Positions 1 to 64,000 of a DNA stretch of 64,000 nucleotides are shown here, piece by piece. Location of the stretch: NCBI GenBank assembly GCA_030584185.1, contig CP129495.1, positions 496,001 to 560,000 on the forward strand. The letters are read 5' to 3'. Under the pieces are notes generated by a model, which searched no databases, was not told the origin of the DNA, and saw only the letters and a program-made list of their open reading frames with translations. This DNA comes from Acidimicrobiia bacterium (GTDB lineage Bacteria; Actinomycetota; Acidimicrobiia; Spongiisociales; UBA11373). The position numbers were made by a program, and so were the translations under genes. Position 1 is the first letter of the stretch. Each line of letters starts with the position of its first letter.

Positions 1-301
1 CGATCGCCAGCGCATCGCCGTCCCCGGTGATCACCACCACTTCGAGGTCGGGGCGCGCCAGCTTGAGCCCGGTGGCGAATGCGGGGGCACGACCGTGAGT
101 CCCGTGAAGGGTGCAGAAGTCGGCGTAGCCGACCAGCCTGCTGCTGCACCCGATGCCGGCCACCATCGCCACCTTGTCCTGATCGAGCCCGAGCCGATCC
201 ACCGCCCCGAAGAACGACCGCAGCACGATGCCGTGGGCGCACCCGGGACACAGGACGTGGGGCATCGCCCACTGGCGCAGGTACACGTCGACGTCGAGCA
301 T
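1..301 (-). CDS. korB: 2-oxoacid:ferredoxin oxidoreductase beta subunit, N-terminal part
   Basis: TPP-binding subunit of a 2-oxoacid:ferredoxin oxidoreductase, most like the 2-oxoglutarate enzyme, which turns a 2-oxoacid plus CoA into acyl-CoA and CO2 and reduces ferredoxin. Only the first 100 residues are here and the gene runs off the left edge. Visible are CPGCAHG (residues 18-24), GIGCSS (49-54), a THGRAPAFATG stretch and the start of the TPP/Mg site GDGDA (93-97). The ATG lies 2 bp after the korA stop, so it is the last visible gene of the operon that starts at 4116. In Thauera-type benzoyl-CoA degraders korAB provides the reduced ferredoxin for benzoyl-CoA reductase, and the same role is inferred here. 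Confidence 0.93.
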   Translation of the reverse strand, partial: MLDVDVYLRQWAMPHVLCPGCAHGIVLRSFFGAVDRLGLDQDKVAMVAGIGCSSRLVGYADFCTLHGTHGRAPAFATGLKLARPDLEVVVITGDGDALAI

Positions 302-303
302 CC

Positions 304-1443
304 CTATCCCTTCCTCGCCGCCATCAGCCCGTCGAGGGCCGCCAGGATCTCGGTGGGTGTGATCGGCTCGCCGTCGGCGCGCATGTGCCCCACGACCGAC
401 GCCCGGCCGGCTGCGGCGCGCTCCACTTCACCGATCATCTGGCCCCGATTCATCTCGGCCACCAGGATCGTGTGCACCCGGGCGGCCGCTGCGGAGATCG
501 CCGCCGTCGGGAACGGCCACAGGGTCCGCGGCCGGATCAGGCCGACGGCCATCCCCTCGTCGCGAGCCCGGTCCACAGCCTCGCGTGCCGAACGGCCGAC
601 GATCCCGTAGGCGAAGATCGCCACGTCCGCATCATCCATCCGGTACTCGATCAGGTCCTCCACCTCGTCGAGATGGTCTTCGACCTTGCTGTGGAGCCGG
701 TCGATGAGGGCACCCGCCTTCTCGGGATCCCCGGTGGGAAACCCGCGTTCGTCGTGGGTGAGCCCGGTCACGTGAAAGCGGTAGCCCTCGCCGAAGGCGG
801 GAAGTGGCGGCACACCATCGGCCGGAGCAGCCTTGGGAAGAAACTCCGAGGGGGGAACCTGTGGCTGCTTGCGATCGACCACCGCCACCTCTGCGGAAAC
901 CTCGACACCCTCACGGGTGTGGCCGACCACCTCGTCGTAGAGCAGGATCACCGGGGTCCGGAAGCGCTCCGCCAGGTTGAACGCCCGGACGGTCAGCTCG
1001 TAGACCTCCTCGACGGATGCGGGGGCGAGCACGATCGCCGGGTGGTCGCCGTGGGTGCCCCAGCGGGCCTGCATCACGTCGCCCTGCGAAGGCGAAGTCG
1101 GCAGCCCGGTGCTGGGCCCGCCCCGCATCACGTTCACGATCACGCAGGGGACCTCGGCCATCGTGGCGTAACCGATGTGCTCCTGCATCAAGGAGAAGCC
1201 CGGGCCGCTGGTGGCGGTCATCGCCTTGCGCCCCCCGAGCGACGCCCCGATCACGGCCGCCAGGGAGCCGATCTCGTCCTCCATCTGGACGAACACCCCG
1301 CCGCGGGCCGGCAGGGCGCGTGCCATGTACTCGGCGATCTCCGAGGAGGGCGTGATCGGGTAGCCGGCGTAAAAGGTGCAGCCGGCGGCCACGGCGGCAC
1401 GCGCCGCCGCCTCGTTGCCCTGGAGGAGCTCGATCTTGCCCAT
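304..1443 (-). CDS. korA: 2-oxoacid:ferredoxin oxidoreductase alpha subunit
   Basis: Alpha subunit (379 aa) of a 2-oxoacid:ferredoxin oxidoreductase. It starts with the typical LLQGNEAAARAAVAAGC segment, followed by AGYPITPSSEIAEYMA and the MEDEIGSLAAVIGASLGG region of the KorA family. It lacks a fused gamma domain, so gamma and ferredoxin functions must come from another subunit, probably the preceding gene. The ATG (1443) overlaps the stop of that gene by one base (TGATG), which decides the start against an upstream in-frame extension and suggests translational coupling. The KorAB-type pairing favours 2-oxoglutarate as substrate, but an aromatic 2-oxoacid cannot be excluded from sequence. 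Confidence 0.93.
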   Translation of the reverse strand: MGKIELLQGNEAAARAAVAAGCTFYAGYPITPSSEIAEYMARALPARGGVFVQMEDEIGSLAAVIGASLGGRKAMTATSGPGFSLMQEHIGYATMAEVPCVIVNVMRGGPSTGLPTSPSQGDVMQARWGTHGDHPAIVLAPASVEEVYELTVRAFNLAERFRTPVILLYDEVVGHTREGVEVSAEVAVVDRKQPQVPPSEFLPKAAPADGVPPLPAFGEGYRFHVTGLTHDERGFPTGDPEKAGALIDRLHSKVEDHLDEVEDLIEYRMDDADVAIFAYGIVGRSAREAVDRARDEGMAVGLIRPRTLWPFPTAAISAAAARVHTILVAEMNRGQMIGEVERAAAGRASVVGHMRADGEPITPTEILAALDGLMAARKG

Positions 1444-2309
1444 CAGGAGGCACCCTCCCCCGCGGCGACACCGGCCACGACCGGCGGGTGGATCCGGATG
1501 GCGAAGTCGGGACAGAGGATCTCGCAGAGACGGCATCCGGTGCAGGCGTCGGGATCGACCACGGCCAGCTTGCCGTCGAGGGTGAGGGCAAGGCAGTACT
1601 CGGGACACACCCGAGAACAGATGTCGCACGCCTTGCACCAGTCGTGCTTCACCTCGATCACGTGCGGCCCGGCGACGCCGGTCGCTTCCGGGGCGGGCTG
1701 CGCCGGGATCACGACGGTGCCCGCCTCCTTGCCCGCCCGAAAGGCGGCCAGGTTGATCTCGGCGGTCCCCTTCGGAACCAACGACGAGATGGCGGCCTCC
1801 CAGTACTGGTCATCGATGTCGAGGAACCCGGCCACCGATCCCAGGATGACGCTGTTGGCGGCCCGGACGTTCCCCAACCCGGAGGCGATCGCCGCCGCGT
1901 TGAGCAGACGGGGCTGCAGCCGCCGATCGGCGATGGGGCCGTCGTCGATGCGCGGGTACGCCGTCGCCCATCCCCGGCGGTCGACACACGCCCCGGGCGG
2001 GATGATGGTGCGCACGTCGACGACGACCGCTCCCCCGGGACGCACGTAATCGATCCACCTCAGTCCCTCGGCCCACTCGAAGGCGGCGAGCACCTCGGCA
2101 CTCCCCTTCGGCGCCAGCGGGCTGCTCACCCGGGGCCCCCACCGGATGTGGCTCACCACCGACCCGCCGCGCTGGGCCATGCCGTGCACCTCGGACTGCT
2201 TGACGTCGTTGCCCGCCCGGACCAGGGCGTCGGCGACGATCATCGAGGCCAGGATCACCCCCTGGCCGCCGACCCCGGCCAGCAGCAGCCCCTTGGAGCG
2301 GTCAGACAC
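1443..2309 (-). CDS. IorB-like gamma subunit fused to a 2[4Fe-4S] ferredoxin domain
   Basis: 288-aa fusion. Residues about 1-195 are the gamma-type domain of indolepyruvate/2-oxoacid:ferredoxin oxidoreductases (LLLAGVGGQGVILAS near the start, then SEVHGMAQRGGSVVSHIR). After a short linker, residues about 222-288 form a ferredoxin with two motifs, CKACDICSRVCP and CTGCRLCEILCP. The GTG start at 2309 overlaps the iorA stop by 8 bp. The next start, korA, overlaps by 1 bp. The fusion could serve IorA, KorAB or both, since it carries the two parts (gamma and ferredoxin) that KorAB lacks. No stand-alone ferredoxin gene is seen in the window, so this domain may also be the exit point of electrons toward benzoyl-CoA reductase (inference). 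Confidence 0.88.
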   Translation of the reverse strand: MSDRSKGLLLAGVGGQGVILASMIVADALVRAGNDVKQSEVHGMAQRGGSVVSHIRWGPRVSSPLAPKGSAEVLAAFEWAEGLRWIDYVRPGGAVVVDVRTIIPPGACVDRRGWATAYPRIDDGPIADRRLQPRLLNAAAIASGLGNVRAANSVILGSVAGFLDIDDQYWEAAISSLVPKGTAEINLAAFRAGKEAGTVVIPAQPAPEATGVAGPHVIEVKHDWCKACDICSRVCPEYCLALTLDGKLAVVDPDACTGCRLCEILCPDFAIRIHPPVVAGVAAGEGAS

Positions 2310-4116
2310 CGGCGGCCTCCTTGCGGGGAATCGGAGCGATCGCCCGGGGCGGACAGAGCTGGGCACACAGGGTGCAGCCGGTGCAGGTGACGGTGTCGAT
2401 GACGACCTTCCGTCTGCCATCGAAGGTCTCGTCCGACCAGACGATCGAGGGACAGCCCAGCGCCATGCACGCCTGGCAGGCGGTGCAGGCGGCGGCGTCC
2501 ACCAAGTAGGGGCGGTCCTTGACCTTGACCGGGGCCTCCACGCAGGGCCGGTTGGTGATGACCACCGACGGCCCCTGGTTTCCGATTGCGGCGTTGATGG
2601 CGGCGTTGGTGGCGGCGATGTCGTACGGGTCGACCACGCGCACGTCCTCGACCCCCACCGCCTTGCACAGCGCCACCAGGTCGACCGCCTTGGCCTCCTT
2701 GCCCTGAAGGGTCTTGCCGGTGCCGGGATGCTCCTGGCCACCGGTCATGGCGGTGGTCCCGTTGTCGAGGATGATCACCGTCACGTTGGCGTTGCTGTAC
2801 ACCGCCTCGACGAGACCGGGGATGCCGCCGTGGACGAAGGTGGAGTCGCCGATCGTGGCCACCACCGGAGCCTCGGTGCCGCCCGATGCGGCTAGGCCGA
2901 CCGCCATCCCGATGCTGCTCCCCATGGCCAGGCAGGTGTCCATGGCGGCCAGGGGCTCGAGGGCCGCCAGCGTGTAGCACCCGATGTCGCCCGAGACCAC
3001 CGCCCCGAGGCGCTTCAAGGCGACGAAGGGAGCGGTGTGGGGGCACCCGGGGCAGAGCAACGGCGGGCGCTTGACGGTGGCCGGCGGGGCGGCGACCGGC
3101 TCGGGCGCTTCGACGACGCCGGCGGCGGCGAAGCCGGCGGCGACGGCGTCGGGGCCGAGCTCTCCGATCTGGGAGAACCACCGCTTGCCCTCCACGGCGA
3201 TCCCGGCCGCCAGGATTGCATCCTCCAGGAACGGATCGAGCTCCTCGACGACGAAGAGACGGCCCACCGAGCCGGCGAACTCCCTGATCCTGTCCATCGG
3301 GAGCGGGTGGACCATCCCCAATTTCAAGACACGGGCTTCCGGCAGCACCTCACGCACGTAGTTGAAGGAGATGCCCGAGGTGATCACGCCCACCGCGGTG
3401 TCCTCCCCGAACTCGGCGGTCAGGTCGCAGTCCTCCGCCCAACGGGCCATCTCTTCGAGCCGCTGCAGGAGCACCGGGCGGCGGCCCCGGGCGTACCCGG
3501 GGATCATCACGTACTTGGAGGGGTTGCGCACGAACCCGGTGGCCGGCCGATCCTCCCTCTCGCCCAGGGCGACCAGGCCCCGGTTGTGCGAGATCCGGGT
3601 GGTGCTGCGCAGCAACACCGGCACGTCGAAGCGCTCCGAGATCTCGAAGGCGAGCCTGGTGAACTCGAGGCACTCGCTGCTGTTGGCGGGCTCGAGGAGC
3701 GGCACGCCGGCGAACCGGGCGTAGTGGCGGCTGTCCTGTTCGTTCTGCGAGGAGTGCATCCCCGGGTCGTCGGCCACGACCAGCACCAGCCCGGCCCCGA
3801 CCCCCGTGTAGGCGGCGGTCATGAAGGTGTCGGCGGCGACGTTGAGGCCGACGTGCTTCATGGTGACCAGGGCGCGGGCACCTCCCAGCGAGGCTCCCAG
3901 CCCGACGTCGAGGGCCACCTTCTCGTTGGGCGACCAGCGGACGTCCATGTCGCCGCGATGCCGGATCGACTCCAGGATCTCGGTGCTCGGTGTGCCCGGA
4001 TAGCCGGCGGCGACCCTCACCCCCGCCTCGACGGCACCGCGGGCGATGGCCTCGTTGCCGGAGAGCAGTGTTCGTTCCGGAAGGCGCGTCCCGGGTTCCT
4101 CGACGATGAGGCTCAT
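2302..4116 (-). CDS. iorA: Indolepyruvate:ferredoxin oxidoreductase alpha-like subunit
   Basis: 604-aa IorA family protein: N-terminal alpha-type domain (TLLSGNEAIARGAVEAG, GYPGTPSTEI), a TPP domain with GDIGCYTLA and GDSTFVHGG plus DNGTTAMTGG for the TPP/Mg site, and a C-terminal double ferredoxin with CTACQACMALGCP and CTGCTLCAQLCPP. The family oxidises arylpyruvates to arylacetyl-CoA and reduces ferredoxin. A related two-gene complex has also been found to act as an aromatic-pathway electron donor. I chose the ATG at 4116; the open frame continues upstream to 4260 but that part is low complexity and lacks family sequence. It heads the operon iorA, iorB-Fd, korA, korB, and a copy of the 20-bp repeat lies 68 bp upstream. 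Confidence 0.88.
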   Translation of the reverse strand: MSLIVEEPGTRLPERTLLSGNEAIARGAVEAGVRVAAGYPGTPSTEILESIRHRGDMDVRWSPNEKVALDVGLGASLGGARALVTMKHVGLNVAADTFMTAAYTGVGAGLVLVVADDPGMHSSQNEQDSRHYARFAGVPLLEPANSSECLEFTRLAFEISERFDVPVLLRSTTRISHNRGLVALGEREDRPATGFVRNPSKYVMIPGYARGRRPVLLQRLEEMARWAEDCDLTAEFGEDTAVGVITSGISFNYVREVLPEARVLKLGMVHPLPMDRIREFAGSVGRLFVVEELDPFLEDAILAAGIAVEGKRWFSQIGELGPDAVAAGFAAAGVVEAPEPVAAPPATVKRPPLLCPGCPHTAPFVALKRLGAVVSGDIGCYTLAALEPLAAMDTCLAMGSSIGMAVGLAASGGTEAPVVATIGDSTFVHGGIPGLVEAVYSNANVTVIILDNGTTAMTGGQEHPGTGKTLQGKEAKAVDLVALCKAVGVEDVRVVDPYDIAATNAAINAAIGNQGPSVVITNRPCVEAPVKVKDRPYLVDAAACTACQACMALGCPSIVWSDETFDGRRKVVIDTVTCTGCTLCAQLCPPRAIAPIPRKEAAGV

Positions 4117-4183
4117 GACCTCGACCGCCAGAAGTGTGCGTTCACATACCGCAACCGCCTGCCCTCCTCCACCGGATCGTTTC

Positions 4184-4203
4184 CCGTCCGGCCGTTCGGT
4201 TGG
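4184..4203. promoter_or_regulatory. 20-bp operator candidate, copy 1
   Basis: CCGTCCGGCCGTTCGGTTGG, identical to sequences at 11424-11443 and, inverted, at 11609-11628. It contains two tandem CCGNNCGG units, as in TetR-type operators. It lies between the divergent iorA-like operon (start 4116) and the thioesterase gene (start 4344). A hairpin TGGGAG-acagg-CTCCCA follows directly at 4201-4218. Likely the binding site of one regulator shared by three transcription units. Confidence 0.7.
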
Positions 4204-4343
4204 GAGACAGGCTCCCACCCCTGCGACCCGGCGGCAATCCTCCCTGAACATCATTTCCATGATGCATTGGACCCATGCGGATCGGAGTCATGGAGCGAGA
4301 CTTCGACACCGGGGCCCTCCCGGTTCGTCTAGCGTGACGGGCC

Positions 4344-4784
4344 ATGACCGACCCCCAGCCCCCCGTCCCCGACCTGCGCTACGGGCTCAACGGAGCCCTC
4401 GACTTCGAGTTTCTGGAGGTGGGGCCGGACCGGGTCGAGGTACGAATCGCCGTCGACGTCGTCCACCAGCAGCCGTACGGAATCGTCCACGGCGGGGTGT
4501 ACTGCACCCTGATCGAGGCGGCGGCCTCGACCGGAGGCGCCTTCTGGGCGATGTCGCAGGGGATGCCCGGAGCGGTGGGGGTCTCCAACACCACCGACTT
4601 CTTGCGTTCGGTGCGCGGCGGCGAGTTGGTCGCCGAGGCGACACCGCTGCATCGGGGGAGGACCCAGCAGTTGTGGCAGGTGGTCGTCACCAGGAGCGAG
4701 GATGGGAAGGTGGCGGCGCGTGGGCAGGTTCGCCTGCAGAACCTGACCGACACCTCGGTGGTGGGGGGTTTGGAGCCGGTGTGA
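4344..4784 (+). CDS. Hotdog-fold acyl-CoA thioesterase, PaaI/4-hydroxybenzoyl-CoA type
   Basis: 146-aa single hotdog-domain protein. The family motif is visible as GIVHGGVYCTLIEAAAS (residues about 48-64), with the HGG and the downstream acidic residue (Glu61) expected of the PaaI/YdiI subgroup. Such enzymes hydrolyse aromatic acyl-CoA esters and are often placed in aromatic degradation clusters to release CoA from dead-end esters. The gene is divergent from iorA, shares the operator region at 4184, and ends 8 bp from the stop of the convergent hcrB. Substrate is inferred from context only: benzoyl-CoA, 4-hydroxybenzoyl-CoA or phenylacetyl-CoA are the obvious candidates. Confidence 0.85.
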   Translation: MTDPQPPVPDLRYGLNGALDFEFLEVGPDRVEVRIAVDVVHQQPYGIVHGGVYCTLIEAAASTGGAFWAMSQGMPGAVGVSNTTDFLRSVRGGELVAEATPLHRGRTQQLWQVVVTRSEDGKVAARGQVRLQNLTDTSVVGGLEPV

Positions 4785-4792
4785 AGGACCGC

Positions 4793-5767
4793 TCAGGGGG
4801 CGGCTAGAGCGCCCAGTGCCCGTTCGACGAAGACCGCCGCCATCCACTTTCGGTAGCGAGAACCGAGGTCGGCGTTGTCGAACGGTCGCACCGGCTTGGC
4901 GGCCAGCTCGGCGGCGGCGGCGATCGTCTCCCGATCGAGCCGGCGCCCCAGGAGAAGGGCCTCGGCGTCGACCGCCCGCAACGGAGCCGGCGAGACGGCG
5001 CCGAGCACGATCCGAGCGTCCGACACCGTGCCGTCCTCCGCCAGCCGGACTCCGGCGGCCACGCCCAGCATGGGGAAGTCGACAGCCTGGCGACGGCGCA
5101 GCTTCAGGTAGGTGGTGCGGAGGCCGGCGGCCGGCGGCACCAGCACCTGGGTGAGTATCTCGTCACGCCTCCTGGCCATGTGGTCGATCCCGTCGGGCCG
5201 GTAGAGATCCGAGACCGGAAGCACCCGCTCCCCCGCCGGCCCGACCAGGCGTACCGACGCCCCGGACACGATCGCAGCCGGTGCCAGGTCGGATGACGAG
5301 ATGGCGTAGCAATGGCTGCCCTTCGGAGCCACCCAGCAGACGTCTCCGCCGGCCTTGAGGCACGGTCCGGAGGCCGTGCGCCACTCCTCGGTGACGTTGA
5401 TGAAGGCGCATCGGGTATCCACACACAGGTTGCCGCCGATGGTGGCGGTGTTGCGGATCTGGGGCGACGCCACCAGGGCGGCGGCCTCCCGCATCGCCGG
5501 CGACACCTCGGTCGAGTCGGCCACCTGGGCCAGCGGTGTCGACGCCCCGATCACCGTTGTCCCATCGGAGGCGGTGTCGATCCCGAAAAGCCCCGGGATC
5601 CTCGCCAGCGACACCAGCACCCCCGGGTGCACCTGGCGGCGCTTCATGTTGGGAAGCAGGTCGGTTCCGGCACCCACGGGCACCGACCCGGGATGAGCGG
5701 CGAGCATCTCCAGGGCTTCCCCCACACTCGCCGGGAAGAGCACCTCGAAGGCGGGGAGCCGGATCAC
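4793..5767 (-). CDS. hcrB: 4-hydroxybenzoyl-CoA reductase, FAD and extra [4Fe-4S] subunit
   Basis: 324-aa FAD-binding subunit of the xanthine oxidase family (FAD segment VPVGAGTDLLPN near residue 30, ATIGGNLC near 108). It carries the loop that marks HcrB within this family: Cys120, Cys136, Cys144 and Cys153. The spacing of 16, 8 and 9 residues is the one I recall for the [4Fe-4S] ligands of the Thauera enzyme (Cys122, 138, 146, 155). This cluster lets the enzyme run as a low-potential ferredoxin-dependent reductase removing the para hydroxyl of 4-hydroxybenzoyl-CoA. The start overlaps the hcrA stop by 4 bp. Last gene of the operon starting at 11315. Confidence 0.93.
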   Translation of the reverse strand: MIRLPAFEVLFPASVGEALEMLAAHPGSVPVGAGTDLLPNMKRRQVHPGVLVSLARIPGLFGIDTASDGTTVIGASTPLAQVADSTEVSPAMREAAALVASPQIRNTATIGGNLCVDTRCAFINVTEEWRTASGPCLKAGGDVCWVAPKGSHCYAISSSDLAPAAIVSGASVRLVGPAGERVLPVSDLYRPDGIDHMARRRDEILTQVLVPPAAGLRTTYLKLRRRQAVDFPMLGVAAGVRLAEDGTVSDARIVLGAVSPAPLRAVDAEALLLGRRLDRETIAAAAELAAKPVRPFDNADLGSRYRKWMAAVFVERALGALAAP

Positions 5768-8136
5768 GCCGAGAACCCTTCGGGCGGGTCGACGGAGATC
5801 ATGCGGCCGTAGTCGAACTCCGGGATGGCTTCCGGTCCCACCCTCCCGGCGCCCCCCTTTGCCAGATCGCGCAGTGCTCGCACCACCTTGTCCGGCGTGA
5901 TCGGGACCTCGTCGATACGAACTCCCAAGGCGTCGTGGATGGCGTTGGCGACCGCGGGGATCACCGGGAGCAGCGGCCCCTGGCCCACCTCCTTGGCCCC
6001 GAACGGCCCCTCTGGATCGTCGGTCTCCACGATGATCGACTCCACCGGCGGCATGTCGAGGAAGGTGGGCATCTTGTAGTCGAGCAGCGATGGCCCCCGG
6101 TGGAGGGCGTCACGAAAGGCGTGCTCCTCCATCAGGGCCTCCCCCAGGCCCATGTACACACCGCCCTCGATCTGCCCTTCGACCAGGGTGCGATTGAGAG
6201 CGCGACCGACGTCGTGGGCCAGCCAGACCCGGTCCACGGCGACCATCCCGGTGTCGGGGTCGCAGGTGACCTCGACCACCGCCGCCGAGTAGGAGTACGC
6301 CGGCGAGATGCCGACGCCGGAGCCCTTGTAGGGCCCGGCGAGCTCGGGTGCCCGGTACTCGCCCGAGGTGGAGAGGGGGCCGGAACGGGCCACGGCGGCC
6401 CTCACCGCCTCCTCCCACGACATCCCCTTCTCCGGGTCGCCTTCCATCGAGATCCTGCCGTCCTCGGCCACCAGGACGTCGGGGCTGGTGCCCAGCTCGG
6501 CCGCCACCGCCTCGAACACCAGGTTCCGCATCTTCCCGGCGGCATCCAGGGCGGCGTTGCCCGCCATGAAGGTGACCCGGCTCGAGTATGAGCCCAGGTC
6601 GACCGGGGTGAGGTCGGTGTCGGCGGTCACCACCGCCAGGCCGCTCGGATCCAAGCCGAGCACCTCGGCGACGATCGTGGCCAGCATCGACGTCGAGCCC
6701 TGGCCGACGTCGGCGGCCATCGAGAACACGGTGACCCCGCCGCCGCGGTCCACCTTGATGTTCACCTCCGACTGGGGCATGTCGTTGAAGTAGATGGGGA
6801 GCCCCGCACCGGAGAGATAGGCCCCGACGGCGAGGCCGACACCCCGTCCCGCCGGCAGCCGACCGTGCTTCTCGGTGAACCCCGAAGCCTCGACGACCCG
6901 ATCCAGGCACTCGGCGAGCCCGCAGGAGGTGATGCGCAGGTGGTTCACCGTCATCGTGAACGGCTCCACCAGGTTCCGCCTCCGGATGGTCACCGGGTCG
7001 ATCCCCAGGTCCTCGGCGGCGGCATCCAACTGGCATTCGATGGCGAACCTCGGCTGAGGAGTGCCGTGCCCCCGCTTGGGGCCGCACGGCGGCTTGTTGG
7101 TGAAACAGCGCACGCCCTCGAAGCGATAGGCGGGGATCCGGTAGGTGGAGGTCTGCAGGGCGCCGGTGTAGTAGAGGGTCGCCGCTCCATACGACCCGAA
7201 GGCCCCCCCGTCGAGATGGGTCCTGAGGTGGGCGGCGGTGATGGTCCCGTCCGACTTGAAGCCGGTACGGAGCCACATCAGCACCGGATGACGGCCGCGA
7301 TGGGAGTAGAAGACCTCCTCGCGGGTCAAGGTGATCTTCACCGGCCGCCCGGTCTCCATCGAGAGGCGGGCGGCGGCGATCTCGTGGGAGAAGGGGTCGG
7401 TCTTGCCACCGAAACCGCCGCCCACGGGCGTGGCCACGACGCGGATCCGGCCGGTTGGCATCTCCAGGACCCGGGCGAGGGTGCGATGCAGGTAGTGCGG
7501 CACCTGGGTCGAAGACCAGATCGTCACCCGCCCGTCGGGCCCGTGCGACGCCACCGCGCAGTGCTGCTCCAGGGCGGCGTGGGTGTTTCCCAGGAAGTCG
7601 TAGAGGTCCTCGCGAATGTGGTCGGCCTCGGCGAACCCGGCATCGACGTCCCCGAACTCGAGGGCGGCCCGGCGGTGCACGTTGCGACCGGAGCCGTCCC
7701 CGTGGATCAGGAGGCGATCGGAGCCGGCGTCGAACACCGAGAGGGTCTCCTCCAACGGCTCGTACTCGACTTCGATCAGGGCCAGCGCCCGGGCGGCGGT
7801 CTCCGGATCCCGGGCGGCAACGGCGGCGACCGGCTCGCCGACGTAACGAACCCGGTCGAGAGCCAGGGTGTGCTCGTCCTGGCTCACCGGGAGGATTCCG
7901 AAGGTGATGGGAAGGTCGGCGCCGGTGATCACCGCCTCCACCCCATCCAGGGCGCGCGCCCGGGAGGTGTCGATCCTCACGATCCGGGCGTGGCCGTGAG
8001 GGCTGCGCAACAGCCGGCCGACGAGCATCCCGGGAAGCGAGATGTCGTCGGCGAACACGGTGCGTCCCGTCACCTGCAGACCGGCGTCGACCCGAGGCCG
8101 CCGGGTGCCCACCACCGAGAACCCATGACCCTCCAT
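5764..8136 (-). CDS. hcrA: 4-hydroxybenzoyl-CoA reductase, molybdenum-binding subunit
   Basis: 790-aa molybdopterin subunit of the xanthine oxidase family. Substrate-pocket and cofactor segments include [15 protein letters not shown], the loop [17 protein letters not shown] seen in 4-hydroxybenzoyl-CoA reductases, and the C-terminal [12 protein letters not shown] with the catalytic Glu region. The CO dehydrogenase active-site loop (AYRCSFR) is absent. Start at ATG 8136, which overlaps the hcrC stop by one base; an upstream in-frame extension has no family sequence. Together with HcrB and HcrC it should dehydroxylate 4-hydroxybenzoyl-CoA to benzoyl-CoA in the cytoplasm, feeding the ring-reduction genes at 19.5-28 kb. 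Confidence 0.92.
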
Positions 8137-8603
8137 CACCCCTCCTCGGCGGCGAGATGGACGGCGTCGAGGATCTTGGAGTACCCGGTGCAGCGGCACA
8201 GGTTCCCGGCAAGCGCCTCCCGAATCTCATCCGTGGTCGGCGACGGGACCCGCTCCAGCAGACCGGTGGCGGCCATCAGCATGCCGGGGGTGCAGTACCC
8301 GCACTGAGCGGCGCCCAGTTCGGCAAACGCACTCTGCAGGGGACTGAGCACTCCACTGGTCTCCAGGCCTTCGACGGTTCGCAACTCCCGGCCTTCGACC
8401 GAGCGAGCGAGCGTGAGGCAGGACAGCACCGGCACACCGTCGATCAGGACCGTGCAGGCGCCGCACTCCCCCAGCTCGCAGCCGTGCTTGGTTCCGGTGA
8501 GGCGGAGGTCTTCGCGCAGCACCTCGAGCAGCGTCCGGTGGTCTTCGACCAGGACCTGGTGTTCGTCACCGTTGACGCGGAGTCGGAGAGGGCGACGGGT
8601 CAT
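8136..8603 (-). CDS. hcrC: 4-hydroxybenzoyl-CoA reductase, [2Fe-2S] subunit
   Basis: 155-aa subunit with two [2Fe-2S] clusters. The plant-type cluster uses Cys42, 47, 50 and 62 (CELGECGAC...C) and the second, helical domain uses Cys101, 104, 136 and 138 (CGYC...CRC), the full set for this family. ATG 8603 overlaps the prpF stop by 4 bp (ATGA), which settles the start. It carries electrons between the HcrB FAD/[4Fe-4S] and the HcrA molybdenum centre. Confidence 0.93.
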
Positions 8604-9742
8604 GTCCCCGACGGGACCCGCTCGTCGCGGCGAACGAAGGTGCGACCTTCGGCGAGCCTGCGGGCGGTGCGGTCGTACGAGGCCTGTTCCACGACCCATC
8701 CGTCGCCATCGGGGAGGACCCGCCCCACGGCCTCCATCATCCCCGAGGTGTGGCCGATCCGGTACAGGCCGTCGGGTGCCGGCCGGGTCACCTCGGCTAC
8801 GACGCTTCCGGGGAGGCAGGCGGCAACGGCGGTACAGGCACCGACCGTTCCCGGATAGGCCTTGTGGAGCATCGGCGGGCGACCACCGATCACCCTCGCC
8901 ACCAGGTCTACGTCGGCGGCGGCGATCCGCTCGCCGGACCCGTACGCCGTGTACTCGACCGGCGAAGCCACCATGGTCGGGATCGGTGTCAGGCCGTCGA
9001 AGGACACTCCGATGAGGCGGGCGGCGGCCTCCTTGACCGCCTGCACCGCCGAGAGGTCGGTGGTGTCACCGGGCGACTCGGCGCCGGTCATCCCCACCGC
9101 CGAGGCAGCCACGAAGACGCACAGGTTGGCCAGGTCGACGATGGTGGCGTCCACCGGGCCGAACTCGGTCTCGAGGCGGTCGCGGGTGTTCCCGGTGGGA
9201 AGAAGCGCCCCGGTGAGCCCTCCCGCCGTGCGGCTGTAGTCGAGGGCGATGGCGGCGCCGGTCCCGGGGACTCCGTCCATGGCGAACTCGCCCCGGACGG
9301 CGGCCTTCCCGTTGCGCACCGGGACCCGCGCCACCAGCACCCGCGAGGTGTTGGTGTTGTGGATGCGCACGACGGTCACCGGCTCCACCACCGGCACCAG
9401 GCCTTCGTCCACTGCGAACGACCCCACCGCCGCCGAGATGTTGCCGCAGTTGATGTCGTAGTCCACCACCGGCTCGGTGATGCTCACCTGGCCGAAGGTG
9501 TAGTCCAGGTCGGCGCCGGGGATGCTCGGGGGGCCGATCACCGCCAGCTTCGAAGTGAGGATGTCGGCGCCACCGAGCCCGTCCACCTGGCGAGGATCCG
9601 GGCTGCCGAACACCTCGAGGACGAGGCGGTCACGCTGCACACCGAAGGGCGGCAGGTCTTCGCTCTTCAGGAACACGGCCTTGCTGGTGCCGCCGCGCAT
9701 CAGCACGAAGGGAAGGGACCGCTGCTCGGCCCCGTCGCTCAC
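8600..9742 (-). CDS. PrpF-family allylic isomerase (methylitaconate isomerase-like)
   Basis: 380 aa, GTG start overlapping the thiolase stop by 4 bp. It begins with the PrpF signature FVLMRGGTSKAVFLK, and continues with DINCGNISAAVGSFAVDEG, as in PrpF, methylitaconate delta-isomerase and 4-oxalomesaconate tautomerase. The diaminopimelate-epimerase-like fold moves a double bond between two allylic positions of an unsaturated di- or tricarboxylic acid, for example methylitaconate to dimethylmaleate. There is no prpB, prpC or acnD nearby, so the usual 2-methylcitrate role is unlikely. In my proposal it converts benzylmaleate to phenylitaconate. Being locked between thiolase and hcrC by overlaps, it must work in aroyl-CoA metabolism. 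Confidence 0.85.
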   Translation of the reverse strand: MSDGAEQRSLPFVLMRGGTSKAVFLKSEDLPPFGVQRDRLVLEVFGSPDPRQVDGLGGADILTSKLAVIGPPSIPGADLDYTFGQVSITEPVVDYDINCGNISAAVGSFAVDEGLVPVVEPVTVVRIHNTNTSRVLVARVPVRNGKAAVRGEFAMDGVPGTGAAIALDYSRTAGGLTGALLPTGNTRDRLETEFGPVDATIVDLANLCVFVAASAVGMTGAESPGDTTDLSAVQAVKEAAARLIGVSFDGLTPIPTMVASPVEYTAYGSGERIAAADVDLVARVIGGRPPMLHKAYPGTVGACTAVAACLPGSVVAEVTRPAPDGLYRIGHTSGMMEAVGRVLPDGDGWVVEQASYDRTARRLAEGRTFVRRDERVPSGT

Positions 9743-10881
9743 TTCACCAACACCTGCACCGTGCACGCCGCCCCTTCGATGCCGACCGCCTTGCCGCCAC
9801 GACAGTGTGCCAGACCGACGCGGGCACCTTCGATCTGACGCTCACCGGCCTCACCCCGCAGCTGGCGCACCAGCTCCACCACCTGAGCCACCCCGGTGCC
9901 GCCGAGAGGATGGCCCTTGCCGATCAGCCCTCCGCTCGGGTTGATCGGAAGCCGTCCGCCGATGTCCGCCTCGCCACGCTCCACGGCGGCGGGATACCCA
10001 CCCTGAGGGAACAGGCCCAGGCCTTCGACACGCAGCACCTCGGCGATGCTGAAACAGTCGTGAACCTCGGCGAAGTCGACGTCCTCGGGACCGATCCCCG
10101 CCTTCTCGTACGCCGCCTCGGCGGTCTTGCGGGTGAGGGGCTCGAAGGTCATCGAGGTCGGCTCGGTCTCCACCGATCCGGTGAAGAGGGTCGAGGCGGC
10201 GAGCCGGACCGCACGCCCGTTGCCAAGGCGCTTGAGCATGCGATCACTCACCAGGATGGCGGCGGCGGAGCCGTCGGTGACCGGCGAACAGTCGAGAAGG
10301 TTGAGGGGGTCGGCGATGGGGCGCGATTCGATCACCTCTTCGATCGTGATCTCCTTGCGGAAGTGCGCCAGCGGGTTGGCGGCGGCGTGGCGACGGTTCT
10401 TGACCGCCACCGCAGCCAGCTGCCGGCGGGTCATCCCGAACTCCTCCATGTAGCGACGGGCCCGCATGGCGTACACCGAGGGCATGGTCGCCCCCACGGC
10501 CGCCTCGGGATCGCTGGGATCCGGGGTGAGCGCCCCGGCGAACCTCGTCGTCAGATGCTCGGTGCCGACGGCGAGCACCACGTCGTGCTCGCCGGCACGG
10601 ATGGCCAGGGACGCCTCACGGATGGCGGTGGCGCCGCTGCTGCAGGCGTTCTCGACGTTGGCCAGGGGAAGCCCGGCCATCCCCACCTGTGCCAGGATCC
10701 GCTGGCCGGTGACCATGCCCTGGAACACGTGGCCGCAGTAGGCGCCTTCGATCAGCCGGGGGTCGATGCCGGCGTCGGAGATGGCCTCGAGCAGGGCCTT
10801 GGCTCCGAGCCCGGCGGCATCGTCGTCGGGATGCTTCCCGAACCGGGTCATGCCGACGCCGATGATGTGCACGCCGGTCAC
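9739..10881 (-). CDS. Thiolase of the SCP2/BbsB type
   Basis: 380-aa thiolase. Nucleophile region VENACSSGATAIREA near residue 85, EVHDCFSIAEV near 290, and NPSGGLIGKGHPLGGTG near 335. The GTG start (10881) overlaps the stop of the DUF35 gene by 4 bp. A thiolase encoded directly after a DUF35 zinc-ribbon partner is the arrangement of benzoylsuccinyl-CoA thiolase BbsAB, where both proteins are needed. Alternative jobs are cleavage of 3-oxopimeloyl-CoA from the ring pathway or of another 3-oxoacyl-CoA. Operon context with prpF and hcr favours formation of an aroyl-CoA (inference). Confidence 0.88.
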   Translation of the reverse strand: MTGVHIIGVGMTRFGKHPDDDAAGLGAKALLEAISDAGIDPRLIEGAYCGHVFQGMVTGQRILAQVGMAGLPLANVENACSSGATAIREASLAIRAGEHDVVLAVGTEHLTTRFAGALTPDPSDPEAAVGATMPSVYAMRARRYMEEFGMTRRQLAAVAVKNRRHAAANPLAHFRKEITIEEVIESRPIADPLNLLDCSPVTDGSAAAILVSDRMLKRLGNGRAVRLAASTLFTGSVETEPTSMTFEPLTRKTAEAAYEKAGIGPEDVDFAEVHDCFSIAEVLRVEGLGLFPQGGYPAAVERGEADIGGRLPINPSGGLIGKGHPLGGTGVAQVVELVRQLRGEAGERQIEGARVGLAHCRGGKAVGIEGAACTVQVLVK

Positions 10882-11315
10882 TTGCCCTCCTCCGTTCCCA
10901 CCGGGCGGAAGCGATACCCGAACAGGGTCTCGCCGTCGTCCCCGGTCCCGAATGGTTCCACCGCCAGCTCCAGGTCCATGCCGATCTTGACCTCTTCGGG
11001 ATCGATACCGGAGATCTGGGTCATGATGCGGACACCCTCGGGAACGTCGACGTAGCCGAGGACGTACGGTACCGGGAAGGCGGGAACCGATTGGCGCACC
11101 ACGGAGAACGTGTAGAGCTTTGCCGTGGTGGAGAAACGGACGGTCTCCAGATCGGTCCCCAGACAACCCGAGCACGCCTCCCTGATCGGGAAGAAGTGGG
11201 CGCCGCAGTTGCGACACCGGCTGCCGAGCAGCCGCCCGCTGCCGTCGGGGAGGATCTCGAACTCACCCGGTCGAAAAGAGACCGGGGCCGTGTCCCGATC
11301 GGTAGCAGTCACCAT
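10878..11315 (-). CDS. DUF35 zinc-ribbon/OB-fold protein, thiolase partner
   Basis: 145 aa. A zinc ribbon with Cys-x2-Cys pairs (GSRCRNCGAHFFP and REACSGCLG) in the first third is followed by the OB-fold (YTFSVVRQSVPAFPVPYVLGYVDVPEGVRIM). DUF35 proteins form complexes with SCP2-type thiolases or HMG-CoA synthases and shape the acyl-CoA site; BbsA of the toluene pathway is one. First gene of the long minus-strand operon. ATG 11315 is listed, but a GTG at 11312 fits the GGAGG ribosome site better (5 bp versus 2 bp). Confidence 0.87.
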   Translation of the reverse strand: MVTATDRDTAPVSFRPGEFEILPDGSGRLLGSRCRNCGAHFFPIREACSGCLGTDLETVRFSTTAKLYTFSVVRQSVPAFPVPYVLGYVDVPEGVRIMTQISGIDPEEVKIGMDLELAVEPFGTGDDGETLFGYRFRPVGTEEGK

Positions 11316-11423
11316 CGCCTCCTCAGTCTGTTCGGGGTGGCTTGGAACCCCGTCGCCGGTCGGTGTCGGTGGGCGGGTCGACGCGACCGAGGCGCGCCCG
11401 GTGGCCACCCGACACCCCGACAG

Positions 11424-11443
11424 CCGTCCGGCCGTTCGGTTGG
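11424..11443. promoter_or_regulatory. 20-bp operator candidate, copy 2
   Basis: Exact copy of the element at 4184-4203, 109 bp upstream of the DUF35-thiolase-prpF-hcr operon start. Same orientation relative to the minus-strand operon as copy 1 relative to iorA. Confidence 0.7.
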
Positions 11444-11608
11444 ATCAGTTTCCTCGGCCCCTCGCTGCCCCGTCAATGGGGCGAACGGCCCATTTGCCTG
11501 CTCCACTCACACCATGGCGCCCTCCGTCCGAGTCGAGTGGTGTCGACGCATCACCTAAATGAAACATCTGGCGGATTGTCGCCGGGCTTTCCCTTTGGGA
11601 GCCTTTGT

Positions 11609-11628
11609 CCAACCGAACGGCCGGACGG
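11609..11628. promoter_or_regulatory. 20-bp operator candidate, copy 3 (inverted)
   Basis: Exact inverted copy of the element at 4184 (CCAACCGAACGGCCGGACGG), 46 bp upstream of the ATG at 11675 and oriented toward the plus-strand operon. All three copies therefore have the same orientation relative to the gene they precede. Confidence 0.7.
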
Positions 11629-11674
11629 GTGACCGCTCCGACCTGTTCTGCGCCGCCTGGAGATGGAGGACGCG

Positions 11675-12925
11675 ATGGCCGAGACCGACCGACAGCGCGA
11701 GGACGAGCTCCTCTACGACTGGAACCTGAGTGGCGGGAACGCCCCGCAGCGGCCCACCACCGTGGAACTCGACGACGAAACCCTACGCGACGGCCTGCAG
11801 AGCCCGTCGGTGCACCAGCCCGGTCTCGACCAGAAGCTCGAGATCCTCCACGCCATGGCACCCCTCGGGATCAAGTACGTCGACATCGGTTACCCCTCTG
11901 CCAGCCCGGTGATGTTCTCCGACGTGGTCGGGCTCGCCCGGGAGATCGCCGCCGCCGGGCTCGACATCGAGGCCAACTGCGCCGCCCGCTCCCACAAGAA
12001 CGACATCCTTCCCATCGCCGAGGCGCAGCAGCAGTCGGGTGTGCCCATCGAGGCGTCGATCTTCCTCGGCTCCAGCCCGATCCGGCAGTACGTGGAGGGC
12101 TGGGACCTCGACTTCCTCCTCCGCACCACCGAGGAGGCGGTGAAGCTGGCCCGGGGCGAGGGGCTGGAGGTGATGTTCGTCACCGAGGACACCACCCGCG
12201 CCCATCCCGACGTTCTGCGGCAGGTCTACAAGGTTGCGATCGAGTCCGGTGCGCGCAGGATCTGCCTCTCGGACACGGTCGGTCACGCCACTCCCTGGGG
12301 GGTCCGCTCCCTGGTCCGGTTCGCCCGCGAGCTGGTGGCCGACACCGGCGCCGAGGTGAAGGTGGACTATCACGGGCATCGCGACCGAGGGCTCTCGGTG
12401 ATGAACTCGCTCGCCGCCCTGGCCGAGGGCGCCAACAGGGTGCACGGATGCGGCCTCGGCATCGGAGAACGCTCCGGCAACACGCCGATGGAGCTGCTGC
12501 TGGTCAACCTCAAGCTGCTGGGATGGCTCGACGCCGACCTCACCGGGCTTCCCACCTACTGTGACGCCGTGTCTCGCGGCACCAAGACCCCGATCGCCCG
12601 CAACACCCCGGTCGTGGGCAGCGACGCCTTCGAGACCAGCACCGGGGTGCACGCCGCAGCCGTGCTCAAGGCCCTGCGCACCGGCGACGTCTGGCTCGCC
12701 GACCGCATCTACAGCGGGGTGCCGGCCGCCGAACTGGGCCGACAACAGTCGATCACCGTCGGGCCGATGAGCGGGCAGGCCAATGCGGTCGCCTGGATGA
12801 TGCAGCACGACCTGGAGCCCGACGAAGGGACGGTGGAGCGCATCCTCGCCGCGGCGAAGGCCTCCGACCACGTCCTCACCGAAGCCGAGATCGAATCCCT
12901 GCTCGGGGTGGACGCCGCCTCGTGA
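11675..12925 (+). CDS. 2-isopropylmalate/homocitrate synthase family Claisen condensing enzyme
   Basis: 416-aa DRE-TIM metallolyase. Metal and substrate motifs are present: DDETLRDGLQ near residue 30, YHGHRDRG near 235 (usual form HxHND, here Arg replaces Asn), HGCGLGIGERSGNTPMELL near 255 and the STGVHAAAV segment near 325. Length is about 416 aa, so the C-terminal leucine-feedback domain of LeuA is missing. These enzymes join acetyl-CoA to a 2-oxoacid. ATG 11675 has GGAGGA 4 bp upstream; the ATG at 11663 has no such site. First gene of a plus-strand operon containing LeuC/LeuD-like subunits but no leuB, and CoA-ester genes. I propose an arylpyruvate (phenylpyruvate, 4-hydroxyphenylpyruvate) as acceptor, which is inference. 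Confidence 0.85.
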   Translation: MAETDRQREDELLYDWNLSGGNAPQRPTTVELDDETLRDGLQSPSVHQPGLDQKLEILHAMAPLGIKYVDIGYPSASPVMFSDVVGLAREIAAAGLDIEANCAARSHKNDILPIAEAQQQSGVPIEASIFLGSSPIRQYVEGWDLDFLLRTTEEAVKLARGEGLEVMFVTEDTTRAHPDVLRQVYKVAIESGARRICLSDTVGHATPWGVRSLVRFARELVADTGAEVKVDYHGHRDRGLSVMNSLAALAEGANRVHGCGLGIGERSGNTPMELLLVNLKLLGWLDADLTGLPTYCDAVSRGTKTPIARNTPVVGSDAFETSTGVHAAAVLKALRTGDVWLADRIYSGVPAAELGRQQSITVGPMSGQANAVAWMMQHDLEPDEGTVERILAAAKASDHVLTEAEIESLLGVDAAS

Positions 12926-13524
12926 GCGACGACACCCCCGACACGTCCGAGCGGATCCGCCGGGCGGCGGCGCGCCTGTTCCGGACCCGGGGCTTCAACG
13001 GCACCTCGATGGCGGACCTGGCAGCCGAGGTGGGCATCACCAAATCGAGCCTGTATCACCACTTCCCCAGCAAGCAGGCCCTGCTCTCGGAGATCATCGA
13101 GTTGACCATGGGAAGGGTCACCCCTCTCGTCGAGGACGTGGCCGGCTCGAATGCGCCGGCGGCCGAGCGCCTGCATCGGGCGCTCACCCTCCACACCAAG
13201 GCGACCCTGATCGACCGCGACTACGTGGCCTGCTTCATCGAGGAGGGGCGATACCTGGCTCCCGAGTTCATGGAGGCGCATCTGAAGAAGCGGGACGCCT
13301 ACGAGCGCAACTTCCGCCGCATCCTCGAGGACGGCATCGCCTCCGGGGAGTTCCTTCCCCACGACGCCCGGATCTCGGCGATGGCCCTCCTCGGCATGTG
13401 CAACGCCTCGGTGCGCTGGTACCGGCCCGAAGGGGACCGAACCCCCGACGAGATCGCCCGCCAGTTCGCCGACCTGGCGGTGAGGGGCGTGGCGGCGCAG
13501 CAGGCGGTGGGGGCCAAAGCCTGA
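12922..13524 (+). CDS. TetR-family regulator of the catabolic operon
   Basis: 200 aa. N-terminal HTH with the TetR pattern [27 protein letters not shown] and [11 protein letters not shown] (residues about 10-60); the C-terminal ligand domain is unassigned. GTG start overlaps the synthase stop by 4 bp, and its stop overlaps the next start by 1 bp. Its position inside the operon makes it the best candidate for the protein that reads the three 20-bp repeats, probably releasing them when it binds an acyl-CoA intermediate (inference). Confidence 0.9.
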
Positions 13525-14747
13525 TGCCGGGTCCGCTCGAAGGCATCGTCGTGCTCGACCTGTCCCAGGGGGCGGCCGGGCCCACCTGCGCCATGCACCT
13601 GGGCGACATGGGAGCCGAGATCATCAAGGTGGAACCGCCTGGGGGTGAATGGGGTCGCGGCCTGGGGCCGCCTTTCCTCGACGGTGTGGCCGCCTCGTTC
13701 CTGGGCATGAACCGCAACAAGCGAGGTGTGGTCGTCGACCTCAAGGAGCCCGGTGGCGCCGAGGTGCTGCTGCGGCTGGCCGAGGGCTGCGACGTGGTGA
13801 TCGAAAGCTTCCGACCCGGCGTCGCCGACCGGCTCGGCATCGGGTACGAGGCGATGTCCGCCCGCAACCCGCGCCTGGTGTACGCCGCCATCTCGGCGTT
13901 CGGGCAGTCGGGCCCCTGGCGGGACCGGCCCGGCGTCGACGGCGTGGCCCAGGCCATGAGCGGGATCATGAGCGTCACCGGAACCGCCGACGGGCCCCCG
14001 GTCAAGGTGGGGGTTCCCGCTGCCGACATGGCGGGCGGAGCCTTCACCTCGCAGGCGCTGTTGGCGGCCCTGGTGGCACGGGGCCGGACCGGAGTCGGGC
14101 AGCGGGTGGACGTCTCTCTCCTCGACTCGCTGCTCGCCTTCCAGGTGGTGCCGCTCTCGATGTTCTTCGCCGAGGGCGTGCCTCCCCGGCGTCTGGGAAG
14201 CGCCGCCCCGTACGCCGCTCCCAACGAGGCGTACCCCACCAAGGACGGGTTCATCATGGTGGCTGCCTACACCCCCACCAGATGGCCCGCACTGTGCGGT
14301 GCCATCGGCATGCCCGAGCTGGCGACAGATCCCCGCTTCGACGACAACGCAAAACGCGTCGTGGCCCGCCGCGACCTGGCCGAGGTGCTGGAACCGGTGT
14401 TCCGCACCAGGACCACCAAGGAGTGGATCGAGATCCTCGACGCCGCCGACATCCTCTGTGGGCCGCTGCTCTCCTACCCGGAGTTGATGGCCGAGGAGCA
14501 CGTGGCGACCGGAGAAGCCGTCGTCGCCGTGGAGCATCCGGTCGTGGGAACGGTGCACAGCACCACCGCCCCCGGGCGGTTCTCGGCGACCAGGCCCGGC
14601 CCCGGCACGTCGGGCCCGGTCCGGCCCGGCGAGGACACCGTCGCCGTTCTCCGGGAGCGCGGCTTCGGAGAGGACGAGATCGCCAGACTGTTGGCCGACG
14701 GGGTGGTACACGACCCCGGGAAAGGAGCAGAGAACCATGACGGATGA
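13524..14747 (+). CDS. Class III (CaiB/BaiF) CoA-transferase
   Basis: 407 aa, full length for the family. N-terminal [11 protein letters not shown] and [13 protein letters not shown] near residue 30, [12 protein letters not shown] near 64 and the catalytic aspartate Asp168 in [11 protein letters not shown], the place of Asp169 in formyl-CoA transferase. It moves CoA from a donor such as succinyl-CoA to a carboxylic acid. Toluene degraders use two such subunits (BbsE, BbsF) to make benzylsuccinyl-CoA. Here a single gene is present, followed by a hydratase and an SDR exactly as needed after activation of an itaconate-type acid. ATG 13524 shares one base with the tetR stop. Confidence 0.9.
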
Positions 14748-15543
14748 GACATCGGTCGAAGAGCTGGTTCGGTTCGAGATCGTGGAGGAGGGCATCGGGG
14801 TGCTCACCCTCGACCGGCCCGAGGCGCTGAACGCCCTCACCGTCCCCATGCTGGAGCGGATGCGCGACCTGCTCCAGGCCATCGGGTCCAACCCGGGGAT
14901 CCGGGTCCTGGTGCTTCGGGCCGAGGGCGAGAAGGCGTTCTGCGTCGGTGCCGACCTGAAGAGCCGGGCCGCCGAGTACGAGGCGGGAACCGTGCACGAT
15001 CCGCTGGGCCTCCTGGTGCGCCAGGTGTTCTCGGGCCTGGAGAACCTCAACGTGCCAGTGATCGCCGCCATCCAGGGGTACGCCCTCGGGGGCGGCATGG
15101 AGATGGCACTCGGATGCGACCTGCGGGTGGCCGCCGACACCGCCAAGGTGGGATTCCCCGAGGCGAAGGTGGGAAGCCTCCCCGGGGCCGGCGGAACCCA
15201 GCGCCTCACCCGACTGGTGGGCCCAGGGTTCGCCAAGGAGATGATGTTCACCGGCGATCAGTTCGACGCCGCCACCGCCCTGCGGATGGGCGTGGTCAAC
15301 CGGGTGGTCCCCGTCGCCGAACTCCAGGATCGAGTGATGGAGATGGCCCGTACCATTGCCTCCCGGGCGCCGCTGTCGCTGGACCGGATCAAGGCGCTCA
15401 TCAATCGGGCGCCGGACATGGACATCGAGTCGGGTCTCGACTTCGAGTCCACGTCACATGCGGTGTTGCGGGCGAGCGAAGATCGCAAGGAGGGGATCCA
15501 GGCCTTCGTGGAGAAGCGCCCGCCCCAGTTCAAGGGACGTTGA
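14737..15543 (+). CDS. Enoyl-CoA hydratase/isomerase (crotonase family)
   Basis: 268-aa crotonase. [15 protein letters not shown] (oxyanion-hole region, about residue 66), [17 protein letters not shown] (about 110) and [19 protein letters not shown] with the acidic residues used by hydratases (about 140). Overlaps the CoA-transferase end by 11 bp, with AAAGGAG upstream of the ATG. The context suggests addition of water to an aryl-itaconyl-CoA type ester (BbsH role). A role in ordinary beta-oxidation cannot be excluded by sequence. Confidence 0.88.
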
Positions 15544-15553
15544 GGAGGACGGC

Positions 15554-16300
15554 ATGAACGTGAAGGATCGAGTCGCCATCATCACCGGTTCCGGCCAGGG
15601 CATCGGCGCCGGCATCGCCGCGGTGCTGGGGCGGGCCGGAGCCAAGGTGGTCGTCAACGACCTGGCGGCGGACCGGGTGGAGTCGACGCGGTCGGCGCTG
15701 GAAGCCGAGGGTGTCGCCGTCGCCGGAGTCGCCTCCGACATCTCCACCGCCGACGGTGCCGCCGCCCTGGTCCAGGGCGCCATGGACGCCTTCGGCAGCG
15801 TCGACATCCTGGTCAACAACGCCGGGATCGCTCGCGACAAGTACCTGGTGAAGATGTCCGAGGAGGACTGGGACGACGTGTTGCGGATCAACCTCAAGTC
15901 GCAGTTCCTGTGCGTACGGGCTGCGGCTCCCCACATGATGGAGCAGAAGTGGGGCCGGATCATCAACATCTCGTCGCGTGCCTGGCTGGGCGGGCCCGGC
16001 CAGTCCAACTACGCCGCCTCGAAGGGCGCCGTGATCAGCCTGACCCGCTCGCTCGCCCTGGAGATGGCCCGCTACGGGATCACCGCCAACGCCATCGCCC
16101 CGGCACTGGTCGACACCCCGTTGTTCCAGGGTCTCGCCGATGACGTCAAGGAGCGCCTGGTGAAGACGATCCCGTTGGGTCGTGTCGGCCAGCCCGAGGA
16201 CATCGGCAACGCCGTCTTGTTCTTCGCCGCCGAGGAATCCTCATACGTCACCGGTCAGACCCTCTACGTGTGCGGCGGTCGCAGCCTCGGGGCCGGATGA
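15554..16300 (+). CDS. Short-chain dehydrogenase/reductase
   Basis: 248 aa, FabG-like SDR. NAD(P) motif TGSGQGIGAG (residues 11-20), NNAGIARD near 87, catalytic SSR...YAASK near 137-157, and typical C-terminus VTGQTLYVCGG. Acidic residue after beta-2 (VVNDL) points to NAD. GAGGAGG lies 5 bp before the ATG. It should oxidise the 3-hydroxyacyl-CoA made by the preceding hydratase to a 3-oxoacyl-CoA, the substrate for the thiolase at 9739 (inferred pairing, as BbsCD before BbsAB). Confidence 0.88.
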   Translation: MNVKDRVAIITGSGQGIGAGIAAVLGRAGAKVVVNDLAADRVESTRSALEAEGVAVAGVASDISTADGAAALVQGAMDAFGSVDILVNNAGIARDKYLVKMSEEDWDDVLRINLKSQFLCVRAAAPHMMEQKWGRIINISSRAWLGGPGQSNYAASKGAVISLTRSLALEMARYGITANAIAPALVDTPLFQGLADDVKERLVKTIPLGRVGQPEDIGNAVLFFAAEESSYVTGQTLYVCGGRSLGAG

Positions 16301-16313
16301 GGGGAGCCGTCTC

Positions 16314-17564
16314 ATGCCGATGACGCTTGCCGAGAAGATCCTGGCGCGAGCCGCCGGGCGCGACTCGGTGAAGGCCGGGGAGTTCGTGGTCGCCGACGTC
16401 GACCTGGCGCTGGTACACGACATCTTCGCCGCCCGCGTCTTCGACACCCTGCGCAAGGTCGGGTTCGACAAGGTCTGGGATCCGGACAAGGTGGCGGTGG
16501 TGATCGACCACATGGTCCCGGCTCCTACCGCCGAGGCCGCCGACGTCCATCACCGGATCCGTGAGCACGTGAAGCGTCTCGGCATCGGCACCTTCTACGA
16601 CTCGGGTGAGGGCATCTGCCACCAGCTGCTCCCCGAGCAGGGGCACGTCAGGCCGGGCATGCTGATCGTGGGAACCGACTCCCACACGACCACCTACGGC
16701 GCCCTGGCGGCGGCCGGCACCGGGATCGGCACATCGGAGATGGTGTACGCCATGGCCACCGGCCGGCTCTGGTTCCGGGTCCCGGAGACCCTGCGCTACG
16801 AGTTCTCCGGGGCACTCCAGCGGGGAGTCTCGTGGAAGGACGTCATCCTCCATCTGGCGGGAACGTTCGGTTCGGACGGCGCCCAGTACCGCTCCATGGA
16901 GTTCGGCGGGCCCGGAGTGGCCACGGCCGATGTCTCCAGCCGGCTCACCGTGAGCAACATGGCCCTCGAGATGGGGGCCAAGTTCGGCCTGTTCGCCGCC
17001 GACGAGATCACCGCCGAGTACCTGGGCGAGGCGGACACCTCGTGGGCGCCCGACCCGGGAGCCGCCTACGAGGCGGTGCACCAGATCGACCTGAGCACGC
17101 TGCCTCCCCAGGTGGCCCTCCCCCACGACGTGGGGAACGTGACCGCGGTCTCGGATGCCGCCGGCATCGTCATCCACCAGGCCTTCATCGGATCGTGCAC
17201 CAACGGGCGCATCGAAGACCTGCGGGCGGCGGCGGCGGTGCTGGCCGGGCACAAGGTGGCCCCCGGTGTGCGTCTCGTGGTGGCTCCCGCCTCGCGCAGC
17301 GTGCTGCTGAAGGCGATCGAAGAGGGCGTGGCGGAGACCCTGGTACAGGCGGGCGCCTCGATCCTCGCTCCGGGCTGCGGGCCCTGCTTCGGCGGCCATG
17401 GCGGGCTCCTCGGACCGGGCGAACGCTGCATCGGCACCCACAACCGCAACTTCATCGGCCGCATGGGCAGCGCCGAAGCCGAGATCTACCTCGCCTCTCC
17501 GGAGACGGTGGCCGCCTCGGCGATCGCAGGCACGATCACCGACCCGCGAGAGATACAACGATGA
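16314..17564 (+). CDS. Aconitase-superfamily dehydratase, large subunit (LeuC/DmdA-like)
   Basis: 416 aa, the size of the short LeuC2/homoaconitase/2,3-dimethylmalate dehydratase large subunits. [4Fe-4S] ligands Cys295 (GSCTNG), Cys355 and Cys358 (GCGPC) are present; GTDSHTTTYGALAAAGTGIG near 120 binds substrate carboxylates. ATG 16314 has GGGGAG 7 bp upstream. With the small subunit it removes or adds water on a 2- or 3-hydroxy diacid. Without leuB nearby it is not a leucine gene by context. I propose 2-benzylmalate to benzylmaleate. Confidence 0.88.
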   Translation: MPMTLAEKILARAAGRDSVKAGEFVVADVDLALVHDIFAARVFDTLRKVGFDKVWDPDKVAVVIDHMVPAPTAEAADVHHRIREHVKRLGIGTFYDSGEGICHQLLPEQGHVRPGMLIVGTDSHTTTYGALAAAGTGIGTSEMVYAMATGRLWFRVPETLRYEFSGALQRGVSWKDVILHLAGTFGSDGAQYRSMEFGGPGVATADVSSRLTVSNMALEMGAKFGLFAADEITAEYLGEADTSWAPDPGAAYEAVHQIDLSTLPPQVALPHDVGNVTAVSDAAGIVIHQAFIGSCTNGRIEDLRAAAAVLAGHKVAPGVRLVVAPASRSVLLKAIEEGVAETLVQAGASILAPGCGPCFGGHGGLLGPGERCIGTHNRNFIGRMGSAEAEIYLASPETVAASAIAGTITDPREIQR

Positions 17565-18070
17565 GCGAGAACATGATCCGGGGACGCGTGTGGCGTTTCG
17601 GCGACGACATCAGCACCGATCTCCTCTCCCCCGGGCAGTTCGCCCTGGACCCTCTGGAGGTCCGCATGCGCCATGTCCTGGAGTCGATCAACCCTTCCTT
17701 CGCCCAGGACGTGAAGCCGGGAGATGTGGTCGTCGCCGGTGCCAACTTCGGTTGTGGCTCGTCACGCGAGACCGCCGCCGAGAACCTGAAGGCCCTGGGC
17801 GTGGCCTGTGTCGCCGCCGGGTCCCTGTCCCGGATCTTCATGCGCAACGCCATCGCCGTCGGGCTCCCGATCCTGATCTGTCCGGGCATCGGCGATGCCT
17901 TCGCCGAGGGTGATCCGATCGAGATCGATCTGGCGGCGGGTACGGCAACCAACACCGCGACCGGCACCACGTGTACCGGCGAGGCCCTGCCCGAGGAGAT
18001 GAGACGGATCCTCGCCGCCGGAGGGATCCTCGAGGTGCTGCGCCTCGACGGCGGCACCCGACCGGGCTGA
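17561..18070 (+). CDS. Aconitase-superfamily dehydratase, small subunit (LeuD/DmdB-like)
   Basis: 169 aa swivel-domain subunit, with the GRVWRFGDDISTDLLSPGQF start and the NFGCGSSRETAAENLKALG loop that sets substrate choice (residues about 63-82; the recognition loop of LeuD usually has YLRM or YLVA near residue 30 to 35, here PGQFAL). ATG overlaps the large subunit stop by 4 bp. Forms a heteromer with the preceding gene product. Confidence 0.88.
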   Translation: MSENMIRGRVWRFGDDISTDLLSPGQFALDPLEVRMRHVLESINPSFAQDVKPGDVVVAGANFGCGSSRETAAENLKALGVACVAAGSLSRIFMRNAIAVGLPILICPGIGDAFAEGDPIEIDLAAGTATNTATGTTCTGEALPEEMRRILAAGGILEVLRLDGGTRPG

Positions 18071-18101
18071 GATCCGCCGAGCGCTACAGTCCAGCGCAGT
18101 G

Positions 18102-18770
18102 ATGGCCGCTCGCTCCGACAGCGACGCCACGGTCCGCACGAGGTTGGAAGACCTCCTGGAGGTTCTGGGGCGAACCGACGATGCCATGGTCGCAGTCGAC
18201 GGCGATCTGCGCATCGTCGGCTGGAACGCGGCCGCCGAGCGGCTCCTCGGATACACCACCGCCCAGGCGATGGGACGATCCTGTCACGAGGTCCTCGCCT
18301 GGCGCGATCGCTGCGGCGACGGCATCTGCGGGCCCGAGTGCCCGGCCGCCGGGCCCGGCGATCCCGACGAGATCGTGGCGACCACCGAGGTGATCGGACG
18401 AACCGCCGCCGGACGCAGCCTGTGGCTCACCGCCACCAGCATCGTCCCGCCGCCTGAGATGCGATCCGAGTGCCGAATGATCCACCTGGTGCGCGAGGTG
18501 GGGCTCCCACCAGAACTGGAACGCCTGGTGGTGGAGCGCCTCTCCGGCTGGAGCCCGGCCATCGCCGCCGATCCGCGCCTGGAGACCCTCACCCGACGCG
18601 AGCGGCAGGTGCTCGAGCTCCTGGCCGACGGTCTCGATGGCGCCTCGATCGCCGAGAAGCTCTTCGTCTCCCCCGCCACGGTGCGCAACCACGTGCAGCA
18701 CATCCTGCGCAAGCTGCAGGTCCACAGCAGGCTGGAGGCGGTCTCGCTGTTCCTGCGCGGCCGGCCCTGA
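18102..18770 (+). CDS. PAS domain - LuxR-type response regulator
   Basis: 222 aa. An N-terminal PAS domain (about 20-130: MVAVDGDLRIVGWNAAAERLLGY) holds a cysteine cluster, CHEVLAWRDRCGDGICG then PEC, with four cysteines within about 25 residues. The C-terminal LuxR HTH (about 155-222) reads LTRRERQVLELLADGLDGASIAEKL. There is no receiver domain, so the PAS part is the likely sensor of redox state, oxygen or an aromatic ligand. It starts 31 bp after the leuD-like stop (ATG 18102; a GTG 3 bp earlier is possible) and may be the last gene of that operon. Confidence 0.85.
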   Translation: MAARSDSDATVRTRLEDLLEVLGRTDDAMVAVDGDLRIVGWNAAAERLLGYTTAQAMGRSCHEVLAWRDRCGDGICGPECPAAGPGDPDEIVATTEVIGRTAAGRSLWLTATSIVPPPEMRSECRMIHLVREVGLPPELERLVVERLSGWSPAIAADPRLETLTRRERQVLELLADGLDGASIAEKLFVSPATVRNHVQHILRKLQVHSRLEAVSLFLRGRP

Positions 18771-18789
18771 CCCGTCCCACGCCGGGAGA

Positions 18790-19359
18790 TCAACCGCCGG
18801 CCGGGTAGGCCTTCATCAGATCGGCAGCGAGCATCACCAGGTCCTGACGGGTCCGACCCTCGAACGAGCGCCCGGCAACGGCGTCATAGGCACCGCACAG
18901 GCGGAGGCCCTCGCTCCCCGGAATCACCTGGTCGGCCATCTCGAAGACGATGTTGTCTTCCTTGCCGATGTGGGAGCGGATGAGATCGACGTAGGCCCGT
19001 CCCGCGGACAGCAGCGAGGCGACAGCCCCGGCGTCTCCCCGGCCCAGCTCGTCGAGCGACTCGGCCATCTGCCGGATGTGAGCCCGGCCCAGGCCGTGCT
19101 CGTAGAGCATCACCGCGATCGGCCCCCCATCGGTCGGAATCCCCTGACTCTCCATCTCGGGGAAGAGCAGGTCCTCCTCCTTGGCGTGATGGAAGGCGTC
19201 GACGAAGAGGCGAAAGAAGGCGACGCATCGATCGAAGGTGACCAGATCCGGCTCCTTGCCTTTCTCCGCCGCCGTGGTAATGGCATCGAGCACTTCCGTG
19301 ACCTGGAGGATCAGCCGATGCTCTTCGCGGAGGCGCTCGGTCGGGGTCTCGGGTGGCAT
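18790..19359 (-). CDS. Hemerythrin-like HHE domain protein
   Basis: 189 aa. A four-helix diiron protein: REEHRLI (helix A His), FHHAKEEDLLFPEM (His-x3-Glu), EHGLGRAHI, and HIGKEDNIVFEMA give the His/Glu ligands in family order. Such proteins bind oxygen, carry it, scavenge it or report on it. Convergent with the PAS-LuxR gene (20 bp apart) and divergent from had. In a cluster built around the oxygen-sensitive benzoyl-CoA reductase, oxygen sensing or protection is a reasonable guess. Confidence 0.88.
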   Translation of the reverse strand: MPPETPTERLREEHRLILQVTEVLDAITTAAEKGKEPDLVTFDRCVAFFRLFVDAFHHAKEEDLLFPEMESQGIPTDGGPIAVMLYEHGLGRAHIRQMAESLDELGRGDAGAVASLLSAGRAYVDLIRSHIGKEDNIVFEMADQVIPGSEGLRLCGAYDAVAGRSFEGRTRQDLVMLAADLMKAYPAGG

Positions 19360-19404
19360 GATCCGATGCTAGCGAAGATCCCGGTCGTGTGCCTCGATCC
19401 ATCC

Positions 19405-19506
19405 CGAACGTTCGTTTCACTTCATGGGAGCCCAAGAGAAGCGTACCCTTGTGCAGCGTCCGTGCTCGCCGAGTACACTCCTCACGGGGCGCTGGAACGA
19501 CCGTTC
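19405..19506 (+). promoter_or_regulatory. Promoter and operator region of the had-oah-dch operon
   Basis: Contains a perfect palindrome CGAACGTTCG (19405-19414) and an inverted repeat GAACG-AC-CGTTC (19495-19506) that lies directly before the ribosome site AGGAGG and ATG of had. Between them a possible -35 TTGTGC (19449) and -10 TACACT (19474), spaced 19 bp. The two repeats share GAACG/CGTTC half-sites and may both bind the TetR encoded at 23123. They differ from the 20-bp element upstream of the other operons. Confidence 0.5.
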
Positions 19507-19516
19507 TAGGAGGAAC

Positions 19517-20572
19517 ATGTCAGAACGCTTTTCCTGGCGCCTCGTCGAGGCGGGCAAGCCGCTGCAGCGACACGATGCCGCCGGACACGCCCCCGGGGCC
19601 GGAGAGGTCCTCGTCGAGGTCGCCGGATGCGGTGTCTGCCACACAGACGTCGGGTTCTGGGAGGGATCGGTCCGCACCCGGGGCGACCTCCCGATCACGC
19701 TGGGACACGAGGTCTCCGGAACCGTCGTCGAGGCCGGTGTCGGGGCCACGGAGTGGGTCGGCCGCCAGGTGCTGGTGCCTGCGGTGATCCCCTGTGGCGA
19801 GTGTGACCTGTGCCTGGCCGGCCGCGGCAACGCCTGTACCCGCCAGGTGATGCCGGGCAACGACATCGACGGGGGCTTCGCCTCCCACCTCACGGTTCCC
19901 GCCGGCTACCTGACCGAGATCCCGATGCTTCCCGAGGGCCACACCCTGGCCGACTTCGCAGTGGTGGCCGATGCCGTCACCACTCCCCTGCAGGCGGTGC
20001 GTCGCGCCCGGGTGGCCGCCGGCGACCTGGTGGTGGTCATCGGCACCGGCGGGATCGGCACCTACGCCGTGCAGATTGCCGCCGCATCGGGCGCCAAGGT
20101 GATCGCCATCGATCTCGATCCGGCCCGGCTCGACCCGCTGACATCGCGAGGGGCGGCGGCCACCATTTCGGCGGGCGGCCTCGACGCCCGGGCGGTGAAG
20201 GACCGGGTTCAGGAGATCGCCTCGGAATGGAACCTGGCCCGGCATGGCTGGAAGATCTTCGAGTGCTCTGGGCACCCGGCCGGTCAGGAGACCGCCTTCG
20301 GCTTGCTGGGCACCGCCGCCACGCTGGCCGTGGTCGGGTTCACCCGGGAGAAGGTGTCGATTCGCCTCTCCAACCTCATGGCGTTCGACGCCGACGCCTT
20401 CGGCACCTGGGGCTGCCCGCCCCATCTCTACCCCGAGGCGGTGGGCCTGGTCGCCACCGGGAAGGTCGAGGTGCTTCCCTTCACCCGCAAGGTCCCCATG
20501 GACGACGCCGAGGAGGCGCTCGCCCAAGCGGCGGCCGGGACCGACCCCCGCCGCATCATCCTGGTTCCCTGA
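19517..20572 (+). CDS. had: 6-hydroxycyclohex-1-ene-1-carbonyl-CoA dehydrogenase
   Basis: 351-aa zinc-type medium-chain dehydrogenase. CGVCHTDVGFWEG and GHEVSGTVVEAG hold the catalytic zinc residues; CGECDLCLAGRGNAC gives the structural zinc site; GTGGIG near residue 176 binds NAD. The stretch MPGNDIDGGFASH is typical of Had among this large family. It oxidises the hydroxyl introduced by Dch in the benzoyl-CoA pathway. AGGAGG lies 3 bp before ATG. First gene of the plus-strand operon had, oah, dch, SDR, tetR. Confidence 0.9.
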   Translation: MSERFSWRLVEAGKPLQRHDAAGHAPGAGEVLVEVAGCGVCHTDVGFWEGSVRTRGDLPITLGHEVSGTVVEAGVGATEWVGRQVLVPAVIPCGECDLCLAGRGNACTRQVMPGNDIDGGFASHLTVPAGYLTEIPMLPEGHTLADFAVVADAVTTPLQAVRRARVAAGDLVVVIGTGGIGTYAVQIAAASGAKVIAIDLDPARLDPLTSRGAAATISAGGLDARAVKDRVQEIASEWNLARHGWKIFECSGHPAGQETAFGLLGTAATLAVVGFTREKVSIRLSNLMAFDADAFGTWGCPPHLYPEAVGLVATGKVEVLPFTRKVPMDDAEEALAQAAAGTDPRRIILVP

Positions 20573-20582
20573 AAGGAGAGAC

Positions 20583-21683
20583 ATGGAGTTCGTCGACCAC
20601 GACCTGATGCCGGAGCGTGAGTTCCGGGAGATCGGATACGAGAAGCGACGGGTCCTCGACCCTTCCGGCAAGCCGGTCGATGGCCTGCACGCCGTCTGGA
20701 TCACACTGGACAACCCGACCCAGCTGAACTCGTACACCACCGAGGCGGTCAAGGAGACCATCCTCGCCTTTCGTCGCGCCTCGATGGATCGGGCGGCGGT
20801 GGCGGTGGTGTTCACCGGCGCCGGGGACCGGGCGTTCTGCACCGGGGGAAACACCGCCGAATACTCCGAGTACTACGCCGGTCGGCCCCTCGAGTACCGG
20901 CAGTACATGCGCCTCTTCAACGACATGGTCTCGGCCATCCTCATGTGCGACAAGCCGGTGGTGAACCGGGTGAACGGCATGAGGATCGGGGGTGGGCAGG
21001 AGATCGGGATGGCCTGCGACTTCACGCTGGCATCCGACCTCGCCCGGTTCGGGCAGGCCGGTCCCAAGCACGGATCCGCACCCGACGGCGGCTCCACCGA
21101 CTTCCTCCACCTCTACGTGGGATGGGGGAACGCCGTCGCCTCCTGTGTCCTCTGCGACCCGTGGAGTGCCCACGAGGCGCTTCGCCTGGGACTGGTGAAC
21201 GACATCTTCCCGGTGCTCAAGGTGGACGGCGTGTTCGTGCCCAACCCGCTGGTGGTCACCGACCGGATGCTCGACGACTGGGGACGGCCGATCCTGGGCC
21301 GGCCCAAGGAGGGGGCCGAACTCGGCGAAGGAAAGGCCCTGCTCGCCCAGGGGGAGATCGACTTCACCCTGCTCGACGCCGGTGTCGACACCCTGGTCAC
21401 CAAGCTGCTGATGACGATGCCCGACTGCACGATCAAGACGATCGAGTCGCTCCGCAAGAAGAAGCTGGAGCACTGGGACGCCAACAAGGAGTCCAACCGG
21501 GCCTGGCTGTCGCTCAACATGATGACCGAGGCCAAGGCCGGGTTCCAGGCCTTCCATCGCGGGTCACGGGAGCAGGGCCGCGAGGTCGACTTCATCGATC
21601 TCCGCCGTCGAATCGCCCAGGGGGAGACCTGGGGTGACGAGTTGATCGAGGCGATCTCCCCGCAGCACCGGGAGCCGTCGTGA
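20583..21683 (+). CDS. oah: 6-oxocyclohex-1-ene-1-carbonyl-CoA hydrolase (ring-opening)
   Basis: 366-aa long crotonase family member. Diagnostic blocks: NPTQLNSYTTEAVKE, FCTGGNTAEYSEYYAGRP, LEYRQYMRLFNDMVSAIL and NGMRIGGGQEIGMACDFT followed by GQAGPKHGSAPDGG. I recognise these as Oah. It adds two waters and opens the ring to give 3-hydroxypimeloyl-CoA. Follows had by 10 bp with AAAGGAG as ribosome site; its stop overlaps dch by 4 bp. Confidence 0.94.
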   Translation: MEFVDHDLMPEREFREIGYEKRRVLDPSGKPVDGLHAVWITLDNPTQLNSYTTEAVKETILAFRRASMDRAAVAVVFTGAGDRAFCTGGNTAEYSEYYAGRPLEYRQYMRLFNDMVSAILMCDKPVVNRVNGMRIGGGQEIGMACDFTLASDLARFGQAGPKHGSAPDGGSTDFLHLYVGWGNAVASCVLCDPWSAHEALRLGLVNDIFPVLKVDGVFVPNPLVVTDRMLDDWGRPILGRPKEGAELGEGKALLAQGEIDFTLLDAGVDTLVTKLLMTMPDCTIKTIESLRKKKLEHWDANKESNRAWLSLNMMTEAKAGFQAFHRGSREQGREVDFIDLRRRIAQGETWGDELIEAISPQHREPS

Positions 21684-22438
21684 GCAAGGTACGTCACGAG
21701 ACGTCAGCAGGCGGGGCGGTGCACACCATCACCATGGACTCCGACCCGGGGAACGTGGTCGACATCGCCATGTGCGAGGAGCTGATCGCCGCCATCGACG
21801 AGGCGGCCACCGACCCCGAAGGCAGGGTGCTGGTGCTGCGAGGAGCGGGCCGCAACTTCTGCTTCGGCGCCAGCATCCAGGAGCACCTTCCCGACCAGGC
21901 GCCGGCCATGCTCGCCGCCATCGGCGGCGTGGTGCGCCGGCTGGTCGGGTTCCCCTACCCCACCCTGGCCGGCATCCAGGGGCGCTGCCTGGGCGGCGGG
22001 CTCGACCTGGCGATGTCGTGCGGGATCCTCGTCGCCGAGGAGGGCGCCGTGTTGGGGGTGCCCGAGATCAGGCTCGGGGTGTTCCCGCCACCGGTGAGCG
22101 CCCTGCTCACCGGCCGCTCCGCCGAGGACGTGATCCTCACCGGCCGGGACATCGTCGCCGCGGAGGCGCAGGCCATCGGGATCGTCAACCGGGTGGTGCC
22201 CACCGGCACCCTCGATGAGGCGATCGCCGGCATCGTCACCGAGGAGTTCGTTCCCCGCTCGGCGGCTTCGCTGAGGATTGCCACCAAGGCGGTTCGCATG
22301 GGCCGCCTCGAGGAGGTGGAACGCCGCCTGTCCGCAGCCGAGGCGCTGTACGTGGACGAGCTGCTTCCCCTGCACGACGGCTCGGAGGGGATCCGCGCCT
22401 TCATGGAGAAGCGGTCGCCGGAATGGAGGAACTCATGA
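21680..22438 (+). CDS. dch: Cyclohexa-1,5-dienecarbonyl-CoA hydratase
   Basis: 252-aa crotonase. GRNFCFGASIQEHLPDQ is close to the Dch signature; GRCLGGGLDLAMSCGILVAEEGA and GVPEIRLGVFPPPVSALL follow. It hydrates the dienoyl-CoA product of benzoyl-CoA reductase. GTG start overlaps the oah stop; the stop overlaps the next start (ATGA). Together had, oah and dch complete the steps between the reductase and 3-hydroxypimeloyl-CoA. Confidence 0.9.
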   Translation: MSKVRHETSAGGAVHTITMDSDPGNVVDIAMCEELIAAIDEAATDPEGRVLVLRGAGRNFCFGASIQEHLPDQAPAMLAAIGGVVRRLVGFPYPTLAGIQGRCLGGGLDLAMSCGILVAEEGAVLGVPEIRLGVFPPPVSALLTGRSAEDVILTGRDIVAAEAQAIGIVNRVVPTGTLDEAIAGIVTEEFVPRSAASLRIATKAVRMGRLEEVERRLSAAEALYVDELLPLHDGSEGIRAFMEKRSPEWRNS

Positions 22439-23139
22439 GCGCACGGGCTCTGGTCAGTGGCGGCCAGGGTGGGATCGGCAGGGCCACGGTTGCGGCGCTG
22501 GCCGCAGCCGATCACCTGGTCGCCGTCGCCGACCTCGACGACTCCACCAAGCCGCCCGGCGCCGCCGAGGCCTTCGCCGTCGACCTGCGCGACCCACAGG
22601 CCTGCGTCGATGTCGTGGAGCGCACCGTCGAGACGTTCGGCGGCCTCGACGTTCTGGTGCACAGCGCCGGGATCACCCGCGACGGGGTCACCTGGAAGCT
22701 GACCCCCGAGGATTGGGACGCCGTGCTCGAGGTGAACCTGGGTGCGGCGTTCCACCTGACCCGCGCCGCCATTCCGGTGATGCGCCAGGGCGGCGGCGGC
22801 GCCATCGTGTTCGTGTCCTCGATCAACGGGGAGCGGGGGAAGTTCGGGCAGAGCGCATACGCCGCCTCCAAGGCCGGGCTCCACGGCCTCGCCAAGACCG
22901 TGGCCCGCGAAGTGGGGCACTTCGGCATCCGGGTCAACGTGGTGGCACCGGGGATGGTGCGCACCCCGATGACCGAGAGCCTCCCTGCCGCCGTCATCGA
23001 GGCGGCGCGCCAGGACTCGTGCCTGGGAAAGCTCGCCGAGCCCGAGGACATCGCCTCGGTGATCGCCTTCCTCGTGGGGCCGGCCTCGGGCCACGTCACG
23101 GGACAGGTGATCCGGGTGGACGGTGGGCAGTATCTCTGA
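22435..23139 (+). CDS. FabG-like short-chain dehydrogenase of the ring pathway operon
   Basis: 234 aa. NAD(P) motif SGGQGGIG near residue 9, HSAGITRDG near 77, catalytic SSINGERGKFGQSAYAASK (Ser about 125, Tyr about 138), and C-terminal TGQVIRVDGGQYL. The ATG at 22435 has GGAGGA 4 bp before it and overlaps the dch stop. Placed after had-oah-dch, it may oxidise 3-hydroxypimeloyl-CoA. A general 3-oxoacyl reductase role is the alternative. Confidence 0.85.
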   Translation: MSARALVSGGQGGIGRATVAALAAADHLVAVADLDDSTKPPGAAEAFAVDLRDPQACVDVVERTVETFGGLDVLVHSAGITRDGVTWKLTPEDWDAVLEVNLGAAFHLTRAAIPVMRQGGGGAIVFVSSINGERGKFGQSAYAASKAGLHGLAKTVAREVGHFGIRVNVVAPGMVRTPMTESLPAAVIEAARQDSCLGKLAEPEDIASVIAFLVGPASGHVTGQVIRVDGGQYL

Positions 23140-23758
23140 TCGGCCGGCCCCGACGGGCTCCCCGAACTGGCCCCGCGTCGACGCCATCCTTGCCGGAGCC
23201 GCCCGGGCGTTCGCCGCTCATGGCTACGCCGCCACCTCGATGCGGCAGGTGGCCCAGTACACCGGCGCCAGCCTGGGTTCGATCTACCACCACTTCGGGA
23301 GCAAGGAGGGCCTGCTCCAGGCGATCCTGACCACCAACTTCCGGCGGGTGCGGGCCGCTCTCGAGGAGAGGCTCACCGAGATCACCGACCCTGCCGAGGC
23401 GATCACCGCCTTCGTGGAGAACCACGTCGCCTTCTTCACCCGCGATCTCGACGCCATGAAGGTGATGTCCCACGAGTTGAGCACCCTGCGGGGCACGGCC
23501 GGCGAGGAGGTGCGGGCGCTGCGCGACGCCTACACGGAACGGGCCCGAGGCTTCCTGAGGCGGCTGCGGCCCGACCTGGGTCGCGACGAGGCGGAGGTGG
23601 CCACCCTGTGCTTCTTCGGGATGCTCAACTGGACCTATCGGTGGGTGCACTCGCTGCCGAGCACGACGACCCCCGCTGAGCTTGCCGGGCAGATGGCCCG
23701 GTTGTTCCTGGACGGCTTCGCCGGGACGGTCACCGCCCGACGGTCGCCGGGCGGGTGA
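23123..23758 (+). CDS. TetR-family regulator
   Basis: 211 aa. HTH region ILAGAARAFAAHGYAATSMRQVAQYTG then IYHHFGSKEGLL (residues about 18-65); effector domain not assignable. GTG start overlaps the SDR end by 17 bp, and the 3' end overlaps the convergent 89-aa gene by 29 bp. Probably controls the had operon through the GAACG/CGTTC repeats at 19405 and 19495 (inference). Confidence 0.87.
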   Translation: MGSISDRPAPTGSPNWPRVDAILAGAARAFAAHGYAATSMRQVAQYTGASLGSIYHHFGSKEGLLQAILTTNFRRVRAALEERLTEITDPAEAITAFVENHVAFFTRDLDAMKVMSHELSTLRGTAGEEVRALRDAYTERARGFLRRLRPDLGRDEAEVATLCFFGMLNWTYRWVHSLPSTTTPAELAGQMARLFLDGFAGTVTARRSPGG

Positions 23759-23999
23759 ACAGCGCAAGGTAGGAACGGCACGCCGTCATCGAGCACGTGG
23801 TGCACGCCTCTGCGAAGCTCTCCGGGTCGAGTCCGGTGACCCGGGTCTCGAACCCCAGGCTGTCGTACAGAGCCACCAGCTCGTCGATGCGTGCCTGGTC
23901 GGTGACGGTGCGTCGCTGCCAGCCCTCTGCACCCAGTGCCACGTCCTGGAGGATGGCTATCCCCTGGGAGCAGTAGACCGGAGGGAGCTCTTCGCTCAT
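23730..23999 (-). CDS. Small cysteine-rich protein at the end of the bcr operon, unknown
   Basis: 89 aa, not recognised. Cysteines are Cys10 (VYCSQG) and a late cluster Cys-x2-Cys-x4-Cys (ACTTCSMTAC, about residues 67-76) followed by RSYLALFTRP. The start ATG shares a base with the stop of the ATPase gene upstream (TGATG), the same coupling used through the operon, so it is probably a real part of the reductase system. It could bind a metal or Fe-S cluster, hand over electrons or help assembly. It is not a standard ferredoxin. Confidence 0.7.
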   Translation of the reverse strand: MSEELPPVYCSQGIAILQDVALGAEGWQRRTVTDQARIDELVALYDSLGFETRVTGLDPESFAEACTTCSMTACRSYLALFTRPATVGR

Positions 24000-24811
24000 C
24001 ACGCCACCGTCGCCTCGGCGGCGATCTTGGCCAGGCGGCGATGGCCGAGGATGGCGCACCCGAGGGCGGCCACGAACTGGACCATCTCGGGCTCGGGCAC
24101 GTTGACCTCGGCGCCCAGCGTCTGGCTGATCGACCGTCCCATGGTCTCGAATCGGAGGATGCCGCCGATGAGCGTGTACTCGGGGGTCAACCCGGCCCGC
24201 TTCATCAGCTGTACGGAACGGCTGGTGAGCGACTCGATGGCGCCCTGCATGATGTCGGCGGGGGCGGTCCCCATGGAGAGGTGGTTGATCACCTCCGACT
24301 CGGCGAACACGGCGCACACGCCCGAGATCGGAACCGGCTCCTTTGAGGTGGACATCAACGGTCCGACCTCCTCGACGCTGTATCCCATGTAGCGGGCGGT
24401 CTTCTCCAGGAAGGCCCCGGTACCGGCGGCGCACTTGTCGTTGAGCCGGAACGACACCACCTTCGATTCGTCGTCGACCCGGGTGGCCTTCATCGTCTGC
24501 CCGCCGATGTCGAGGATGGTGCGGGTTCCCGGGAAGAGCCGGGCGGCGCCGCGGCTGCTGGCTGTGAGGTCGGTCACCTGGGTGTCCTTGAAGTCGACCT
24601 GGTGCCTCCCGATGCCGGTGGCGATGGCGTAGCGAATGTCGTCGCGTCCCAGGCCGGCGGCCTCGAGAGCCCGGTCGTAGGTCTCGGCGGCGATCTCGCG
24701 CAGCTTGAACCCGGTGGGCGACGCCATCTTGGCGAGGATCTCTTCGCTGTCGTCCAGGATCACGACCTTGGTGTAGGTCGATCCCACGTCGATGCCTGCG
24801 GTGATGGTCAC
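23999..24811 (-). CDS. bcrA: Benzoyl-CoA reductase, ATPase subunit (BcrA/BzdP-like)
   Basis: 270-aa member of the BadF/BadG/BcrA/BcrD ATPase family. Nucleotide loop [10 protein letters not shown] (7-16), second phosphate loop DIGGQTMKA (101-109, with Thr replacing the Asp of the sister subunit), and the two cysteines that share a [4Fe-4S] cluster between subunits: Cys127 (NDKCAAGTG) and Cys166 ([10 protein letters not shown]). GTG start overlaps the previous stop by 4 bp. Couples ATP hydrolysis to electron transfer into BcrBC. Its short length resembles the Azoarcus (bzd) enzymes more than the long BcrA/BadF form (from memory). Confidence 0.9.
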
Positions 24812-25629
24812 TGCGTCACCCCCGCTCCCTGCTTGGACGGGGCGCGGCCGGCCACGACGTGATCGTGAGCGAACAGCGCCGCCCCGAGCGCCCCCATGTA
24901 GTGGCTGTCCTCGGAGTAGTTGAGCTTGCGTTCCAACCGCTCCTCGAGGGCCTTGACCATGCCCTGGTTGCGCGAGACGCCGCCGGTGAAGGTGACCTCG
25001 TCGTCGATCCCGACCCGGCGCATCAGTGCCACCGACCTGGAGGCGATCGACATGTGCACCCCCCAGAGGATGTCCTCGATCTTCTTCCCCTTGCCGATCC
25101 AGGCCAGGACCTCGGACTCGGCGAACACCGTGCAGGTGGTGCTGATCTTGATCGGCTTCTCCGACTGCATCGAGATCGGGCCCAGTTCGCTCAGGGGCAG
25201 GCCGAGTGCGGTCGCCGCCGCCCCCAGGAACCGTCCGGTGCCGGCGGCGCACTTGTCGTTCATGCAGAAGTCGCTGATCTCGCCTTCGGGCGTGACCCGA
25301 ATCGCCTTGGTGTCCTGGCCCCCCATGTCGACCACGGTGACCGTCTTGGGGAACATGTGCACCGCTCCGCGACCGTGACAGGAGATCTCGGTCACCTGGG
25401 TGTTGCCGAAGGTGACCCGGTAGCGGCCGTACCCGGTCCCGACCACGAACTCGACCTGACGCTCCTCGAGGCCGGCCTGCTTGAGGGCGACCACGTAGGC
25501 GTCTTCGGCTGCCTTGATCACGTTGGCGCCGGTGTCGAGCAGGGCACGCCCGACGATCTGGCGCCCCTCGTCGATGATCACCGCCTTGGTCTGGGTGGAG
25601 CCGACGTCGACTCCTGCTGCATAGGGCAT
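24808..25629 (-). CDS. bcrD: Benzoyl-CoA reductase, ATPase subunit (BcrD/BzdQ-like)
   Basis: 273-aa paralogue of the next gene. [14 protein letters not shown] (6-19), [12 protein letters not shown] (101-112), Cys127 in [11 protein letters not shown] and Cys166 in [10 protein letters not shown]. The two ATPase subunits form a dimer with one bridging [4Fe-4S] cluster. The match is also fair to 2-hydroxyacyl-CoA dehydratase activators, but two ATPase genes next to two catalytic subunits is the benzoyl-CoA reductase pattern. Four bases before it ends the bcrB stop. Confidence 0.9.
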
Positions 25630-25632
25630 TTC

Positions 25633-26931
25633 CTATCCTTTCGCTTCGGCGGCGGCCAGACGCCTGCGGGAGTCCAGCCCCTCGAAGAAGGCGTCGATCC
25701 GGTTCTTCATCTGGGCCTCGGACACCACCCGCCGGTCCATCATGTCCGACTCGATGAACAGGCTGGGGATGCCGTGCTTCTCGGTCAGGTACCGGCGGCC
25801 ATCGGCCAGGCCGGTGGACACGGTGCGACAGGATTTGATCGGGTGGTAGATCACACCCTCGGCGTCGAACTCCTCGTACATGGTGGCCAGCACCTCGTTC
25901 TGGTGGAACATGGCGTCCATGGCGTCGCGCACACTCACCAGCACGCCCTCGGCCAGGCTGGCCAGGGGGCGGTCGAGGTCGTACTCGAACCCACGGTTGG
26001 CGCCGCCGGAGGCGAACCAGAGGTAGGTGGAGTTGACGAAGGTCCCGCCCCAGTCGGTGAACAGCTCGTTGAAACGCCGGAAGATCGGGTAGCAGGGCAC
26101 CCCCACGAACAGCAGCCGGTACTTCTCCTCGATGCTGGTGCCGATCCCCTGGGCCGCCTTGTACTCCATCTCCTCGACCAGGCGCTCGAAGTAGCGGGCC
26201 CCGGTCTCGGTGCCGCGAAAGCCGTTGGCCACACCCAGGTAGATGGTGCCGTCGGTGAGGGCGTTGAACACCGCCGGCTTGGCCCGGTTCAGCTCCAGGA
26301 TGCGGCTCCAGGACCGGCTCATCACGTTGGCGTTGTCGAGCACGCCCCGGAACTTGTCGATGTCGAACTTGGTGCCCGTGACCTGTTCGCAGAGCGTGAT
26401 CAACTCTTTCAGCTGCACCTCGACGTACTTGCGGTCGGCCTCGAAGTCGGAGTCTCCCGGCCAGGTCTGGGTCCCGGCCTGGCGGGTGCCGGGGATGTCG
26501 ATGGTGAACATCGGTGTTCCGTACATCCGCTCCCAGATCTCGGCCCACTTGATGTAGGTGTTGCAGGCGTTGGTGAGCACCGAGAGTGCCGGCGGCGGGA
26601 TCCGTCCCATCGGGTGTTCCCCACCCCGGAGCTGGGTGGCGACGTCGGCCTTCACGTAGCCGCAGATGTCGGGCGAGTAGCCGTGGTCCTCGGCCTCCTC
26701 CAGGTACTCGTGTGCCACCCGGCGCACCGCCGTCTGCAGCGAGTTGATCTCGGGGAAGACGACCGGGAGGTCGAAGGTCTTGAGGATCTCGTTGATGCTC
26801 CCCATCACGAAGACGTAGGCCGCCTTGCCGCCAGTGGCTGCGGTCTGGTCGAGCTCGGTGAACCAGTCCCGGAAGAGGTCGGCCCCTTCCTGGTTACCCC
26901 GGCCCACGAGGTTGGTTGTTGCTGTGGTCAT
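25633..26931 (-). CDS. bcrB: Benzoyl-CoA reductase catalytic subunit B
   Basis: 432 aa, HgdB/BcrB family (2-hydroxyglutaryl-CoA dehydratase D-component). Family features include the N-terminal AAYVFVMGSINEILKTFDLPVVFPEIN, the SVLTNACNTYIKWAE segment with a candidate cluster cysteine, YLWFASGGANRGFEYD and the late EGVIYHPIKSCRTVSTG. Together with subunit C it binds the substrate and two Fe-S clusters. Twelve bases after the bcrC stop. Length fits BcrB/BzdO. Confidence 0.92.
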   Translation of the reverse strand: MTTATTNLVGRGNQEGADLFRDWFTELDQTAATGGKAAYVFVMGSINEILKTFDLPVVFPEINSLQTAVRRVAHEYLEEAEDHGYSPDICGYVKADVATQLRGGEHPMGRIPPPALSVLTNACNTYIKWAEIWERMYGTPMFTIDIPGTRQAGTQTWPGDSDFEADRKYVEVQLKELITLCEQVTGTKFDIDKFRGVLDNANVMSRSWSRILELNRAKPAVFNALTDGTIYLGVANGFRGTETGARYFERLVEEMEYKAAQGIGTSIEEKYRLLFVGVPCYPIFRRFNELFTDWGGTFVNSTYLWFASGGANRGFEYDLDRPLASLAEGVLVSVRDAMDAMFHQNEVLATMYEEFDAEGVIYHPIKSCRTVSTGLADGRRYLTEKHGIPSLFIESDMMDRRVVSEAQMKNRIDAFFEGLDSRRRLAAAEAKG

Positions 26932-26942
26932 CGATGGCTCCC

Positions 26943-28118
26943 TCAGGCGAAAAGGATGTTCTCAACGAAGGTCTCGAGCTGCAGCTCGAGCTGGTCGAAC
27001 GAGGTCATGTTCTCCTCGAACTCGGTCACGAAGTAGGCGACTCCGGCCTCATCGAGGGCGTGCACGTAGGTGACCTGCTCCTCGAGCCCGGGCTCGCACA
27101 TCTTGGCGGCGGCGAGGATCGCCGCCTCGGCGCCCGAGTTGCGGATCCGCTCCAGGATCATCTTCTCCTTCGGCTTGCGCAGGTCGTGCTGCACCGGGCT
27201 GTACGAGGAGCGCTCGACGTACGCCTCGGCGAGGGAATGGAGCGGATCGCCGTCGCTGGGGACGTCCTCGGTGATCCAGCGCAGGCCGATGAGGAAGTCG
27301 TCGTCGACCACGTATGTACTCCGCCCCAGCATCCGCACCAGGTCGAAGGGAGGCTGCTCGCAGAAGCCGCCCTCGAACACCACCCGGATGCGGTCCTCCT
27401 GACGAGCGGTCCGCGCCAGGATCTGCGGCAGAACGGTGGCCAGGAGGTCGTTGTGCTCCTCCCGGGGCATCATCCCGGCCAGGGCCACCAGGGCGTAGGC
27501 ATCCTCGGCGGCGAGCAGCCACGGGGTCTCCCGCTTGATCCGGTAGATCTCCCGCATCAGCCGGCGGTTCTCGTTGAACACTTCGATCGAGTTGCGCAGG
27601 GCGTCGTCGGTGACCTGCGTCCCGGTGACCTCCTCGGCGATACGGCGAATACGGTCGTACTCGTTGCGGAGATACTCGACGCTGCCGCTGGAGTTGGGGT
27701 TCTGCGGAAGGTACAGGATCTGGCAGGGATGGTCGAAATTGCGACCCCAGATCGCAGCCAGATTGCGGGCCGCATCACAGATCGGATGGGACACGAACAT
27801 GTCCAATTGCACCCGCCCGCTGAGCGGCAGTTCCAGGGAGGTCTTCAGGATCGAGCACAGGTACGACCCGAAATGCGAGTCCGCCTGATTGGGCTCCACC
27901 GGCGCCCCGCGCAGCTTGAAAGGAAGCATACCGGCCGCATGCATGATCTCCTCGGGGAAATACACCTGGAAGTGGCCCCCCACCTTGCCGCCTTGCTCCC
28001 GCCAGCGCGCCACCGTCGGGAACTCGGCCGACTCCACCATCTCGCGGCACTCGAGGAGGGCGTCGTCGAGCCCCTTCTCGCGCCACTCTGGGAAGACCCG
28101 CGCCGAAGTCGTCGTCAT
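26943..28118 (-). CDS. bcrC: Benzoyl-CoA reductase catalytic subunit C
   Basis: 391 aa, HgdB/BcrC family. [25 protein letters not shown] (about 47-71), the [12 protein letters not shown] cysteine segment, [14 protein letters not shown] and [13 protein letters not shown] are the family blocks. ATG overlaps the stop of the tetR gene by 4 bp. The order C, B, D-type, A-type gives a complete ATP-dependent (class I) enzyme that reduces benzoyl-CoA to cyclohexa-1,5-dienecarbonyl-CoA with ferredoxin electrons in the cytoplasm under anoxic conditions. Confidence 0.92.
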
Positions 28119-28726
28119 GCCATCACCCCCGCCGGGACCGCGGCGGCCCCCTCGAAGAACAGGTCCAGTACGTGATCGAGACGCGAGTCGACGTCGCCCA
28201 GAGTCTTCATGGCGTAGTCGCCGATGACGATCTCCACCAGGGCGACGAACGACCAGGAGAGCAGCCGGGGATCGGCAGGGGCCAGCTCGCCGTCGGCGAT
28301 CCCATCGTTCACGATCGCCTCCACCTGCTCGGGAAGGGCTCGCTGGTAGGCGCGCACCAGGCGATCGCGATCGGCCCCCCGGAAGGTGTTGATGTCACGC
28401 CTCACCAGGCGGATCAGCTGCCCTTCCTCTTCGGGAAGCTCCAGGAAGTCCCGGGTGAGGCGGGCCAGCCGCTCCCGGCAGGTTCCCTCCATGTCGACGG
28501 CGCCGGCGAAGAGCCGCCGCTTGGAGTCGAGGTCGCCGAGCATCATCGTGACGTACAGCCGCTCCTTGGAGGGGAAGTGGTGGTACAGCCCTCCCTTGGT
28601 GACCTCGGCGGCGCGGGCGATGAGATCGGTGGTGACGTCGGCGTAGGGGCGGCTGAGGAACAGCGAGCGCGCCGCCGCCAGGATGCGCCCGGTGGTGTTG
28701 GCGGTCCGCTCGTCCTGGGTTGCCAT
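28115..28726 (-). CDS. TetR-family regulator of the bcr operon
   Basis: 203 aa. HTH segment [28 protein letters not shown] then [12 protein letters not shown] (residues about 14-62). First gene of the minus-strand operon tetR, bcrC, bcrB, bcrD, bcrA, 89-aa gene. ATG 28726 is chosen; a TTG at 28750 would put the start inside the palindrome. The 34-bp palindrome 22 bp upstream is very likely its own operator, so the operon would be autoregulated. Confidence 0.88.
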
Positions 28727-28747
28727 GGTCGCCTCGCCGATCTTCGA

Positions 28748-28781
28748 CAACTTACCGACCGGTCAGCCGGTAGGTAAGTTG
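28748..28781. promoter_or_regulatory. 34-bp palindromic operator upstream of tetR-bcr
   Basis: Arms CAACTTACCGACCGG (28748-28762) and CCGGTAGGTAAGTTG (28767-28781) are inverted repeats with one mismatch around TCAG. The core ACCGACCGGT is typical of actinobacterial TetR operators for fatty and aromatic acyl-CoA regulators. It lies between tetR-bcr (minus) and the aminotransferase (plus, start 28888), so it could affect both. Confidence 0.8.
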
Positions 28782-28887
28782 ATGATAGGGGTCGACGCCT
28801 TTCGATGTCAACGCGCTGCGCGCCTTCCGTGGGCCCGGCACAGCGGTTAGCCTCGGCTGGTCCATCACCGAGGAGTGCACACCCCCG

Positions 28888-29979
28888 ATGCCCCGATTCC
28901 GGCCCGATCTGGAGGCGATCCCCAAGTACGACCCGGGCGACCCCCTCTTGGAGGTGGCCGCCCGGCTGTCCCTGGACGAGGTGATCGACATGGGCTCCAA
29001 CGAATGCCCGGTGGAGCCGTTCCCCGAGGTGTTGGAGGCGATCCGGAAGGCGGCGACCACCGTCAACCGCTACCCGGTGACCGACTCCAGGTGGCTGGCG
29101 GAGGCCCTCGGCACCCTCTACGGAGTGGAGCGCCAGTGGGTCTGGGTGGCACCGGGGAGCACCGGGATCCTGATGGCGACGGCCCTCGCCGCATCGGGTC
29201 CGGGTACCTCCATCGTGTTCGCCGACCCTTCGTTCATCATGTACCGGATGGCCTCAGCCGTGGCCGGAGCCGAAGCGATCCCGGTCCCCGTCGACGGGGG
29301 ATGGAGGCTCGACGCCGATGCCATGGCGGCGGCGGTCCGCCCCGACACGAGGGTCCTCTACTTCTGCAACCCCAACAACCCCACCGGCACCCACGTGCCG
29401 TTCTCCGCCATGGAGCGGCTGGTCGCCGCCGTCTCGCCCGAGGTGACCATCGTGTTCGACGAGGCGTACGCCGAGTACGTCACCGCCCCCGATTGGTCGT
29501 CGGCGATTCCCCTCACGATGCACCACGAGAACGTCCTGGTGAGCCGGACGTTCTCCAAGGTGTACGGCCTGGCCGGCGAGAGGGTGGGATACGCCATCGG
29601 GAACCCCGATCTGATCGCCGCCCTCAGCCGACCCCAACCGCCGTACGCCGTCTCCGTGATCGCCCAGATGGCTGCGACCGAAGCCCTACGTCATCAAGAA
29701 CGGATCCGGCTCCGGGTGGCCGACGCCGTGGCCGGGCGGGAGTGGATCGCAGCGCGCCTGCGAGATCTCGGTCAGTTCGCCATCGACAGCCAGACCAACT
29801 TCGTGCTGTGGAGGCCGTCCGATGCGATGGCCGCCACCGATTTCGTGCTGAGGCGCGGCAGCCTGGTCCGGGCGCTGGGCCCGTGGGTGCGCATCTCGGT
29901 GGGCACGGAGGAGCAGAACCGGCGATGCCTAGATGCCATCGAGGAGGCCATCGCCTCCGGTGTGATCAGCCGAGACTGA
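28888..29979 (+). CDS. HisC/Pat-like PLP aminotransferase
   Basis: 363-aa class I/II aminotransferase of the histidinol-phosphate type. PLP residues are visible: Asn164 in NPNNPTG, Asp191 in FDEAYAEY, Lys224 in SRTFSKVYGLAGERVGY and the C-terminal phosphate/carboxylate Arg in WVRISVG. In actinobacteria, proteins of this group often act as phenylalanine (aromatic) aminotransferases. No other his gene is near, whereas the aromatic island is next door, so production of phenylpyruvate or 4-hydroxyphenylpyruvate is plausible (inference). Convergent with the next gene, 6 bp apart. Confidence 0.87.
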   Translation: MPRFRPDLEAIPKYDPGDPLLEVAARLSLDEVIDMGSNECPVEPFPEVLEAIRKAATTVNRYPVTDSRWLAEALGTLYGVERQWVWVAPGSTGILMATALAASGPGTSIVFADPSFIMYRMASAVAGAEAIPVPVDGGWRLDADAMAAAVRPDTRVLYFCNPNNPTGTHVPFSAMERLVAAVSPEVTIVFDEAYAEYVTAPDWSSAIPLTMHHENVLVSRTFSKVYGLAGERVGYAIGNPDLIAALSRPQPPYAVSVIAQMAATEALRHQERIRLRVADAVAGREWIAARLRDLGQFAIDSQTNFVLWRPSDAMAATDFVLRRGSLVRALGPWVRISVGTEEQNRRCLDAIEEAIASGVISRD

Positions 29980-29985
29980 AGGAGC

Positions 29986-30375
29986 TCAGGCTCCCCGACC
30001 GACGCCGGCCTTCTTCAGCACGGCGGCAGGGACTCCGGCCTCGCGCCATGCCGCATAGGAGATGCCCTTGCGAGCACCGTATTCGGCGGCATGGGCGACG
30101 AACTCGGCCTCCAACTCGGCGAGATCCGACGCTCCCTTGGCCCTGGCCAGAGCGGCCTGGGCGCCGAGGCGTGCCTGGCGAAGGTCGATCGCCTTGAGCG
30201 GGTTGGTCTCGGCGGCGATCTTGTCGCCCAAATCGGCGATCCTCTTGCCCAGGGATTCGGGGGTCACCGGACGCCCGGGACGGCGCGCACCCAACGCTTC
30301 CAGATAGTTCTTGATCGCTCGCGATTGACGCCTACCGGCGGCAAGCGCCGCCTTGTGTTCTGCGGACATCGCCAT
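29986..30375 (-). CDS. Conserved small basic protein of unknown function
   Basis: 129 aa, starting MAMSAEHKAALAAGRRQSRAI. It has an Arg/Lys-rich N-terminal third, a helical middle (about 50-100) likely to form a coiled coil, and the C-terminal segment KGISYAAWREAGVPAAVLKKAGVG. I recall similar small proteins from actinobacterial genomes, where no function is known. The helix-rich, basic make-up would suit a nucleic-acid-binding role. Ribosome site GGGGAGAAGG upstream of ATG 30375 supports the start. Confidence 0.7.
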   Translation of the reverse strand: MAMSAEHKAALAAGRRQSRAIKNYLEALGARRPGRPVTPESLGKRIADLGDKIAAETNPLKAIDLRQARLGAQAALARAKGASDLAELEAEFVAHAAEYGARKGISYAAWREAGVPAAVLKKAGVGRGA

Positions 30376-30526
30376 GGCCTTCTCCCCTTTTTCGGCGGCC
30401 TCGTAGACCCGACTATATCCGAGGTCGCAGTCGTACGTATTCGGATGAATCCGACCCCGTCGAGAAGGCTCATTGTGGTGATGCCTGGAGAAACGCATGT
30501 CCTCCGACGGGCGAGGTGCCCTCGCC

Positions 30527-32464
30527 TCAGGACCAGGGAATGGTGACGACCTCTACCTGGCCGTCGAAGCCCTTGAGATCCAGGAAACGTGCCTCCGAAG
30601 TGACGGCGATCCCTGCCGCCTCGGCCGCCTCTCTGGAAGCGACGATCTCGCCTCCGCCTGCGGTGCCCGCTATTCGGGCCGCCATGTGCACACCCCTCCC
30701 CTTGAGGCCTCCCGACACCTCGGCGCAATGAATGCCGATGCGAACCATGGGAGCGAACCCGTGCCTACGACGGTGTTCGTCGAGGGCTCTTTGGACGGCG
30801 GCGGCACAGGCGGTGGCTGCCGGGGCATCCTCGAATTCGACGAAGAACCCGTCTCCGGCATGGTCGATCTCGGACCCTCCGTGCCGGGCGAACAGGTCCC
30901 GCAGCGTCTCGTCGTGCCAGCGCGCCAGGTGCTCCCAGGCGGCGTCGCCGATCGTCTCGACCAGACGCGTCGATTCGACGATGTCGGTGAACATGAGGGT
31001 TCGAAGCCGTCGCCCCGCCGAAGGCCGGTCACCCAGGATGTTGTCCACGTCTACCGCGTCGAGACGCGCCCCCAGGCGCATGAACACCGATCGCGCCGCC
31101 TGCAACTCCATTTCGGCGAGATCGAGGCTACCGGCGGCGAGCAGTGCCCTGCCCTTGGCGAGGCGAGCTCGGGCAGCCTCGTACGGAAGGTCGACCTGCA
31201 GCCAGAGGCGACCGGCCTCGGCGAGCGCCGTCGCCGCGCCGGATGGATCCCCGCTCGCCAGCGCCACGAGGCCGCGCGACTGAATCGCCGCCGCCCGCAG
31301 GGCGGTGGTCGAGAAGGAGGCTGCGATCCCATCGAGCTCGGAGGCCGCAGCCGCCGCCACCTCCAGGTCGCCATCCTCGACGGCCACCTCGATCCGTGCC
31401 GGGAGCAGCCGGGCCCGATCGAGGGGGCCAAGTGTCGTCGACGCCAGCGCCTCGTCCAGCAGTGCGGCCGCCGCTTCGGGTTTCCCTTGGGCGAGGCGGA
31501 GTTGGGCAAGCCCCGGCACCGGTCGACGACCGCACTCGAGTGCCTGCCGGAATGCCGCCTCGGCGCCGACGAGGTCCCCGAGTCGCATTCGGATCTCCCC
31601 CACCTCGTACAGCGCCTCCCCCGAGTACGCGACGAAGTGCTCCAGCTCGGTGCAGGCTCGCCGCGCCTCCTGCTCGGCCTCCGTCCAGGCGCCGCGCAGC
31701 CGCATGATCTCTGCACGATGCACGCGACACAGCCCGGGAAAGCCGGAGTTGTGTCCCTCGCGCTCGCACCAGCGCCGTGCCGCCTCGGTCCAGTCACCGG
31801 CTCGGCCGTAGTCGGCCATCTTCTGACAGATGCTGATCATGTTGCAGTAGATCTTCCCCGTGGCCAGGGGGCCCAGTTCGCCGCCGACTGCAGCGACCAT
31901 GGCCGCATCCATGAGCGCCATCCCCTCGTCGACGGTGCCCATCGCCGCGAGATTCCTCCCCTGGTCATGTAGGGCGAGCATCTCCAGGTCACGATCCCCG
32001 ACCCGCCGGGCGATCTCGGCTGCCTGCCGCACCAGGCCCAGGGACCGCTCGAAGTCGGAATCCATCTCGAAGGCGATCATCGCTTCGATCCGGACCAGGT
32101 GGCCGTGGGCGGCCACCTCGGTGTGGCCGTCGAGCAACTCCTTGGCCCTGCGCACCCAACCGGTGCCCAGAGCCCGGGAGAGCATGGCGAACTGGTCGTA
32201 GGCGATGTCGACGGCCAGGCGAGCCGCCCGGGGGACGTCGCCCGAGGACGTGCACGCCGAGTAGGCGCGCTCACGGGCCCCGATGGCGGCGTCGAGTCGT
32301 CCGGTCCACCATGCCGCCTCGGCCATGGCCTCCAGGTCGTCGACCCCCAGTGCCGAGACGGCGTCGGCGGCGAGGAACAGGTCGTAGGCCCGATGCCACT
32401 CCCGGTGTGCCGCCGCGGAGCGCGCCTCTTCGGCCTTCGCCACGGCGCCCGATTCCGCCACCAT
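30527..32464 (-). CDS. TPR-type protein with C-terminal class III nucleotide cyclase domain
   Basis: 645 aa. Residues about 1-470 are helical repeats of the TPR type (many A/L/W heptad-like blocks, e.g. AAWWTGRLDAAIGARERAYSA). Residues about 475-645 form a class III adenylate/guanylate cyclase domain: RTLMFTDIVESTRL with the first metal Asp, GDGFFVEFEDA with the second, and GIHCAEV near the end. It would produce a cyclic nucleotide, probably cAMP. Several starts are possible (GTG 32467, ATG 32464, GTG 32461), with GGGAGG just upstream. Divergent from a cNMP-binding protein 69 bp away. Confidence 0.87.
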   Translation of the reverse strand: MVAESGAVAKAEEARSAAAHREWHRAYDLFLAADAVSALGVDDLEAMAEAAWWTGRLDAAIGARERAYSACTSSGDVPRAARLAVDIAYDQFAMLSRALGTGWVRRAKELLDGHTEVAAHGHLVRIEAMIAFEMDSDFERSLGLVRQAAEIARRVGDRDLEMLALHDQGRNLAAMGTVDEGMALMDAAMVAAVGGELGPLATGKIYCNMISICQKMADYGRAGDWTEAARRWCEREGHNSGFPGLCRVHRAEIMRLRGAWTEAEQEARRACTELEHFVAYSGEALYEVGEIRMRLGDLVGAEAAFRQALECGRRPVPGLAQLRLAQGKPEAAAALLDEALASTTLGPLDRARLLPARIEVAVEDGDLEVAAAAASELDGIAASFSTTALRAAAIQSRGLVALASGDPSGAATALAEAGRLWLQVDLPYEAARARLAKGRALLAAGSLDLAEMELQAARSVFMRLGARLDAVDVDNILGDRPSAGRRLRTLMFTDIVESTRLVETIGDAAWEHLARWHDETLRDLFARHGGSEIDHAGDGFFVEFEDAPAATACAAAVQRALDEHRRRHGFAPMVRIGIHCAEVSGGLKGRGVHMAARIAGTAGGGEIVASREAAEAAGIAVTSEARFLDLKGFDGQVEVVTIPWS

Positions 32465-32533
32465 CACCTCCCGCCGACCCGTCAGGCCGTGCTTCGCTAT
32501 CCTCGCACAAGTCTCATCGGGAGGGACCCAAGG

Positions 32534-32929
32534 ATGGATGCCAGCGTCCTGAGGACGGTTCCCCTATTCGCCGGCCTTTCGGACTCGGATCGCCGGCAGG
32601 TGGCACGCTGGATGGATCAGATCGAGGTGGGTGCCGGGACCCCGTTGGCTCGCGAGGGGGACTTCGCCTACGAGTTCTTCCTGATCGAAGAGGGAACAGC
32701 CGAGGTGACCCACGATGGCGCCGTAGTGACCGTCATGGGCCCGGGTGAGTACTTCGGTGAGATCGCCCTCCTCGACACCCGGCGGCGAACCGCCTCGGTC
32801 ACCGCCAGCACCCCGATGCGCCTCATCGTCATGTTCAAGCGCGAGTTCCAGTCGATGGCCGACGCCCACCCCGAGATCGCAGATGCGATCCGGGCGGCCG
32901 GCAAGGAGCGCCTCGAGCGCACCTCGTGA
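32534..32929 (+). CDS. Single-domain cyclic nucleotide-binding protein
   Basis: 131 aa made of one CRP-type cyclic nucleotide-binding domain. GEYFGEIALLDTRRRTASV (about 77-95) is the phosphate-binding cassette with its conserved Glu and Arg. No HTH or effector domain follows. AAGGATGG provides a weak ribosome site. Divergent from the cyclase gene, so the two may be a synthesis/receptor pair. Its stop is 7 bp before the left attachment repeat, so the mobile element starts directly after it. Confidence 0.87.
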   Translation: MDASVLRTVPLFAGLSDSDRRQVARWMDQIEVGAGTPLAREGDFAYEFFLIEEGTAEVTHDGAVVTVMGPGEYFGEIALLDTRRRTASVTASTPMRLIVMFKREFQSMADAHPEIADAIRAAGKERLERTS

Positions 32930-32935
32930 GGTGTC

Positions 32936-32979
32936 GGCTCCGGGGGGGAGATTCGAACTCCCAACCAACGGATTAACAG
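32936..32979. repeat. Left attachment site (partial tRNA-Asn copy)
   Basis: 44 bp identical to 51511-51554. In minus-strand sense it is the part of tRNA-Asn from the anticodon loop to the CC of the CCA end. The base after it differs (no CCA end), and the 5' half of a tRNA is missing, so it is an attachment scar and not a working tRNA. Confidence 0.92.
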
Positions 32980-32992
32980 AGGCGACTCGAGC

Positions 32993-33005
32993 CTTGTCCG
33001 ACAAG
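32993..33005. repeat. Palindrome near the left attachment site
   Basis: CTTGTC-C-GACAAG, a perfect inverted repeat 14 bp inside the left end and 117 bp before the integrase start. Its place fits an integrase arm site or an int promoter operator. Confidence 0.4.
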
Positions 33006-33121
33006 CGAAAACCCACGCGTTTGGCGCTTAGCGACACTTGTGGTCTCTTGACCCCGGGCTGCTAGCACCCGATTCTGCAACCACCTGCAACCGACGAGGG
33101 CGCTACGGCGCAGCGGGAGGG

Positions 33122-34363
33122 ATGAGCATGAAGCGACGCAAGATCACACTGCCGGGAACGGTGTTCCAACGGCCGAACGGACGGTGGACCGCGATGACTA
33201 CCGGAGCAGCGGGGTACGGGCCTCGCCGTTCAATCGGCACTTTCGCGACCCGAGAAGAGGCAGAGGAGTGCCTGGAGCGTCATGTGCTGCTCGGTGGACC
33301 AGCGACCCGCAGGGAGGCTGCGGAGGCCCCCACGTGTCACTCTCTTGGAGAGCAGGATCGGACCAGCGAACTCGAACAGCAGACAGTCGGCGATTACCTC
33401 ACCGGGTGGCTCGATGAGGTCCTTGCCAGGGAACTCGAGACCGGGCTACTCGCTCGCTCGACCGCCCAGAGCTACCGCCGGATCGTGCTTGGGGACATCA
33501 TTCCTGACCTCGGACACCTGCCAATCGCAGACCTCGAACCCAAGCATCTGCGGACCTGGCTCGCGCACCTGCGAGAGCGCGGCCTAGGCGATCGAAGCGT
33601 GGTGAAGGTATTCGGGATGCTTCACCGAGCCTTTGCCGACTCCGACCTGCCCACGAATCCGATCTACCTGCCGCGTCGTGATCGTCCACGAGTCCGCTCC
33701 ACCCGCGAAGTCATCCGTCCCACGGTTGACGACGTGACCGCCTGGCTCGAGCACATCCTTTGCTGCCCCGAGTCGGGCGGTGAGTCGCTGTACCCGTTGT
33801 GGCGTGTCATGGCAACAACGGGGATACGCCGGGCTGAAGCCTGTGGTCTCACGTGGGAGGACCTTGAGGCACACGACGGCATCTGGCTGCTGACCGTTTC
33901 CCGCAACCTCCTCATCGACAGCGGAACGCTGTACACCGGCCCCCCAAAGTCCCGTGAGGGGTATCGGTCGATCCGTCTCGACGAAGCCACGGCCGCAACA
34001 CTGACGGCCTACCGGCAGGCGACAGCCTCTCGAGAGACTGTCAAGGTCGAGACTCGGGACGGCCATGGCGAGTTTGACTTCATGTTCCGATGGGGACCCA
34101 CTCTCACGGCCATGAACCCCGACACCGTGACGCGCCTGTTCCTCAAGGAATGGAAGCACACACGACTTCGGCCCGGCGTCACGCTCCACGGACTGAGGCA
34201 CAGCCACGGGTCGGCCCTCCTCCAGGCGGGCATGAGCGAGATCGAGGTGGCGGCCCACCTCGGCCACAACCCCCAGGTGCTGCTCACCATCTACGCGAGG
34301 GACCTCGACGAGGTGCGGCGGCATCAGCGGCTGGCAGCCACCGTCGAGCGGCTGTACGGGTAG
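33122..34363 (+). CDS. int: Tyrosine recombinase (integrase)
   Basis: 413 aa. An N-terminal AP2-like DNA-binding region (RWTAMTTGAAGYGPRRSIGTF), a SAM-like core-binding domain (about 85-190) and the catalytic domain with TTGIRRAEACGLTW (Arg), LHGLRHSHGSALL (His-x2-Arg) and LTIYARD (Tyr). ATG 33122 follows GGGAGGG; an in-frame extension upstream has no family sequence. It should cut and join at the tRNA-Asn repeat. Confidence 0.93.
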   Translation: MSMKRRKITLPGTVFQRPNGRWTAMTTGAAGYGPRRSIGTFATREEAEECLERHVLLGGPATRREAAEAPTCHSLGEQDRTSELEQQTVGDYLTGWLDEVLARELETGLLARSTAQSYRRIVLGDIIPDLGHLPIADLEPKHLRTWLAHLRERGLGDRSVVKVFGMLHRAFADSDLPTNPIYLPRRDRPRVRSTREVIRPTVDDVTAWLEHILCCPESGGESLYPLWRVMATTGIRRAEACGLTWEDLEAHDGIWLLTVSRNLLIDSGTLYTGPPKSREGYRSIRLDEATAATLTAYRQATASRETVKVETRDGHGEFDFMFRWGPTLTAMNPDTVTRLFLKEWKHTRLRPGVTLHGLRHSHGSALLQAGMSEIEVAAHLGHNPQVLLTIYARDLDEVRRHQRLAATVERLYG

Positions 34364-34498
34364 TGGTAGCCGCCGATGGTTGGACCTTGTGGACCTTATG
34401 GACGTTCTCACTGCTGTCACGGAGAGGATCGACCTGATCTGGGTGGTCACCCCTACACGGGCCAGCACCCAAGGAGGGTCCAGAGGTCCTCAACGTCC

Positions 34499-36007
34499 TC
34501 AGCCCACCTCCCTGCGCAATCTCCACTGGTTCGCGCCTCCCCTATCCCTTGCCTTCTCGATCCGGTACCCGCTGTGGACCTGGCGGTCCATCTCGACAAG
34601 GCGCAGGCCAAGGGTGGTGGCGCGACTTCGTTCGGAACCGTCGCCGAGTTCCAGGAAGTCGGGTAGGTCTCCGAGGAGAGACAGCAGGTCCGAGGTACTG
34701 ACGGGCAACTCACCGTGCCTTTCCGCCCACCGGTTGATGAACACCCGCTTCTGCTCCGTCTCCGTATCAGCCCGGCCTCTGAAGTCGTCCAGGTTCTCGA
34801 GGAATCCATCGATCCCCGCCACCTGAAGGATTCCGCCGACCACACCAGCCCAGTTCTCGAAACTGCCCATTGTTCGGTCTCCCAACGGCCGACCAACAGC
34901 AACCCACGCCTGGACCAGGGTGAGGATCGCGGCGACCACCTCGGAGCGGTTCTGGTCTAGCCATCCCGCCAGATCCCGATGCTTGAAGGAGGCAGGGTCC
35001 CTAGATGCTGGCTGCTCGACCCTCGCATCGAGTCGGATCGGCACAATCCTGCGCGTGAGTTCGGGAGAGAAAGTCGGGTTGTTCGCGGTCCCCACCCACA
35101 GCGCTCGGTTCGGGAACTCGATCGTCTCGTCGTTGTGCCCGAGCCGTCGGTCGCCCCACTCGGTTGTCGTCAGCACCGACGCTAGGTGAGAAGAGTCGAT
35201 CCTGCCCCGCAGGTTGTCGATCACGACGAGAGCCGAACCCTTCGAAAGGGAAGCGCCGATCTTCTTGCGCCACTCGTCACTGCTCCCGCCCTGGGTCTCC
35301 ATGCCCGGTTCACGCCCGAGGACAACAATGCCCACCAGCCTGACCAGGAGGGTCTTTCCTGTCCCCGGTGTGGGGGCGTCCACGACATGCATCGGGGTCG
35401 GCCCATCGAACATGTCTCGCACAAAGGGAAGAAGCAGCATCGCCATCGTGTTGGCGAAGTCCGCCGAACTTACCCAGGGGAAGTCCCCCAACAGGTCCTG
35501 CCGGATCAGGCGGACCGCCTCCTCGATCTTGCTCGGGGTCGGATCTTCCGATACGGGTGGAAGCACGAAACCCGCAGGTGGCGAGTAGTACGTCCCCGTG
35601 TTCGGGTCGTAGCCCCTCTCGGAACGGATCCGCCCGTCGCGTCCGAATACGGGGCACGGAACAACCCGAATCACCCGCGGCAAGGGCCAATCGGGTTCAG
35701 CGAGGACATTCGTCACCACATCCAGCGGCGGCTTCGCCTTCTTCCAGCGCGCGACTTCCCCGTCCTTGTCGTGGAGCGGCGCGAGCCACTTGATGAGCCT
35801 CGCCAACTCGTTGCGAAGCCGATCCGGGTTCAGCGGCTCCACCATGATGCCCCTGCTCGTCGCGCGGATTCGGGCCAGCCCGAAGCCGTACCGAAACAGG
35901 TGAGGCTCACCCAGATTCGCTTGGATAATGGCGACCAAGCACTTAATGGTCAGCGCATGGAGATCAGCGGTGTCGAGTTTGACGCAGGGCTGTTGGTGTG
36001 GAGTCAT
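34499..36007 (-). CDS. AAA+ ATPase, replication/helicase-like protein of the element
   Basis: 502 aa. Walker A PTPGTGKTLLV near residue 215, Walker B SALVVIDNL near 260 and a sensor-type WVGTANNPTFSPELTRRIVPIRL near 305. The N-terminal 180 residues do not match a family I know. The layout resembles phage or plasmid primase-helicase proteins of actinobacterial integrative elements. The ATG overlaps the stop of the 44-aa ORF (ATGA), which overlaps the excisionase gene in the same way, so the three form a coupled operon. Between its end and int lie 135 bp holding a short repeat, GGACCTTGTGGACCTTATGG. Confidence 0.75.
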   Translation of the reverse strand: MTPHQQPCVKLDTADLHALTIKCLVAIIQANLGEPHLFRYGFGLARIRATSRGIMVEPLNPDRLRNELARLIKWLAPLHDKDGEVARWKKAKPPLDVVTNVLAEPDWPLPRVIRVVPCPVFGRDGRIRSERGYDPNTGTYYSPPAGFVLPPVSEDPTPSKIEEAVRLIRQDLLGDFPWVSSADFANTMAMLLLPFVRDMFDGPTPMHVVDAPTPGTGKTLLVRLVGIVVLGREPGMETQGGSSDEWRKKIGASLSKGSALVVIDNLRGRIDSSHLASVLTTTEWGDRRLGHNDETIEFPNRALWVGTANNPTFSPELTRRIVPIRLDARVEQPASRDPASFKHRDLAGWLDQNRSEVVAAILTLVQAWVAVGRPLGDRTMGSFENWAGVVGGILQVAGIDGFLENLDDFRGRADTETEQKRVFINRWAERHGELPVSTSDLLSLLGDLPDFLELGDGSERSRATTLGLRLVEMDRQVHSGYRIEKARDRGGANQWRLRREVG

Positions 36008-36138
36008 CTCGCGCCCCCGATCTGCCCGCCTAGCGACGCGAGGGATTCACCGACCGGGACGCCGATGCCGCTAGGATCTGGGGCAGCAAGTTCGGAGCGC
36101 CCCTCGACCCTAAGTCGGGGGGTTCTTCGCGCCGTCAT
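36004..36138 (-). CDS. 44-aa ORF coupled between excisionase and AAA+ gene
   Basis: Starts MTARRTPRLRVEG and overlaps both neighbours by ATGA junctions. No recognised domain. The double coupling is the only argument that it is translated. Confidence 0.45.
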   Translation of the reverse strand: MTARRTPRLRVEGRSELAAPDPSGIGVPVGESLASLGGQIGGAR

Positions 36139-36344
36139 CGGGGATCGGCCCCGGTGTTCTGCTCTTCCAGCCAAGCGTCCAGGTCCCGCTGCCGGTACCG
36201 GACCAGGAAGGCCCCGACCTTCACGGCCGTTGGTCCCCTCCCCTGGACCCGCCAGTTGCGGAGGGTCTGCTGGGAGCAGTTCAGGTAGGTGGCCGCTTCC
36301 TCGGTGCTGAGGAGGCGGTCCTCCAGATACGTTTCGAGCGCCAT
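36135..36344 (-). CDS. xis: Excisionase/AlpA-type helix-turn-helix protein
   Basis: 69 aa. LLSTEEAATYLNCSQQTLRNWRVQGRGP is the MerR-like winged HTH of the HTH_17 family, and VKVGAFLVRYRQRDLDAWLEE the wing and last helix. Such proteins act as excisionases or as activators of replication genes in integrative elements. First gene of the operon with the 44-aa ORF and the AAA+ protein. Confidence 0.85.
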   Translation of the reverse strand: MALETYLEDRLLSTEEAATYLNCSQQTLRNWRVQGRGPTAVKVGAFLVRYRQRDLDAWLEEQNTGADPR

Positions 36345-36397
36345 ACGCCCTCACCCCTTTCGGGACTCGGGGCCGCTGGCGCTCTCGTGTGGCACTC

Positions 36398-36459
36398 TCG
36401 GTCGCGACCGATATTTCCTTGGCAGCATAGGACGGGATTTCACGTTTCCCGCGAAAGTG
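36398..36459. promoter_or_regulatory. Operator-like palindromes between xis and the XRE regulator
   Basis: A perfect 14-bp palindrome TCGGTCGCGACCGA (36398-36411), and 30 bp further an imperfect one, CACGTTTC-ccgc-GAAAGTG (36441-36459), flanked by ACGGGA direct repeats. They lie in the 238-bp divergent region and may be bound by the XRE protein to control excision genes. Confidence 0.5.
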
Positions 36460-36582
36460 TGACGGGAGTCGGTAGGAGCCGCGGGTGATCGCTTCGCCCA
36501 CTCCAAATCGACCGACCTCGAGGCCCGCGTGGCATCATGTGAGCAGAGCACCGCCGAGCGCCTCCCCCGCCCTGGAGGGGTC

Positions 36583-36900
36583 ATGGCTCACCGCTTCGGC
36601 AACCCACGCGCATCGGCAACCCGTGAACGCGACCAGCAGGCCGTCCGCGGCCATTACGTCGACTACGAGCTGCTGCCCCCCGACCTTGCTCATGCCCTAC
36701 GCCTCGCCCGGCTGCGTCAGGGCCTGAGCCTGAGGGAGGCTGCCCGGCTAGTGGGCATTAGCACCGGATACCTATCCCGCCTCGAGCGGGGCCTGCGGGC
36801 ACCCAGGAACCGAGTGGCCCTCGCCCTCACTGTCGCCCTCGACCTGGAGGACTACCTCGCGGCGGCGCTACTCGAGGAGGCCGCCAGCCCGAGCGGATAG
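36583..36900 (+). CDS. XRE-family transcriptional regulator
   Basis: 105 aa. HTH_3 domain ALRLARLRQGLSLREAARLVG then ISTGYLSRLERGLRAP (about 38-75). ATG 36583 has GGAGG 4 bp upstream; the frame is open further upstream without a site. Divergent from xis and 9 bp before the nuclease-like gene, so it may control both element maintenance and the next gene. Confidence 0.85.
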   Translation: MAHRFGNPRASATRERDQQAVRGHYVDYELLPPDLAHALRLARLRQGLSLREAARLVGISTGYLSRLERGLRAPRNRVALALTVALDLEDYLAAALLEEAASPSG

Positions 36901-36909
36901 GCTCCAGGC

Positions 36910-38019
36910 ATGTTCGTGAAACGCGCCGACGGGTCGCTGGTCAAGATGACCGAAAAAGGCTACGACTTCGAGGCGATCCTTCAGGGCCTCATCACCGAGC
37001 ACCCTGACCTGCTTGTCGGCGATCAGATCGACCCCGAACAGCCACGGCGCTGGCTGGTCATCGACCAGGAGGTCGGGGTCCCTGCGGCTGAGGGAGGTGG
37101 CGGCTACTGGTCGCTGGACGTGCTGCTCCTGGACCAGGACGGTGTGCCCACCCTCATCGAGGTGAAGCGCTCCACCGACACGCGGATCCGCCGCGAAGTG
37201 GTGGGCCAGATGCTCGACTACGCGGCCCACACGGTCGCCTTCATCCCCGCTGAGCGCATGCGGTCGCTGCTCGAGGACAGGTGTTCCAAGGCCGACCTGG
37301 ACCCCGGCCTCGAGGTAGTCGCCCTCACAGGAACGGACGACCCCGAGGAGTTCTGGTCGAATGTCGCCGCGAACATCGAAGCGGGACGGGTCCGACTCCT
37401 GTTCGTCGCGGACCGCCTCCCGGTCGAACTGCGGCGTGTCATCGAGTTCTGGAATCAGCACACCGATCCCGTCGAGGTGCTGGGTCTCGAGGTGCGACAG
37501 TTCGTCGGCGAGGACCTCGTCACCTTCGTTCCCCAGGTCTACGGCCAGACCATCCGGGCCACAGAGAAGAAGACGCGCCGAGGCCCAGCCCGCCAATGGG
37601 ATGAAGGGTCCTTTTTCGATGCCCTGGCCGAACACGGCACCGAGGCAGTGACGGTCGGGCGCAGGATCTTCGACTGGGCGATCTCACGGGGCCTGGACAT
37701 CCAATGGGGCAGGGGCGCGGTGTACGGGACGATGCTGCCGGTCCTCGATCACGGCGGTGCCGACCACGCGACGATGAGCGTGACTACCTCGGCGCGGCTC
37801 GAAGTCCGCTTCTCGGACATGTCGAAGCGCCAACCCTTCGCCCGGCCCGAGCACCGGCTCGACCTGCTCGCCAGGCTCAACCAGGCCGGAGCGAGTATCC
37901 CCGAGGACGGTATCGACCGATGGCCGGGGGTGCCGTTCGCCGCCATCGCCGAATCCATGGAAGAGTTCCTTGACGCCTGGGACTGGTATCTCGGGCAGGT
38001 CGTGGAGCACCGGCCATAG
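36910..38019 (+). CDS. PD-(D/E)XK nuclease-fold protein, function unknown
   Basis: 369 aa. Residues about 67-110 carry a restriction-endonuclease-like core: YWSLDVLLLDQDG gives the Asp and TLIEVKRSTD the Glu-x-Lys, followed by RRREVVGQMLDYAAH-like text (RIRREVVGQMLDYAAHT). The remaining two thirds are unassigned, and the last 120 residues may be a DUF4268-like domain. The protein could take part in DNA repair or in defence of the element. No methylase partner is adjacent. Confidence 0.75.
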   Translation: MFVKRADGSLVKMTEKGYDFEAILQGLITEHPDLLVGDQIDPEQPRRWLVIDQEVGVPAAEGGGGYWSLDVLLLDQDGVPTLIEVKRSTDTRIRREVVGQMLDYAAHTVAFIPAERMRSLLEDRCSKADLDPGLEVVALTGTDDPEEFWSNVAANIEAGRVRLLFVADRLPVELRRVIEFWNQHTDPVEVLGLEVRQFVGEDLVTFVPQVYGQTIRATEKKTRRGPARQWDEGSFFDALAEHGTEAVTVGRRIFDWAISRGLDIQWGRGAVYGTMLPVLDHGGADHATMSVTTSARLEVRFSDMSKRQPFARPEHRLDLLARLNQAGASIPEDGIDRWPGVPFAAIAESMEEFLDAWDWYLGQVVEHRP

Positions 38020-38329
38020 AGCTTCGTCGCTGAGGAGCAGCCTGGTGCCGCTGCTAACGGCTAACGGTTGACGGCGGCCCTTCCCCGGATTCGGTCTCCA
38101 CGCCCCTCTCTCCTTTGGCCCGACCGAACGCAGCGAGGGCGGTCTTCCCCGAGCCGCAGGCGAGGGGGAAAAGAAGAAGGGGGCCTTCCCCGTTTCCGGT
38201 TCCAGCCCCTCTCTCCTTTGGCCCCCCCACCGTAGCGGCTAGTCCTCGACCCGAGGCACTTTCTTGCGGTGATTCCCCCCACCCCGTGCGCTCATCGGGC
38301 CGTGTGGACCGAACACCCTGGCCCGCTCC
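38020..38329. other. Non-coding stretch with a direct repeat
   Basis: 310 bp without a credible gene. It holds a 19-bp direct repeat CCCCTCTCTCCTTTGGCCC at 38103-38121 and 38206-38224 (103 bp apart), each within a similar longer context (TTCCCC...CGG...TCCA before it). The segment between them has short purine-rich runs. It separates convergent genes, so termination is likely here. Confidence 0.5.
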
Positions 38330-38785
38330 CTACGCACCCCGCGCACCGTCCCACGTGAGCTGCACGCTGGTCTGCTTCGGATGCAGCGCTTTGTCCACCC
38401 AGATCCGCCGCACGCCCATCCAGCCGAACACCTCGTAAGACTCTCGGTCGAAAAACACCGTCGCGAGGAAGTCCCAGTCCCGATCGCCGAGGCTGAAGGA
38501 TGCCACTCTCGCTCCCGGTTTGAGGGTTCGGGCCACCACCCAATGACGCTTGCCCTCGGGATCGATGAGAACGCCCCCGTCAGCCTGGTCCCAACCCGAC
38601 TCCTGGACGAGTACCGCGATGGCCAAGGCCCGCAGATCCTTTGGGCTAAACCGCCCGCCAGAAGCGGCAACCATCTGCGCCGCTACCACCTCGGGCGGTG
38701 TGTCCAGGCTCCAATGGCCGATGAGTTCCCTCATTTGCCGAGACACTCGGCCTTTGCCCTCATCCGCGAGCCACGCCTCGCACAC
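38330..38785 (-). CDS. Hypothetical protein of the element
   Basis: About 151 aa, not recognised. Core text includes SPKDLRALAIAVLVQESGWDQADGG and VARTLKPGARVASFSLGDRDWDF, which reads like a compact globular domain. The start is uncertain: GTG 38785 places a cysteine right after it, ATG 38734 gives 134 aa, and the frame stays open further up, overlapping the next gene. Confidence 0.55.
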   Translation of the reverse strand: MCEAWLADEGKGRVSRQMRELIGHWSLDTPPEVVAAQMVAASGGRFSPKDLRALAIAVLVQESGWDQADGGVLIDPEGKRHWVVARTLKPGARVASFSLGDRDWDFLATVFFDRESYEVFGWMGVRRIWVDKALHPKQTSVQLTWDGARGA

Positions 38786-38816
38786 GCGACAACGTGAGTG
38801 CGAATCGTCGAATCCC

Positions 38817-39227
38817 CTAATAGTCCTTCTTGTAGGGCTTCCCTGTGGGCCGAGGGGACTCGCCGAACTTGTCCCAGCGACCGCGTGTCTCGTCGGGATC
38901 GCGCTCCACGCGCCCAACCTTGCGCTTGCCCTTCGCCTTCGATGGCTTCGGCTTTCGAGAGTCGACCTCCCGGAGGATCTCCTGTGCCCGTTTCTCCTCT
39001 TCACGCCGCCTGGTCGCCTTGGGCCAGGTTCTTGCGACACGCTGTAAGCGCTCCTCGTGCCGCTCCTTGGCCCGCACCTCCCGGACTGCCACTTCGGCTG
39101 AGGACTCAGGGGCCTTCGGTTGAGGCTTTGTTGGCGCGGGCACAGTTGCGATTAGTGGAGGCAGTCCGTGGTGAGCGCGAATCTCGGCGACTCTCAGACT
39201 CTGCCCGCAATGCCCGCACTTCGCCAC
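38817..39227 (-). CDS. Small basic protein with zinc-finger-like N-terminus
   Basis: 136 aa. The first 20 residues form a Cys/His motif, CGHCGQSLRVAEIRAHHG (C-x2-C-x12-HH), that could bind zinc. The rest is charged and Lys/Arg/Glu rich (KERHEERLQRVARTW, RREEEKRAQEILREVD, PKPSKAKGKRKVGRVERD), probably helical or disordered. GTG start. Possible DNA or RNA binding. No family recognised. Confidence 0.55.
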   Translation of the reverse strand: MAKCGHCGQSLRVAEIRAHHGLPPLIATVPAPTKPQPKAPESSAEVAVREVRAKERHEERLQRVARTWPKATRRREEEKRAQEILREVDSRKPKPSKAKGKRKVGRVERDPDETRGRWDKFGESPRPTGKPYKKDY

Positions 39228-39348
39228 GCCGAAACCGTACTCCCTGCGAGGCGGCTGTAGCTGACGGCTTCTCCCCGGTGCTCACGAAGCTGGCCATCTT
39301 CCTCATGCTCCTGATGCGCAGTCCGCTCGACCTGTGATTGCCGAGGTA

Positions 39349-40305
39349 CTACCCGCCATAGGAGAAGATCTTCACTGATGGAATCGAATTCGTTCCGCCG
39401 AGGCTCGTCTCATATGTCACCACACCATCACCTATCGCGTACCAGCGAAACTCATCCCCCTCCACCAACCCGTCGAGCCAGTCGCAGCCGACGCCGTTCG
39501 GGTCTTTGAACTCAACACGCAAGTCGTACGAGTACCAGGCTACATTGTGCGTGGCCACGTTTGCATGGAAGACACAAGGTCCTGTTGCCAGATCAAACTG
39601 GACCACGCGGCCCCAGCCCGTCAGGCAGTCCCCGCGGACTCGGTCGGGTTGCCGGCCAAGCGTTGCCAGGTCGACGGTCCTGCAGAGCGAATTCTTGATC
39701 TTCTCCTCAGACCAGTACTCCGTGTCTTCGAGCCACCAGTTTGGACACCCTAGGTCTATCGCGACACCGAGTGCCTCCCTCCCCTCGTCGAAGAGGTCGC
39801 TTGGTGTCGGTGCCGATTCCATCAAGGATGCCTCGGTGACCCCCGTCGCCCCAAGCTCTCTAAAGGCGGCCACGATCGACTTCGCACACTTCCAGCGCCC
39901 TTGCTCCGTATTCGTCGCCCGGACCCAGCGACCGAATGCCGAGGACTTGCGCATGGCCTCATGGAGCTCTTGCGTCGCAGTTTCAACCTGATCGCGGAGA
40001 TTGTCGCGCTCAGCCTCTAGGGACTCGACGTCCGCCAGTAACGCGGGAAGTTGGTCTCGAAGACCGCTTTTCTCCGCCTCCATTTCCTCAAGCTCAAGAC
40101 GAAGAGAGGCTACTTCGATCAGTGGTGCAGCCAACTTATCAATGGACTGCGCAGCAGCTTCGACTTCTGCTTCGAGCGTCCTCACCCGCTTTCTCAGGGC
40201 GTGTGCCACAACCTCAAGATCGTGGTACTCAGCTGTGGATGTCGGGCTTGAACAGCCTGCAACGACAATCACGGCCGTCAGCATTGATACCAGCCTCCGA
40301 ATCAT
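39349..40305 (-). CDS. Coiled-coil lipoprotein A
   Basis: 318 aa. Signal peptide and lipobox VVAGC (Cys18), then EYHDLEVVAHALRKRVRTLEAE and further heptads to about residue 120, a long coiled coil. The C-terminal 190 residues form an extracytoplasmic domain with several Cys and Trp (KCAKSI, CPNWWLEDTEYW, FHANVATHNVAWYSYDLRVEF) that I do not recognise. Coupled to the preceding gene by an ATGA overlap. Confidence 0.75.
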   Translation of the reverse strand: MIRRLVSMLTAVIVVAGCSSPTSTAEYHDLEVVAHALRKRVRTLEAEVEAAAQSIDKLAAPLIEVASLRLELEEMEAEKSGLRDQLPALLADVESLEAERDNLRDQVETATQELHEAMRKSSAFGRWVRATNTEQGRWKCAKSIVAAFRELGATGVTEASLMESAPTPSDLFDEGREALGVAIDLGCPNWWLEDTEYWSEEKIKNSLCRTVDLATLGRQPDRVRGDCLTGWGRVVQFDLATGPCVFHANVATHNVAWYSYDLRVEFKDPNGVGCDWLDGLVEGDEFRWYAIGDGVVTYETSLGGTNSIPSVKIFSYGG

Positions 40306-40712
40306 CTGAAATCCCCACTCTCAAGTTGCGCCCTCAGATCTGCCACCAAGCGGAGCCGGCTCCTGTGGATTTCGATAAGTCCTCGTGCCCTGCTCGCCGC
40401 TCCATCGGCCTGCGTGATATCTCGCCGAAGGAGGGCCATCTCGTCGGCCAGCACCGTCTTCGCTTCAACCAAGGCACCCTGTTCATCGTCGACTTCATCA
40501 GCTGACGAGACCGCTGCGTCGGAGAGCGCTGCGGCAAGAGATGCCTGCAACTGGGCCAGTTGAGCTTCGAGGTCGGCTACCCCCCGTTCCAGCTCAATCC
40601 GCTGTGCGTCGAGGTCCCTGTACTCGCCAGATTGGCGAGGGTCCTCCGAACAAGCACCGACCAGGGTTGTCAAGAGCAAGACCCCGGCTCCGACAAGGAT
40701 GCTCAGCCGCAC
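40302..40712 (-). CDS. Coiled-coil lipoprotein B
   Basis: 136 aa. Signal peptide with lipobox LVGAC (Cys21). The sequence GEYRDLDAQRIELERGVADLE after it is similar to the EYHDLEVV segment of the next protein, and the rest is a coiled coil (ALSDAA, LVEAKTVLADEMALLRRDI). Looks like a shortened partner of lipoprotein A, the two probably pairing at the membrane surface. Confidence 0.72.
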   Translation of the reverse strand: MRLSILVGAGVLLLTTLVGACSEDPRQSGEYRDLDAQRIELERGVADLEAQLAQLQASLAAALSDAAVSSADEVDDEQGALVEAKTVLADEMALLRRDITQADGAASRARGLIEIHRSRLRLVADLRAQLESGDFR

Positions 40713-40847
40713 TGTGCTTCTCCCGCCTTGGCCATGTCACCTTGCTGCCACGTGCTGTCAAACTCATCAGGACTCTAGAACAACTCATGGGTCGACTTGA
40801 ATGTCCCCGGGTGCCTTGGAGGCTCCGACCTCTTGGAGGATGGAGCC

Positions 40848-41174
40848 ATGACACGGAGACAGCAGGGGAAGTATCAGAACGAGGTGCGCTGTCGGGCGGT
40901 GCGTCTCGTGTTGGAGCATGGTGGCGAGTACGCCTCGGAGTGGGCGGCGATCATGTCAACAGCGGCCAAGTCGGAGATGACGGCTGAGACGTTGCGCAAG
41001 TGGGTGCGCCAGGCCGAGATCGATGAGGGCCGGCGGCCGGGGGTGACGTCGGAGGAGTCGGTGCGGGTCCGGGAGCTGCAGCGCGAGAACCGGGAGCTGC
41101 GTCGGGCGAATGAGATCCTCAAGGCGGCGTCGGCTTTCTTCGCGGCGGAGCTCGACCGCCCACAGCAGAGATGA
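40848..41174 (+). CDS. IS3-family transposase OrfA, copy A
   Basis: 108 aa. HTH part VRLVLEHGGEYASEWAAI and leucine-zipper part RVRELQRENRELRRANEILKAASAFFAAEL. OrfA binds the IS ends. ATG 40848 follows GGAGGATGGAG; the stop overlaps orfB by ATGA, so the orfAB product would need frameshifting or coupling as usual in IS3. Diverged from the copy B orfA at several codons. Confidence 0.9.
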   Translation: MTRRQQGKYQNEVRCRAVRLVLEHGGEYASEWAAIMSTAAKSEMTAETLRKWVRQAEIDEGRRPGVTSEESVRVRELQRENRELRRANEILKAASAFFAAELDRPQQR

Positions 41175-42082
41175 TCGTTTTCATCGACGCTCACAAGGAA
41201 CGTCGCACTGAGGGTCTTGTTTGGGGAGTCGAGCCGATCTGCGCGGTGTTGCCGATCGCTTCTCAGACCTACTACGCGGCCCGGTCCCGGTCGGCTTCGG
41301 CGAGACGGCTGCGCGACGAGGCCCTCGAGGCCGAGGTGCTGCGGGTATGGGAGCAGAACTACTCGGTGTATGGGGCTCCGAAGATCTGGGCGCAGCTGAA
41401 CCGAGAAGGCATCATCGTGGCCCGCTGCACGGTGGAGCGTCTCATGCGCCAGCTGGGTATCCGCGGCGCCATTCGTGGCGGAGGACCCCGGACCACGAGA
41501 AGCGACCCGGCCGATGAGCGTCCCGCCGACCTGGTGGATCGGGACTTCACCGCCGAGGCTCCCGACACCAAGTGGGTGGCGGACTTCACCTATGTGCGCA
41601 CCCGTTCAGGGTTCGTGTATGCGGCGTTTGTCATCGACTGCTACGCACGAGCCATCGTGGGCTGGAACGTGGCCCGGCGCATGACCACCGACCTGGTACT
41701 CACCGCACTCGAACAGGCCATCTGGGACCGACTCGGAGCCGGCGTCGTGGCCGGTCTCGTCTGCCACACCGACGCCGGGGCGCAGTACTTGTCGATTCGT
41801 CACACCGAACGACTCGCTCAAGCCGGCATCGATCCCTCGGTGGGATCCATCGGCGACAGCTATGACAATGCCCTGGCGGAATCGATCATCGGGCTCTACA
41901 AGACCGAACTCGTCTCGAACCTAGGACCCTGGCACGGCTGCGACGATCTCGAACTCGAAACCCTGCTCTGGGTCGACTGGTGGAACCACCGCCGGCTCAT
42001 GGGCACCACCACCCCAACCGAGAAGGAGGCCACCTACTACCTTCAGAACACCACCACCGAATCGATGACACTCAAGACATGA
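41171..42082 (+). CDS. IS3-family transposase OrfB, copy A
   Basis: 303 aa DDE transposase. HTH_21-like APKIWAQLNREGIIVARCTVERLMR then the rve core: DTKWVADFTYVRT (first Asp), VCHTDAGAQYLS (second Asp) and YDNALAESIIGLYKTEL (Glu). Protein sequence identical to the copy B OrfB at 45523; only a few silent base changes differ. Confidence 0.93.
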   Translation: MIVFIDAHKERRTEGLVWGVEPICAVLPIASQTYYAARSRSASARRLRDEALEAEVLRVWEQNYSVYGAPKIWAQLNREGIIVARCTVERLMRQLGIRGAIRGGGPRTTRSDPADERPADLVDRDFTAEAPDTKWVADFTYVRTRSGFVYAAFVIDCYARAIVGWNVARRMTTDLVLTALEQAIWDRLGAGVVAGLVCHTDAGAQYLSIRHTERLAQAGIDPSVGSIGDSYDNALAESIIGLYKTELVSNLGPWHGCDDLELETLLWVDWWNHRRLMGTTTPTEKEATYYLQNTTTESMTLKT

Positions 42083-42151
42083 AGCCTCTACCGAACCCGG
42101 GGAGGTTCCCTAGCATGCCATGCACGGTTCTTGGCAGAGGGAGCGTCCGGA

Positions 42152-43474
42152 ATGACAAGGCCAACGCGCTTTGGGGCAGTCGTGGTGTTCGCGACGTTGC
42201 TGGTCGCGGCGAGTGCCTGTGGAGGGACTGGGGGGGCCGTCCCAACGGGTGCGGTGGATTCCAGCGACACTAGAGCGTCCGTTGAGACCACACAGACGAG
42301 CTTCCCGGCCCCCTCATGTCGAATGATGTACCGCATCCCCGTTCCTGAGGCAGGTTTTCGCGTCGCCGGCAGTACCGTCTGGTTCGCCGGCTGGGACGAA
42401 GTTGGCGCGATCAACGCGGAAACGGGGGCCTTCACCTTCACATCGGAGGCCGCTGACGTGCGGTTTCTTGCTGCGACACCCAGCTTCATGCTGATCAACA
42501 TGGCTGGCAGTTTCGCGGCTGTTGACATGGCGGGTCGGATATTCGGGAGTTCCCAGTCCTCAGTCGGTACCGACGTACGGTATGTCGCCACCCTTGACGA
42601 TGAGCGAGTCATGGTCTTTTACCCCGGGGACCTCTACTTCTTAGGCGACCGGGCTGGCAACGTCTCAGTCGCTTCATTCGATGGTGTCGCGGTCACTGTC
42701 ACCCCCTTGGAGTCGACTCGGTACGGCTCACCGTATCTCTCGCTGTACGTCGCTGAAATGGCGGACGGCACCGACCGGCTCGTCGATCTCCGGAGTGGCG
42801 AGATGGTCGGACTGCCGGAGGGAGCGGGTGCCGATGTTGAGTTCTTCAGGGGCGTCGATGGAGCTGTCTGGGCGTTGGAGGCAGGCGCGGCATCACGGTT
42901 GTGGCGCCTGTCAGGAAGTCGGTGGATGGGCCCAGCCGTGGTCGAGGGGTTGCACACCTACCTCGTGTTCGGAGCCGGTGGGTTGGTGGGCCTGGTCGGC
43001 GACATGTCCGAACCTCTTATGGCGATCTACGAGATTCGTGAGAACACCCTCGTTCTCCGGAATCGCGTGCAGTCACCGCAGGAGTACGTCGGCTGGGGGG
43101 ACTTCCATGTGCTCGCCAACGGCGACTTGGCTGGTAGTGTCGGAAGCGCGTTTGTGATAATCGATTCCCAGACCGCCGTCGGGCGAGTCATACCGGTGCC
43201 CGGTGTTCCAGTCGACCGCGGTCACCTCCATCCCTGGGTGTACGACTCATCCGCCAATGTCGCCTGGGTGGCGTACGGGGCGGACTTGGATGAGGGTGAG
43301 ACCTGGGGTGGCGTATACGTGATTGACTTCAACACAGGACTAGTCGCCCAAGTCGACCACGGGGGCGGCAGGGTGTGGGATGTCGCTGGCACTGATGACA
43401 GCGGCAGATATTTCGTCGTGTCATCTGACCCAGACTCCCACTGGTTGTCTGCGTTGACGTGCCGTCCTGCTTAA
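42152..43474 (+). CDS. Secreted lipoprotein with repeat-rich beta domain
   Basis: 440 aa. Signal peptide and lipobox VAASAC (Cys about 22), a Thr/Ser-rich linker, then about 380 residues of short beta-type repeats (VAGSTVWFAGWDEVGAINAETG; FLAATPSFMLINMAG; YVATLDDERVMVF) suggesting a beta-propeller. Function unknown. ATG 42152 is chosen; a TTG 21 bp upstream is in frame. It sits between the two direct IS3 copies, so it may have travelled with them. Confidence 0.7.
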   Translation: MTRPTRFGAVVVFATLLVAASACGGTGGAVPTGAVDSSDTRASVETTQTSFPAPSCRMMYRIPVPEAGFRVAGSTVWFAGWDEVGAINAETGAFTFTSEAADVRFLAATPSFMLINMAGSFAAVDMAGRIFGSSQSSVGTDVRYVATLDDERVMVFYPGDLYFLGDRAGNVSVASFDGVAVTVTPLESTRYGSPYLSLYVAEMADGTDRLVDLRSGEMVGLPEGAGADVEFFRGVDGAVWALEAGAASRLWRLSGSRWMGPAVVEGLHTYLVFGAGGLVGLVGDMSEPLMAIYEIRENTLVLRNRVQSPQEYVGWGDFHVLANGDLAGSVGSAFVIIDSQTAVGRVIPVPGVPVDRGHLHPWVYDSSANVAWVAYGADLDEGETWGGVYVIDFNTGLVAQVDHGGGRVWDVAGTDDSGRYFVVSSDPDSHWLSALTCRPA

Positions 43475-43913
43475 GCGGGCCGCTCGGTGGGCCTGTTCTA
43501 TCGGCATGCTGACACACGATGCACTCATAACCTGACGTCTACCGTCGATCCTCACCAACGCGAAGTATGTGGTGTGCCCGGGGCGGCGAGATCCCCTATG
43601 GGGGAGCGGAGACGACTCATCGGATCCTTGGGCGGTCCGGGGCGCAGTGCCTCCGGCGGTACTCCCCTGTCGTACGCAGTTGGGCAACCATGAAGCTTCC
43701 TGCGCTTCTCGCCGCCGCATGGGCCGACGGAGCCGTGGATCGCTGAGCATACGGGTTACCTCTTTACTTGAGTATGCAACGAAACTCGTCACGGTGCGTC
43801 GAGGGGGTCCGGCGAGGTCGGGGTGGGGATGGGTGTGGGGTGGTCTTTGGGGGCGGGGGTGACGAGGTGGCATAGGGGCCCCGCCCGGTCTTCCGGGTGG
43901 GGGGCTGCCGAGG
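43475..43913. other. Intergenic stretch before IS3 copy B with a strong hairpin
   Basis: 439 bp, no credible gene; short ORFs lack ribosome sites. The right part is very G-rich. A 10-bp stem CCCCGCCCGG/CCGGGTGGGG (43879-43888 and 43893-43902, loop TCTT) could end transcription or block read-through into the IS; no T run follows. The last four bases GAGG are the target duplication of copy B. Confidence 0.5.
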
Positions 43914-43963
43914 TGAACCTCCCCGGGTTTCTTGGAGGCTCCGACCTTTGGGAGGATGGAGCC

Positions 43964-44232
43964 ATGACACGGAGACAGCAGGGGAAGTATCCGAACGAGG
44001 TGCGCCGTCGGACGGTGCGTCTGGTGTTGGAGCATCGTGACGAGTACGCCTCGGAGTGGGCGGCGATCACGTCGATAGCGGCCAAGTCGGGGATGACGGC
44101 TGAGACGTTGCGCAAGTGGGTGCGCCAGGCCGAGGTCGATGAGGGCCGGCGGCCGGGGGTGACGTCGGAGGAGTCGGTGCGGGTCCGGGAGCTGCAGCGC
44201 GAGAACCGGGAGCTGCGTCGGGCGAATGAGAT
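43964..44232 (+). pseudogene. IS3 OrfA, copy B, interrupted by IS30
   Basis: N-terminal 89 codons of orfA (to RRANE), then the IS30 insertion. The missing 3' end (ILKAASAFFAAELDRPQQR) follows at 45468-45526. The reading frame into the IS30 end adds foreign residues. OrfB downstream is intact, but its partner is lost, so copy B probably depends on copy A for movement. Confidence 0.9.
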
Positions 44233-45467
44233 GGCGATTTCAACCGGTGGCCGCAACGAGCTCTGCGAGTTTCTCCAATGGTGTCATATAGCCGAGTGTC
44301 TTGCGCGGGCGACCGTTGAGGCTGCGCTGGATCCGGCGTAGATCGGTGGCGCTGGACTTCGAGAGGTCGGTCCCCTTCGGAAGGTATTGGCGCAGCAGTC
44401 CGTTGGTGTTCTCGTTCGATCCGCGCTGCCATGGCGAGTGGGGGTCGCAGAAGTAGATCGGGATATCGGTAGCGACGGTGAAGTCGACGTGGTCGGCCAT
44501 CTCGGCTCCCTGGTCCCAGGTGATGGAGCGCCACAGCTCCTTGGGCAGGGACCTGATCGCCTTACGCATGGCGGCGTCGACGGCTTCGGCCGAGCGGTCG
44601 CCCTTCAGATCCAGCAGGAGCAGGAACCGGGTCGTTCGCTCTACCAGTGTCCCCACGGCGCTTCGACTGCGCTCACCGAGGATGATGTCGCCCTCCCAGT
44701 GACCCGGAACTGCACGGTCGTCGGCCTCGGCCGGGCGCTCGGAGATCATGACCATGCTCGGCAGGCGTCCCCGCTTCTCCACATGGCCCCGAGGGCGCCG
44801 GGTGGTGCGTCCCGAACGCAGGCACCGGGCCAGCTCCCGGCGCAGCTCGCCGCGTCCCTGCACGAAGAGCGACTGGTAGATCGTTTCGTGGCTCACCCGC
44901 ATCTCCGGGTCGTCGGGATAGTCCAACGGTAAGCGCCGGGAGATCTCCTGTGGCGACCACAACTGCTCGAGGCGCCGGGAGACCTCCCGCAGGAGCCTGC
45001 CCCGCCGCAGCTTGCAGGGCTTGGGACGTCGGGCCTGTCCGCGGGCACGCTCATGGGCGTGCCAGGCCGAGTAGCGCTCCCGGCCACCGTTGGCCTTCAC
45101 CTCCCGGGTAACCGTCGACGGCGAACGCGCCAGAACCCGGGCGATCGCGCTCAGCGACTCACCACGGCCGATGCCGAGGAGGATCCGCTCACGCTCGCGG
45201 ATCGTGAGACCCCCCGACCGCGGCTCCCAGCCAAACGGGGCCGCCCCTCCATGCCTTCCGTCGCGCACCATCAAGCCGACCATGGGCGCGGTGCAACCGA
45301 TCTCCCTGGCGATATCGACGAGCCGCCAACCGCGTGCTCGTAGCCGGAAGGCAAGCTGCTTCTGCTCGGCGCTCAGGTGTCCGTGCCGTCCCTGCATCAA
45401 CGACCTCCCGTGATCGGCTCTCGCTCATCTCACAGGACCCGTTGCGCTCACCGGTTGAAATCGCCGA
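44233..45467 (-). mobile_element. IS30-family element inserted in IS3 copy B
   Basis: Inverted ends GGCGATTTCAACCGGTG (44233-44249) and CACCGGTTGAAATCGCC (45451-45467), perfect over 17 bp and continuing with mismatches. A 3-bp duplication GAT (44230-44232 and 45468-45470) flanks it, as expected for IS30. It points opposite to the IS3. Confidence 0.95.
44240..45397 (-). CDS. IS30-family transposase
   Basis: 385 aa. N-terminal HTH domains (LSAEQKQLAFRLRARGW; ISAIARVLARSPSTVTREV-type text SLSAIARVLARSPSTVTREV) and a C-terminal rve/DDE core with GHWEGDIILGE (Asp), SITWDQGAEMADH (Asp) and SPWQRGSNENTNGLLRQYLP (Glu). ATG 45397 follows GGAGGTCG; looks intact and recent. Confidence 0.94.
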   Translation of the reverse strand: MQGRHGHLSAEQKQLAFRLRARGWRLVDIAREIGCTAPMVGLMVRDGRHGGAAPFGWEPRSGGLTIRERERILLGIGRGESLSAIARVLARSPSTVTREVKANGGRERYSAWHAHERARGQARRPKPCKLRRGRLLREVSRRLEQLWSPQEISRRLPLDYPDDPEMRVSHETIYQSLFVQGRGELRRELARCLRSGRTTRRPRGHVEKRGRLPSMVMISERPAEADDRAVPGHWEGDIILGERSRSAVGTLVERTTRFLLLLDLKGDRSAEAVDAAMRKAIRSLPKELWRSITWDQGAEMADHVDFTVATDIPIYFCDPHSPWQRGSNENTNGLLRQYLPKGTDLSKSSATDLRRIQRSLNGRPRKTLGYMTPLEKLAELVAATG

Positions 45468-45522
45468 TCCTCAAGGCGGCGTCGGCTTTCTTCGCGGCGG
45501 AGCTCGACCGCCCACAGCAGAG

Positions 45523-46434
45523 ATGATCGTTTTCATCGACGCTCACAAGGAACGTCGCACTGAGGGTCTTGTTTGGGGAGTCGAGCCGATCTGCGCGGTG
45601 TTGCCGATCGCTTCTCAGACCTACTACGCGGCCCGGTCCCGGTCGGCTTCGGCGAGACGGCTGCGCGACGAGGCCCTCGAGGCCGAGGTGCTGCGGGTAT
45701 GGGAGCAGAACTACTCGGTGTATGGGGCTCCGAAGATCTGGGCGCAGCTGAACCGAGAAGGCATCATCGTGGCCCGCTGCACGGTGGAGCGTCTCATGCG
45801 CCAGCTGGGTATCCGCGGCGCCATTCGTGGCGGAGGACCCCGGACCACGAGAAGCGACCCGGCCGATGAGCGTCCCGCCGACCTGGTGGATCGGGACTTC
45901 ACCGCCGAGGCTCCCGACACCAAGTGGGTGGCGGACTTCACCTATGTGCGTACCCGTTCAGGGTTCGTGTATGCGGCGTTTGTCATCGACTGCTACGCAC
46001 GAGCCATCGTGGGCTGGAACGTGGCCCGGCGCATGACCACCGACCTGGTACTCACCGCACTCGAACAGGCCATCTGGGACCGACTCGGAGCCGGCGTCGT
46101 GGCCGGTCTCGTCTGCCACACCGACGCCGGGGCGCAGTACTTGTCGATTCGTCACACCGAACGACTCGCTCAAGCCGGCATCGACCCGTCGGTGGGATCC
46201 ATCGGCGACAGCTATGACAATGCCCTGGCGGAATCGATCATCGGGCTCTACAAGACCGAACTCGTCTCGAACCTAGGACCCTGGCACGGCTGCGACGATC
46301 TCGAACTCGAAACCCTGCTCTGGGTCGACTGGTGGAACCACCGCCGGCTCATGGGCACCACCACCCCAACCGAGAAGGAGGCCACCTACTACCTTCAGAA
46401 CACCACCACCGAATCGATGACACTCAAGACATGA
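45523..46434 (+). CDS. IS3-family transposase OrfB, copy B
   Basis: 303 aa, same protein sequence as the copy A OrfB at 41171, with the same DDE residues. Intact although its orfA is broken. The near identity of the two copies shows recent duplication within the element. Confidence 0.93.
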   Translation: MIVFIDAHKERRTEGLVWGVEPICAVLPIASQTYYAARSRSASARRLRDEALEAEVLRVWEQNYSVYGAPKIWAQLNREGIIVARCTVERLMRQLGIRGAIRGGGPRTTRSDPADERPADLVDRDFTAEAPDTKWVADFTYVRTRSGFVYAAFVIDCYARAIVGWNVARRMTTDLVLTALEQAIWDRLGAGVVAGLVCHTDAGAQYLSIRHTERLAQAGIDPSVGSIGDSYDNALAESIIGLYKTELVSNLGPWHGCDDLELETLLWVDWWNHRRLMGTTTPTEKEATYYLQNTTTESMTLKT

Positions 46435-46514
46435 AGCCTCTACCGAACCCGGGGAGGTTCAGAGGGCGATTGCGTCAGGACTTGCGCGGGTCCTTTGATT
46501 GGAGACCTGTCCAG

Positions 46515-46967
46515 CTAAGTGATCTGCGATCTCGGGATCAGGAGCACCCGGCCGTCCACCCACCCGTCCTTGTTCTCGTCCTCTGTTGAAACCACTCTCG
46601 CCCATAGTGCGGCGACCTCAAGGACGCGAACCGTGTCGCCTCCCTGGAAACTCGCGGTCGAGGACAGGTTGGGGTCGGGGTCCGCTCTAATGGTCAAGCC
46701 CCCCTTGGGCACGAAGACAACCTGGCCAACTTGCGGGTTCCCGGGCTGAGGGCGGTTCTTGCGCGAGCTGGTAAAAAGCCACGTCGTGAGAATCGACAAG
46801 CCAATGTTGACCCCACCTGCGAGTGCCCAGAAATTGTCAAGGTCTTTCTGTGTCCTGAACGTCTGGTTGGGAAACAAGACCAAATCGAAAAAGAGAGCGA
46901 CCGCCATTGCGGTCGCAATGAAGACGACAATGGCCATCAAGTGCCTCCCGTGTGCCTGCGTGTCCAT
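46515..46967 (-). CDS. Membrane protein with SH3-like extracytoplasmic domain
   Basis: 150 aa. Two predicted membrane helices (MAIVVFIATAMAVALFFDLV, about 11-30; LAGGVNIGLSILTTWLFTS, about 48-66), then a domain of SH3b type (VPKGGLTIRADPDPNLSSTA, GDTVRVLEVAALWARVVST) at about 85-145. Bacterial SH3 domains bind cell-wall peptides. The ATG at 46937 is an equally good start. Confidence 0.65.
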   Translation of the reverse strand: MDTQAHGRHLMAIVVFIATAMAVALFFDLVLFPNQTFRTQKDLDNFWALAGGVNIGLSILTTWLFTSSRKNRPQPGNPQVGQVVFVPKGGLTIRADPDPNLSSTASFQGGDTVRVLEVAALWARVVSTEDENKDGWVDGRVLLIPRSQIT

Positions 46968-47051
46968 CGGAGACTACGCCGTTAGGCGCTGAACTTGCCT
47001 TGAAATGGTGGACACGGGATTCTGGTCGCCTGACCAGAGAGGAGCCCGTGT

Positions 47052-47775
47052 ATGAGTCGTCCGTCGAAGAATCCGCCTGAGTCTCGCGCTGAGGCGATGG
47101 AGCTGGTGGAACGTCTGGTCGGCCTCGGGCGGAGGTGGCTAGGAGTCTGGGGAACAGCGATAACACGCTGCGGAACTGGATCCAGGCCGATCGTGATGCC
47201 CGCACCCGTGCCGAGGACCCTGATGGGTTGTCTGAGACTGAACGCGCCGAGTTGGCGCGGTTGCGGCGGGAGAACGCCGGTTTGCGGGCGGATCGCGAGA
47301 TCCTGCGTAAGGCGGCAGCGCTTTTCGCCCCGGAAGACGACACGGTGAGCCGCTTTGGTGTTGTCGATGAGCTTCGGGCCACCTATGAGGTGAAGCGGTT
47401 GTGTCGGGTGCTCGAGGTGTCACGGTCGGGCTATTACGCCTGGCGGTCGCGGAGTCCCTCGGCCCGGGCGGTGGCCAATGAGGCGCCGTTGGGTGAGATC
47501 CGTCGGATCCACGCCGAGTCTCGGGGTACCTATGGGTCGCCCCGGATCTTGGGCCAGTTGCAGCGTCGCGGTGTGGGGGCAAGTAGGGGTCGAGTGGCAC
47601 GGTTGATGGGCCGAAATGGCCTGATGAGGGCTCAATCCCGCAAGAAGTGGCGGCGAGGTCGTCGTGATATCGCCCCGGCTCCTGACCTGTTGGCGCGGGA
47701 CTTCGCTGCTGATCGCCCCCCAACCAACGGTGGGTGGCAGACATCGTTCAGTTCCTCACCACCGAGGTTCCCTAG
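47052..47775 (+). pseudogene. Degenerate IS3-family transposase genes
   Basis: Remnant of another IS3 type. OrfA begins MSRPSKNPPESRAEAMELVERL and shifts frame near 47130 to continue as GNSDNTLRNWIQADRDAR and RLRRENAGLRADREILRKAAALFA. OrfB follows (VDELRATYEVKRLCRVLEVS, SRGTYGSPRILGQL) but shifts frame again at RPPTN/RWVADI and stops at 47775, before the second catalytic Asp. Not functional. Confidence 0.85.
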
Positions 47776-47810
47776 CCGCAGCCGCGACAGGTAACCGAGT
47801 TCGGGCCCGG

Positions 47811-49200
47811 GGGGGTGTTGAATCGTTTGTGTGAGGTGTTTGTCCCAGCAACCCTGATCCCGGTTGGGGTCGGAGATAGGAGGCACCCGCATGACTGCTG
47901 AGAGTGACATGGGCCGGCGGGATCCGGAGGACCCGGTGATTGACGACGCGATGGTGGATCGGCTGATGGCCCGGGTTGACGCCGAGGGTCTGGAGCTTCT
48001 TGGTCCCGACGGGGTGTTGACCGAGTTGACGTCTCGGATCATGAACCGGGCCCTGGAGGTGGAGATGGCCGGGCATCTCGGCTATGAGAAGGGTGATCCG
48101 GCGGGGTGGGGGTCGGGCAACAATCGCAACGGGTCATATCCCAAGACGGTGCTGACCGACGCCGGCGGGATCCCTATCGAGGTGCCCCGGGATCGGGAGG
48201 GCACCTTCGTCCCGGCGTTGGTGCCGAAGCGGCAGCGACGGATCGCCGGGTTCAACGACTTGGTGGTCGGACTGGTGGCCCGGGGGATGACGGTGCGTGA
48301 CGTCCAGACCCATATCGCCGAGGTGTATCAGGTGGAGATCTCTGCGGAGCTGGTCTCTCGGATCACCGACGCCATCCTGCCCGAGCTGAGGGAATGGCAG
48401 TCACGGCCCCTCGACCCGGTGTATCCGATCCTGTATCTCGACGCCATCGTGGTCAAGGTCCGTACCGACGGCCACGTCCGTAACCGCCCGGTCTATGTCG
48501 CTTTGGGTGTCGATCTAGACGGCCGCAAACATGTGCTGGGCCTGTGGCTCGGAGCCGGCGACGAAGGTGCCAGGTTCTGGCTGGGGGTGCTCACCGAGCT
48601 GCGTAACCGGGGCGTCTCAGACGTGCTGGTGGCCTGCTGCGACGGACTCAGCGGGTTCGGTGACGCCATCGAGGCGGTCTGGCCCCAGACGGTGGTCCAA
48701 ACCTGTGTGGTGCATCTGATCCGCAACTCGATCCGCTACTGCTCGTGGAAAGACCGCAAGCAGGTGACCGCGGCGCTGCGGCCGATCTACCAGGCACCCA
48801 CCAGAGACGCCGCCGCCGCCGCTCTCGAGGGCTTCGCCGCCGAATGGGGGCAGCGGTATCCGGCGATCGTCGACCTGTGGAGACGAAACTGGGAACGGTT
48901 CACCCCGTTCCTCGACTTCGACCCGGCCATCCGCAAGATCATCTACACCACCAACGCCATCGAATCGTTGAACTACCAGCTGCGCAAGATCACAAAGACC
49001 CGCGGCCATTTCCCCACCGACGAGTCGGCGTTGAAGATCCTCTACCTGGGCATCCGAAACATCGGCCACGACAGGGGGGGTGCACTCGGCACCGGCACCC
49101 ACGGATGGAAACAAGCACTCAACGCATTCGCCGTCGCCTTCCCCGGACGGCTCCAAACCCGATGAACCAGCAACCTCACACAAACAACTTGACAGGCCCC
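47811..49200 (+). mobile_element. IS256-family element
   Basis: Imperfect inverted ends sharing GTTTGTGTGAGGT (47825-47837 and inverted at 49173-49185) and outer G-runs. GGCCCGG flanks both sides (47804-47810 and 49201-49207) and may be the target duplication. Exact borders are uncertain by a few bases. Confidence 0.75.
47891..49165 (+). CDS. IS256-family (mutator-type) transposase
   Basis: 424 aa. RIMNRALEVEMAGHLGYEKGD near the start, YLDAIVVKVRTDGHV (first Asp), VACCDGLSGFGDAIEAVWPQ (second Asp, with the C-D-G-L-x-G motif), TCVVHLIRNSIRY and IYTTNAIESLNYQLRK (Glu). AGGAGG lies 7 bp before ATG 47891. Full length, so probably active. Confidence 0.94.
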   Translation: MTAESDMGRRDPEDPVIDDAMVDRLMARVDAEGLELLGPDGVLTELTSRIMNRALEVEMAGHLGYEKGDPAGWGSGNNRNGSYPKTVLTDAGGIPIEVPRDREGTFVPALVPKRQRRIAGFNDLVVGLVARGMTVRDVQTHIAEVYQVEISAELVSRITDAILPELREWQSRPLDPVYPILYLDAIVVKVRTDGHVRNRPVYVALGVDLDGRKHVLGLWLGAGDEGARFWLGVLTELRNRGVSDVLVACCDGLSGFGDAIEAVWPQTVVQTCVVHLIRNSIRYCSWKDRKQVTAALRPIYQAPTRDAAAAALEGFAAEWGQRYPAIVDLWRRNWERFTPFLDFDPAIRKIIYTTNAIESLNYQLRKITKTRGHFPTDESALKILYLGIRNIGHDRGGALGTGTHGWKQALNAFAVAFPGRLQTR

Positions 49201-49210
49201 GGCCCGGCGA

Positions 49211-49498
49211 TCACCGCTGGGTGGGTGGCAACTCGTCCCTGGCTTCGGCCTCCCAGTGGAGGTGCTCTGCGTGTTCAATTATCCAACCGCTCCAATGAAA
49301 GATCAAGAAGAAGCCGAGGAAACCAAGAAGCGTTTGTCCTAGCGGCTCACTCCAGACCGGGGTTCCAGGTGGGTTGTCTGACCACGCGTACCCAAACAAC
49401 GCCAACCCGCACGAGACAATCCCCAAACCTTTCAGCAACCAGCCGAGAACCACCAGCAGTCGGTGCCTAAGACGCACGTTGATCCCTCTTGGCCACAC
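49211..49498 (-). CDS. Small membrane protein, unknown
   Basis: 95 aa with two hydrophobic helices (LLVVLGWLLKGLGIVSCGLALFGYAW and LGQTLLGFLGFFLIFHWSGWII) and a charged tail. GTG 49498 gives the longest form; GTG 49477, overlapping the stop of the 50-aa ORF, is another. No family recognised. Confidence 0.5.
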   Translation of the reverse strand: MWPRGINVRLRHRLLVVLGWLLKGLGIVSCGLALFGYAWSDNPPGTPVWSEPLGQTLLGFLGFFLIFHWSGWIIEHAEHLHWEAEARDELPPTQR

Positions 49499-49619
49499 CC
49501 TTCGGACCCCGATGCTCCACAGCTTCGCACACCTCTTTGAACCTCGCCCTTATCGACTCGACAGACCGTGCGAACATAACCCGAAGATCAAGCGACTTTC
49601 GGCTCATCGACACCCCCAT
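49467..49619 (-). CDS. 50-aa ORF, unknown
   Basis: Starts MGVSMSRKSLDLRVMFARSVES and contains one amphipathic helix (RARFKEVCEAVEHRG). Overlaps the start of the small membrane gene. Supported only by start, length and coupling. Confidence 0.4.
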   Translation of the reverse strand: MGVSMSRKSLDLRVMFARSVESIRARFKEVCEAVEHRGPKGVAKRDQRAS

Positions 49620-49645
49620 GTCACTCGCGAGGCAGCCATTCCGCG

Positions 49646-49846
49646 TCAACGCCGAATGTTGTAGATGGTCTGGCGAGAGACGCCAGCGGCTCTCGCGATG
49701 GCAGCAATGGCATAGCCGGCCGCGTGGGCTTCTCGGATCAAGTCGTTCCGCAGGTTCGCTACCGCCGTCAGCCGATCGGGATCTAGCAGGTCCCCCAGGA
49801 TCGCGAGTCGAGCCATCACATCGAGGCGCAGCCGTCCACTTCTCAC
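49646..49846 (-). CDS. Small HTH protein downstream of the hsdM remnant
   Basis: 66 aa. LTAVANLRNDLIREAHAAGYAIAAIARAAGVSRQTIYNI is a resolvase/Fis-like HTH. GTG start overlaps the stop of the HsdM-like fragment (GTGA). In actinobacterial type I restriction loci a small HTH gene after hsdM is common, so it was probably part of the old operon. Confidence 0.65.
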   Translation of the reverse strand: MRSGRLRLDVMARLAILGDLLDPDRLTAVANLRNDLIREAHAAGYAIAAIARAAGVSRQTIYNIRR

Positions 49847-50420
49847 TGCTCGTCCCCCTCCTCGAGCGCGTCGGCGATGGCGGCGAACTCGGCCAGGGCT
49901 GCCTCCAGGTCTTCGACGATCTCGGCTGCGATGACACCCGGCAGCGGCAGATTGGCTGTGTCCTCGAGGGACTCGTCGCGTAGCCACAAGATGTCGAGGC
50001 TGGCCTTGTCTCGGGCCGGTGAAAGGTGTAGACGCGACGGTTCTTCGGATCCGGGTCCAAGCCGTTGGCGAAGCGGGTCTCGACCCCTGTCGACTCATAC
50101 CCGAATGGCAGCGGACGGATCGGCGCCGGGTACATTTCAGGTAGTCCCTCCCGATACTTGTCGGTCTGGAACACCACCCCGGTGAGCGTATGCCCCACCG
50201 GCTTCGCCTCGATGGCCCCGACCGCCTCCCGGTTCACAAACAGCAGGTAGTCGGCTCGGCCGTGACCCGCCTCAAGGACCGCCTCGCGCACCGCTACGCC
50301 AGTTCCGGCTGCGAGGTTCAGGTGCGCCTGGTCCTGCACCACCCAGCCCGCCGCCAACAGCTGCTCGTCGATGTCCCGACGAGCCAACTGCTCCGCGGCG
50401 ATGTAGTCGGTGTCAGGCAT
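49843..50420 (-). pseudogene. Type I restriction locus remnant: HsdR N-terminus joined to HsdM C-terminus
   Basis: From 50420 the frame reads as the HsdR nuclease domain: RDIDEQLLAAGWVVQDQ, GRADYLLFVNREAVGAIEAKP (nuclease motif), ending VYTFHRPET near 50015. From about there another frame reads as the end of HsdM: DKASLDILWLRDESLEDTANL and EIVEDLEAALAEFAAI to the stop at 49843. Most of both genes and hsdS are missing, and the join is out of frame. It is the scar of a deletion between hsdR and hsdM sequence. Confidence 0.75.
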
Positions 50421-50564
50421 TGGTCGGGGAGGCTACCGGCCGGCGCGGGGCGGTGCCCATACCGTCAGGAAATCGTGAGGGTTTCGAAAGCCATCGGACG
50501 GGCGGGGGACCCGCCGATGGGACGCAAGCCCAAGTCGGGGCGACGCTAAGCGCCGGTTCACCGC

Positions 50565-51029
50565 CTAGCTCGACCGGCTGTACTCGACGAGGAAGTCGCG
50601 GGCCGTTCGCAGGGTCGCCTCGACCTTGTGCCCCTCTAGACATCGCCGATAGGCACCCTCTCCGTTTGCGTCCTCTCGGTCGGTTGGGGCCACGTCATCT
50701 ACACGCCGCCAAACCCACCCTCCGAAGTTCAGGGGGAAGTTCGCTGGAAGGTCGACGCCGCCGATAAGGCCGTGCATCCCGGTTAGGTCGAGATCATGCG
50801 TCAGGCGATTGCGGGCGTACCGCAGGCCGACGAGTGTCGGACCGCGCTCGTCCCCTTCCCGCCGTGCGACATAGTCGTCTCCCGAGGGTCCCTTCCAGAA
50901 GGAGTCGTTGAGCACGCAGACCCACCAGAGGGCTTCGGCGAGCGCGGCGAACGCGCGCTCATTGTGTCGAGCGGCACGCTCGAGTGCCCGATCCAAGGCC
51001 TCGAAGGCGAGAGTGCGCTTCTCTCGCAT
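50565..51029 (-). CDS. HEPN-like small protein, possible toxin
   Basis: 154 aa, all helical by appearance. The segment LRYARNRLTHDLDLTG contains R-N-x3-H, the RNase motif of HEPN domains, near residue 75. Preceded 9 bp upstream by an HTH gene on the same strand, the layout of HEPN-type toxin-antitoxin or abortive-infection pairs. Function is inferred from motif and pairing, and I cannot name the family. Confidence 0.55.
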   Translation of the reverse strand: MREKRTLAFEALDRALERAARHNERAFAALAEALWWVCVLNDSFWKGPSGDDYVARREGDERGPTLVGLRYARNRLTHDLDLTGMHGLIGGVDLPANFPLNFGGWVWRRVDDVAPTDREDANGEGAYRRCLEGHKVEATLRTARDFLVEYSRSS

Positions 51030-51038
51030 GGCTCTCCC

Positions 51039-51422
51039 CTACTGGCTCGCCGCCACTGCGGCTTCCAGCCTGGACAAGAGGCTCGCGTACTGCTCTCGCA
51101 AATCCCCTACCGGCTCCCGGCCCGGCAGCCTTCGACCGTCGATGTACCCGGCGGGCTGTTCCCACTTGGTCACCGTGTGGCGAGACACATCAAGGAGCCG
51201 AGCAATGTCCTGCTGGGTGTACCCGGCACGGCTACGAATGGACGCTCGCTCAAGGGGAGAGGGCAGCGAAGGATCAAGGCGACCACCCTGGCGGCGGGTG
51301 TTGAACCGGATCGCCGCATTCTGCTCGACCTCGGTCAGGGGACGGCTTGTCTCTCTCAGCCACCATCCTGGGTCTGTCGCGTACCAGCCGATGCTGACGA
51401 AACCACACTGCTTGAGACCCAT
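51039..51422 (-). CDS. Helix-turn-helix protein next to the attachment site
   Basis: 127 aa. HTH GYTQQDIARLLDVSRHTVTKWEQP near residue 70-92, preceded by a Trp-rich N-terminal part (GWYATDPGWWLRE). ATG 51422 chosen; the frame extends upstream toward the tRNA without family sequence. Forms a two-gene unit with the HEPN-like gene and may act as antitoxin or regulator. Confidence 0.65.
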   Translation of the reverse strand: MGLKQCGFVSIGWYATDPGWWLRETSRPLTEVEQNAAIRFNTRRQGGRLDPSLPSPLERASIRSRAGYTQQDIARLLDVSRHTVTKWEQPAGYIDGRRLPGREPVGDLREQYASLLSRLEAAVAASQ

Positions 51423-51509
51423 CCGCCGCTCCTTCTGCAACCGCCGTGCAACCGCCGCTACGGCTACGCTGGGGTGAAACCGGCAGGCTGTTGCGCTGCA
51501 AGGGTTTTC

Positions 51510-51584
51510 TGGCTCCGGGGGGGAGATTCGAACTCCCAACCAACGGATTAACAGTCCGCTGCTCTGCCGTTGAGCTACCCCGGA
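51510..51584 (-). tRNA. tRNA-Asn (GTT), integration target
   Basis: 75 nt including encoded CCA. Acceptor stem TCCGGGG/CCCCGGA, discriminator G, D-arm GCTCAACGGCAGAGC, anticodon loop CTGTTAATC with GTT at 51552-51550, and T-arm GGGAGTTCGAATCTCCC. Its 3' part is duplicated at 32936, so insertion of the element left this copy intact. Confidence 0.96.
51511..51554. repeat. Right attachment site within tRNA-Asn
   Basis: 44 bp identical to 32936-32979, running from the anticodon loop to the second-last base of the tRNA. Confidence 0.92.
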
Positions 51585-51611
51585 AAGGCGGGGAAGGGTA
51601 CCACCGGCCGA

Positions 51612-52742
51612 TCAGCCGCCCTCCAGGTAGTCCTTCAACTTCCCGGCGCGCGACGGCTGGCGCAGCTTGGCCAACGCCTTGGTCTCCAACTGTCTGACCC
51701 GCTCCCGGGTCACCCGAAAGTGCTGGCCGACCTCCTCGAGGGTGTGGATGCGCCCGTCCCTGAGCCCGAACCGCATGATCAGCACCTCGCGCTCCCGCTC
51801 CGACAGCTCCTCGAGCACCACCCCCAGGTAGTCCTGGAGCAGCCGGAACGAGGCGGCGGCAACCGGCGCCTCGGCGTCGGGGTCCTGGACGAAATCGCCG
51901 AGGGTCGAATCGTCCTCCTCCCCCAGCGGGGACTCCAGGGACAGCGGGTCCTGGGCGATGCGACGCAGCTCGGTCACCTTGCTCGGCTCCATGTGGAGAT
52001 CGGCGGCGATCTCCTCGATGGTCGGCTCCCGGCCCAGGTCCTGGTTGAGCGCCCGCTGCACGGCCGCCAGCTTGTTGATGGTCTCCACCATGTGCACCGG
52101 AACCCGGATGGTGCGACCCTGGTCGGCGAGGGCACGGGTGACCGACTGGCGGATCCACCACGAGGCGTAGGTGGAGAACTTGAAACCCCGGCGGTAGTCG
52201 AACTTCTCGACGGCCCGCATCAGGCCCAGATTCCCCTCCTGGACCAGATCGAGCAGGGGCATTCCCCGTCCCACGTACTTCTTGGCGATCGAGACCACCA
52301 GGCGCAGGTTCGCCTCCACGAGCCGTTGCTCGGCGCGCTCTCCGGAGCGCACCGCCCGCTCCAGGAACACCCGGTCGGTGGCCGGGGCGTCGGGGCTGAG
52401 ATGACGCAGCTTCTCGGCAGCGCGCTCCCCCGCCTCGCGCTGCATCGCCAGCTCCACCTCCTGCTGAGTGTCGAGCAGCGGCACCCGTCCGATCTCCTGC
52501 AGGTACATGCGCACCGGGTCGGTGACCTCGATCTCGTCGTCGCCGGGGAGCACGTCGAAGATGGCGTCGTGGGTGTCCTCGCGAATCTCGACCGAGTTCT
52601 CGCGCAGGGTGTCCATCACCGAGTCGAACGACTCGGATCCCGCCTCGGCCTCCTCGAGCTCCTGCTGGACCTCGGTGACCACCAGGAACCCGCGCTGGCG
52701 GGCACGGGCAAGCAGCTCGGCTATGACTTCATCCACGCTCAT
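51612..52742 (-). CDS. rpoD: RNA polymerase primary sigma factor
   Basis: 376 aa. Region 1.2/2 with [59 protein letters not shown] and [17 protein letters not shown] (-10 recognition); region 3; and region 4 with [27 protein letters not shown] (-35 recognition). The N-terminal region 1.1 is short. The ATG overlaps the dnaG stop by 4 bp, so primase and sigma factor are coupled, as in the classic macromolecular synthesis operon. Confidence 0.96.
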
Positions 52743-54487
52743 TGCTGCTTCCCGAGATCGCGGCGGCTGCGTTCCAAAGCTATCAACTCCTCGAACAAGG
52801 CGGAATAGGCCTCTGAGCCGGGGGAAGTCGACTCCACGCGGCGCCTCAACTCCTGGATTCGGCGTTCCATGGCCCCCACCTGAACCTTTCCCAACACCTC
52901 GCCCGGATCCGGGAGAGGCCTGTCGAGTGCGGCGAGGCCCCGCAGCATCACCGACACCTCCGAGTCGTCCTCCCCCAGGAGCGAGCCCAGGTCGGGTGGG
53001 TCCCCGGGTTCGAGCGCTTCCAGTACCGGCACCAGCATCTTGTAGGCGGCGGCATGGTCCTCGCGAGAGAACACACCGCTCAGGTCGCCGCCTCGCACCC
53101 CGGGGTGGTTGGCCAGCATCAACCGGAGCAGCTCACGCTCCGCCTTCTCCACACCGCCGAGCCGCTCGGTGGCCACCGCCGGTCGTGGCGGCGCCTCGAC
53201 GCCGGGAACCGCCGCCTCCACGGCGCGGTTGACCACGTCGAGATCGACACCGGTGCGCCGCGACACCAGCACGGCGTACTCGTGACGGGTGATTCGGTCG
53301 GGATGGCGAGCGACGGTCTCGGCGGCCGCCCGCACCGCCCGCCCGCGGGCTTCGGGCTCGGAGAGATCGAAGGACTCCAGCTGCTTGTCCAGACGGAACT
53401 GGAGGAGCGGAGTGGAGCCTGCCACCGCCTTGGCCAGAAGCTCGGCCTCGCCCGCAGCCACCACGTCGGCGGGATCGCGACCCTCGGGAAGCAACGCCAC
53501 CCGCAGATCCAGATCCCCCGGGACGCTCCGCTCGAAACCCCGCAGGCTGGCCGCAGTGCCCGCCTCGTCGGCATCGAACATGAGCACAACCTTCTCCGAG
53601 AACCGACGCAGCAGGTCGAGATGCTCCTCGCCGAGGGCGGTCCCGCAGGTGGCGACCGCAACCGGCATCCCGGCGAGGTGCAGGGCGATGACGTCGGTGT
53701 ACCCCTCGACCACCACCGCCTCGCCGCGCCGCACGATGTCCGACTTGGCGGCATGGAGCCCGTACAGCAGCTGCGACTTGTGGTACAGGGGGGTCTCCGG
53801 CGAGTTCAGGTACTTGGGACCGTCCCCTTCGAGAAGCCGGGCACCGAACCCGACGGGGTCGCCGCGAACGTCGTGGATCGGGAACATCACCCGGTCCCGA
53901 AATCGGTCGAACACCCGGCCGGTGCGGGCCCGTACCGCCAGGCCGGCAGTGACCATCACGTCCTCGGGCACCTTCTTGCGTCGCAGGTGGTCGACCAGCG
54001 ACGAGCCATCCCCCGGGCTGTAACCGATGAGGAAGCGATCCACGACGTCGGCGTCGTAACCGCGTCCCCGCAGGTAGCCGCGTGCCGCCCCGGCATCACC
54101 GCCCGTCTTGAGACGGTCGTGGAAGAACGCCAGGGCCTCGGCGGTGGCGTCGACCAGCACCTGACGACGGTCACGACGCTTGGCCGCCTCCGGGTCCTGA
54201 TGCAGCGTCACCCCGACGCGGCGGGCCAGCATCTCCACCGCCTCGGAGAAGTCGACGGCCTGGGTCTCCTGCACGAAGCGAAACAGGTCTCCGCTGCGCC
54301 CACACCCGAAGCAGTGATACAGGCCCCGGGCGGCATCCACGCTCATCGACGGGGTCTTCTCCTGATGGAACGGGCACACCGCCATCACCGAACGCCCCGA
54401 GCGCCGCACCTTGGTGACCTCCCCGACCAGTTCGGCGAGGTCGGTGGAGTCCCTCACCCGCTCGATGTCGTCACGCCGGTAGGCCAT
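52739..54487 (-). CDS. dnaG: DNA primase
   Basis: 582 aa. N-terminal zinc finger CPFH...CFGC (about 38-63), the RNA polymerase core with [22 protein letters not shown], the Toprim domain ([28 protein letters not shown]) and a helicase-binding C-terminus. ATG 54487 chosen ([11 protein letters not shown]); the longer frame is not conserved. Makes RNA primers at the replication fork. Confidence 0.96.
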
Positions 54488-54531
54488 CGCGGCGAGTGTA
54501 CCGGGGGCGGTCGCGGCCACCCCGGGGGGAC

Positions 54532-55839
54532 TCAGCCGAGGAGGCCCTCGAGGTGATCGACCAGGCCGGCGATCGGCAGTCGCACCTGTTCGGTGGTGTC
54601 GCGATCACGGATCGTGACCGCCCGGTCCTCGAGCGTCTCGAAGTCGATGGTGACGCAGTACGGGGTCCCGATCTCGTCCTGGCGGCGATACCGCCGGCCT
54701 ATCGACTGTGTCACGTCCACCTCGATCATCCAGCGCCGGCGGAGCATCGCCGCCACCTCGTGGGTCACCGCCACCAGATCGTCCTTCTTCGACAGCGGGA
54801 GGACGGCCACCTTGATCGGGGCGAGGCGGGGATGAAGCCGCAGCACGAGGCGACTCTCCCCACCCACCTGATCCTCGTCATAGGCGTCGATGAGGAAGGC
54901 GAAGGCGGAACGGGTCACCCCGGCGGCCGGTTCGATCACGTAGGGGAAGAAGCGCTCGCCGCTCTCCTGATCGAAGTAGCGCAGGTCCTCGCCGCTGGCC
55001 TCGGAGTGCGCCTTGAGGTCGAAGTCGGTGCGGTTGGCGATCCCCTCCAGCTCGTCCCAACCCCATGGGAACAGGTACTCGACGTCGCTGGTGGCGGCGG
55101 CGTAGTGGGCCAGCTCGTCCTCGACGTGAGGGCGCAGGCGCAGGCGCTCCTCGCTCATCCCGAGGGAGCGATACCAGTCGATCCGCTCCTCCAGCCAGTA
55201 CCGGTACCACTCGTCGGCCTCCTCGGGCCGGCAGAAGAACTCCATCTCCATCTGCTCGAACTCGCGGGTGCGGAATACGAACTGGCCCGGGGTGATCTCG
55301 TTGCGGAACGACTTGCCCACCTGGGCGATGCCGAACGGGAGTTGCATGCGGGCGGTGCGGCGCACGTTCTCGTAGTTGGTGAAGATCCCCTGGGCGGTCT
55401 CCGGCCGCAGGTAGGTGACGGCGGCGTCCTCCTCCACCGGTCCGAGGAAGGTCTTCAACATCAGGTTGAACGCCCTCGGGTCGGTGAAGGACCCGGTGGC
55501 ACCACACTCGGGGCAGGTGTCGGGGTCGTCGAGCTTGTCGAGGCGGAACCGGTGATGACACGAGGTGCACTCCACCAGCGGATCGGTGAAGGAGGCCTCA
55601 TGACCCGAGGTGACCCATACCTGGCGAGCCTGGATGATGGCCGAGTCGATGCCCACCACGTCGTCGCGCTCCTGCACCATGGCGCGCCACCAGGCCTCCC
55701 GCAGGTTGCGCAGCAGCTCGGCGCCCAGCGGCCCGTAATCCCACGAGGAGCGCAGGCCCCCGTAGATCTCGGATGCGGGGAACACGAACCCACGGCGCTT
55801 GGAGAGGTTGACGATGGTCTCGAGGTCGGGGGCCGGCAT
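54532..55839 (-). CDS. glyS: Glycyl-tRNA synthetase, single-chain type
   Basis: 435 aa class II synthetase of the alpha2 type. [24 protein letters not shown] at the start, zinc-ribbon ECTSCHHRF...TCPECG (about 90-113), motif 2 [24 protein letters not shown], and anticodon-binding domain in the last 120 residues. Shorter than the mycobacterial enzyme, but all motifs are present. Lies 44 bp upstream of dnaG. Confidence 0.95.
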
Positions 55840-55968
55840 GGGCGCCGATGTTAGGGGTGGACGGGGTGCCGGCGGTCGGAGGGTGTGCCCGTGGCGGAGC
55901 GGGCCGGAGGCTCGACGGCGGCCGGCGACCCTGGATGCCCCTCCGACGAGCGGACGGCACGCCCCCGA

Positions 55969-56673
55969 TCACACCCTGCCGAAGCGTCGCTCCCGGCCCC
56001 GGTACTCCGCCACGCAGGCCTCGAGGTCGGCGGTGTGGAAGTCGGGCCACAGCGTGTCGGGGAACACGTACTCGGCGTACGCCGCCTGCCACAGCAGGAA
56101 GTTGCTGATCCGCTGCTCCCCGCTGGTCCTGATCACCAGGTCCGGATCCGGCATGTCGGGCATCTCGAAACGGGCCGCCAGCGCCGCCTCGTCCACCTGG
56201 TCGGGCCGTACGAGGCCGGCGGCCACATCCTCGGCGAGGCGTCGGGCGGCGGCGGTGATCTCGGCTCGCGCCCCGTAGTTGAAGGCGAACACCATCGTCA
56301 TGGCGGTGTTGCCCGAGGTCAGCGCCTCGGCGTCGGCGATCCTCTCCCGAAGCAGGTCGGAAACACGGGGATCGTCGCGATCTCCGAGGAACCGCACCCG
56401 GACCCCGAGCTCGTGCAGTTCGTCGCGCCGCCGCAGCAGCAGGTCCTCCTTGAACCCCATCAGGAACTCCACCTCGTCGCCCGGGCGATTCCAGTTCTCC
56501 GTGGAGAAGGTGAACACGGTCAGCCACTCGATCCCCAGGCCGAGGGCGCCATGGACCACGTCGAAGAGGGCGGACTCCCCGGCGGCGTGCCCGGCGGTAC
56601 GCGGAAGTCCCCGTGCGGTGGCCCACCGGCCGTTGCCGTCCATGATGATGGCCACGTGGCGAGGATCAGGCAT
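55969..56673 (-). CDS. uppS: Isoprenyl (di-trans,poly-cis-undecaprenyl) diphosphate synthase
   Basis: 234 aa. HVAIIMDGNGRWATARGLPR with catalytic Asp near residue 13, FTFSTENWNRP, FNYGARAEI and DLVIRTSGEQRISNFLLWQAAYAEY are the family signatures. Makes the undecaprenyl carrier for cell-wall synthesis at the cytoplasmic membrane. Overlaps the recO end by 8 bp. Confidence 0.95.
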   Translation of the reverse strand: MPDPRHVAIIMDGNGRWATARGLPRTAGHAAGESALFDVVHGALGLGIEWLTVFTFSTENWNRPGDEVEFLMGFKEDLLLRRRDELHELGVRVRFLGDRDDPRVSDLLRERIADAEALTSGNTAMTMVFAFNYGARAEITAAARRLAEDVAAGLVRPDQVDEAALAARFEMPDMPDPDLVIRTSGEQRISNFLLWQAAYAEYVFPDTLWPDFHTADLEACVAEYRGRERRFGRV

Positions 56674-57406
56674 CGAGTATCGGTGCGGCCAGCCGCCGGT
56701 CGAGGTGATACTCCATGAACCGCCGCACCACGCCCATCGCCTCCCCGGAGAACGAGGGGTCGGCAGTGGGCAGATCGGAAAGGTCGATGGCGGCGAGGCG
56801 CTCCAGGTAGGCGGTGAGCCCGGGCCGCAGTGGGATCGCCCCCGGCACCCGGTCCCGCTCGCAGAGAACCCCACCCCCGGCGAAGGAGAACCGGCTGAGG
56901 TCTTCACGGCGCCCGCACCCGGCGCAGTGATCGAGGGCGGGGGCGATGCCGACCACGCCCGCCAGCTTGAGGAGGAAGGATGCGATCACGTCGGGATGGG
57001 CCGGTTTCGCCTCGAGAGCCCGCAGGCCGCGCTGCAACAGCAGGAAGGAGCGCCGGGACCCCTCGTTCTCCTGAACCACGGCGTCGATGGCCTCCACCAT
57101 CGTCCCCGCTGCCAGCACCCGGTCCAGGTCGCCACGCACCCGAGGGAACGCCTCGATGACCGAGACCTGGGTGATGGTGTCCAGGTTGCGGCCCTCATAG
57201 AGGACCAGGTCCACGTGGGTGAACGGCTCCAGGCGACCCCCGAAGCGGCTCTTGGTGCGGCGAACCCCTTTCGCCACCGCTCGCAGCCTCCCGTGGTTCG
57301 GGCTGAGCATCACCACAACGCGATCCGCCTCCCCGAACGGGAAGCTCCTCAGCACGATCCCCTGGTCGTTGCGCAGCGCCACGGCGACAGCGTACCGGCG
57401 CCCCAT
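56666..57406 (-). CDS. recO: DNA repair protein RecO
   Basis: 246 aa. N-terminal OB-fold (GIVLRSFPFGEADRVVVMLSPNHGRLRAVAKGVRR) and C-terminal helical domain with zinc-binding CAGCGRREDLSRFSF and VLCER. Loads RecA with RecR in gap repair. ATG 57406 is chosen because the extended frame upstream lies over the region where the VWA gene begins on the other strand. Confidence 0.93.
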   Translation of the reverse strand: MGRRYAVAVALRNDQGIVLRSFPFGEADRVVVMLSPNHGRLRAVAKGVRRTKSRFGGRLEPFTHVDLVLYEGRNLDTITQVSVIEAFPRVRGDLDRVLAAGTMVEAIDAVVQENEGSRRSFLLLQRGLRALEAKPAHPDVIASFLLKLAGVVGIAPALDHCAGCGRREDLSRFSFAGGGVLCERDRVPGAIPLRPGLTAYLERLAAIDLSDLPTADPSFSGEAMGVVRRFMEYHLDRRLAAPILDA

Positions 57407-57473
57407 CCGCCACCCGGGAACCGGCGGGCCCCGACCGGTCGTCCGAAGGAGAGACGACCGGAAGGAACAATCG

Positions 57474-59744
57474 ATGCGCGCCGCCCTCGCCGCCGCCCTT
57501 CTGGCCATTTCCCTGCCCTCGACCGCCGCAGCACAGACCCCATCCCCCCTGCCCCCCTGCCCCTGGTGGCACTGCGGCGGCCCCGCCGACCTGGTCGTCG
57601 AGGAGTACCGGCTGGAGGTGGAGATCACCGACGGCATCGCCACGACGCGGGTTCGCCAGGTGCTGCGCAACGACGGAGACTTCGCCGGCGAGGGCGAGTT
57701 CCTCCACCCGATCCCGGTGGACGCCACGGTCACCGGCCTCACCCTGTGGATCGACGGCGAACCGGTCGCAGGCGAGCTCCTCGGCGGTGACGCCGCCCGA
57801 CAGACGTACGAGGACATCGTCCGCCGCACCCAGGATCCGGCCCTCCTCGAGTGGGCGGACGATGCCCTGTTGCGGCTTCGGCTCTTCCCCATCGAGGCCC
57901 ACTCGAGGCGAACGGTCGAGATCGAGTACCGCCAGGCGCTCGCCTCCGACCACGGACTCGCCCGCTACCGCCATCCGCTGGGAAGGGAACACGCCGCCAC
58001 CATCGAGTCTCTGTCGGCCCGGATCGAGATCGCCTCCGCCGACGGGGTGAAGACCGTCTACTCGCCCTCTCACGACGTCGGGATCGATCGCATCTCGGAC
58101 GGACGCGTCGTGGTGGGGTACGAGGCGTCGGAGGTGGCGACCACCGACCTGGTCCTCTATCACTCGACCGGGGCGGGTGCCGTCGACCTCGACGTGGTGA
58201 CCTACCGTGACGGTGAGGAAGGCTGGTTCCTCCTCCTGGCATCCCCCGGGCTCGAAGGCGGAGGCGCCGTCGTGGCCAAGGACCTGATCCTGGTCCTCGA
58301 CGTTTCGGGAAGCATGGAAGGCGAGAAGTTCATCCAGGCTCGTGACGCTGCCGCCCACGTCCTCGACGGCCTCAATCCCGGTGACCGATTCGAGGTGATC
58401 GCCTTCTCCACCGGGACCACTTCGTTCGGCGACGGGCTGCGACCGGCATCCGAGGCGCCGGCGGGGCGCGACTGGCTGTCGACCCTCGCCCCCGGGGGCT
58501 CCACCAACATCGACCTGGCACTCGAAGAGGCGCTCGATCGGGCCGAACCGGGCCGGCCGGCGTACGTGGTGTTCCTCACCGACGGGCTCCCCACCGAAGG
58601 TGTCGTCGACACCGCCACCATCCTGGAGAACCTCGATCGGCGCAGCAGCGATCAGGTGTCGATCTTCGCCTTCGGCGTCGGCTATGACGTGGACACCTTC
58701 CTGCTCGACTCGATGGCCAGGGAGCACCACGGAAGCACCACCTACGTCACCCCCGACGAGGCGATCGACGCCGCCATCGAGTCGCTGTACTCCCGGATCT
58801 CGTCCCCGGTGCTGACCGGAGTGAGCCTCACCGTCTCGGGCGTCACCGTCTCCGACCTCCAGCCGCAGCCCCTCCCCGACGTCTTCCGAGGTGGTCAACT
58901 GGTGGCGGTGGGCCGGTACACGGGAGCAGGGCCGGCCACGATCACCCTCACCGGGCGCTCCGGGGGCGACGAGGTTCGTCTGGTGTTCGACGACGTGCTC
59001 TTCACCGAGTCGGGTGGGGACCCGTCGGTGCCGCGGCTGTGGGCCGGTCGCAAGATCGGCGAACTGCTCCGCTCGGTGCGGCTCGACGGCCCCGACCCCG
59101 AGACCATCGACCAGATAGTGCGCCTCTCGATCAGATGGGGGATCGTCACCCCGTACACCTCCTACCTGGTGACCGAGGATGCCCCGTTCGGGGAGCAGGC
59201 GCTCGAGGACATCAGCAGCGAGGCGGCGCGCCAGGCCGCCGACACCCCCACGCAGTCCTCGGGGAAGGCGGCGGTGGATGAGGCCGACGCCGCCGCCGGG
59301 CTGGTTGCCGCCGAGCGCCTGGCGTCGATGCCCACCGACCTCGTGATCCTGGCGGGTGACCGTACCCTGCTGTGGAGCGACGGCAGATGGATCGACACCC
59401 TCTACGACCCCCAGATGCCGGTGGTACGCATCTCCTTCGGCTCGGTCGAGTACTTCTCGCTGGCGCAGCGACCGGAAATGGGAGCGATCCTGGCGGCGGC
59501 GGCGGAGATGATCGTGGTCGCCGATGGCGTGGCCTACGAGGTGGTTCCCTCCGGCGAGCCATCCGATCCCCTGCCCGAGAGCACCACCGCCGCCGAGCCG
59601 ACCACGTCGACCGTGCCCGGGGAAGCCTTCGCCCCCCCGGCGAGCTCGGCGAGAGGGGAGTTCCCGGTCGCCTTGCTGGTCATCGGTGCCGCCATCGCCT
59701 CGGCTGCGATCCTCGCCTTCGGAGGAATCCGACGCCACCGTTGA
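57474..59744 (+). CDS. VIT and von Willebrand A domain surface protein
   Basis: 756 aa. A signal peptide (first 25 residues, ending AAAQTPS), a VIT domain (about 40-170), a VWA domain beginning LILVLDVSGSMEGEK near residue 275 with the MIDAS Asp-x-Ser-x-Ser, later TDGLPTEG, and a C-terminal membrane helix FPVALLVIGAAIASAAILAF followed by a basic tail. The family resembles inter-alpha-trypsin inhibitor heavy chains and marine proteobacterial sortase-target proteins. Probably cell-surface, metal-dependent adhesion. GGAAGGAAC precedes ATG. Inserted between recO and era in an otherwise housekeeping run. Confidence 0.9.
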   Translation: MRAALAAALLAISLPSTAAAQTPSPLPPCPWWHCGGPADLVVEEYRLEVEITDGIATTRVRQVLRNDGDFAGEGEFLHPIPVDATVTGLTLWIDGEPVAGELLGGDAARQTYEDIVRRTQDPALLEWADDALLRLRLFPIEAHSRRTVEIEYRQALASDHGLARYRHPLGREHAATIESLSARIEIASADGVKTVYSPSHDVGIDRISDGRVVVGYEASEVATTDLVLYHSTGAGAVDLDVVTYRDGEEGWFLLLASPGLEGGGAVVAKDLILVLDVSGSMEGEKFIQARDAAAHVLDGLNPGDRFEVIAFSTGTTSFGDGLRPASEAPAGRDWLSTLAPGGSTNIDLALEEALDRAEPGRPAYVVFLTDGLPTEGVVDTATILENLDRRSSDQVSIFAFGVGYDVDTFLLDSMAREHHGSTTYVTPDEAIDAAIESLYSRISSPVLTGVSLTVSGVTVSDLQPQPLPDVFRGGQLVAVGRYTGAGPATITLTGRSGGDEVRLVFDDVLFTESGGDPSVPRLWAGRKIGELLRSVRLDGPDPETIDQIVRLSIRWGIVTPYTSYLVTEDAPFGEQALEDISSEAARQAADTPTQSSGKAAVDEADAAAGLVAAERLASMPTDLVILAGDRTLLWSDGRWIDTLYDPQMPVVRISFGSVEYFSLAQRPEMGAILAAAAEMIVVADGVAYEVVPSGEPSDPLPESTTAAEPTTSTVPGEAFAPPASSARGEFPVALLVIGAAIASAAILAFGGIRRHR

Positions 59745-59788
59745 TCGAACGACTCACACGTGGCGCGGCCTTGCGCGACACTTGAAGG

Positions 59789-60079
59789 GTGAACGATCCA
59801 CTCACCGACGAGCAACGCGCCGAACTCGCCTCCCGGCACCCCGCCTGGGAACCGGCGGGAGCCGGGGTCGGCCGCACCTTTCGCTTCGCAGACTTCGCCG
59901 AGGCGATGGGCTTCGTCACCAGGGTCGCCCTCGTCGCCGAGGCCGCCGATCACCATCCGGACATCGACATCCGCTGGAATCGGGTGACGCTGACCCTGAT
60001 CACCCACTCGGCAGGGGCCCTCACGGAGCTCGACCGGCGTCTCATCGAGGCGATCGACGGCTTGGGGGTGACGAGTTGA
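59789..60079 (+). CDS. Pterin-4a-carbinolamine dehydratase
   Basis: 96 aa, full length. DFAEAMGFVTRVALVAEAADHHPDIDIRWNRV holds the catalytic HH(P) motif, followed by LTLITHSAGALTELD. Recycles 4a-hydroxytetrahydropterin after aromatic amino acid hydroxylation; in bacteria without such hydroxylases it has been linked to molybdopterin. GTG start. Confidence 0.92.
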   Translation: MNDPLTDEQRAELASRHPAWEPAGAGVGRTFRFADFAEAMGFVTRVALVAEAADHHPDIDIRWNRVTLTLITHSAGALTELDRRLIEAIDGLGVTS

Positions 60080-60540
60080 CGGTGTGGAAGCGGCCGGAGC
60101 TCGGAACGGTGATCCCCTACCTGATCGCCGATGACCCCGACGATCTGCTCGACTTCCTGGAGGACGCCTTCGAGGGTGAGGTGATCCATCGCAACGAGCG
60201 GCCGGACGGAACCGTCATCCACGCAGAGGTGCGCCTCGGAGACGGCATGGTGATCGTGGCCGAGCCCACCGGGGAGTCCGGGACGATGCCCGCAACGATC
60301 CACCTCTATGTCCCCGATTGCGACGACGCCTTCGCCGCCGCCCTCGACGCCGGCGCCGTCATCGTGGTCGAGCCGAGCAACCACCCGGAATCCGCAGAGC
60401 GCTACGGAGGCGTGGTCGATCCCGCCGGGAACCTGTGGTGGATCGCCACCCGGCTGCGAGAGGTGGACTCTGAAGCCGAAGAGCGACTCATCGACGAGCT
60501 CGCCGCCGCATCCGAGCCATCCCCCGGGCCCGAGGATTGA
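60076..60540 (+). CDS. VOC-family (glyoxalase/bleomycin resistance-like) protein
   Basis: 154 aa. Two beta-alpha-beta-beta-beta units: PYLIADDPDDLLDFLEDAFEGEVIHRNERPDG and HLYVPDCDDAFAAALDAGAVIVVEPSN, ending GGVVDPAGNLWWIATRL. Reads like the PhnB-like/YycE subgroup. TTG start (60076) overlapping the dehydratase stop; a GTG at 60082 is also possible. Substrate unknown. Confidence 0.85.
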   Translation: MTVWKRPELGTVIPYLIADDPDDLLDFLEDAFEGEVIHRNERPDGTVIHAEVRLGDGMVIVAEPTGESGTMPATIHLYVPDCDDAFAAALDAGAVIVVEPSNHPESAERYGGVVDPAGNLWWIATRLREVDSEAEERLIDELAAASEPSPGPED

Positions 60541-60546
60541 ATCGGC

Positions 60547-61419
60547 TCACATGCCGAGCCGGGCGATGATGCCCGGATGGGTCTGCCAGTCCTTGCGGAC
60601 CTTGACCCTCAACTCGAGGTGGATCCGAGTGCCGAAGCGCGCCTCCAACTCGGAGCGGGCGGCGCTGCCTGCCTCCCTCAGCAGTACCCCGCCCTTGCCG
60701 ATCACCATCCCCTTCTGGCTCTCTCGTTCCACCATCACCTCGGCCTCGATCCGAGTCACTCCATTGGGCTGCTCCTCGACGGAGTCGACCAGTACCGCCA
60801 GCGAATGGGGCAGCTCGTCGCGCAGCAGGGCGAGGAACTTCTCGCGCACGATCTCGCCCATCAGGAACTCGTCGGCCTGATCCGAGGGCATCCCCTCCGG
60901 GAAGTAACGGGGCCCCTCGGGGAGCATGAGGGAGATCTCGGCGACCACCGGCTCCAGGTTGTCACCGGTGAGTGCGCTCACCGGAACGTACGCCGCGAAG
61001 TCCCACTCGGCAGCCATGGCGAGCCTCTCGACGACGTCGGCGGAGTCGGCGGCATCGACCTTGTTGACCACGCACACCGTGGCCAGGCCCGCCGCCTGCA
61101 GGCGCTCGGCGATCAGCCGATCTCCGGGGCCGATCCTCCCGGTCGCCTCGATCACGAACAGGGCGGCGTCGGCCTCCACCAGCGACCCCATCACCGCGGC
61201 GTTGAGGCGCTCCCCCAGTGCGGAGCGAGGTCGATGCAGCCCGGGGGTGTCCACGAGCACGATCTGCAGGTCGTCGCGATCAACCACGCCGCGGATCGTG
61301 TTGCGTGTCGTCTGCGGGCGCGGTGAGGTTATCGACACCTTGCTCCCGACCAGGGCGTTCACCAGCGTCGACTTGCCGACGTTGGGCCTCCCCACGACGG
61401 GAACGAAGCCCGACCTCAT
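60547..61419 (-). CDS. era: GTPase Era
   Basis: 290 aa. G1 GRPNVGKST, G3 DTPGLH, G4 NKVD, and the C-terminal KH domain ESQKGMVIGKGGVLLREAGSAARSELE that binds the 16S rRNA 3' end. Assists 30S ribosome maturation. Starts 4 bp inside the end of the CorC-like gene. Confidence 0.96.
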   Translation of the reverse strand: MRSGFVPVVGRPNVGKSTLVNALVGSKVSITSPRPQTTRNTIRGVVDRDDLQIVLVDTPGLHRPRSALGERLNAAVMGSLVEADAALFVIEATGRIGPGDRLIAERLQAAGLATVCVVNKVDAADSADVVERLAMAAEWDFAAYVPVSALTGDNLEPVVAEISLMLPEGPRYFPEGMPSDQADEFLMGEIVREKFLALLRDELPHSLAVLVDSVEEQPNGVTRIEAEVMVERESQKGMVIGKGGVLLREAGSAARSELEARFGTRIHLELRVKVRKDWQTHPGIIARLGM

Positions 61420-62585
61420 TCGGGCACGACGCGAATCGACGAGATTCGACGGCCCTGCACCTTCTCGGCCACCAGCCGCAGTCCCGCCACCGCGAATGCC
61501 TCACCCTCCTCGGGTACCCGGCCGGCGAGGCCGAGCATCAACCCTCCCACCGTGTCCCAGTCCTCACCGGGAAGGGTCACCCCGAGCAGTTCCTCGGCCT
61601 CGTCGACGGGGAGGCGGGCGTCGAGGAGGAACCCTCCGTCGGGCAGCACCTGGAACATCAGCTCCTCGGTGTCGTACTCGTCGACGATCTCGCCGACGAT
61701 CTCCTCGAGCAGGTCTTCGATGGTGACCAGCCCGGCGGTGCCCCCGAACTCGTCGACGACGATCGCCAGGTGGACCTTGGACGCCTGCAGCTCGCGTAGA
61801 AGCTCCGAGACGCGCTTGGTCTCGGGAACGAACCGTACCGGGCGCATCAGACGGCTCACCGGCTGCGGGCCCTGGCCGCTGTCGAAGAGGCCGAGAAGGT
61901 CCCGGGCGTAGAGCACGCCGACCACATCATCGAGATCGTCGCCGACGACGGGGATCCTGGATCTGCCGCACTCGATCACCACGTCGAGCGCCCGGTCGGT
62001 GTCGTCGGAGGCGGCAAGGTTCACCATGTCGGTGCGGGGCACCATCACCTCGCGCACGATGGCATCGGTGAACTCGAGCACCGACGAGATGAGCTCCTTC
62101 TCCTCGACCAACGCATCGTCCTCCGCTTCCCCGCTCCCGGTGGCATCGGAGCCCTCGGACATGAAGTCGGCGGCCCGACGCCCGAGGTGTACGGCGCCGG
62201 CCAGCAGGCGAGAAAGGCGGTAGGCGGGCCGGCGAGGCGCCGCCCGTCCGAACGCCCGGGGCAAGGTGTCCCCGGCGAGCACCAGCAGCAGACCGAGCGC
62301 CACCAGCAATCCGAGGAGCAAGGCGCCGCTGGCCAGGGCGGTGAGCGCCCAGGTCGCCGGGATGCCGGCGGCCACCAGAAGCGCCACGTGAACCATGCCT
62401 ATCGATGGCTGTACCGATGTCGGGTCTTCGAGGAGCACCGCCACCCGGGTCGCCCCTGACATTCCCATGGCGGCGTCGCGCAAGGCATCGGCGCGGTTCG
62501 TCCGCAGCATCGACGCCCCTCCGAACCGCAGGGCGGCGGCCACGGCCATGAGCGCCGCCGACAGGCCGAGGGCAAGGCCGATCAC
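61416..62585 (-). CDS. CNNM/CorC-type membrane protein with CBS pair
   Basis: 389 aa. An N-terminal CNNM-like membrane domain (helices near 3-20, 62-80, 84-105), two CBS domains (MVPRTDMVNL... to VVGVLYARDLL; MRPVRFVPETKRV... to LVTIEDLLEEIVGEIVDEYD) and a C-terminal CorC/HlyC domain (DGGFLLDARLPVDEAEELLG). Linked to magnesium or cobalt transport. The order ybeY, corC-like, era is common in Gram-positive bacteria. Confidence 0.92.
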   Translation of the reverse strand: MIGLALGLSAALMAVAAALRFGGASMLRTNRADALRDAAMGMSGATRVAVLLEDPTSVQPSIGMVHVALLVAAGIPATWALTALASGALLLGLLVALGLLLVLAGDTLPRAFGRAAPRRPAYRLSRLLAGAVHLGRRAADFMSEGSDATGSGEAEDDALVEEKELISSVLEFTDAIVREVMVPRTDMVNLAASDDTDRALDVVIECGRSRIPVVGDDLDDVVGVLYARDLLGLFDSGQGPQPVSRLMRPVRFVPETKRVSELLRELQASKVHLAIVVDEFGGTAGLVTIEDLLEEIVGEIVDEYDTEELMFQVLPDGGFLLDARLPVDEAEELLGVTLPGEDWDTVGGLMLGLAGRVPEEGEAFAVAGLRLVAEKVQGRRISSIRVVPE

Positions 62586-63046
62586 TGCCAGGTCCTCCCG
62601 ATCAGGTCGAGTAGCTCGTCCTCGCGCCGCTCCATGGTCTCGGCGCCGCTCTCGTCGTCGTGCTCGTATCCCAACAGGTGAAGTATGCCGTGGGCGAGGA
62701 GCAGATGGACGAAGTCGTCATATGGGATCTGCTCTCGCCGGGCCCTGCGCTCCACCTCCTCCGGGCACAGGAAGACGTCACCGAGGTTGATCGGCGGCTC
62801 GCCGGGCAGCGACCGGGGTGGCTCGCCGGGGACCAGCACCTCGAGGGGGAAGGCGAGGACGTCGGTGGGACCCTTGCGTCCCATGAAGCGCTCGTTGTAG
62901 ACGGCCATCTCCTTGGGGGACACCAGGTAGACGGCCAACTCGGAGTCGCCGGGAAACCGCTCGGCCTGCAACACCTTCTCGGCGAAGGCGAGAAGCGAGG
63001 CGGCATCGGCAGGATGACCCTGTTCGTCGCTCAGGTAGACGTTCAC
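62582..63046 (-). CDS. ybeY: Endoribonuclease YbeY
   Basis: 154 aa. Zinc motif HGILHLLGYEHDDE (His-x3-His-x5-His) near residue 115 and NLGDVFLCPEEV before it. Works in 16S rRNA 3' processing and ribosome quality control. GTG start overlaps the pgpH stop by 4 bp, its stop overlaps the CorC-like start. Confidence 0.95.
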   Translation of the reverse strand: MNVYLSDEQGHPADAASLLAFAEKVLQAERFPGDSELAVYLVSPKEMAVYNERFMGRKGPTDVLAFPLEVLVPGEPPRSLPGEPPINLGDVFLCPEEVERRARREQIPYDDFVHLLLAHGILHLLGYEHDDESGAETMERREDELLDLIGRTWQ

Positions 63047-64000
63047 ACCGGCTGGGTGGTTCGGGGAACCGGGAAGCCCGGGTACGGGATGCGGGTGTGG
63101 TAGTACCCGATCAGGGAATCGACGAACGCCTCCTTGATCCGGGTCAGCTCGCCGAACGTGACGTCGGACTCCTCGAGCTGACCATCTTCGACCTTCTCGG
63201 CGATGATCCCCTCCACCAGCTCGCGGATGCTCTCGCTGGTGGGGTCTTCGCTCTGCACCAGGGCCCGGGTGCCGGCCTCGGTGGCGTCGGCGAGCATCAG
63301 GATGACCATCTCCTTCGTCTTCGGCTTGCGGCCCCGGTGACGGTACTCGCCCAGGTCGACGTCGTCCCCGTAGAACTCCTCGGCACGGTGCGAGAAAAAG
63401 CGCATCAGGGATGTGCCGTGGTGGGTGAGGATCCCCTGGGCGACGTCGGGCGGGATCCGGAACTCCCTGGCCAGACGAAGGCCCTCGCTCACGTGGCTGC
63501 GAATGATCGCCGCCGACTCCTCGGGCGGAAGCCGGTCGTGAGGATTGGTGACCCCGAACTGATTCTCCACGAAGTACTTGGACTGAACGGTCTTCCCCAG
63601 GTCGTGGAAGTAGGCCATCGCCCGGGCGAGCAGCGGGTTGGCGCCGACGGCGCGGGAGGCACGATCCGCCAGGTTCCCCACCATGATCGAATGGTTGAAG
63701 GTGCCCGGCGCCGACTCCTCGATGCGGCGAAGCGCCGGGTGGTTGCGATCGGTGAGGTCGAGCAGGGTCTGCGTGGTGGTGATCCCGAACGCCGCGGCCA
63801 GGATCGGCAGCACGCCGAGAGCGACGACCCCGCTCACGATGCCACCCACGAAGCCCCACACCGCGGATAGCACCACGGTCTCCGAGCCGTAGAAGAGCCA
63901 GGCGAGTGCGCCGGCGAGCGGGGCGTGAGCCAACGCCGAGATCACCACCGCCAGGTTGAGTTGGGTCCTCGAGGCGACCGATGAGACCAGCGACACCGGC
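63043..64000 (-). CDS. pgpH: PgpH-like 7TM-HD phosphohydrolase, C-terminal part
   Basis: At least 317 residues, with the 5' end beyond the right edge. Several membrane helices come first (LAVVISALAHAPLAGALAWLF; VLSAVWGFVGGIVSGVVALGVLPILAA). The cytoplasmic HD domain follows: HSIMVGNLADRAS, AYFHDLGKT (His-Asp) and SHVSEGLRLA, ILTHHGTSLM. PgpH degrades cyclic di-AMP in Firmicutes; in actinobacteria the partner of ybeY is often this family. Confidence 0.92.
   Translation of the reverse strand, partial: PVSLVSSVASRTQLNLAVVISALAHAPLAGALAWLFYGSETVVLSAVWGFVGGIVSGVVALGVLPILAAAFGITTTQTLLDLTDRNHPALRRIEESAPGTFNHSIMVGNLADRASRAVGANPLLARAMAYFHDLGKTVQSKYFVENQFGVTNPHDRLPPEESAAIIRSHVSEGLRLAREFRIPPDVAQGILTHHGTSLMRFFSHRAEEFYGDDVDLGEYRHRGRKPKTKEMVILMLADATEAGTRALVQSEDPTSESIRELVEGIIAEKVEDGQLEESDVTFGELTRIKEAFVDSLIGYYHTRIPYPGFPVPRTTQPV

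Follow-up and report, generated by a model that had tools for sequence, protein, structure and literature searches.

What does a LeuA-like condensing enzyme do at the head of an operon set among genes for aromatic degradation? The question is raised by a 416-residue protein encoded in the window, i.e., the whole 64,000-nucleotide stretch of an Acidimicrobiia genome analyzed here. The original prediction was that the enzyme is catabolic, with an acceptor different from that of LeuA and possibly an aromatic 2-oxoacid. Taking the protein, its neighborhood, and its relatives together, we estimate a probability of about 70% that it condenses acetyl-CoA with an arylpyruvate, opening a route to (hydroxy)benzoyl-CoA and succinyl-CoA.

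Fold, metal site, and acceptor pocket of the LeuA-like protein

The frame at 11675-12925 (+ strand) translates to 416 residues and a stop. GGAGG immediately precedes position 11675, and an alternative in-frame ATG, also open, lies 12 bp upstream (11663). In profile searches, the best matches are the LeuA, NifV, and LysS models, with every score far under its cut-off. The LeuA models cover the catalytic part only (NF002085, 195.7 against a cut-off of 517 bits; TIGR00973, 156.9 against 598.7), and neither the homocitrate synthase (LysS/NifV) model (178.3 against 462.9 bits) nor the citramalate synthase model (105.4 against 450 bits) reaches its threshold. An AlphaFold2 model built on a 29-sequence alignment (mean pLDDT 92.7) consists of a LeuA-type TIM barrel with accessory helices, and the regulatory domain is absent. 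Translation, profiles, and model thus bear out the original prediction that the protein ends, near 416 residues, before the LeuA regulatory domain. The closest solved fold is a homocitrate synthase with its regulatory domain deleted (6ktq, Z = 43.6), followed by methylthioalkylmalate synthase (MAM; 6e1j, Z = 41.8). Isopropylmalate synthases are also close, and Z-scores against members of the LeuA-like (DRE-TIM) acyltransferase superfamily span 36-44. Neither 6ktq nor 6e1j has the LeuA regulatory domain, but the LeuA-like protein is 25-28% identical to them and lacks the 2-oxoglutarate pocket residues.

A changed metal motif had also been claimed, and residues 233-237 do read HGHRD where LeuA has HxHND. 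The metal ligands, which in this superfamily we take to be the Asp of DETLRDG (D34), H233, H235, and the Asn of GERSGN (N269), are nonetheless intact, and invariant in all 29 aligned relatives. R38 and E171 are likewise invariant, so that the protein has the metal site and the catalytic Arg and Glu by which the DRE-TIM superfamily is recognized. The residue after the second His is the sole change in the motif relative to LeuA; this position (R236) is Arg in 23/23 proteins encoded in the gene cluster described below, and R, Q, M, or N in six stand-alone relatives. A missing regulatory domain is normal for homocitrate synthases (HCS), NifV, and MAM, and recurs in stand-alone relatives outside any aromatic cluster. 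Judging from these alignments, HGHRD and the missing domain are traits of the subfamily rather than signs of catabolism; HGHRD as a catabolic marker was rejected, since every metal ligand stays in place. The protein forms a new branch within an established superfamily. The two reasons originally given for a catabolic enzyme with a different acceptor fall away, whereas that conclusion itself is well supported by the gene context.

A study of HphA, a benzylmalate synthase, names five side-chain positions of the acceptor pocket, which are A73/D157/A159/M186/S242 in HphA, H/R/T/S/H in HCS, and L/E/S/N/E in isopropylmalate synthase (IPMS) (PMC12961565). By alignment, the LeuA-like protein has A103/M167/V169/C197/H257. 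The His and Arg with which HCS holds the distal carboxylate of 2-oxoglutarate are replaced by A103 and M167, and the Leu/Glu/Ser/Asn/Glu of IPMS by A/M/V/C/H. Compared at the published positions, the match to HphA is one in five: A103 corresponds to the specificity residue A73, whereas M167/V169/C197/H257 differ from D157/A159/M186/S242. Citramalate synthase presumably carries a Tyr where this protein has V169. A pocket matching homocitrate or citramalate synthases, which would speak against the original prediction, is therefore not what we find (A103, M167, V169), though H257 is HCS-like. These residues suggest a pocket that is enlarged and hydrophobic. Such a pocket backs an aryl acceptor without proving it, because stand-alone relatives that lack the cluster have nearly identical pocket residues, with consistent differences at Y73 and H107 only. 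Similarly, Ala 103 is compatible with an aryl acceptor but is not proof of one, since the Ala-to-Leu variant of HphA (A73L) retains activity with 4-hydroxyphenylpyruvate.

The best profile matches, the HCS-like H257, and the linked LeuCD genes would also suit a leucine (2-isopropylmalate), isoleucine (citramalate), or lysine/NifV (homocitrate) enzyme lying by chance in an aromatic island. We regard this as quite unlikely, given the low profile scores and the altered HCS His/Arg and IPMS Leu/Glu positions. The conserved gene set includes no LeuB-type dehydrogenase, and a separate canonical LeuA occurs in several cluster genomes capable of branched-chain amino acid synthesis. Searches of the genome under study found no IlvC, no canonical LeuA, and no LysW, and on these results a role in leucine, isoleucine, or lysine biosynthesis was rejected; for leucine, the absence of IlvC excludes it there. 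Its only aconitase-family proteins above cut-off are AcnA and the cluster LeuC.

The operon, its neighbors, and the proposed pathway

The LeuA-like gene opens a tight operon of co-directional genes, with few-base overlaps at the LeuA-like/TetR, TetR/CaiB, CaiB/ECH, and LeuC/LeuD junctions. Divergent from it run genes for BbsA-like, BbsB-like, Mii/PrpF-like, and HcrCAB-like proteins, followed by IorA, IorB, KorA, and KorB. The features are (scores in bits):

11675-12925, +: LeuA-like DRE-TIM condensing enzyme, 416 aa; proposed arylpyruvate (benzylmalate-type) synthase
12922-13524, +: TetR-family regulator; shares 4 bp with the end of the LeuA-like gene
13524-14747, +: class III (CaiB) CoA-transferase; proposed succinyl-CoA:phenylitaconate CoA-transferase
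14737-15543, +: enoyl-CoA hydratase (ECH); proposed phenylitaconyl-CoA hydratase (BbsH role)
15554-16300, +: SDR; proposed hydroxybenzylsuccinyl-CoA dehydrogenase; best solved structure BbsD 7pcs_B
16314-17564, +: LeuC/homoaconitase-family large subunit; proposed benzylmalate dehydratase; TIGR01343 539 against cut-off 386
17561-18070, +: LeuD/DmdB-family small subunit; TIGR02087 159.6 against cut-off 109
10878-11321, -: BbsA-like DUF35 zinc-ribbon thiolase subunit; best solved 7pxp_A, benzoylsuccinyl-CoA thiolase
9739-10881, -: BbsB-like thiolase; proposed benzoylsuccinyl-CoA thiolase; best 7pxp_C 295.8, runner-up 254
8600-9742, -: PrpF/Mii-family isomerase; proposed benzylmaleate to phenylitaconate isomerase
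8136-8603, -: 4-hydroxybenzoyl-CoA reductase-like gamma subunit; 194 against cut-off 258
5764-8136, -: 4-hydroxybenzoyl-CoA reductase-like alpha subunit; 875 against cut-off 995
4793-5767, -: 4-hydroxybenzoyl-CoA reductase-like beta subunit with four-cysteine loop; 273 against cut-off 404
2302-4116, -: indolepyruvate ferredoxin oxidoreductase (IOR) alpha, IorA; 681.9 against cut-off 650.9
1443-2309, -: IorB with C-terminal ferredoxin-type cysteine region; 196.6, best family IOR beta
304-1443, -: 2-oxoacid:acceptor oxidoreductase alpha, KorA; 571 against cut-off 411
2-301, -: KorB, portion within the window; KorG and a PaaK-like ligase come next, just beyond its left end
19517-20572, +: Had, 6-hydroxycyclohex-1-ene-1-carbonyl-CoA dehydrogenase; 427 against cut-off 339
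20583-21683, +: Oah, 6-oxocyclohex-1-ene-1-carbonyl-CoA hydratase; 548 against cut-off 464
21680-22438, +: Dch-like cyclohexadienecarbonyl-CoA hydratase; best family, 194 against cut-off 293
23999-28118, -: four class I benzoyl-CoA-reductase-like subunit genes; best families, under cut-offs

The best families and structures for the CaiB protein are succinate-type CoA-transferases. The SDR matches BbsD 7pcs_B at 249.8 bits, a near tie with the runner-up at 245.5, and LeuC retains its CxxC and third Fe-S cysteine. Despite their best solved matches, the BbsA- and BbsB-like proteins do not reach the equivalog cut-offs (79.9 against 250 and 324.7 against 750 bits). Neither does any of the three reductase subunits; the best solved relative of the beta subunit is nevertheless a 4-hydroxybenzoyl-CoA reductase, and in the beta-subunit loop, 4/4 Fe-S cysteines align with 1rm6_B. 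In the dearomatizing benzoyl-CoA pathway, both Oah and Had pass theirs.

These assignments provide one linked gene per step for a route whose carbon balances (C9 + C2 = C7 + C4). The LeuA-like enzyme would condense acetyl-CoA with phenylpyruvate, or with 4-hydroxyphenylpyruvate where reductase genes are present, to form 2-(hydroxy)benzylmalate. The linked LeuCD-type enzyme would dehydrate 2-benzylmalate to benzylmaleate, and an allylic shift of the double bond by the Mii-like isomerase would yield phenylitaconate (benzylidenesuccinate), which the CaiB enzyme would convert to the CoA ester with succinyl-CoA as CoA donor. Following hydration by the enoyl-CoA hydratase and oxidation of the alcohol by the BbsD-like SDR, the benzoylsuccinyl-CoA would be thiolyzed by the BbsAB-like pair to (4-hydroxy)benzoyl-CoA and succinyl-CoA, the latter of which could feed the CoA-transferase. 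The 4-hydroxyphenylpyruvate branch would end in 4-hydroxybenzoyl-CoA, on which the linked reductase would act; this reductase and the benzoyl-CoA pathway would take the products onward. By analogy with Thauera, KorAB may provide reduced ferredoxin to the ring reductases.

Most likely, then, rings derived from phenylalanine, tyrosine, or phenylacetate enter by a conserved pathway that is apparently undescribed in bacteria. It would be a new combination of known chemistry, all of its substrates and reactions being predicted from profile and structure search identities, operon structure, conservation of the set, missing competing routes, and pocket residues. The aromatic 2-oxoacid acceptor proposed originally gains support from the gene context and is compatible with the pocket, as a predicted substrate. 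The open-access papers searched include none with both benzylmalate and benzoyl-CoA, or with both benzoylsuccinyl-CoA and phenylpyruvate, which is weak evidence of novelty.

Individual segments have known counterparts. The proposed reaction of acetyl-CoA with (4-hydroxy)phenylpyruvate and the Ala at the key pocket position are shared with HphA of homophenylalanine/homotyrosine synthesis, which, however, is anabolic, its product going to homologated amino acids (PMC12961565). The dehydration and isomerization recall DmdAB (dimethylmalate hydratase) and Mii (3-methylitaconate isomerase) of nicotinate fermentation, with the same pairing of a LeuCD-family hydratase and a PrpF-family isomerase in alkylmalate/alkylmaleate/alkylidene-succinate chemistry. 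The solved structure nearest to the cluster isomerase is indeed 3g7k, a 3-methylitaconate isomerase (336.6 bits, against 196 for 2-methylaconitate isomerase), but in the proposed pathway the compounds would carry a benzyl group and the reactions would lead from the malate to the itaconate type. The remainder resembles the bbs module of anaerobic toluene degradation, in which CoA transfer, hydration, oxidation, and BbsAB thiolysis lead through phenylitaconyl-CoA to benzoyl-CoA and succinyl-CoA. Phenylitaconate arises from benzylsuccinate there, whereas here it would arise from benzylmalate, without a glycyl radical enzyme and without need for a BbsG-type dehydrogenase.

The BbsAB- and BbsD-like best matches could also mean that these genes degrade benzylsuccinate from toluene, the LeuA-like gene being incidental; indeed, a 2025 paper on marine UBA5794 Acidimicrobiia read bbsA and bcrBC as toluene degradation (PMC12008989). 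We consider this highly improbable here. The PFL-like glycyl radical enzyme family (PF02901) was not found in 11/11 cluster genomes, with control genomes positive; this leaves them no benzylsuccinate synthase and excludes the fumarate-addition route for toluene. Moreover, the LeuA-like, LeuCD, and isomerase genes are as conserved as the thiolase, yet have no role in toluene degradation. The published toluene reading of these genes may need revision, and the arylpyruvate pathway, if true, would explain such finds in uncultured Acidimicrobiia.

Also quite unlikely is a variant in which the same pathway serves indolepyruvate or another bulky hydrophobic 2-oxoacid, yielding the matching acyl-CoA and succinyl-CoA. 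The IOR models do carry the indolepyruvate name, and A103, M167, V169, and C197 could fit several bulky hydrophobic groups, but the linked 4-hydroxybenzoyl-CoA reductase and benzoyl-CoA genes indicate phenyl and hydroxyphenyl groups.

Three further features of the window were noted. Between LeuCD and Had (18099-19359), inspection of the sequence reveals a LuxR/PAS-type regulator and a hemerythrin-like gene, perhaps for oxygen or iron sensing. Beside the aromatic island (33038-49165), a phage-type integrase and IS3-like, IS30-like, and Mutator transposases, with GC down to 63-65%, hint at a mobile region. A HisC-like gene (28888-29979) passes the plain hisC cut-off (286.5 against 276.6) and is not claimed as an aromatic aminotransferase.

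Possible origin of the arylpyruvate

The linked IOR either makes the arylpyruvate from arylacetyl-CoA by reductive carboxylation or removes it. Reductive carboxylation is suggested by the linked PaaK-like ligase, found in this genome as well as in L011, L012, L014, and G007, and by fusions to IorA, itself an enzyme of arylpyruvates, the LeuA-like and IorA sequences forming a single open frame of 1061-1069 residues at three loci (L015, L016, L026). In the genome under study, this direction is favored because the PaaK-like ligase is linked and no other route for phenylacetyl-CoA was found. The anaerobic Pad route (PadBCD, PadEFGHI) begins with the same compounds and ends in benzoyl-CoA, and aerobic PaaABCDE begins with the same compounds too, but the whole-genome search returned no PadG above cut-off and no PaaA/PaaC family, which is present in several other cluster genomes. 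No PadB-like enzyme was recognized among the two molybdopterin (PF00384) proteins, whose matches are NuoG and an alpha subunit of the type II DMSO reductase family. On these searches, phenylglyoxylate and epoxidase routes were rejected for this genome. No aminotransferase belongs to the conserved gene set.

More tentatively, with the odds somewhat against the full sequence of steps, the PaaK-like ligase would form arylacetyl-CoA, IOR would convert it to arylpyruvate, the LeuA-like enzyme would add acetyl-CoA, and a radical-free bbs-like module would release aroyl-CoA and succinyl-CoA. If so, the arylacetyl side chain would become one carbon shorter without an oxygenase or a Pad-type molybdenum enzyme, and with no net redox change.

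The fusions and the PaaK linkage place arylacetyl-CoA beside the enzyme, as would also be expected if arylacetyl-CoA (from IOR or PaaK) were the nucleophile and a small 2-oxoacid the acceptor. In such a methylcitrate-cycle-like scheme, LeuCD and a PrpF-type isomerase would form an aryl-isocitrate analog and a second oxidoreductase an arylglyoxylate; the PrpF family does partner aconitase-type enzymes in methylcitrate cycles. However, CaiB, ECH, SDR, and thiolase would be left without a job, and because four linked enzymes stay unused we rank the scheme lower, as very unlikely. In addition, the aryl-bearing carbon would hold a carboxylate and give no aroyl thioester via β-oxidation, the isomerase is nearer to 3-methylitaconate than to 2-methylaconitate isomerase, and KorA is not PadG-like. 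The arylpyruvate pathway, if true, would join Pad and Paa as the third route by which phenylalanine, tyrosine, or phenylacetate reaches central aromatic metabolism, and would assign a catabolic role to a LeuA-type enzyme.

Conservation of the gene set

A genome scan gave 34 loci, with the LeuA-like gene inside the cluster in 23 (some on short contigs that give a partial view) and outside it in 11. The set recurs in Actinomycetota and Bacillota and is not found around stand-alone homologs. Because Acidimicrobiia arrange these genes in a different order from the other lineages, the linkage is not a matter of mere recent descent. Ten loci with long flanks carry all of IorAB, KorAB, CaiB, ECH, SDR, and BbsAB. 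These flanks also take in the isomerase and LeuCD genes, except that L016, L019, and L022 have them on the same contig, and that those of L023 (a near-copy of L022), and LeuD of L007 and L008, are beyond the stretch covered. The LeuCD genes of G009 sit next to a bcr-like set and to boxB and boxC, which pass their cut-offs at 777.7 and 821.4 bits; this arrangement independently marks benzoyl-CoA as the product.

Within its own class, the LeuA-like gene occurs in 31/395 genomes (20/184 genera), and BbsAB or IorA lies within 1.5 kb of it at all 29 other class loci examined. In its own family, the distribution is patchy, with the gene in only three of the listed genomes. All 11 cluster genomes tested carry the isomerase, whereas none of the four stand-alone genomes G011-G014 does; G015 and G016 give a weaker partial match. 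A quick tree separates cluster from stand-alone proteins, the split itself being weakly supported. For metagenome annotation, the linked gene set is a clean marker.

Stand-alone homologs without the cluster occur in Gemmatimonadota, Planctomycetota, and Acidobacteriota (L017, L018, L024, L027, L029, L030). IlvC was not found in the stand-alone genomes tested (G011-G014), and LysW is above cut-off in G014 only. In Eremiobacterota, two LeuA-like homologs form a tandem pair (L031:10010-12213; also L032-L035). The first protein keeps the metal site and is missing the C-terminal accessory part, whereas the second reads WSGRND/GEGCG, with both metal His lost, and keeps the C-terminal part; from these motifs, the pair resembles a single enzyme divided between two subunits that complement each other. 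Finally, a planctomycete locus (L040:2437-7271) places side by side a LeuC that shares 48% identity with that of the cluster, a LeuC-LeuD fusion, and an isocitrate/homoisocitrate-dehydrogenase-like gene, possibly a 2-oxoacid elongation set.
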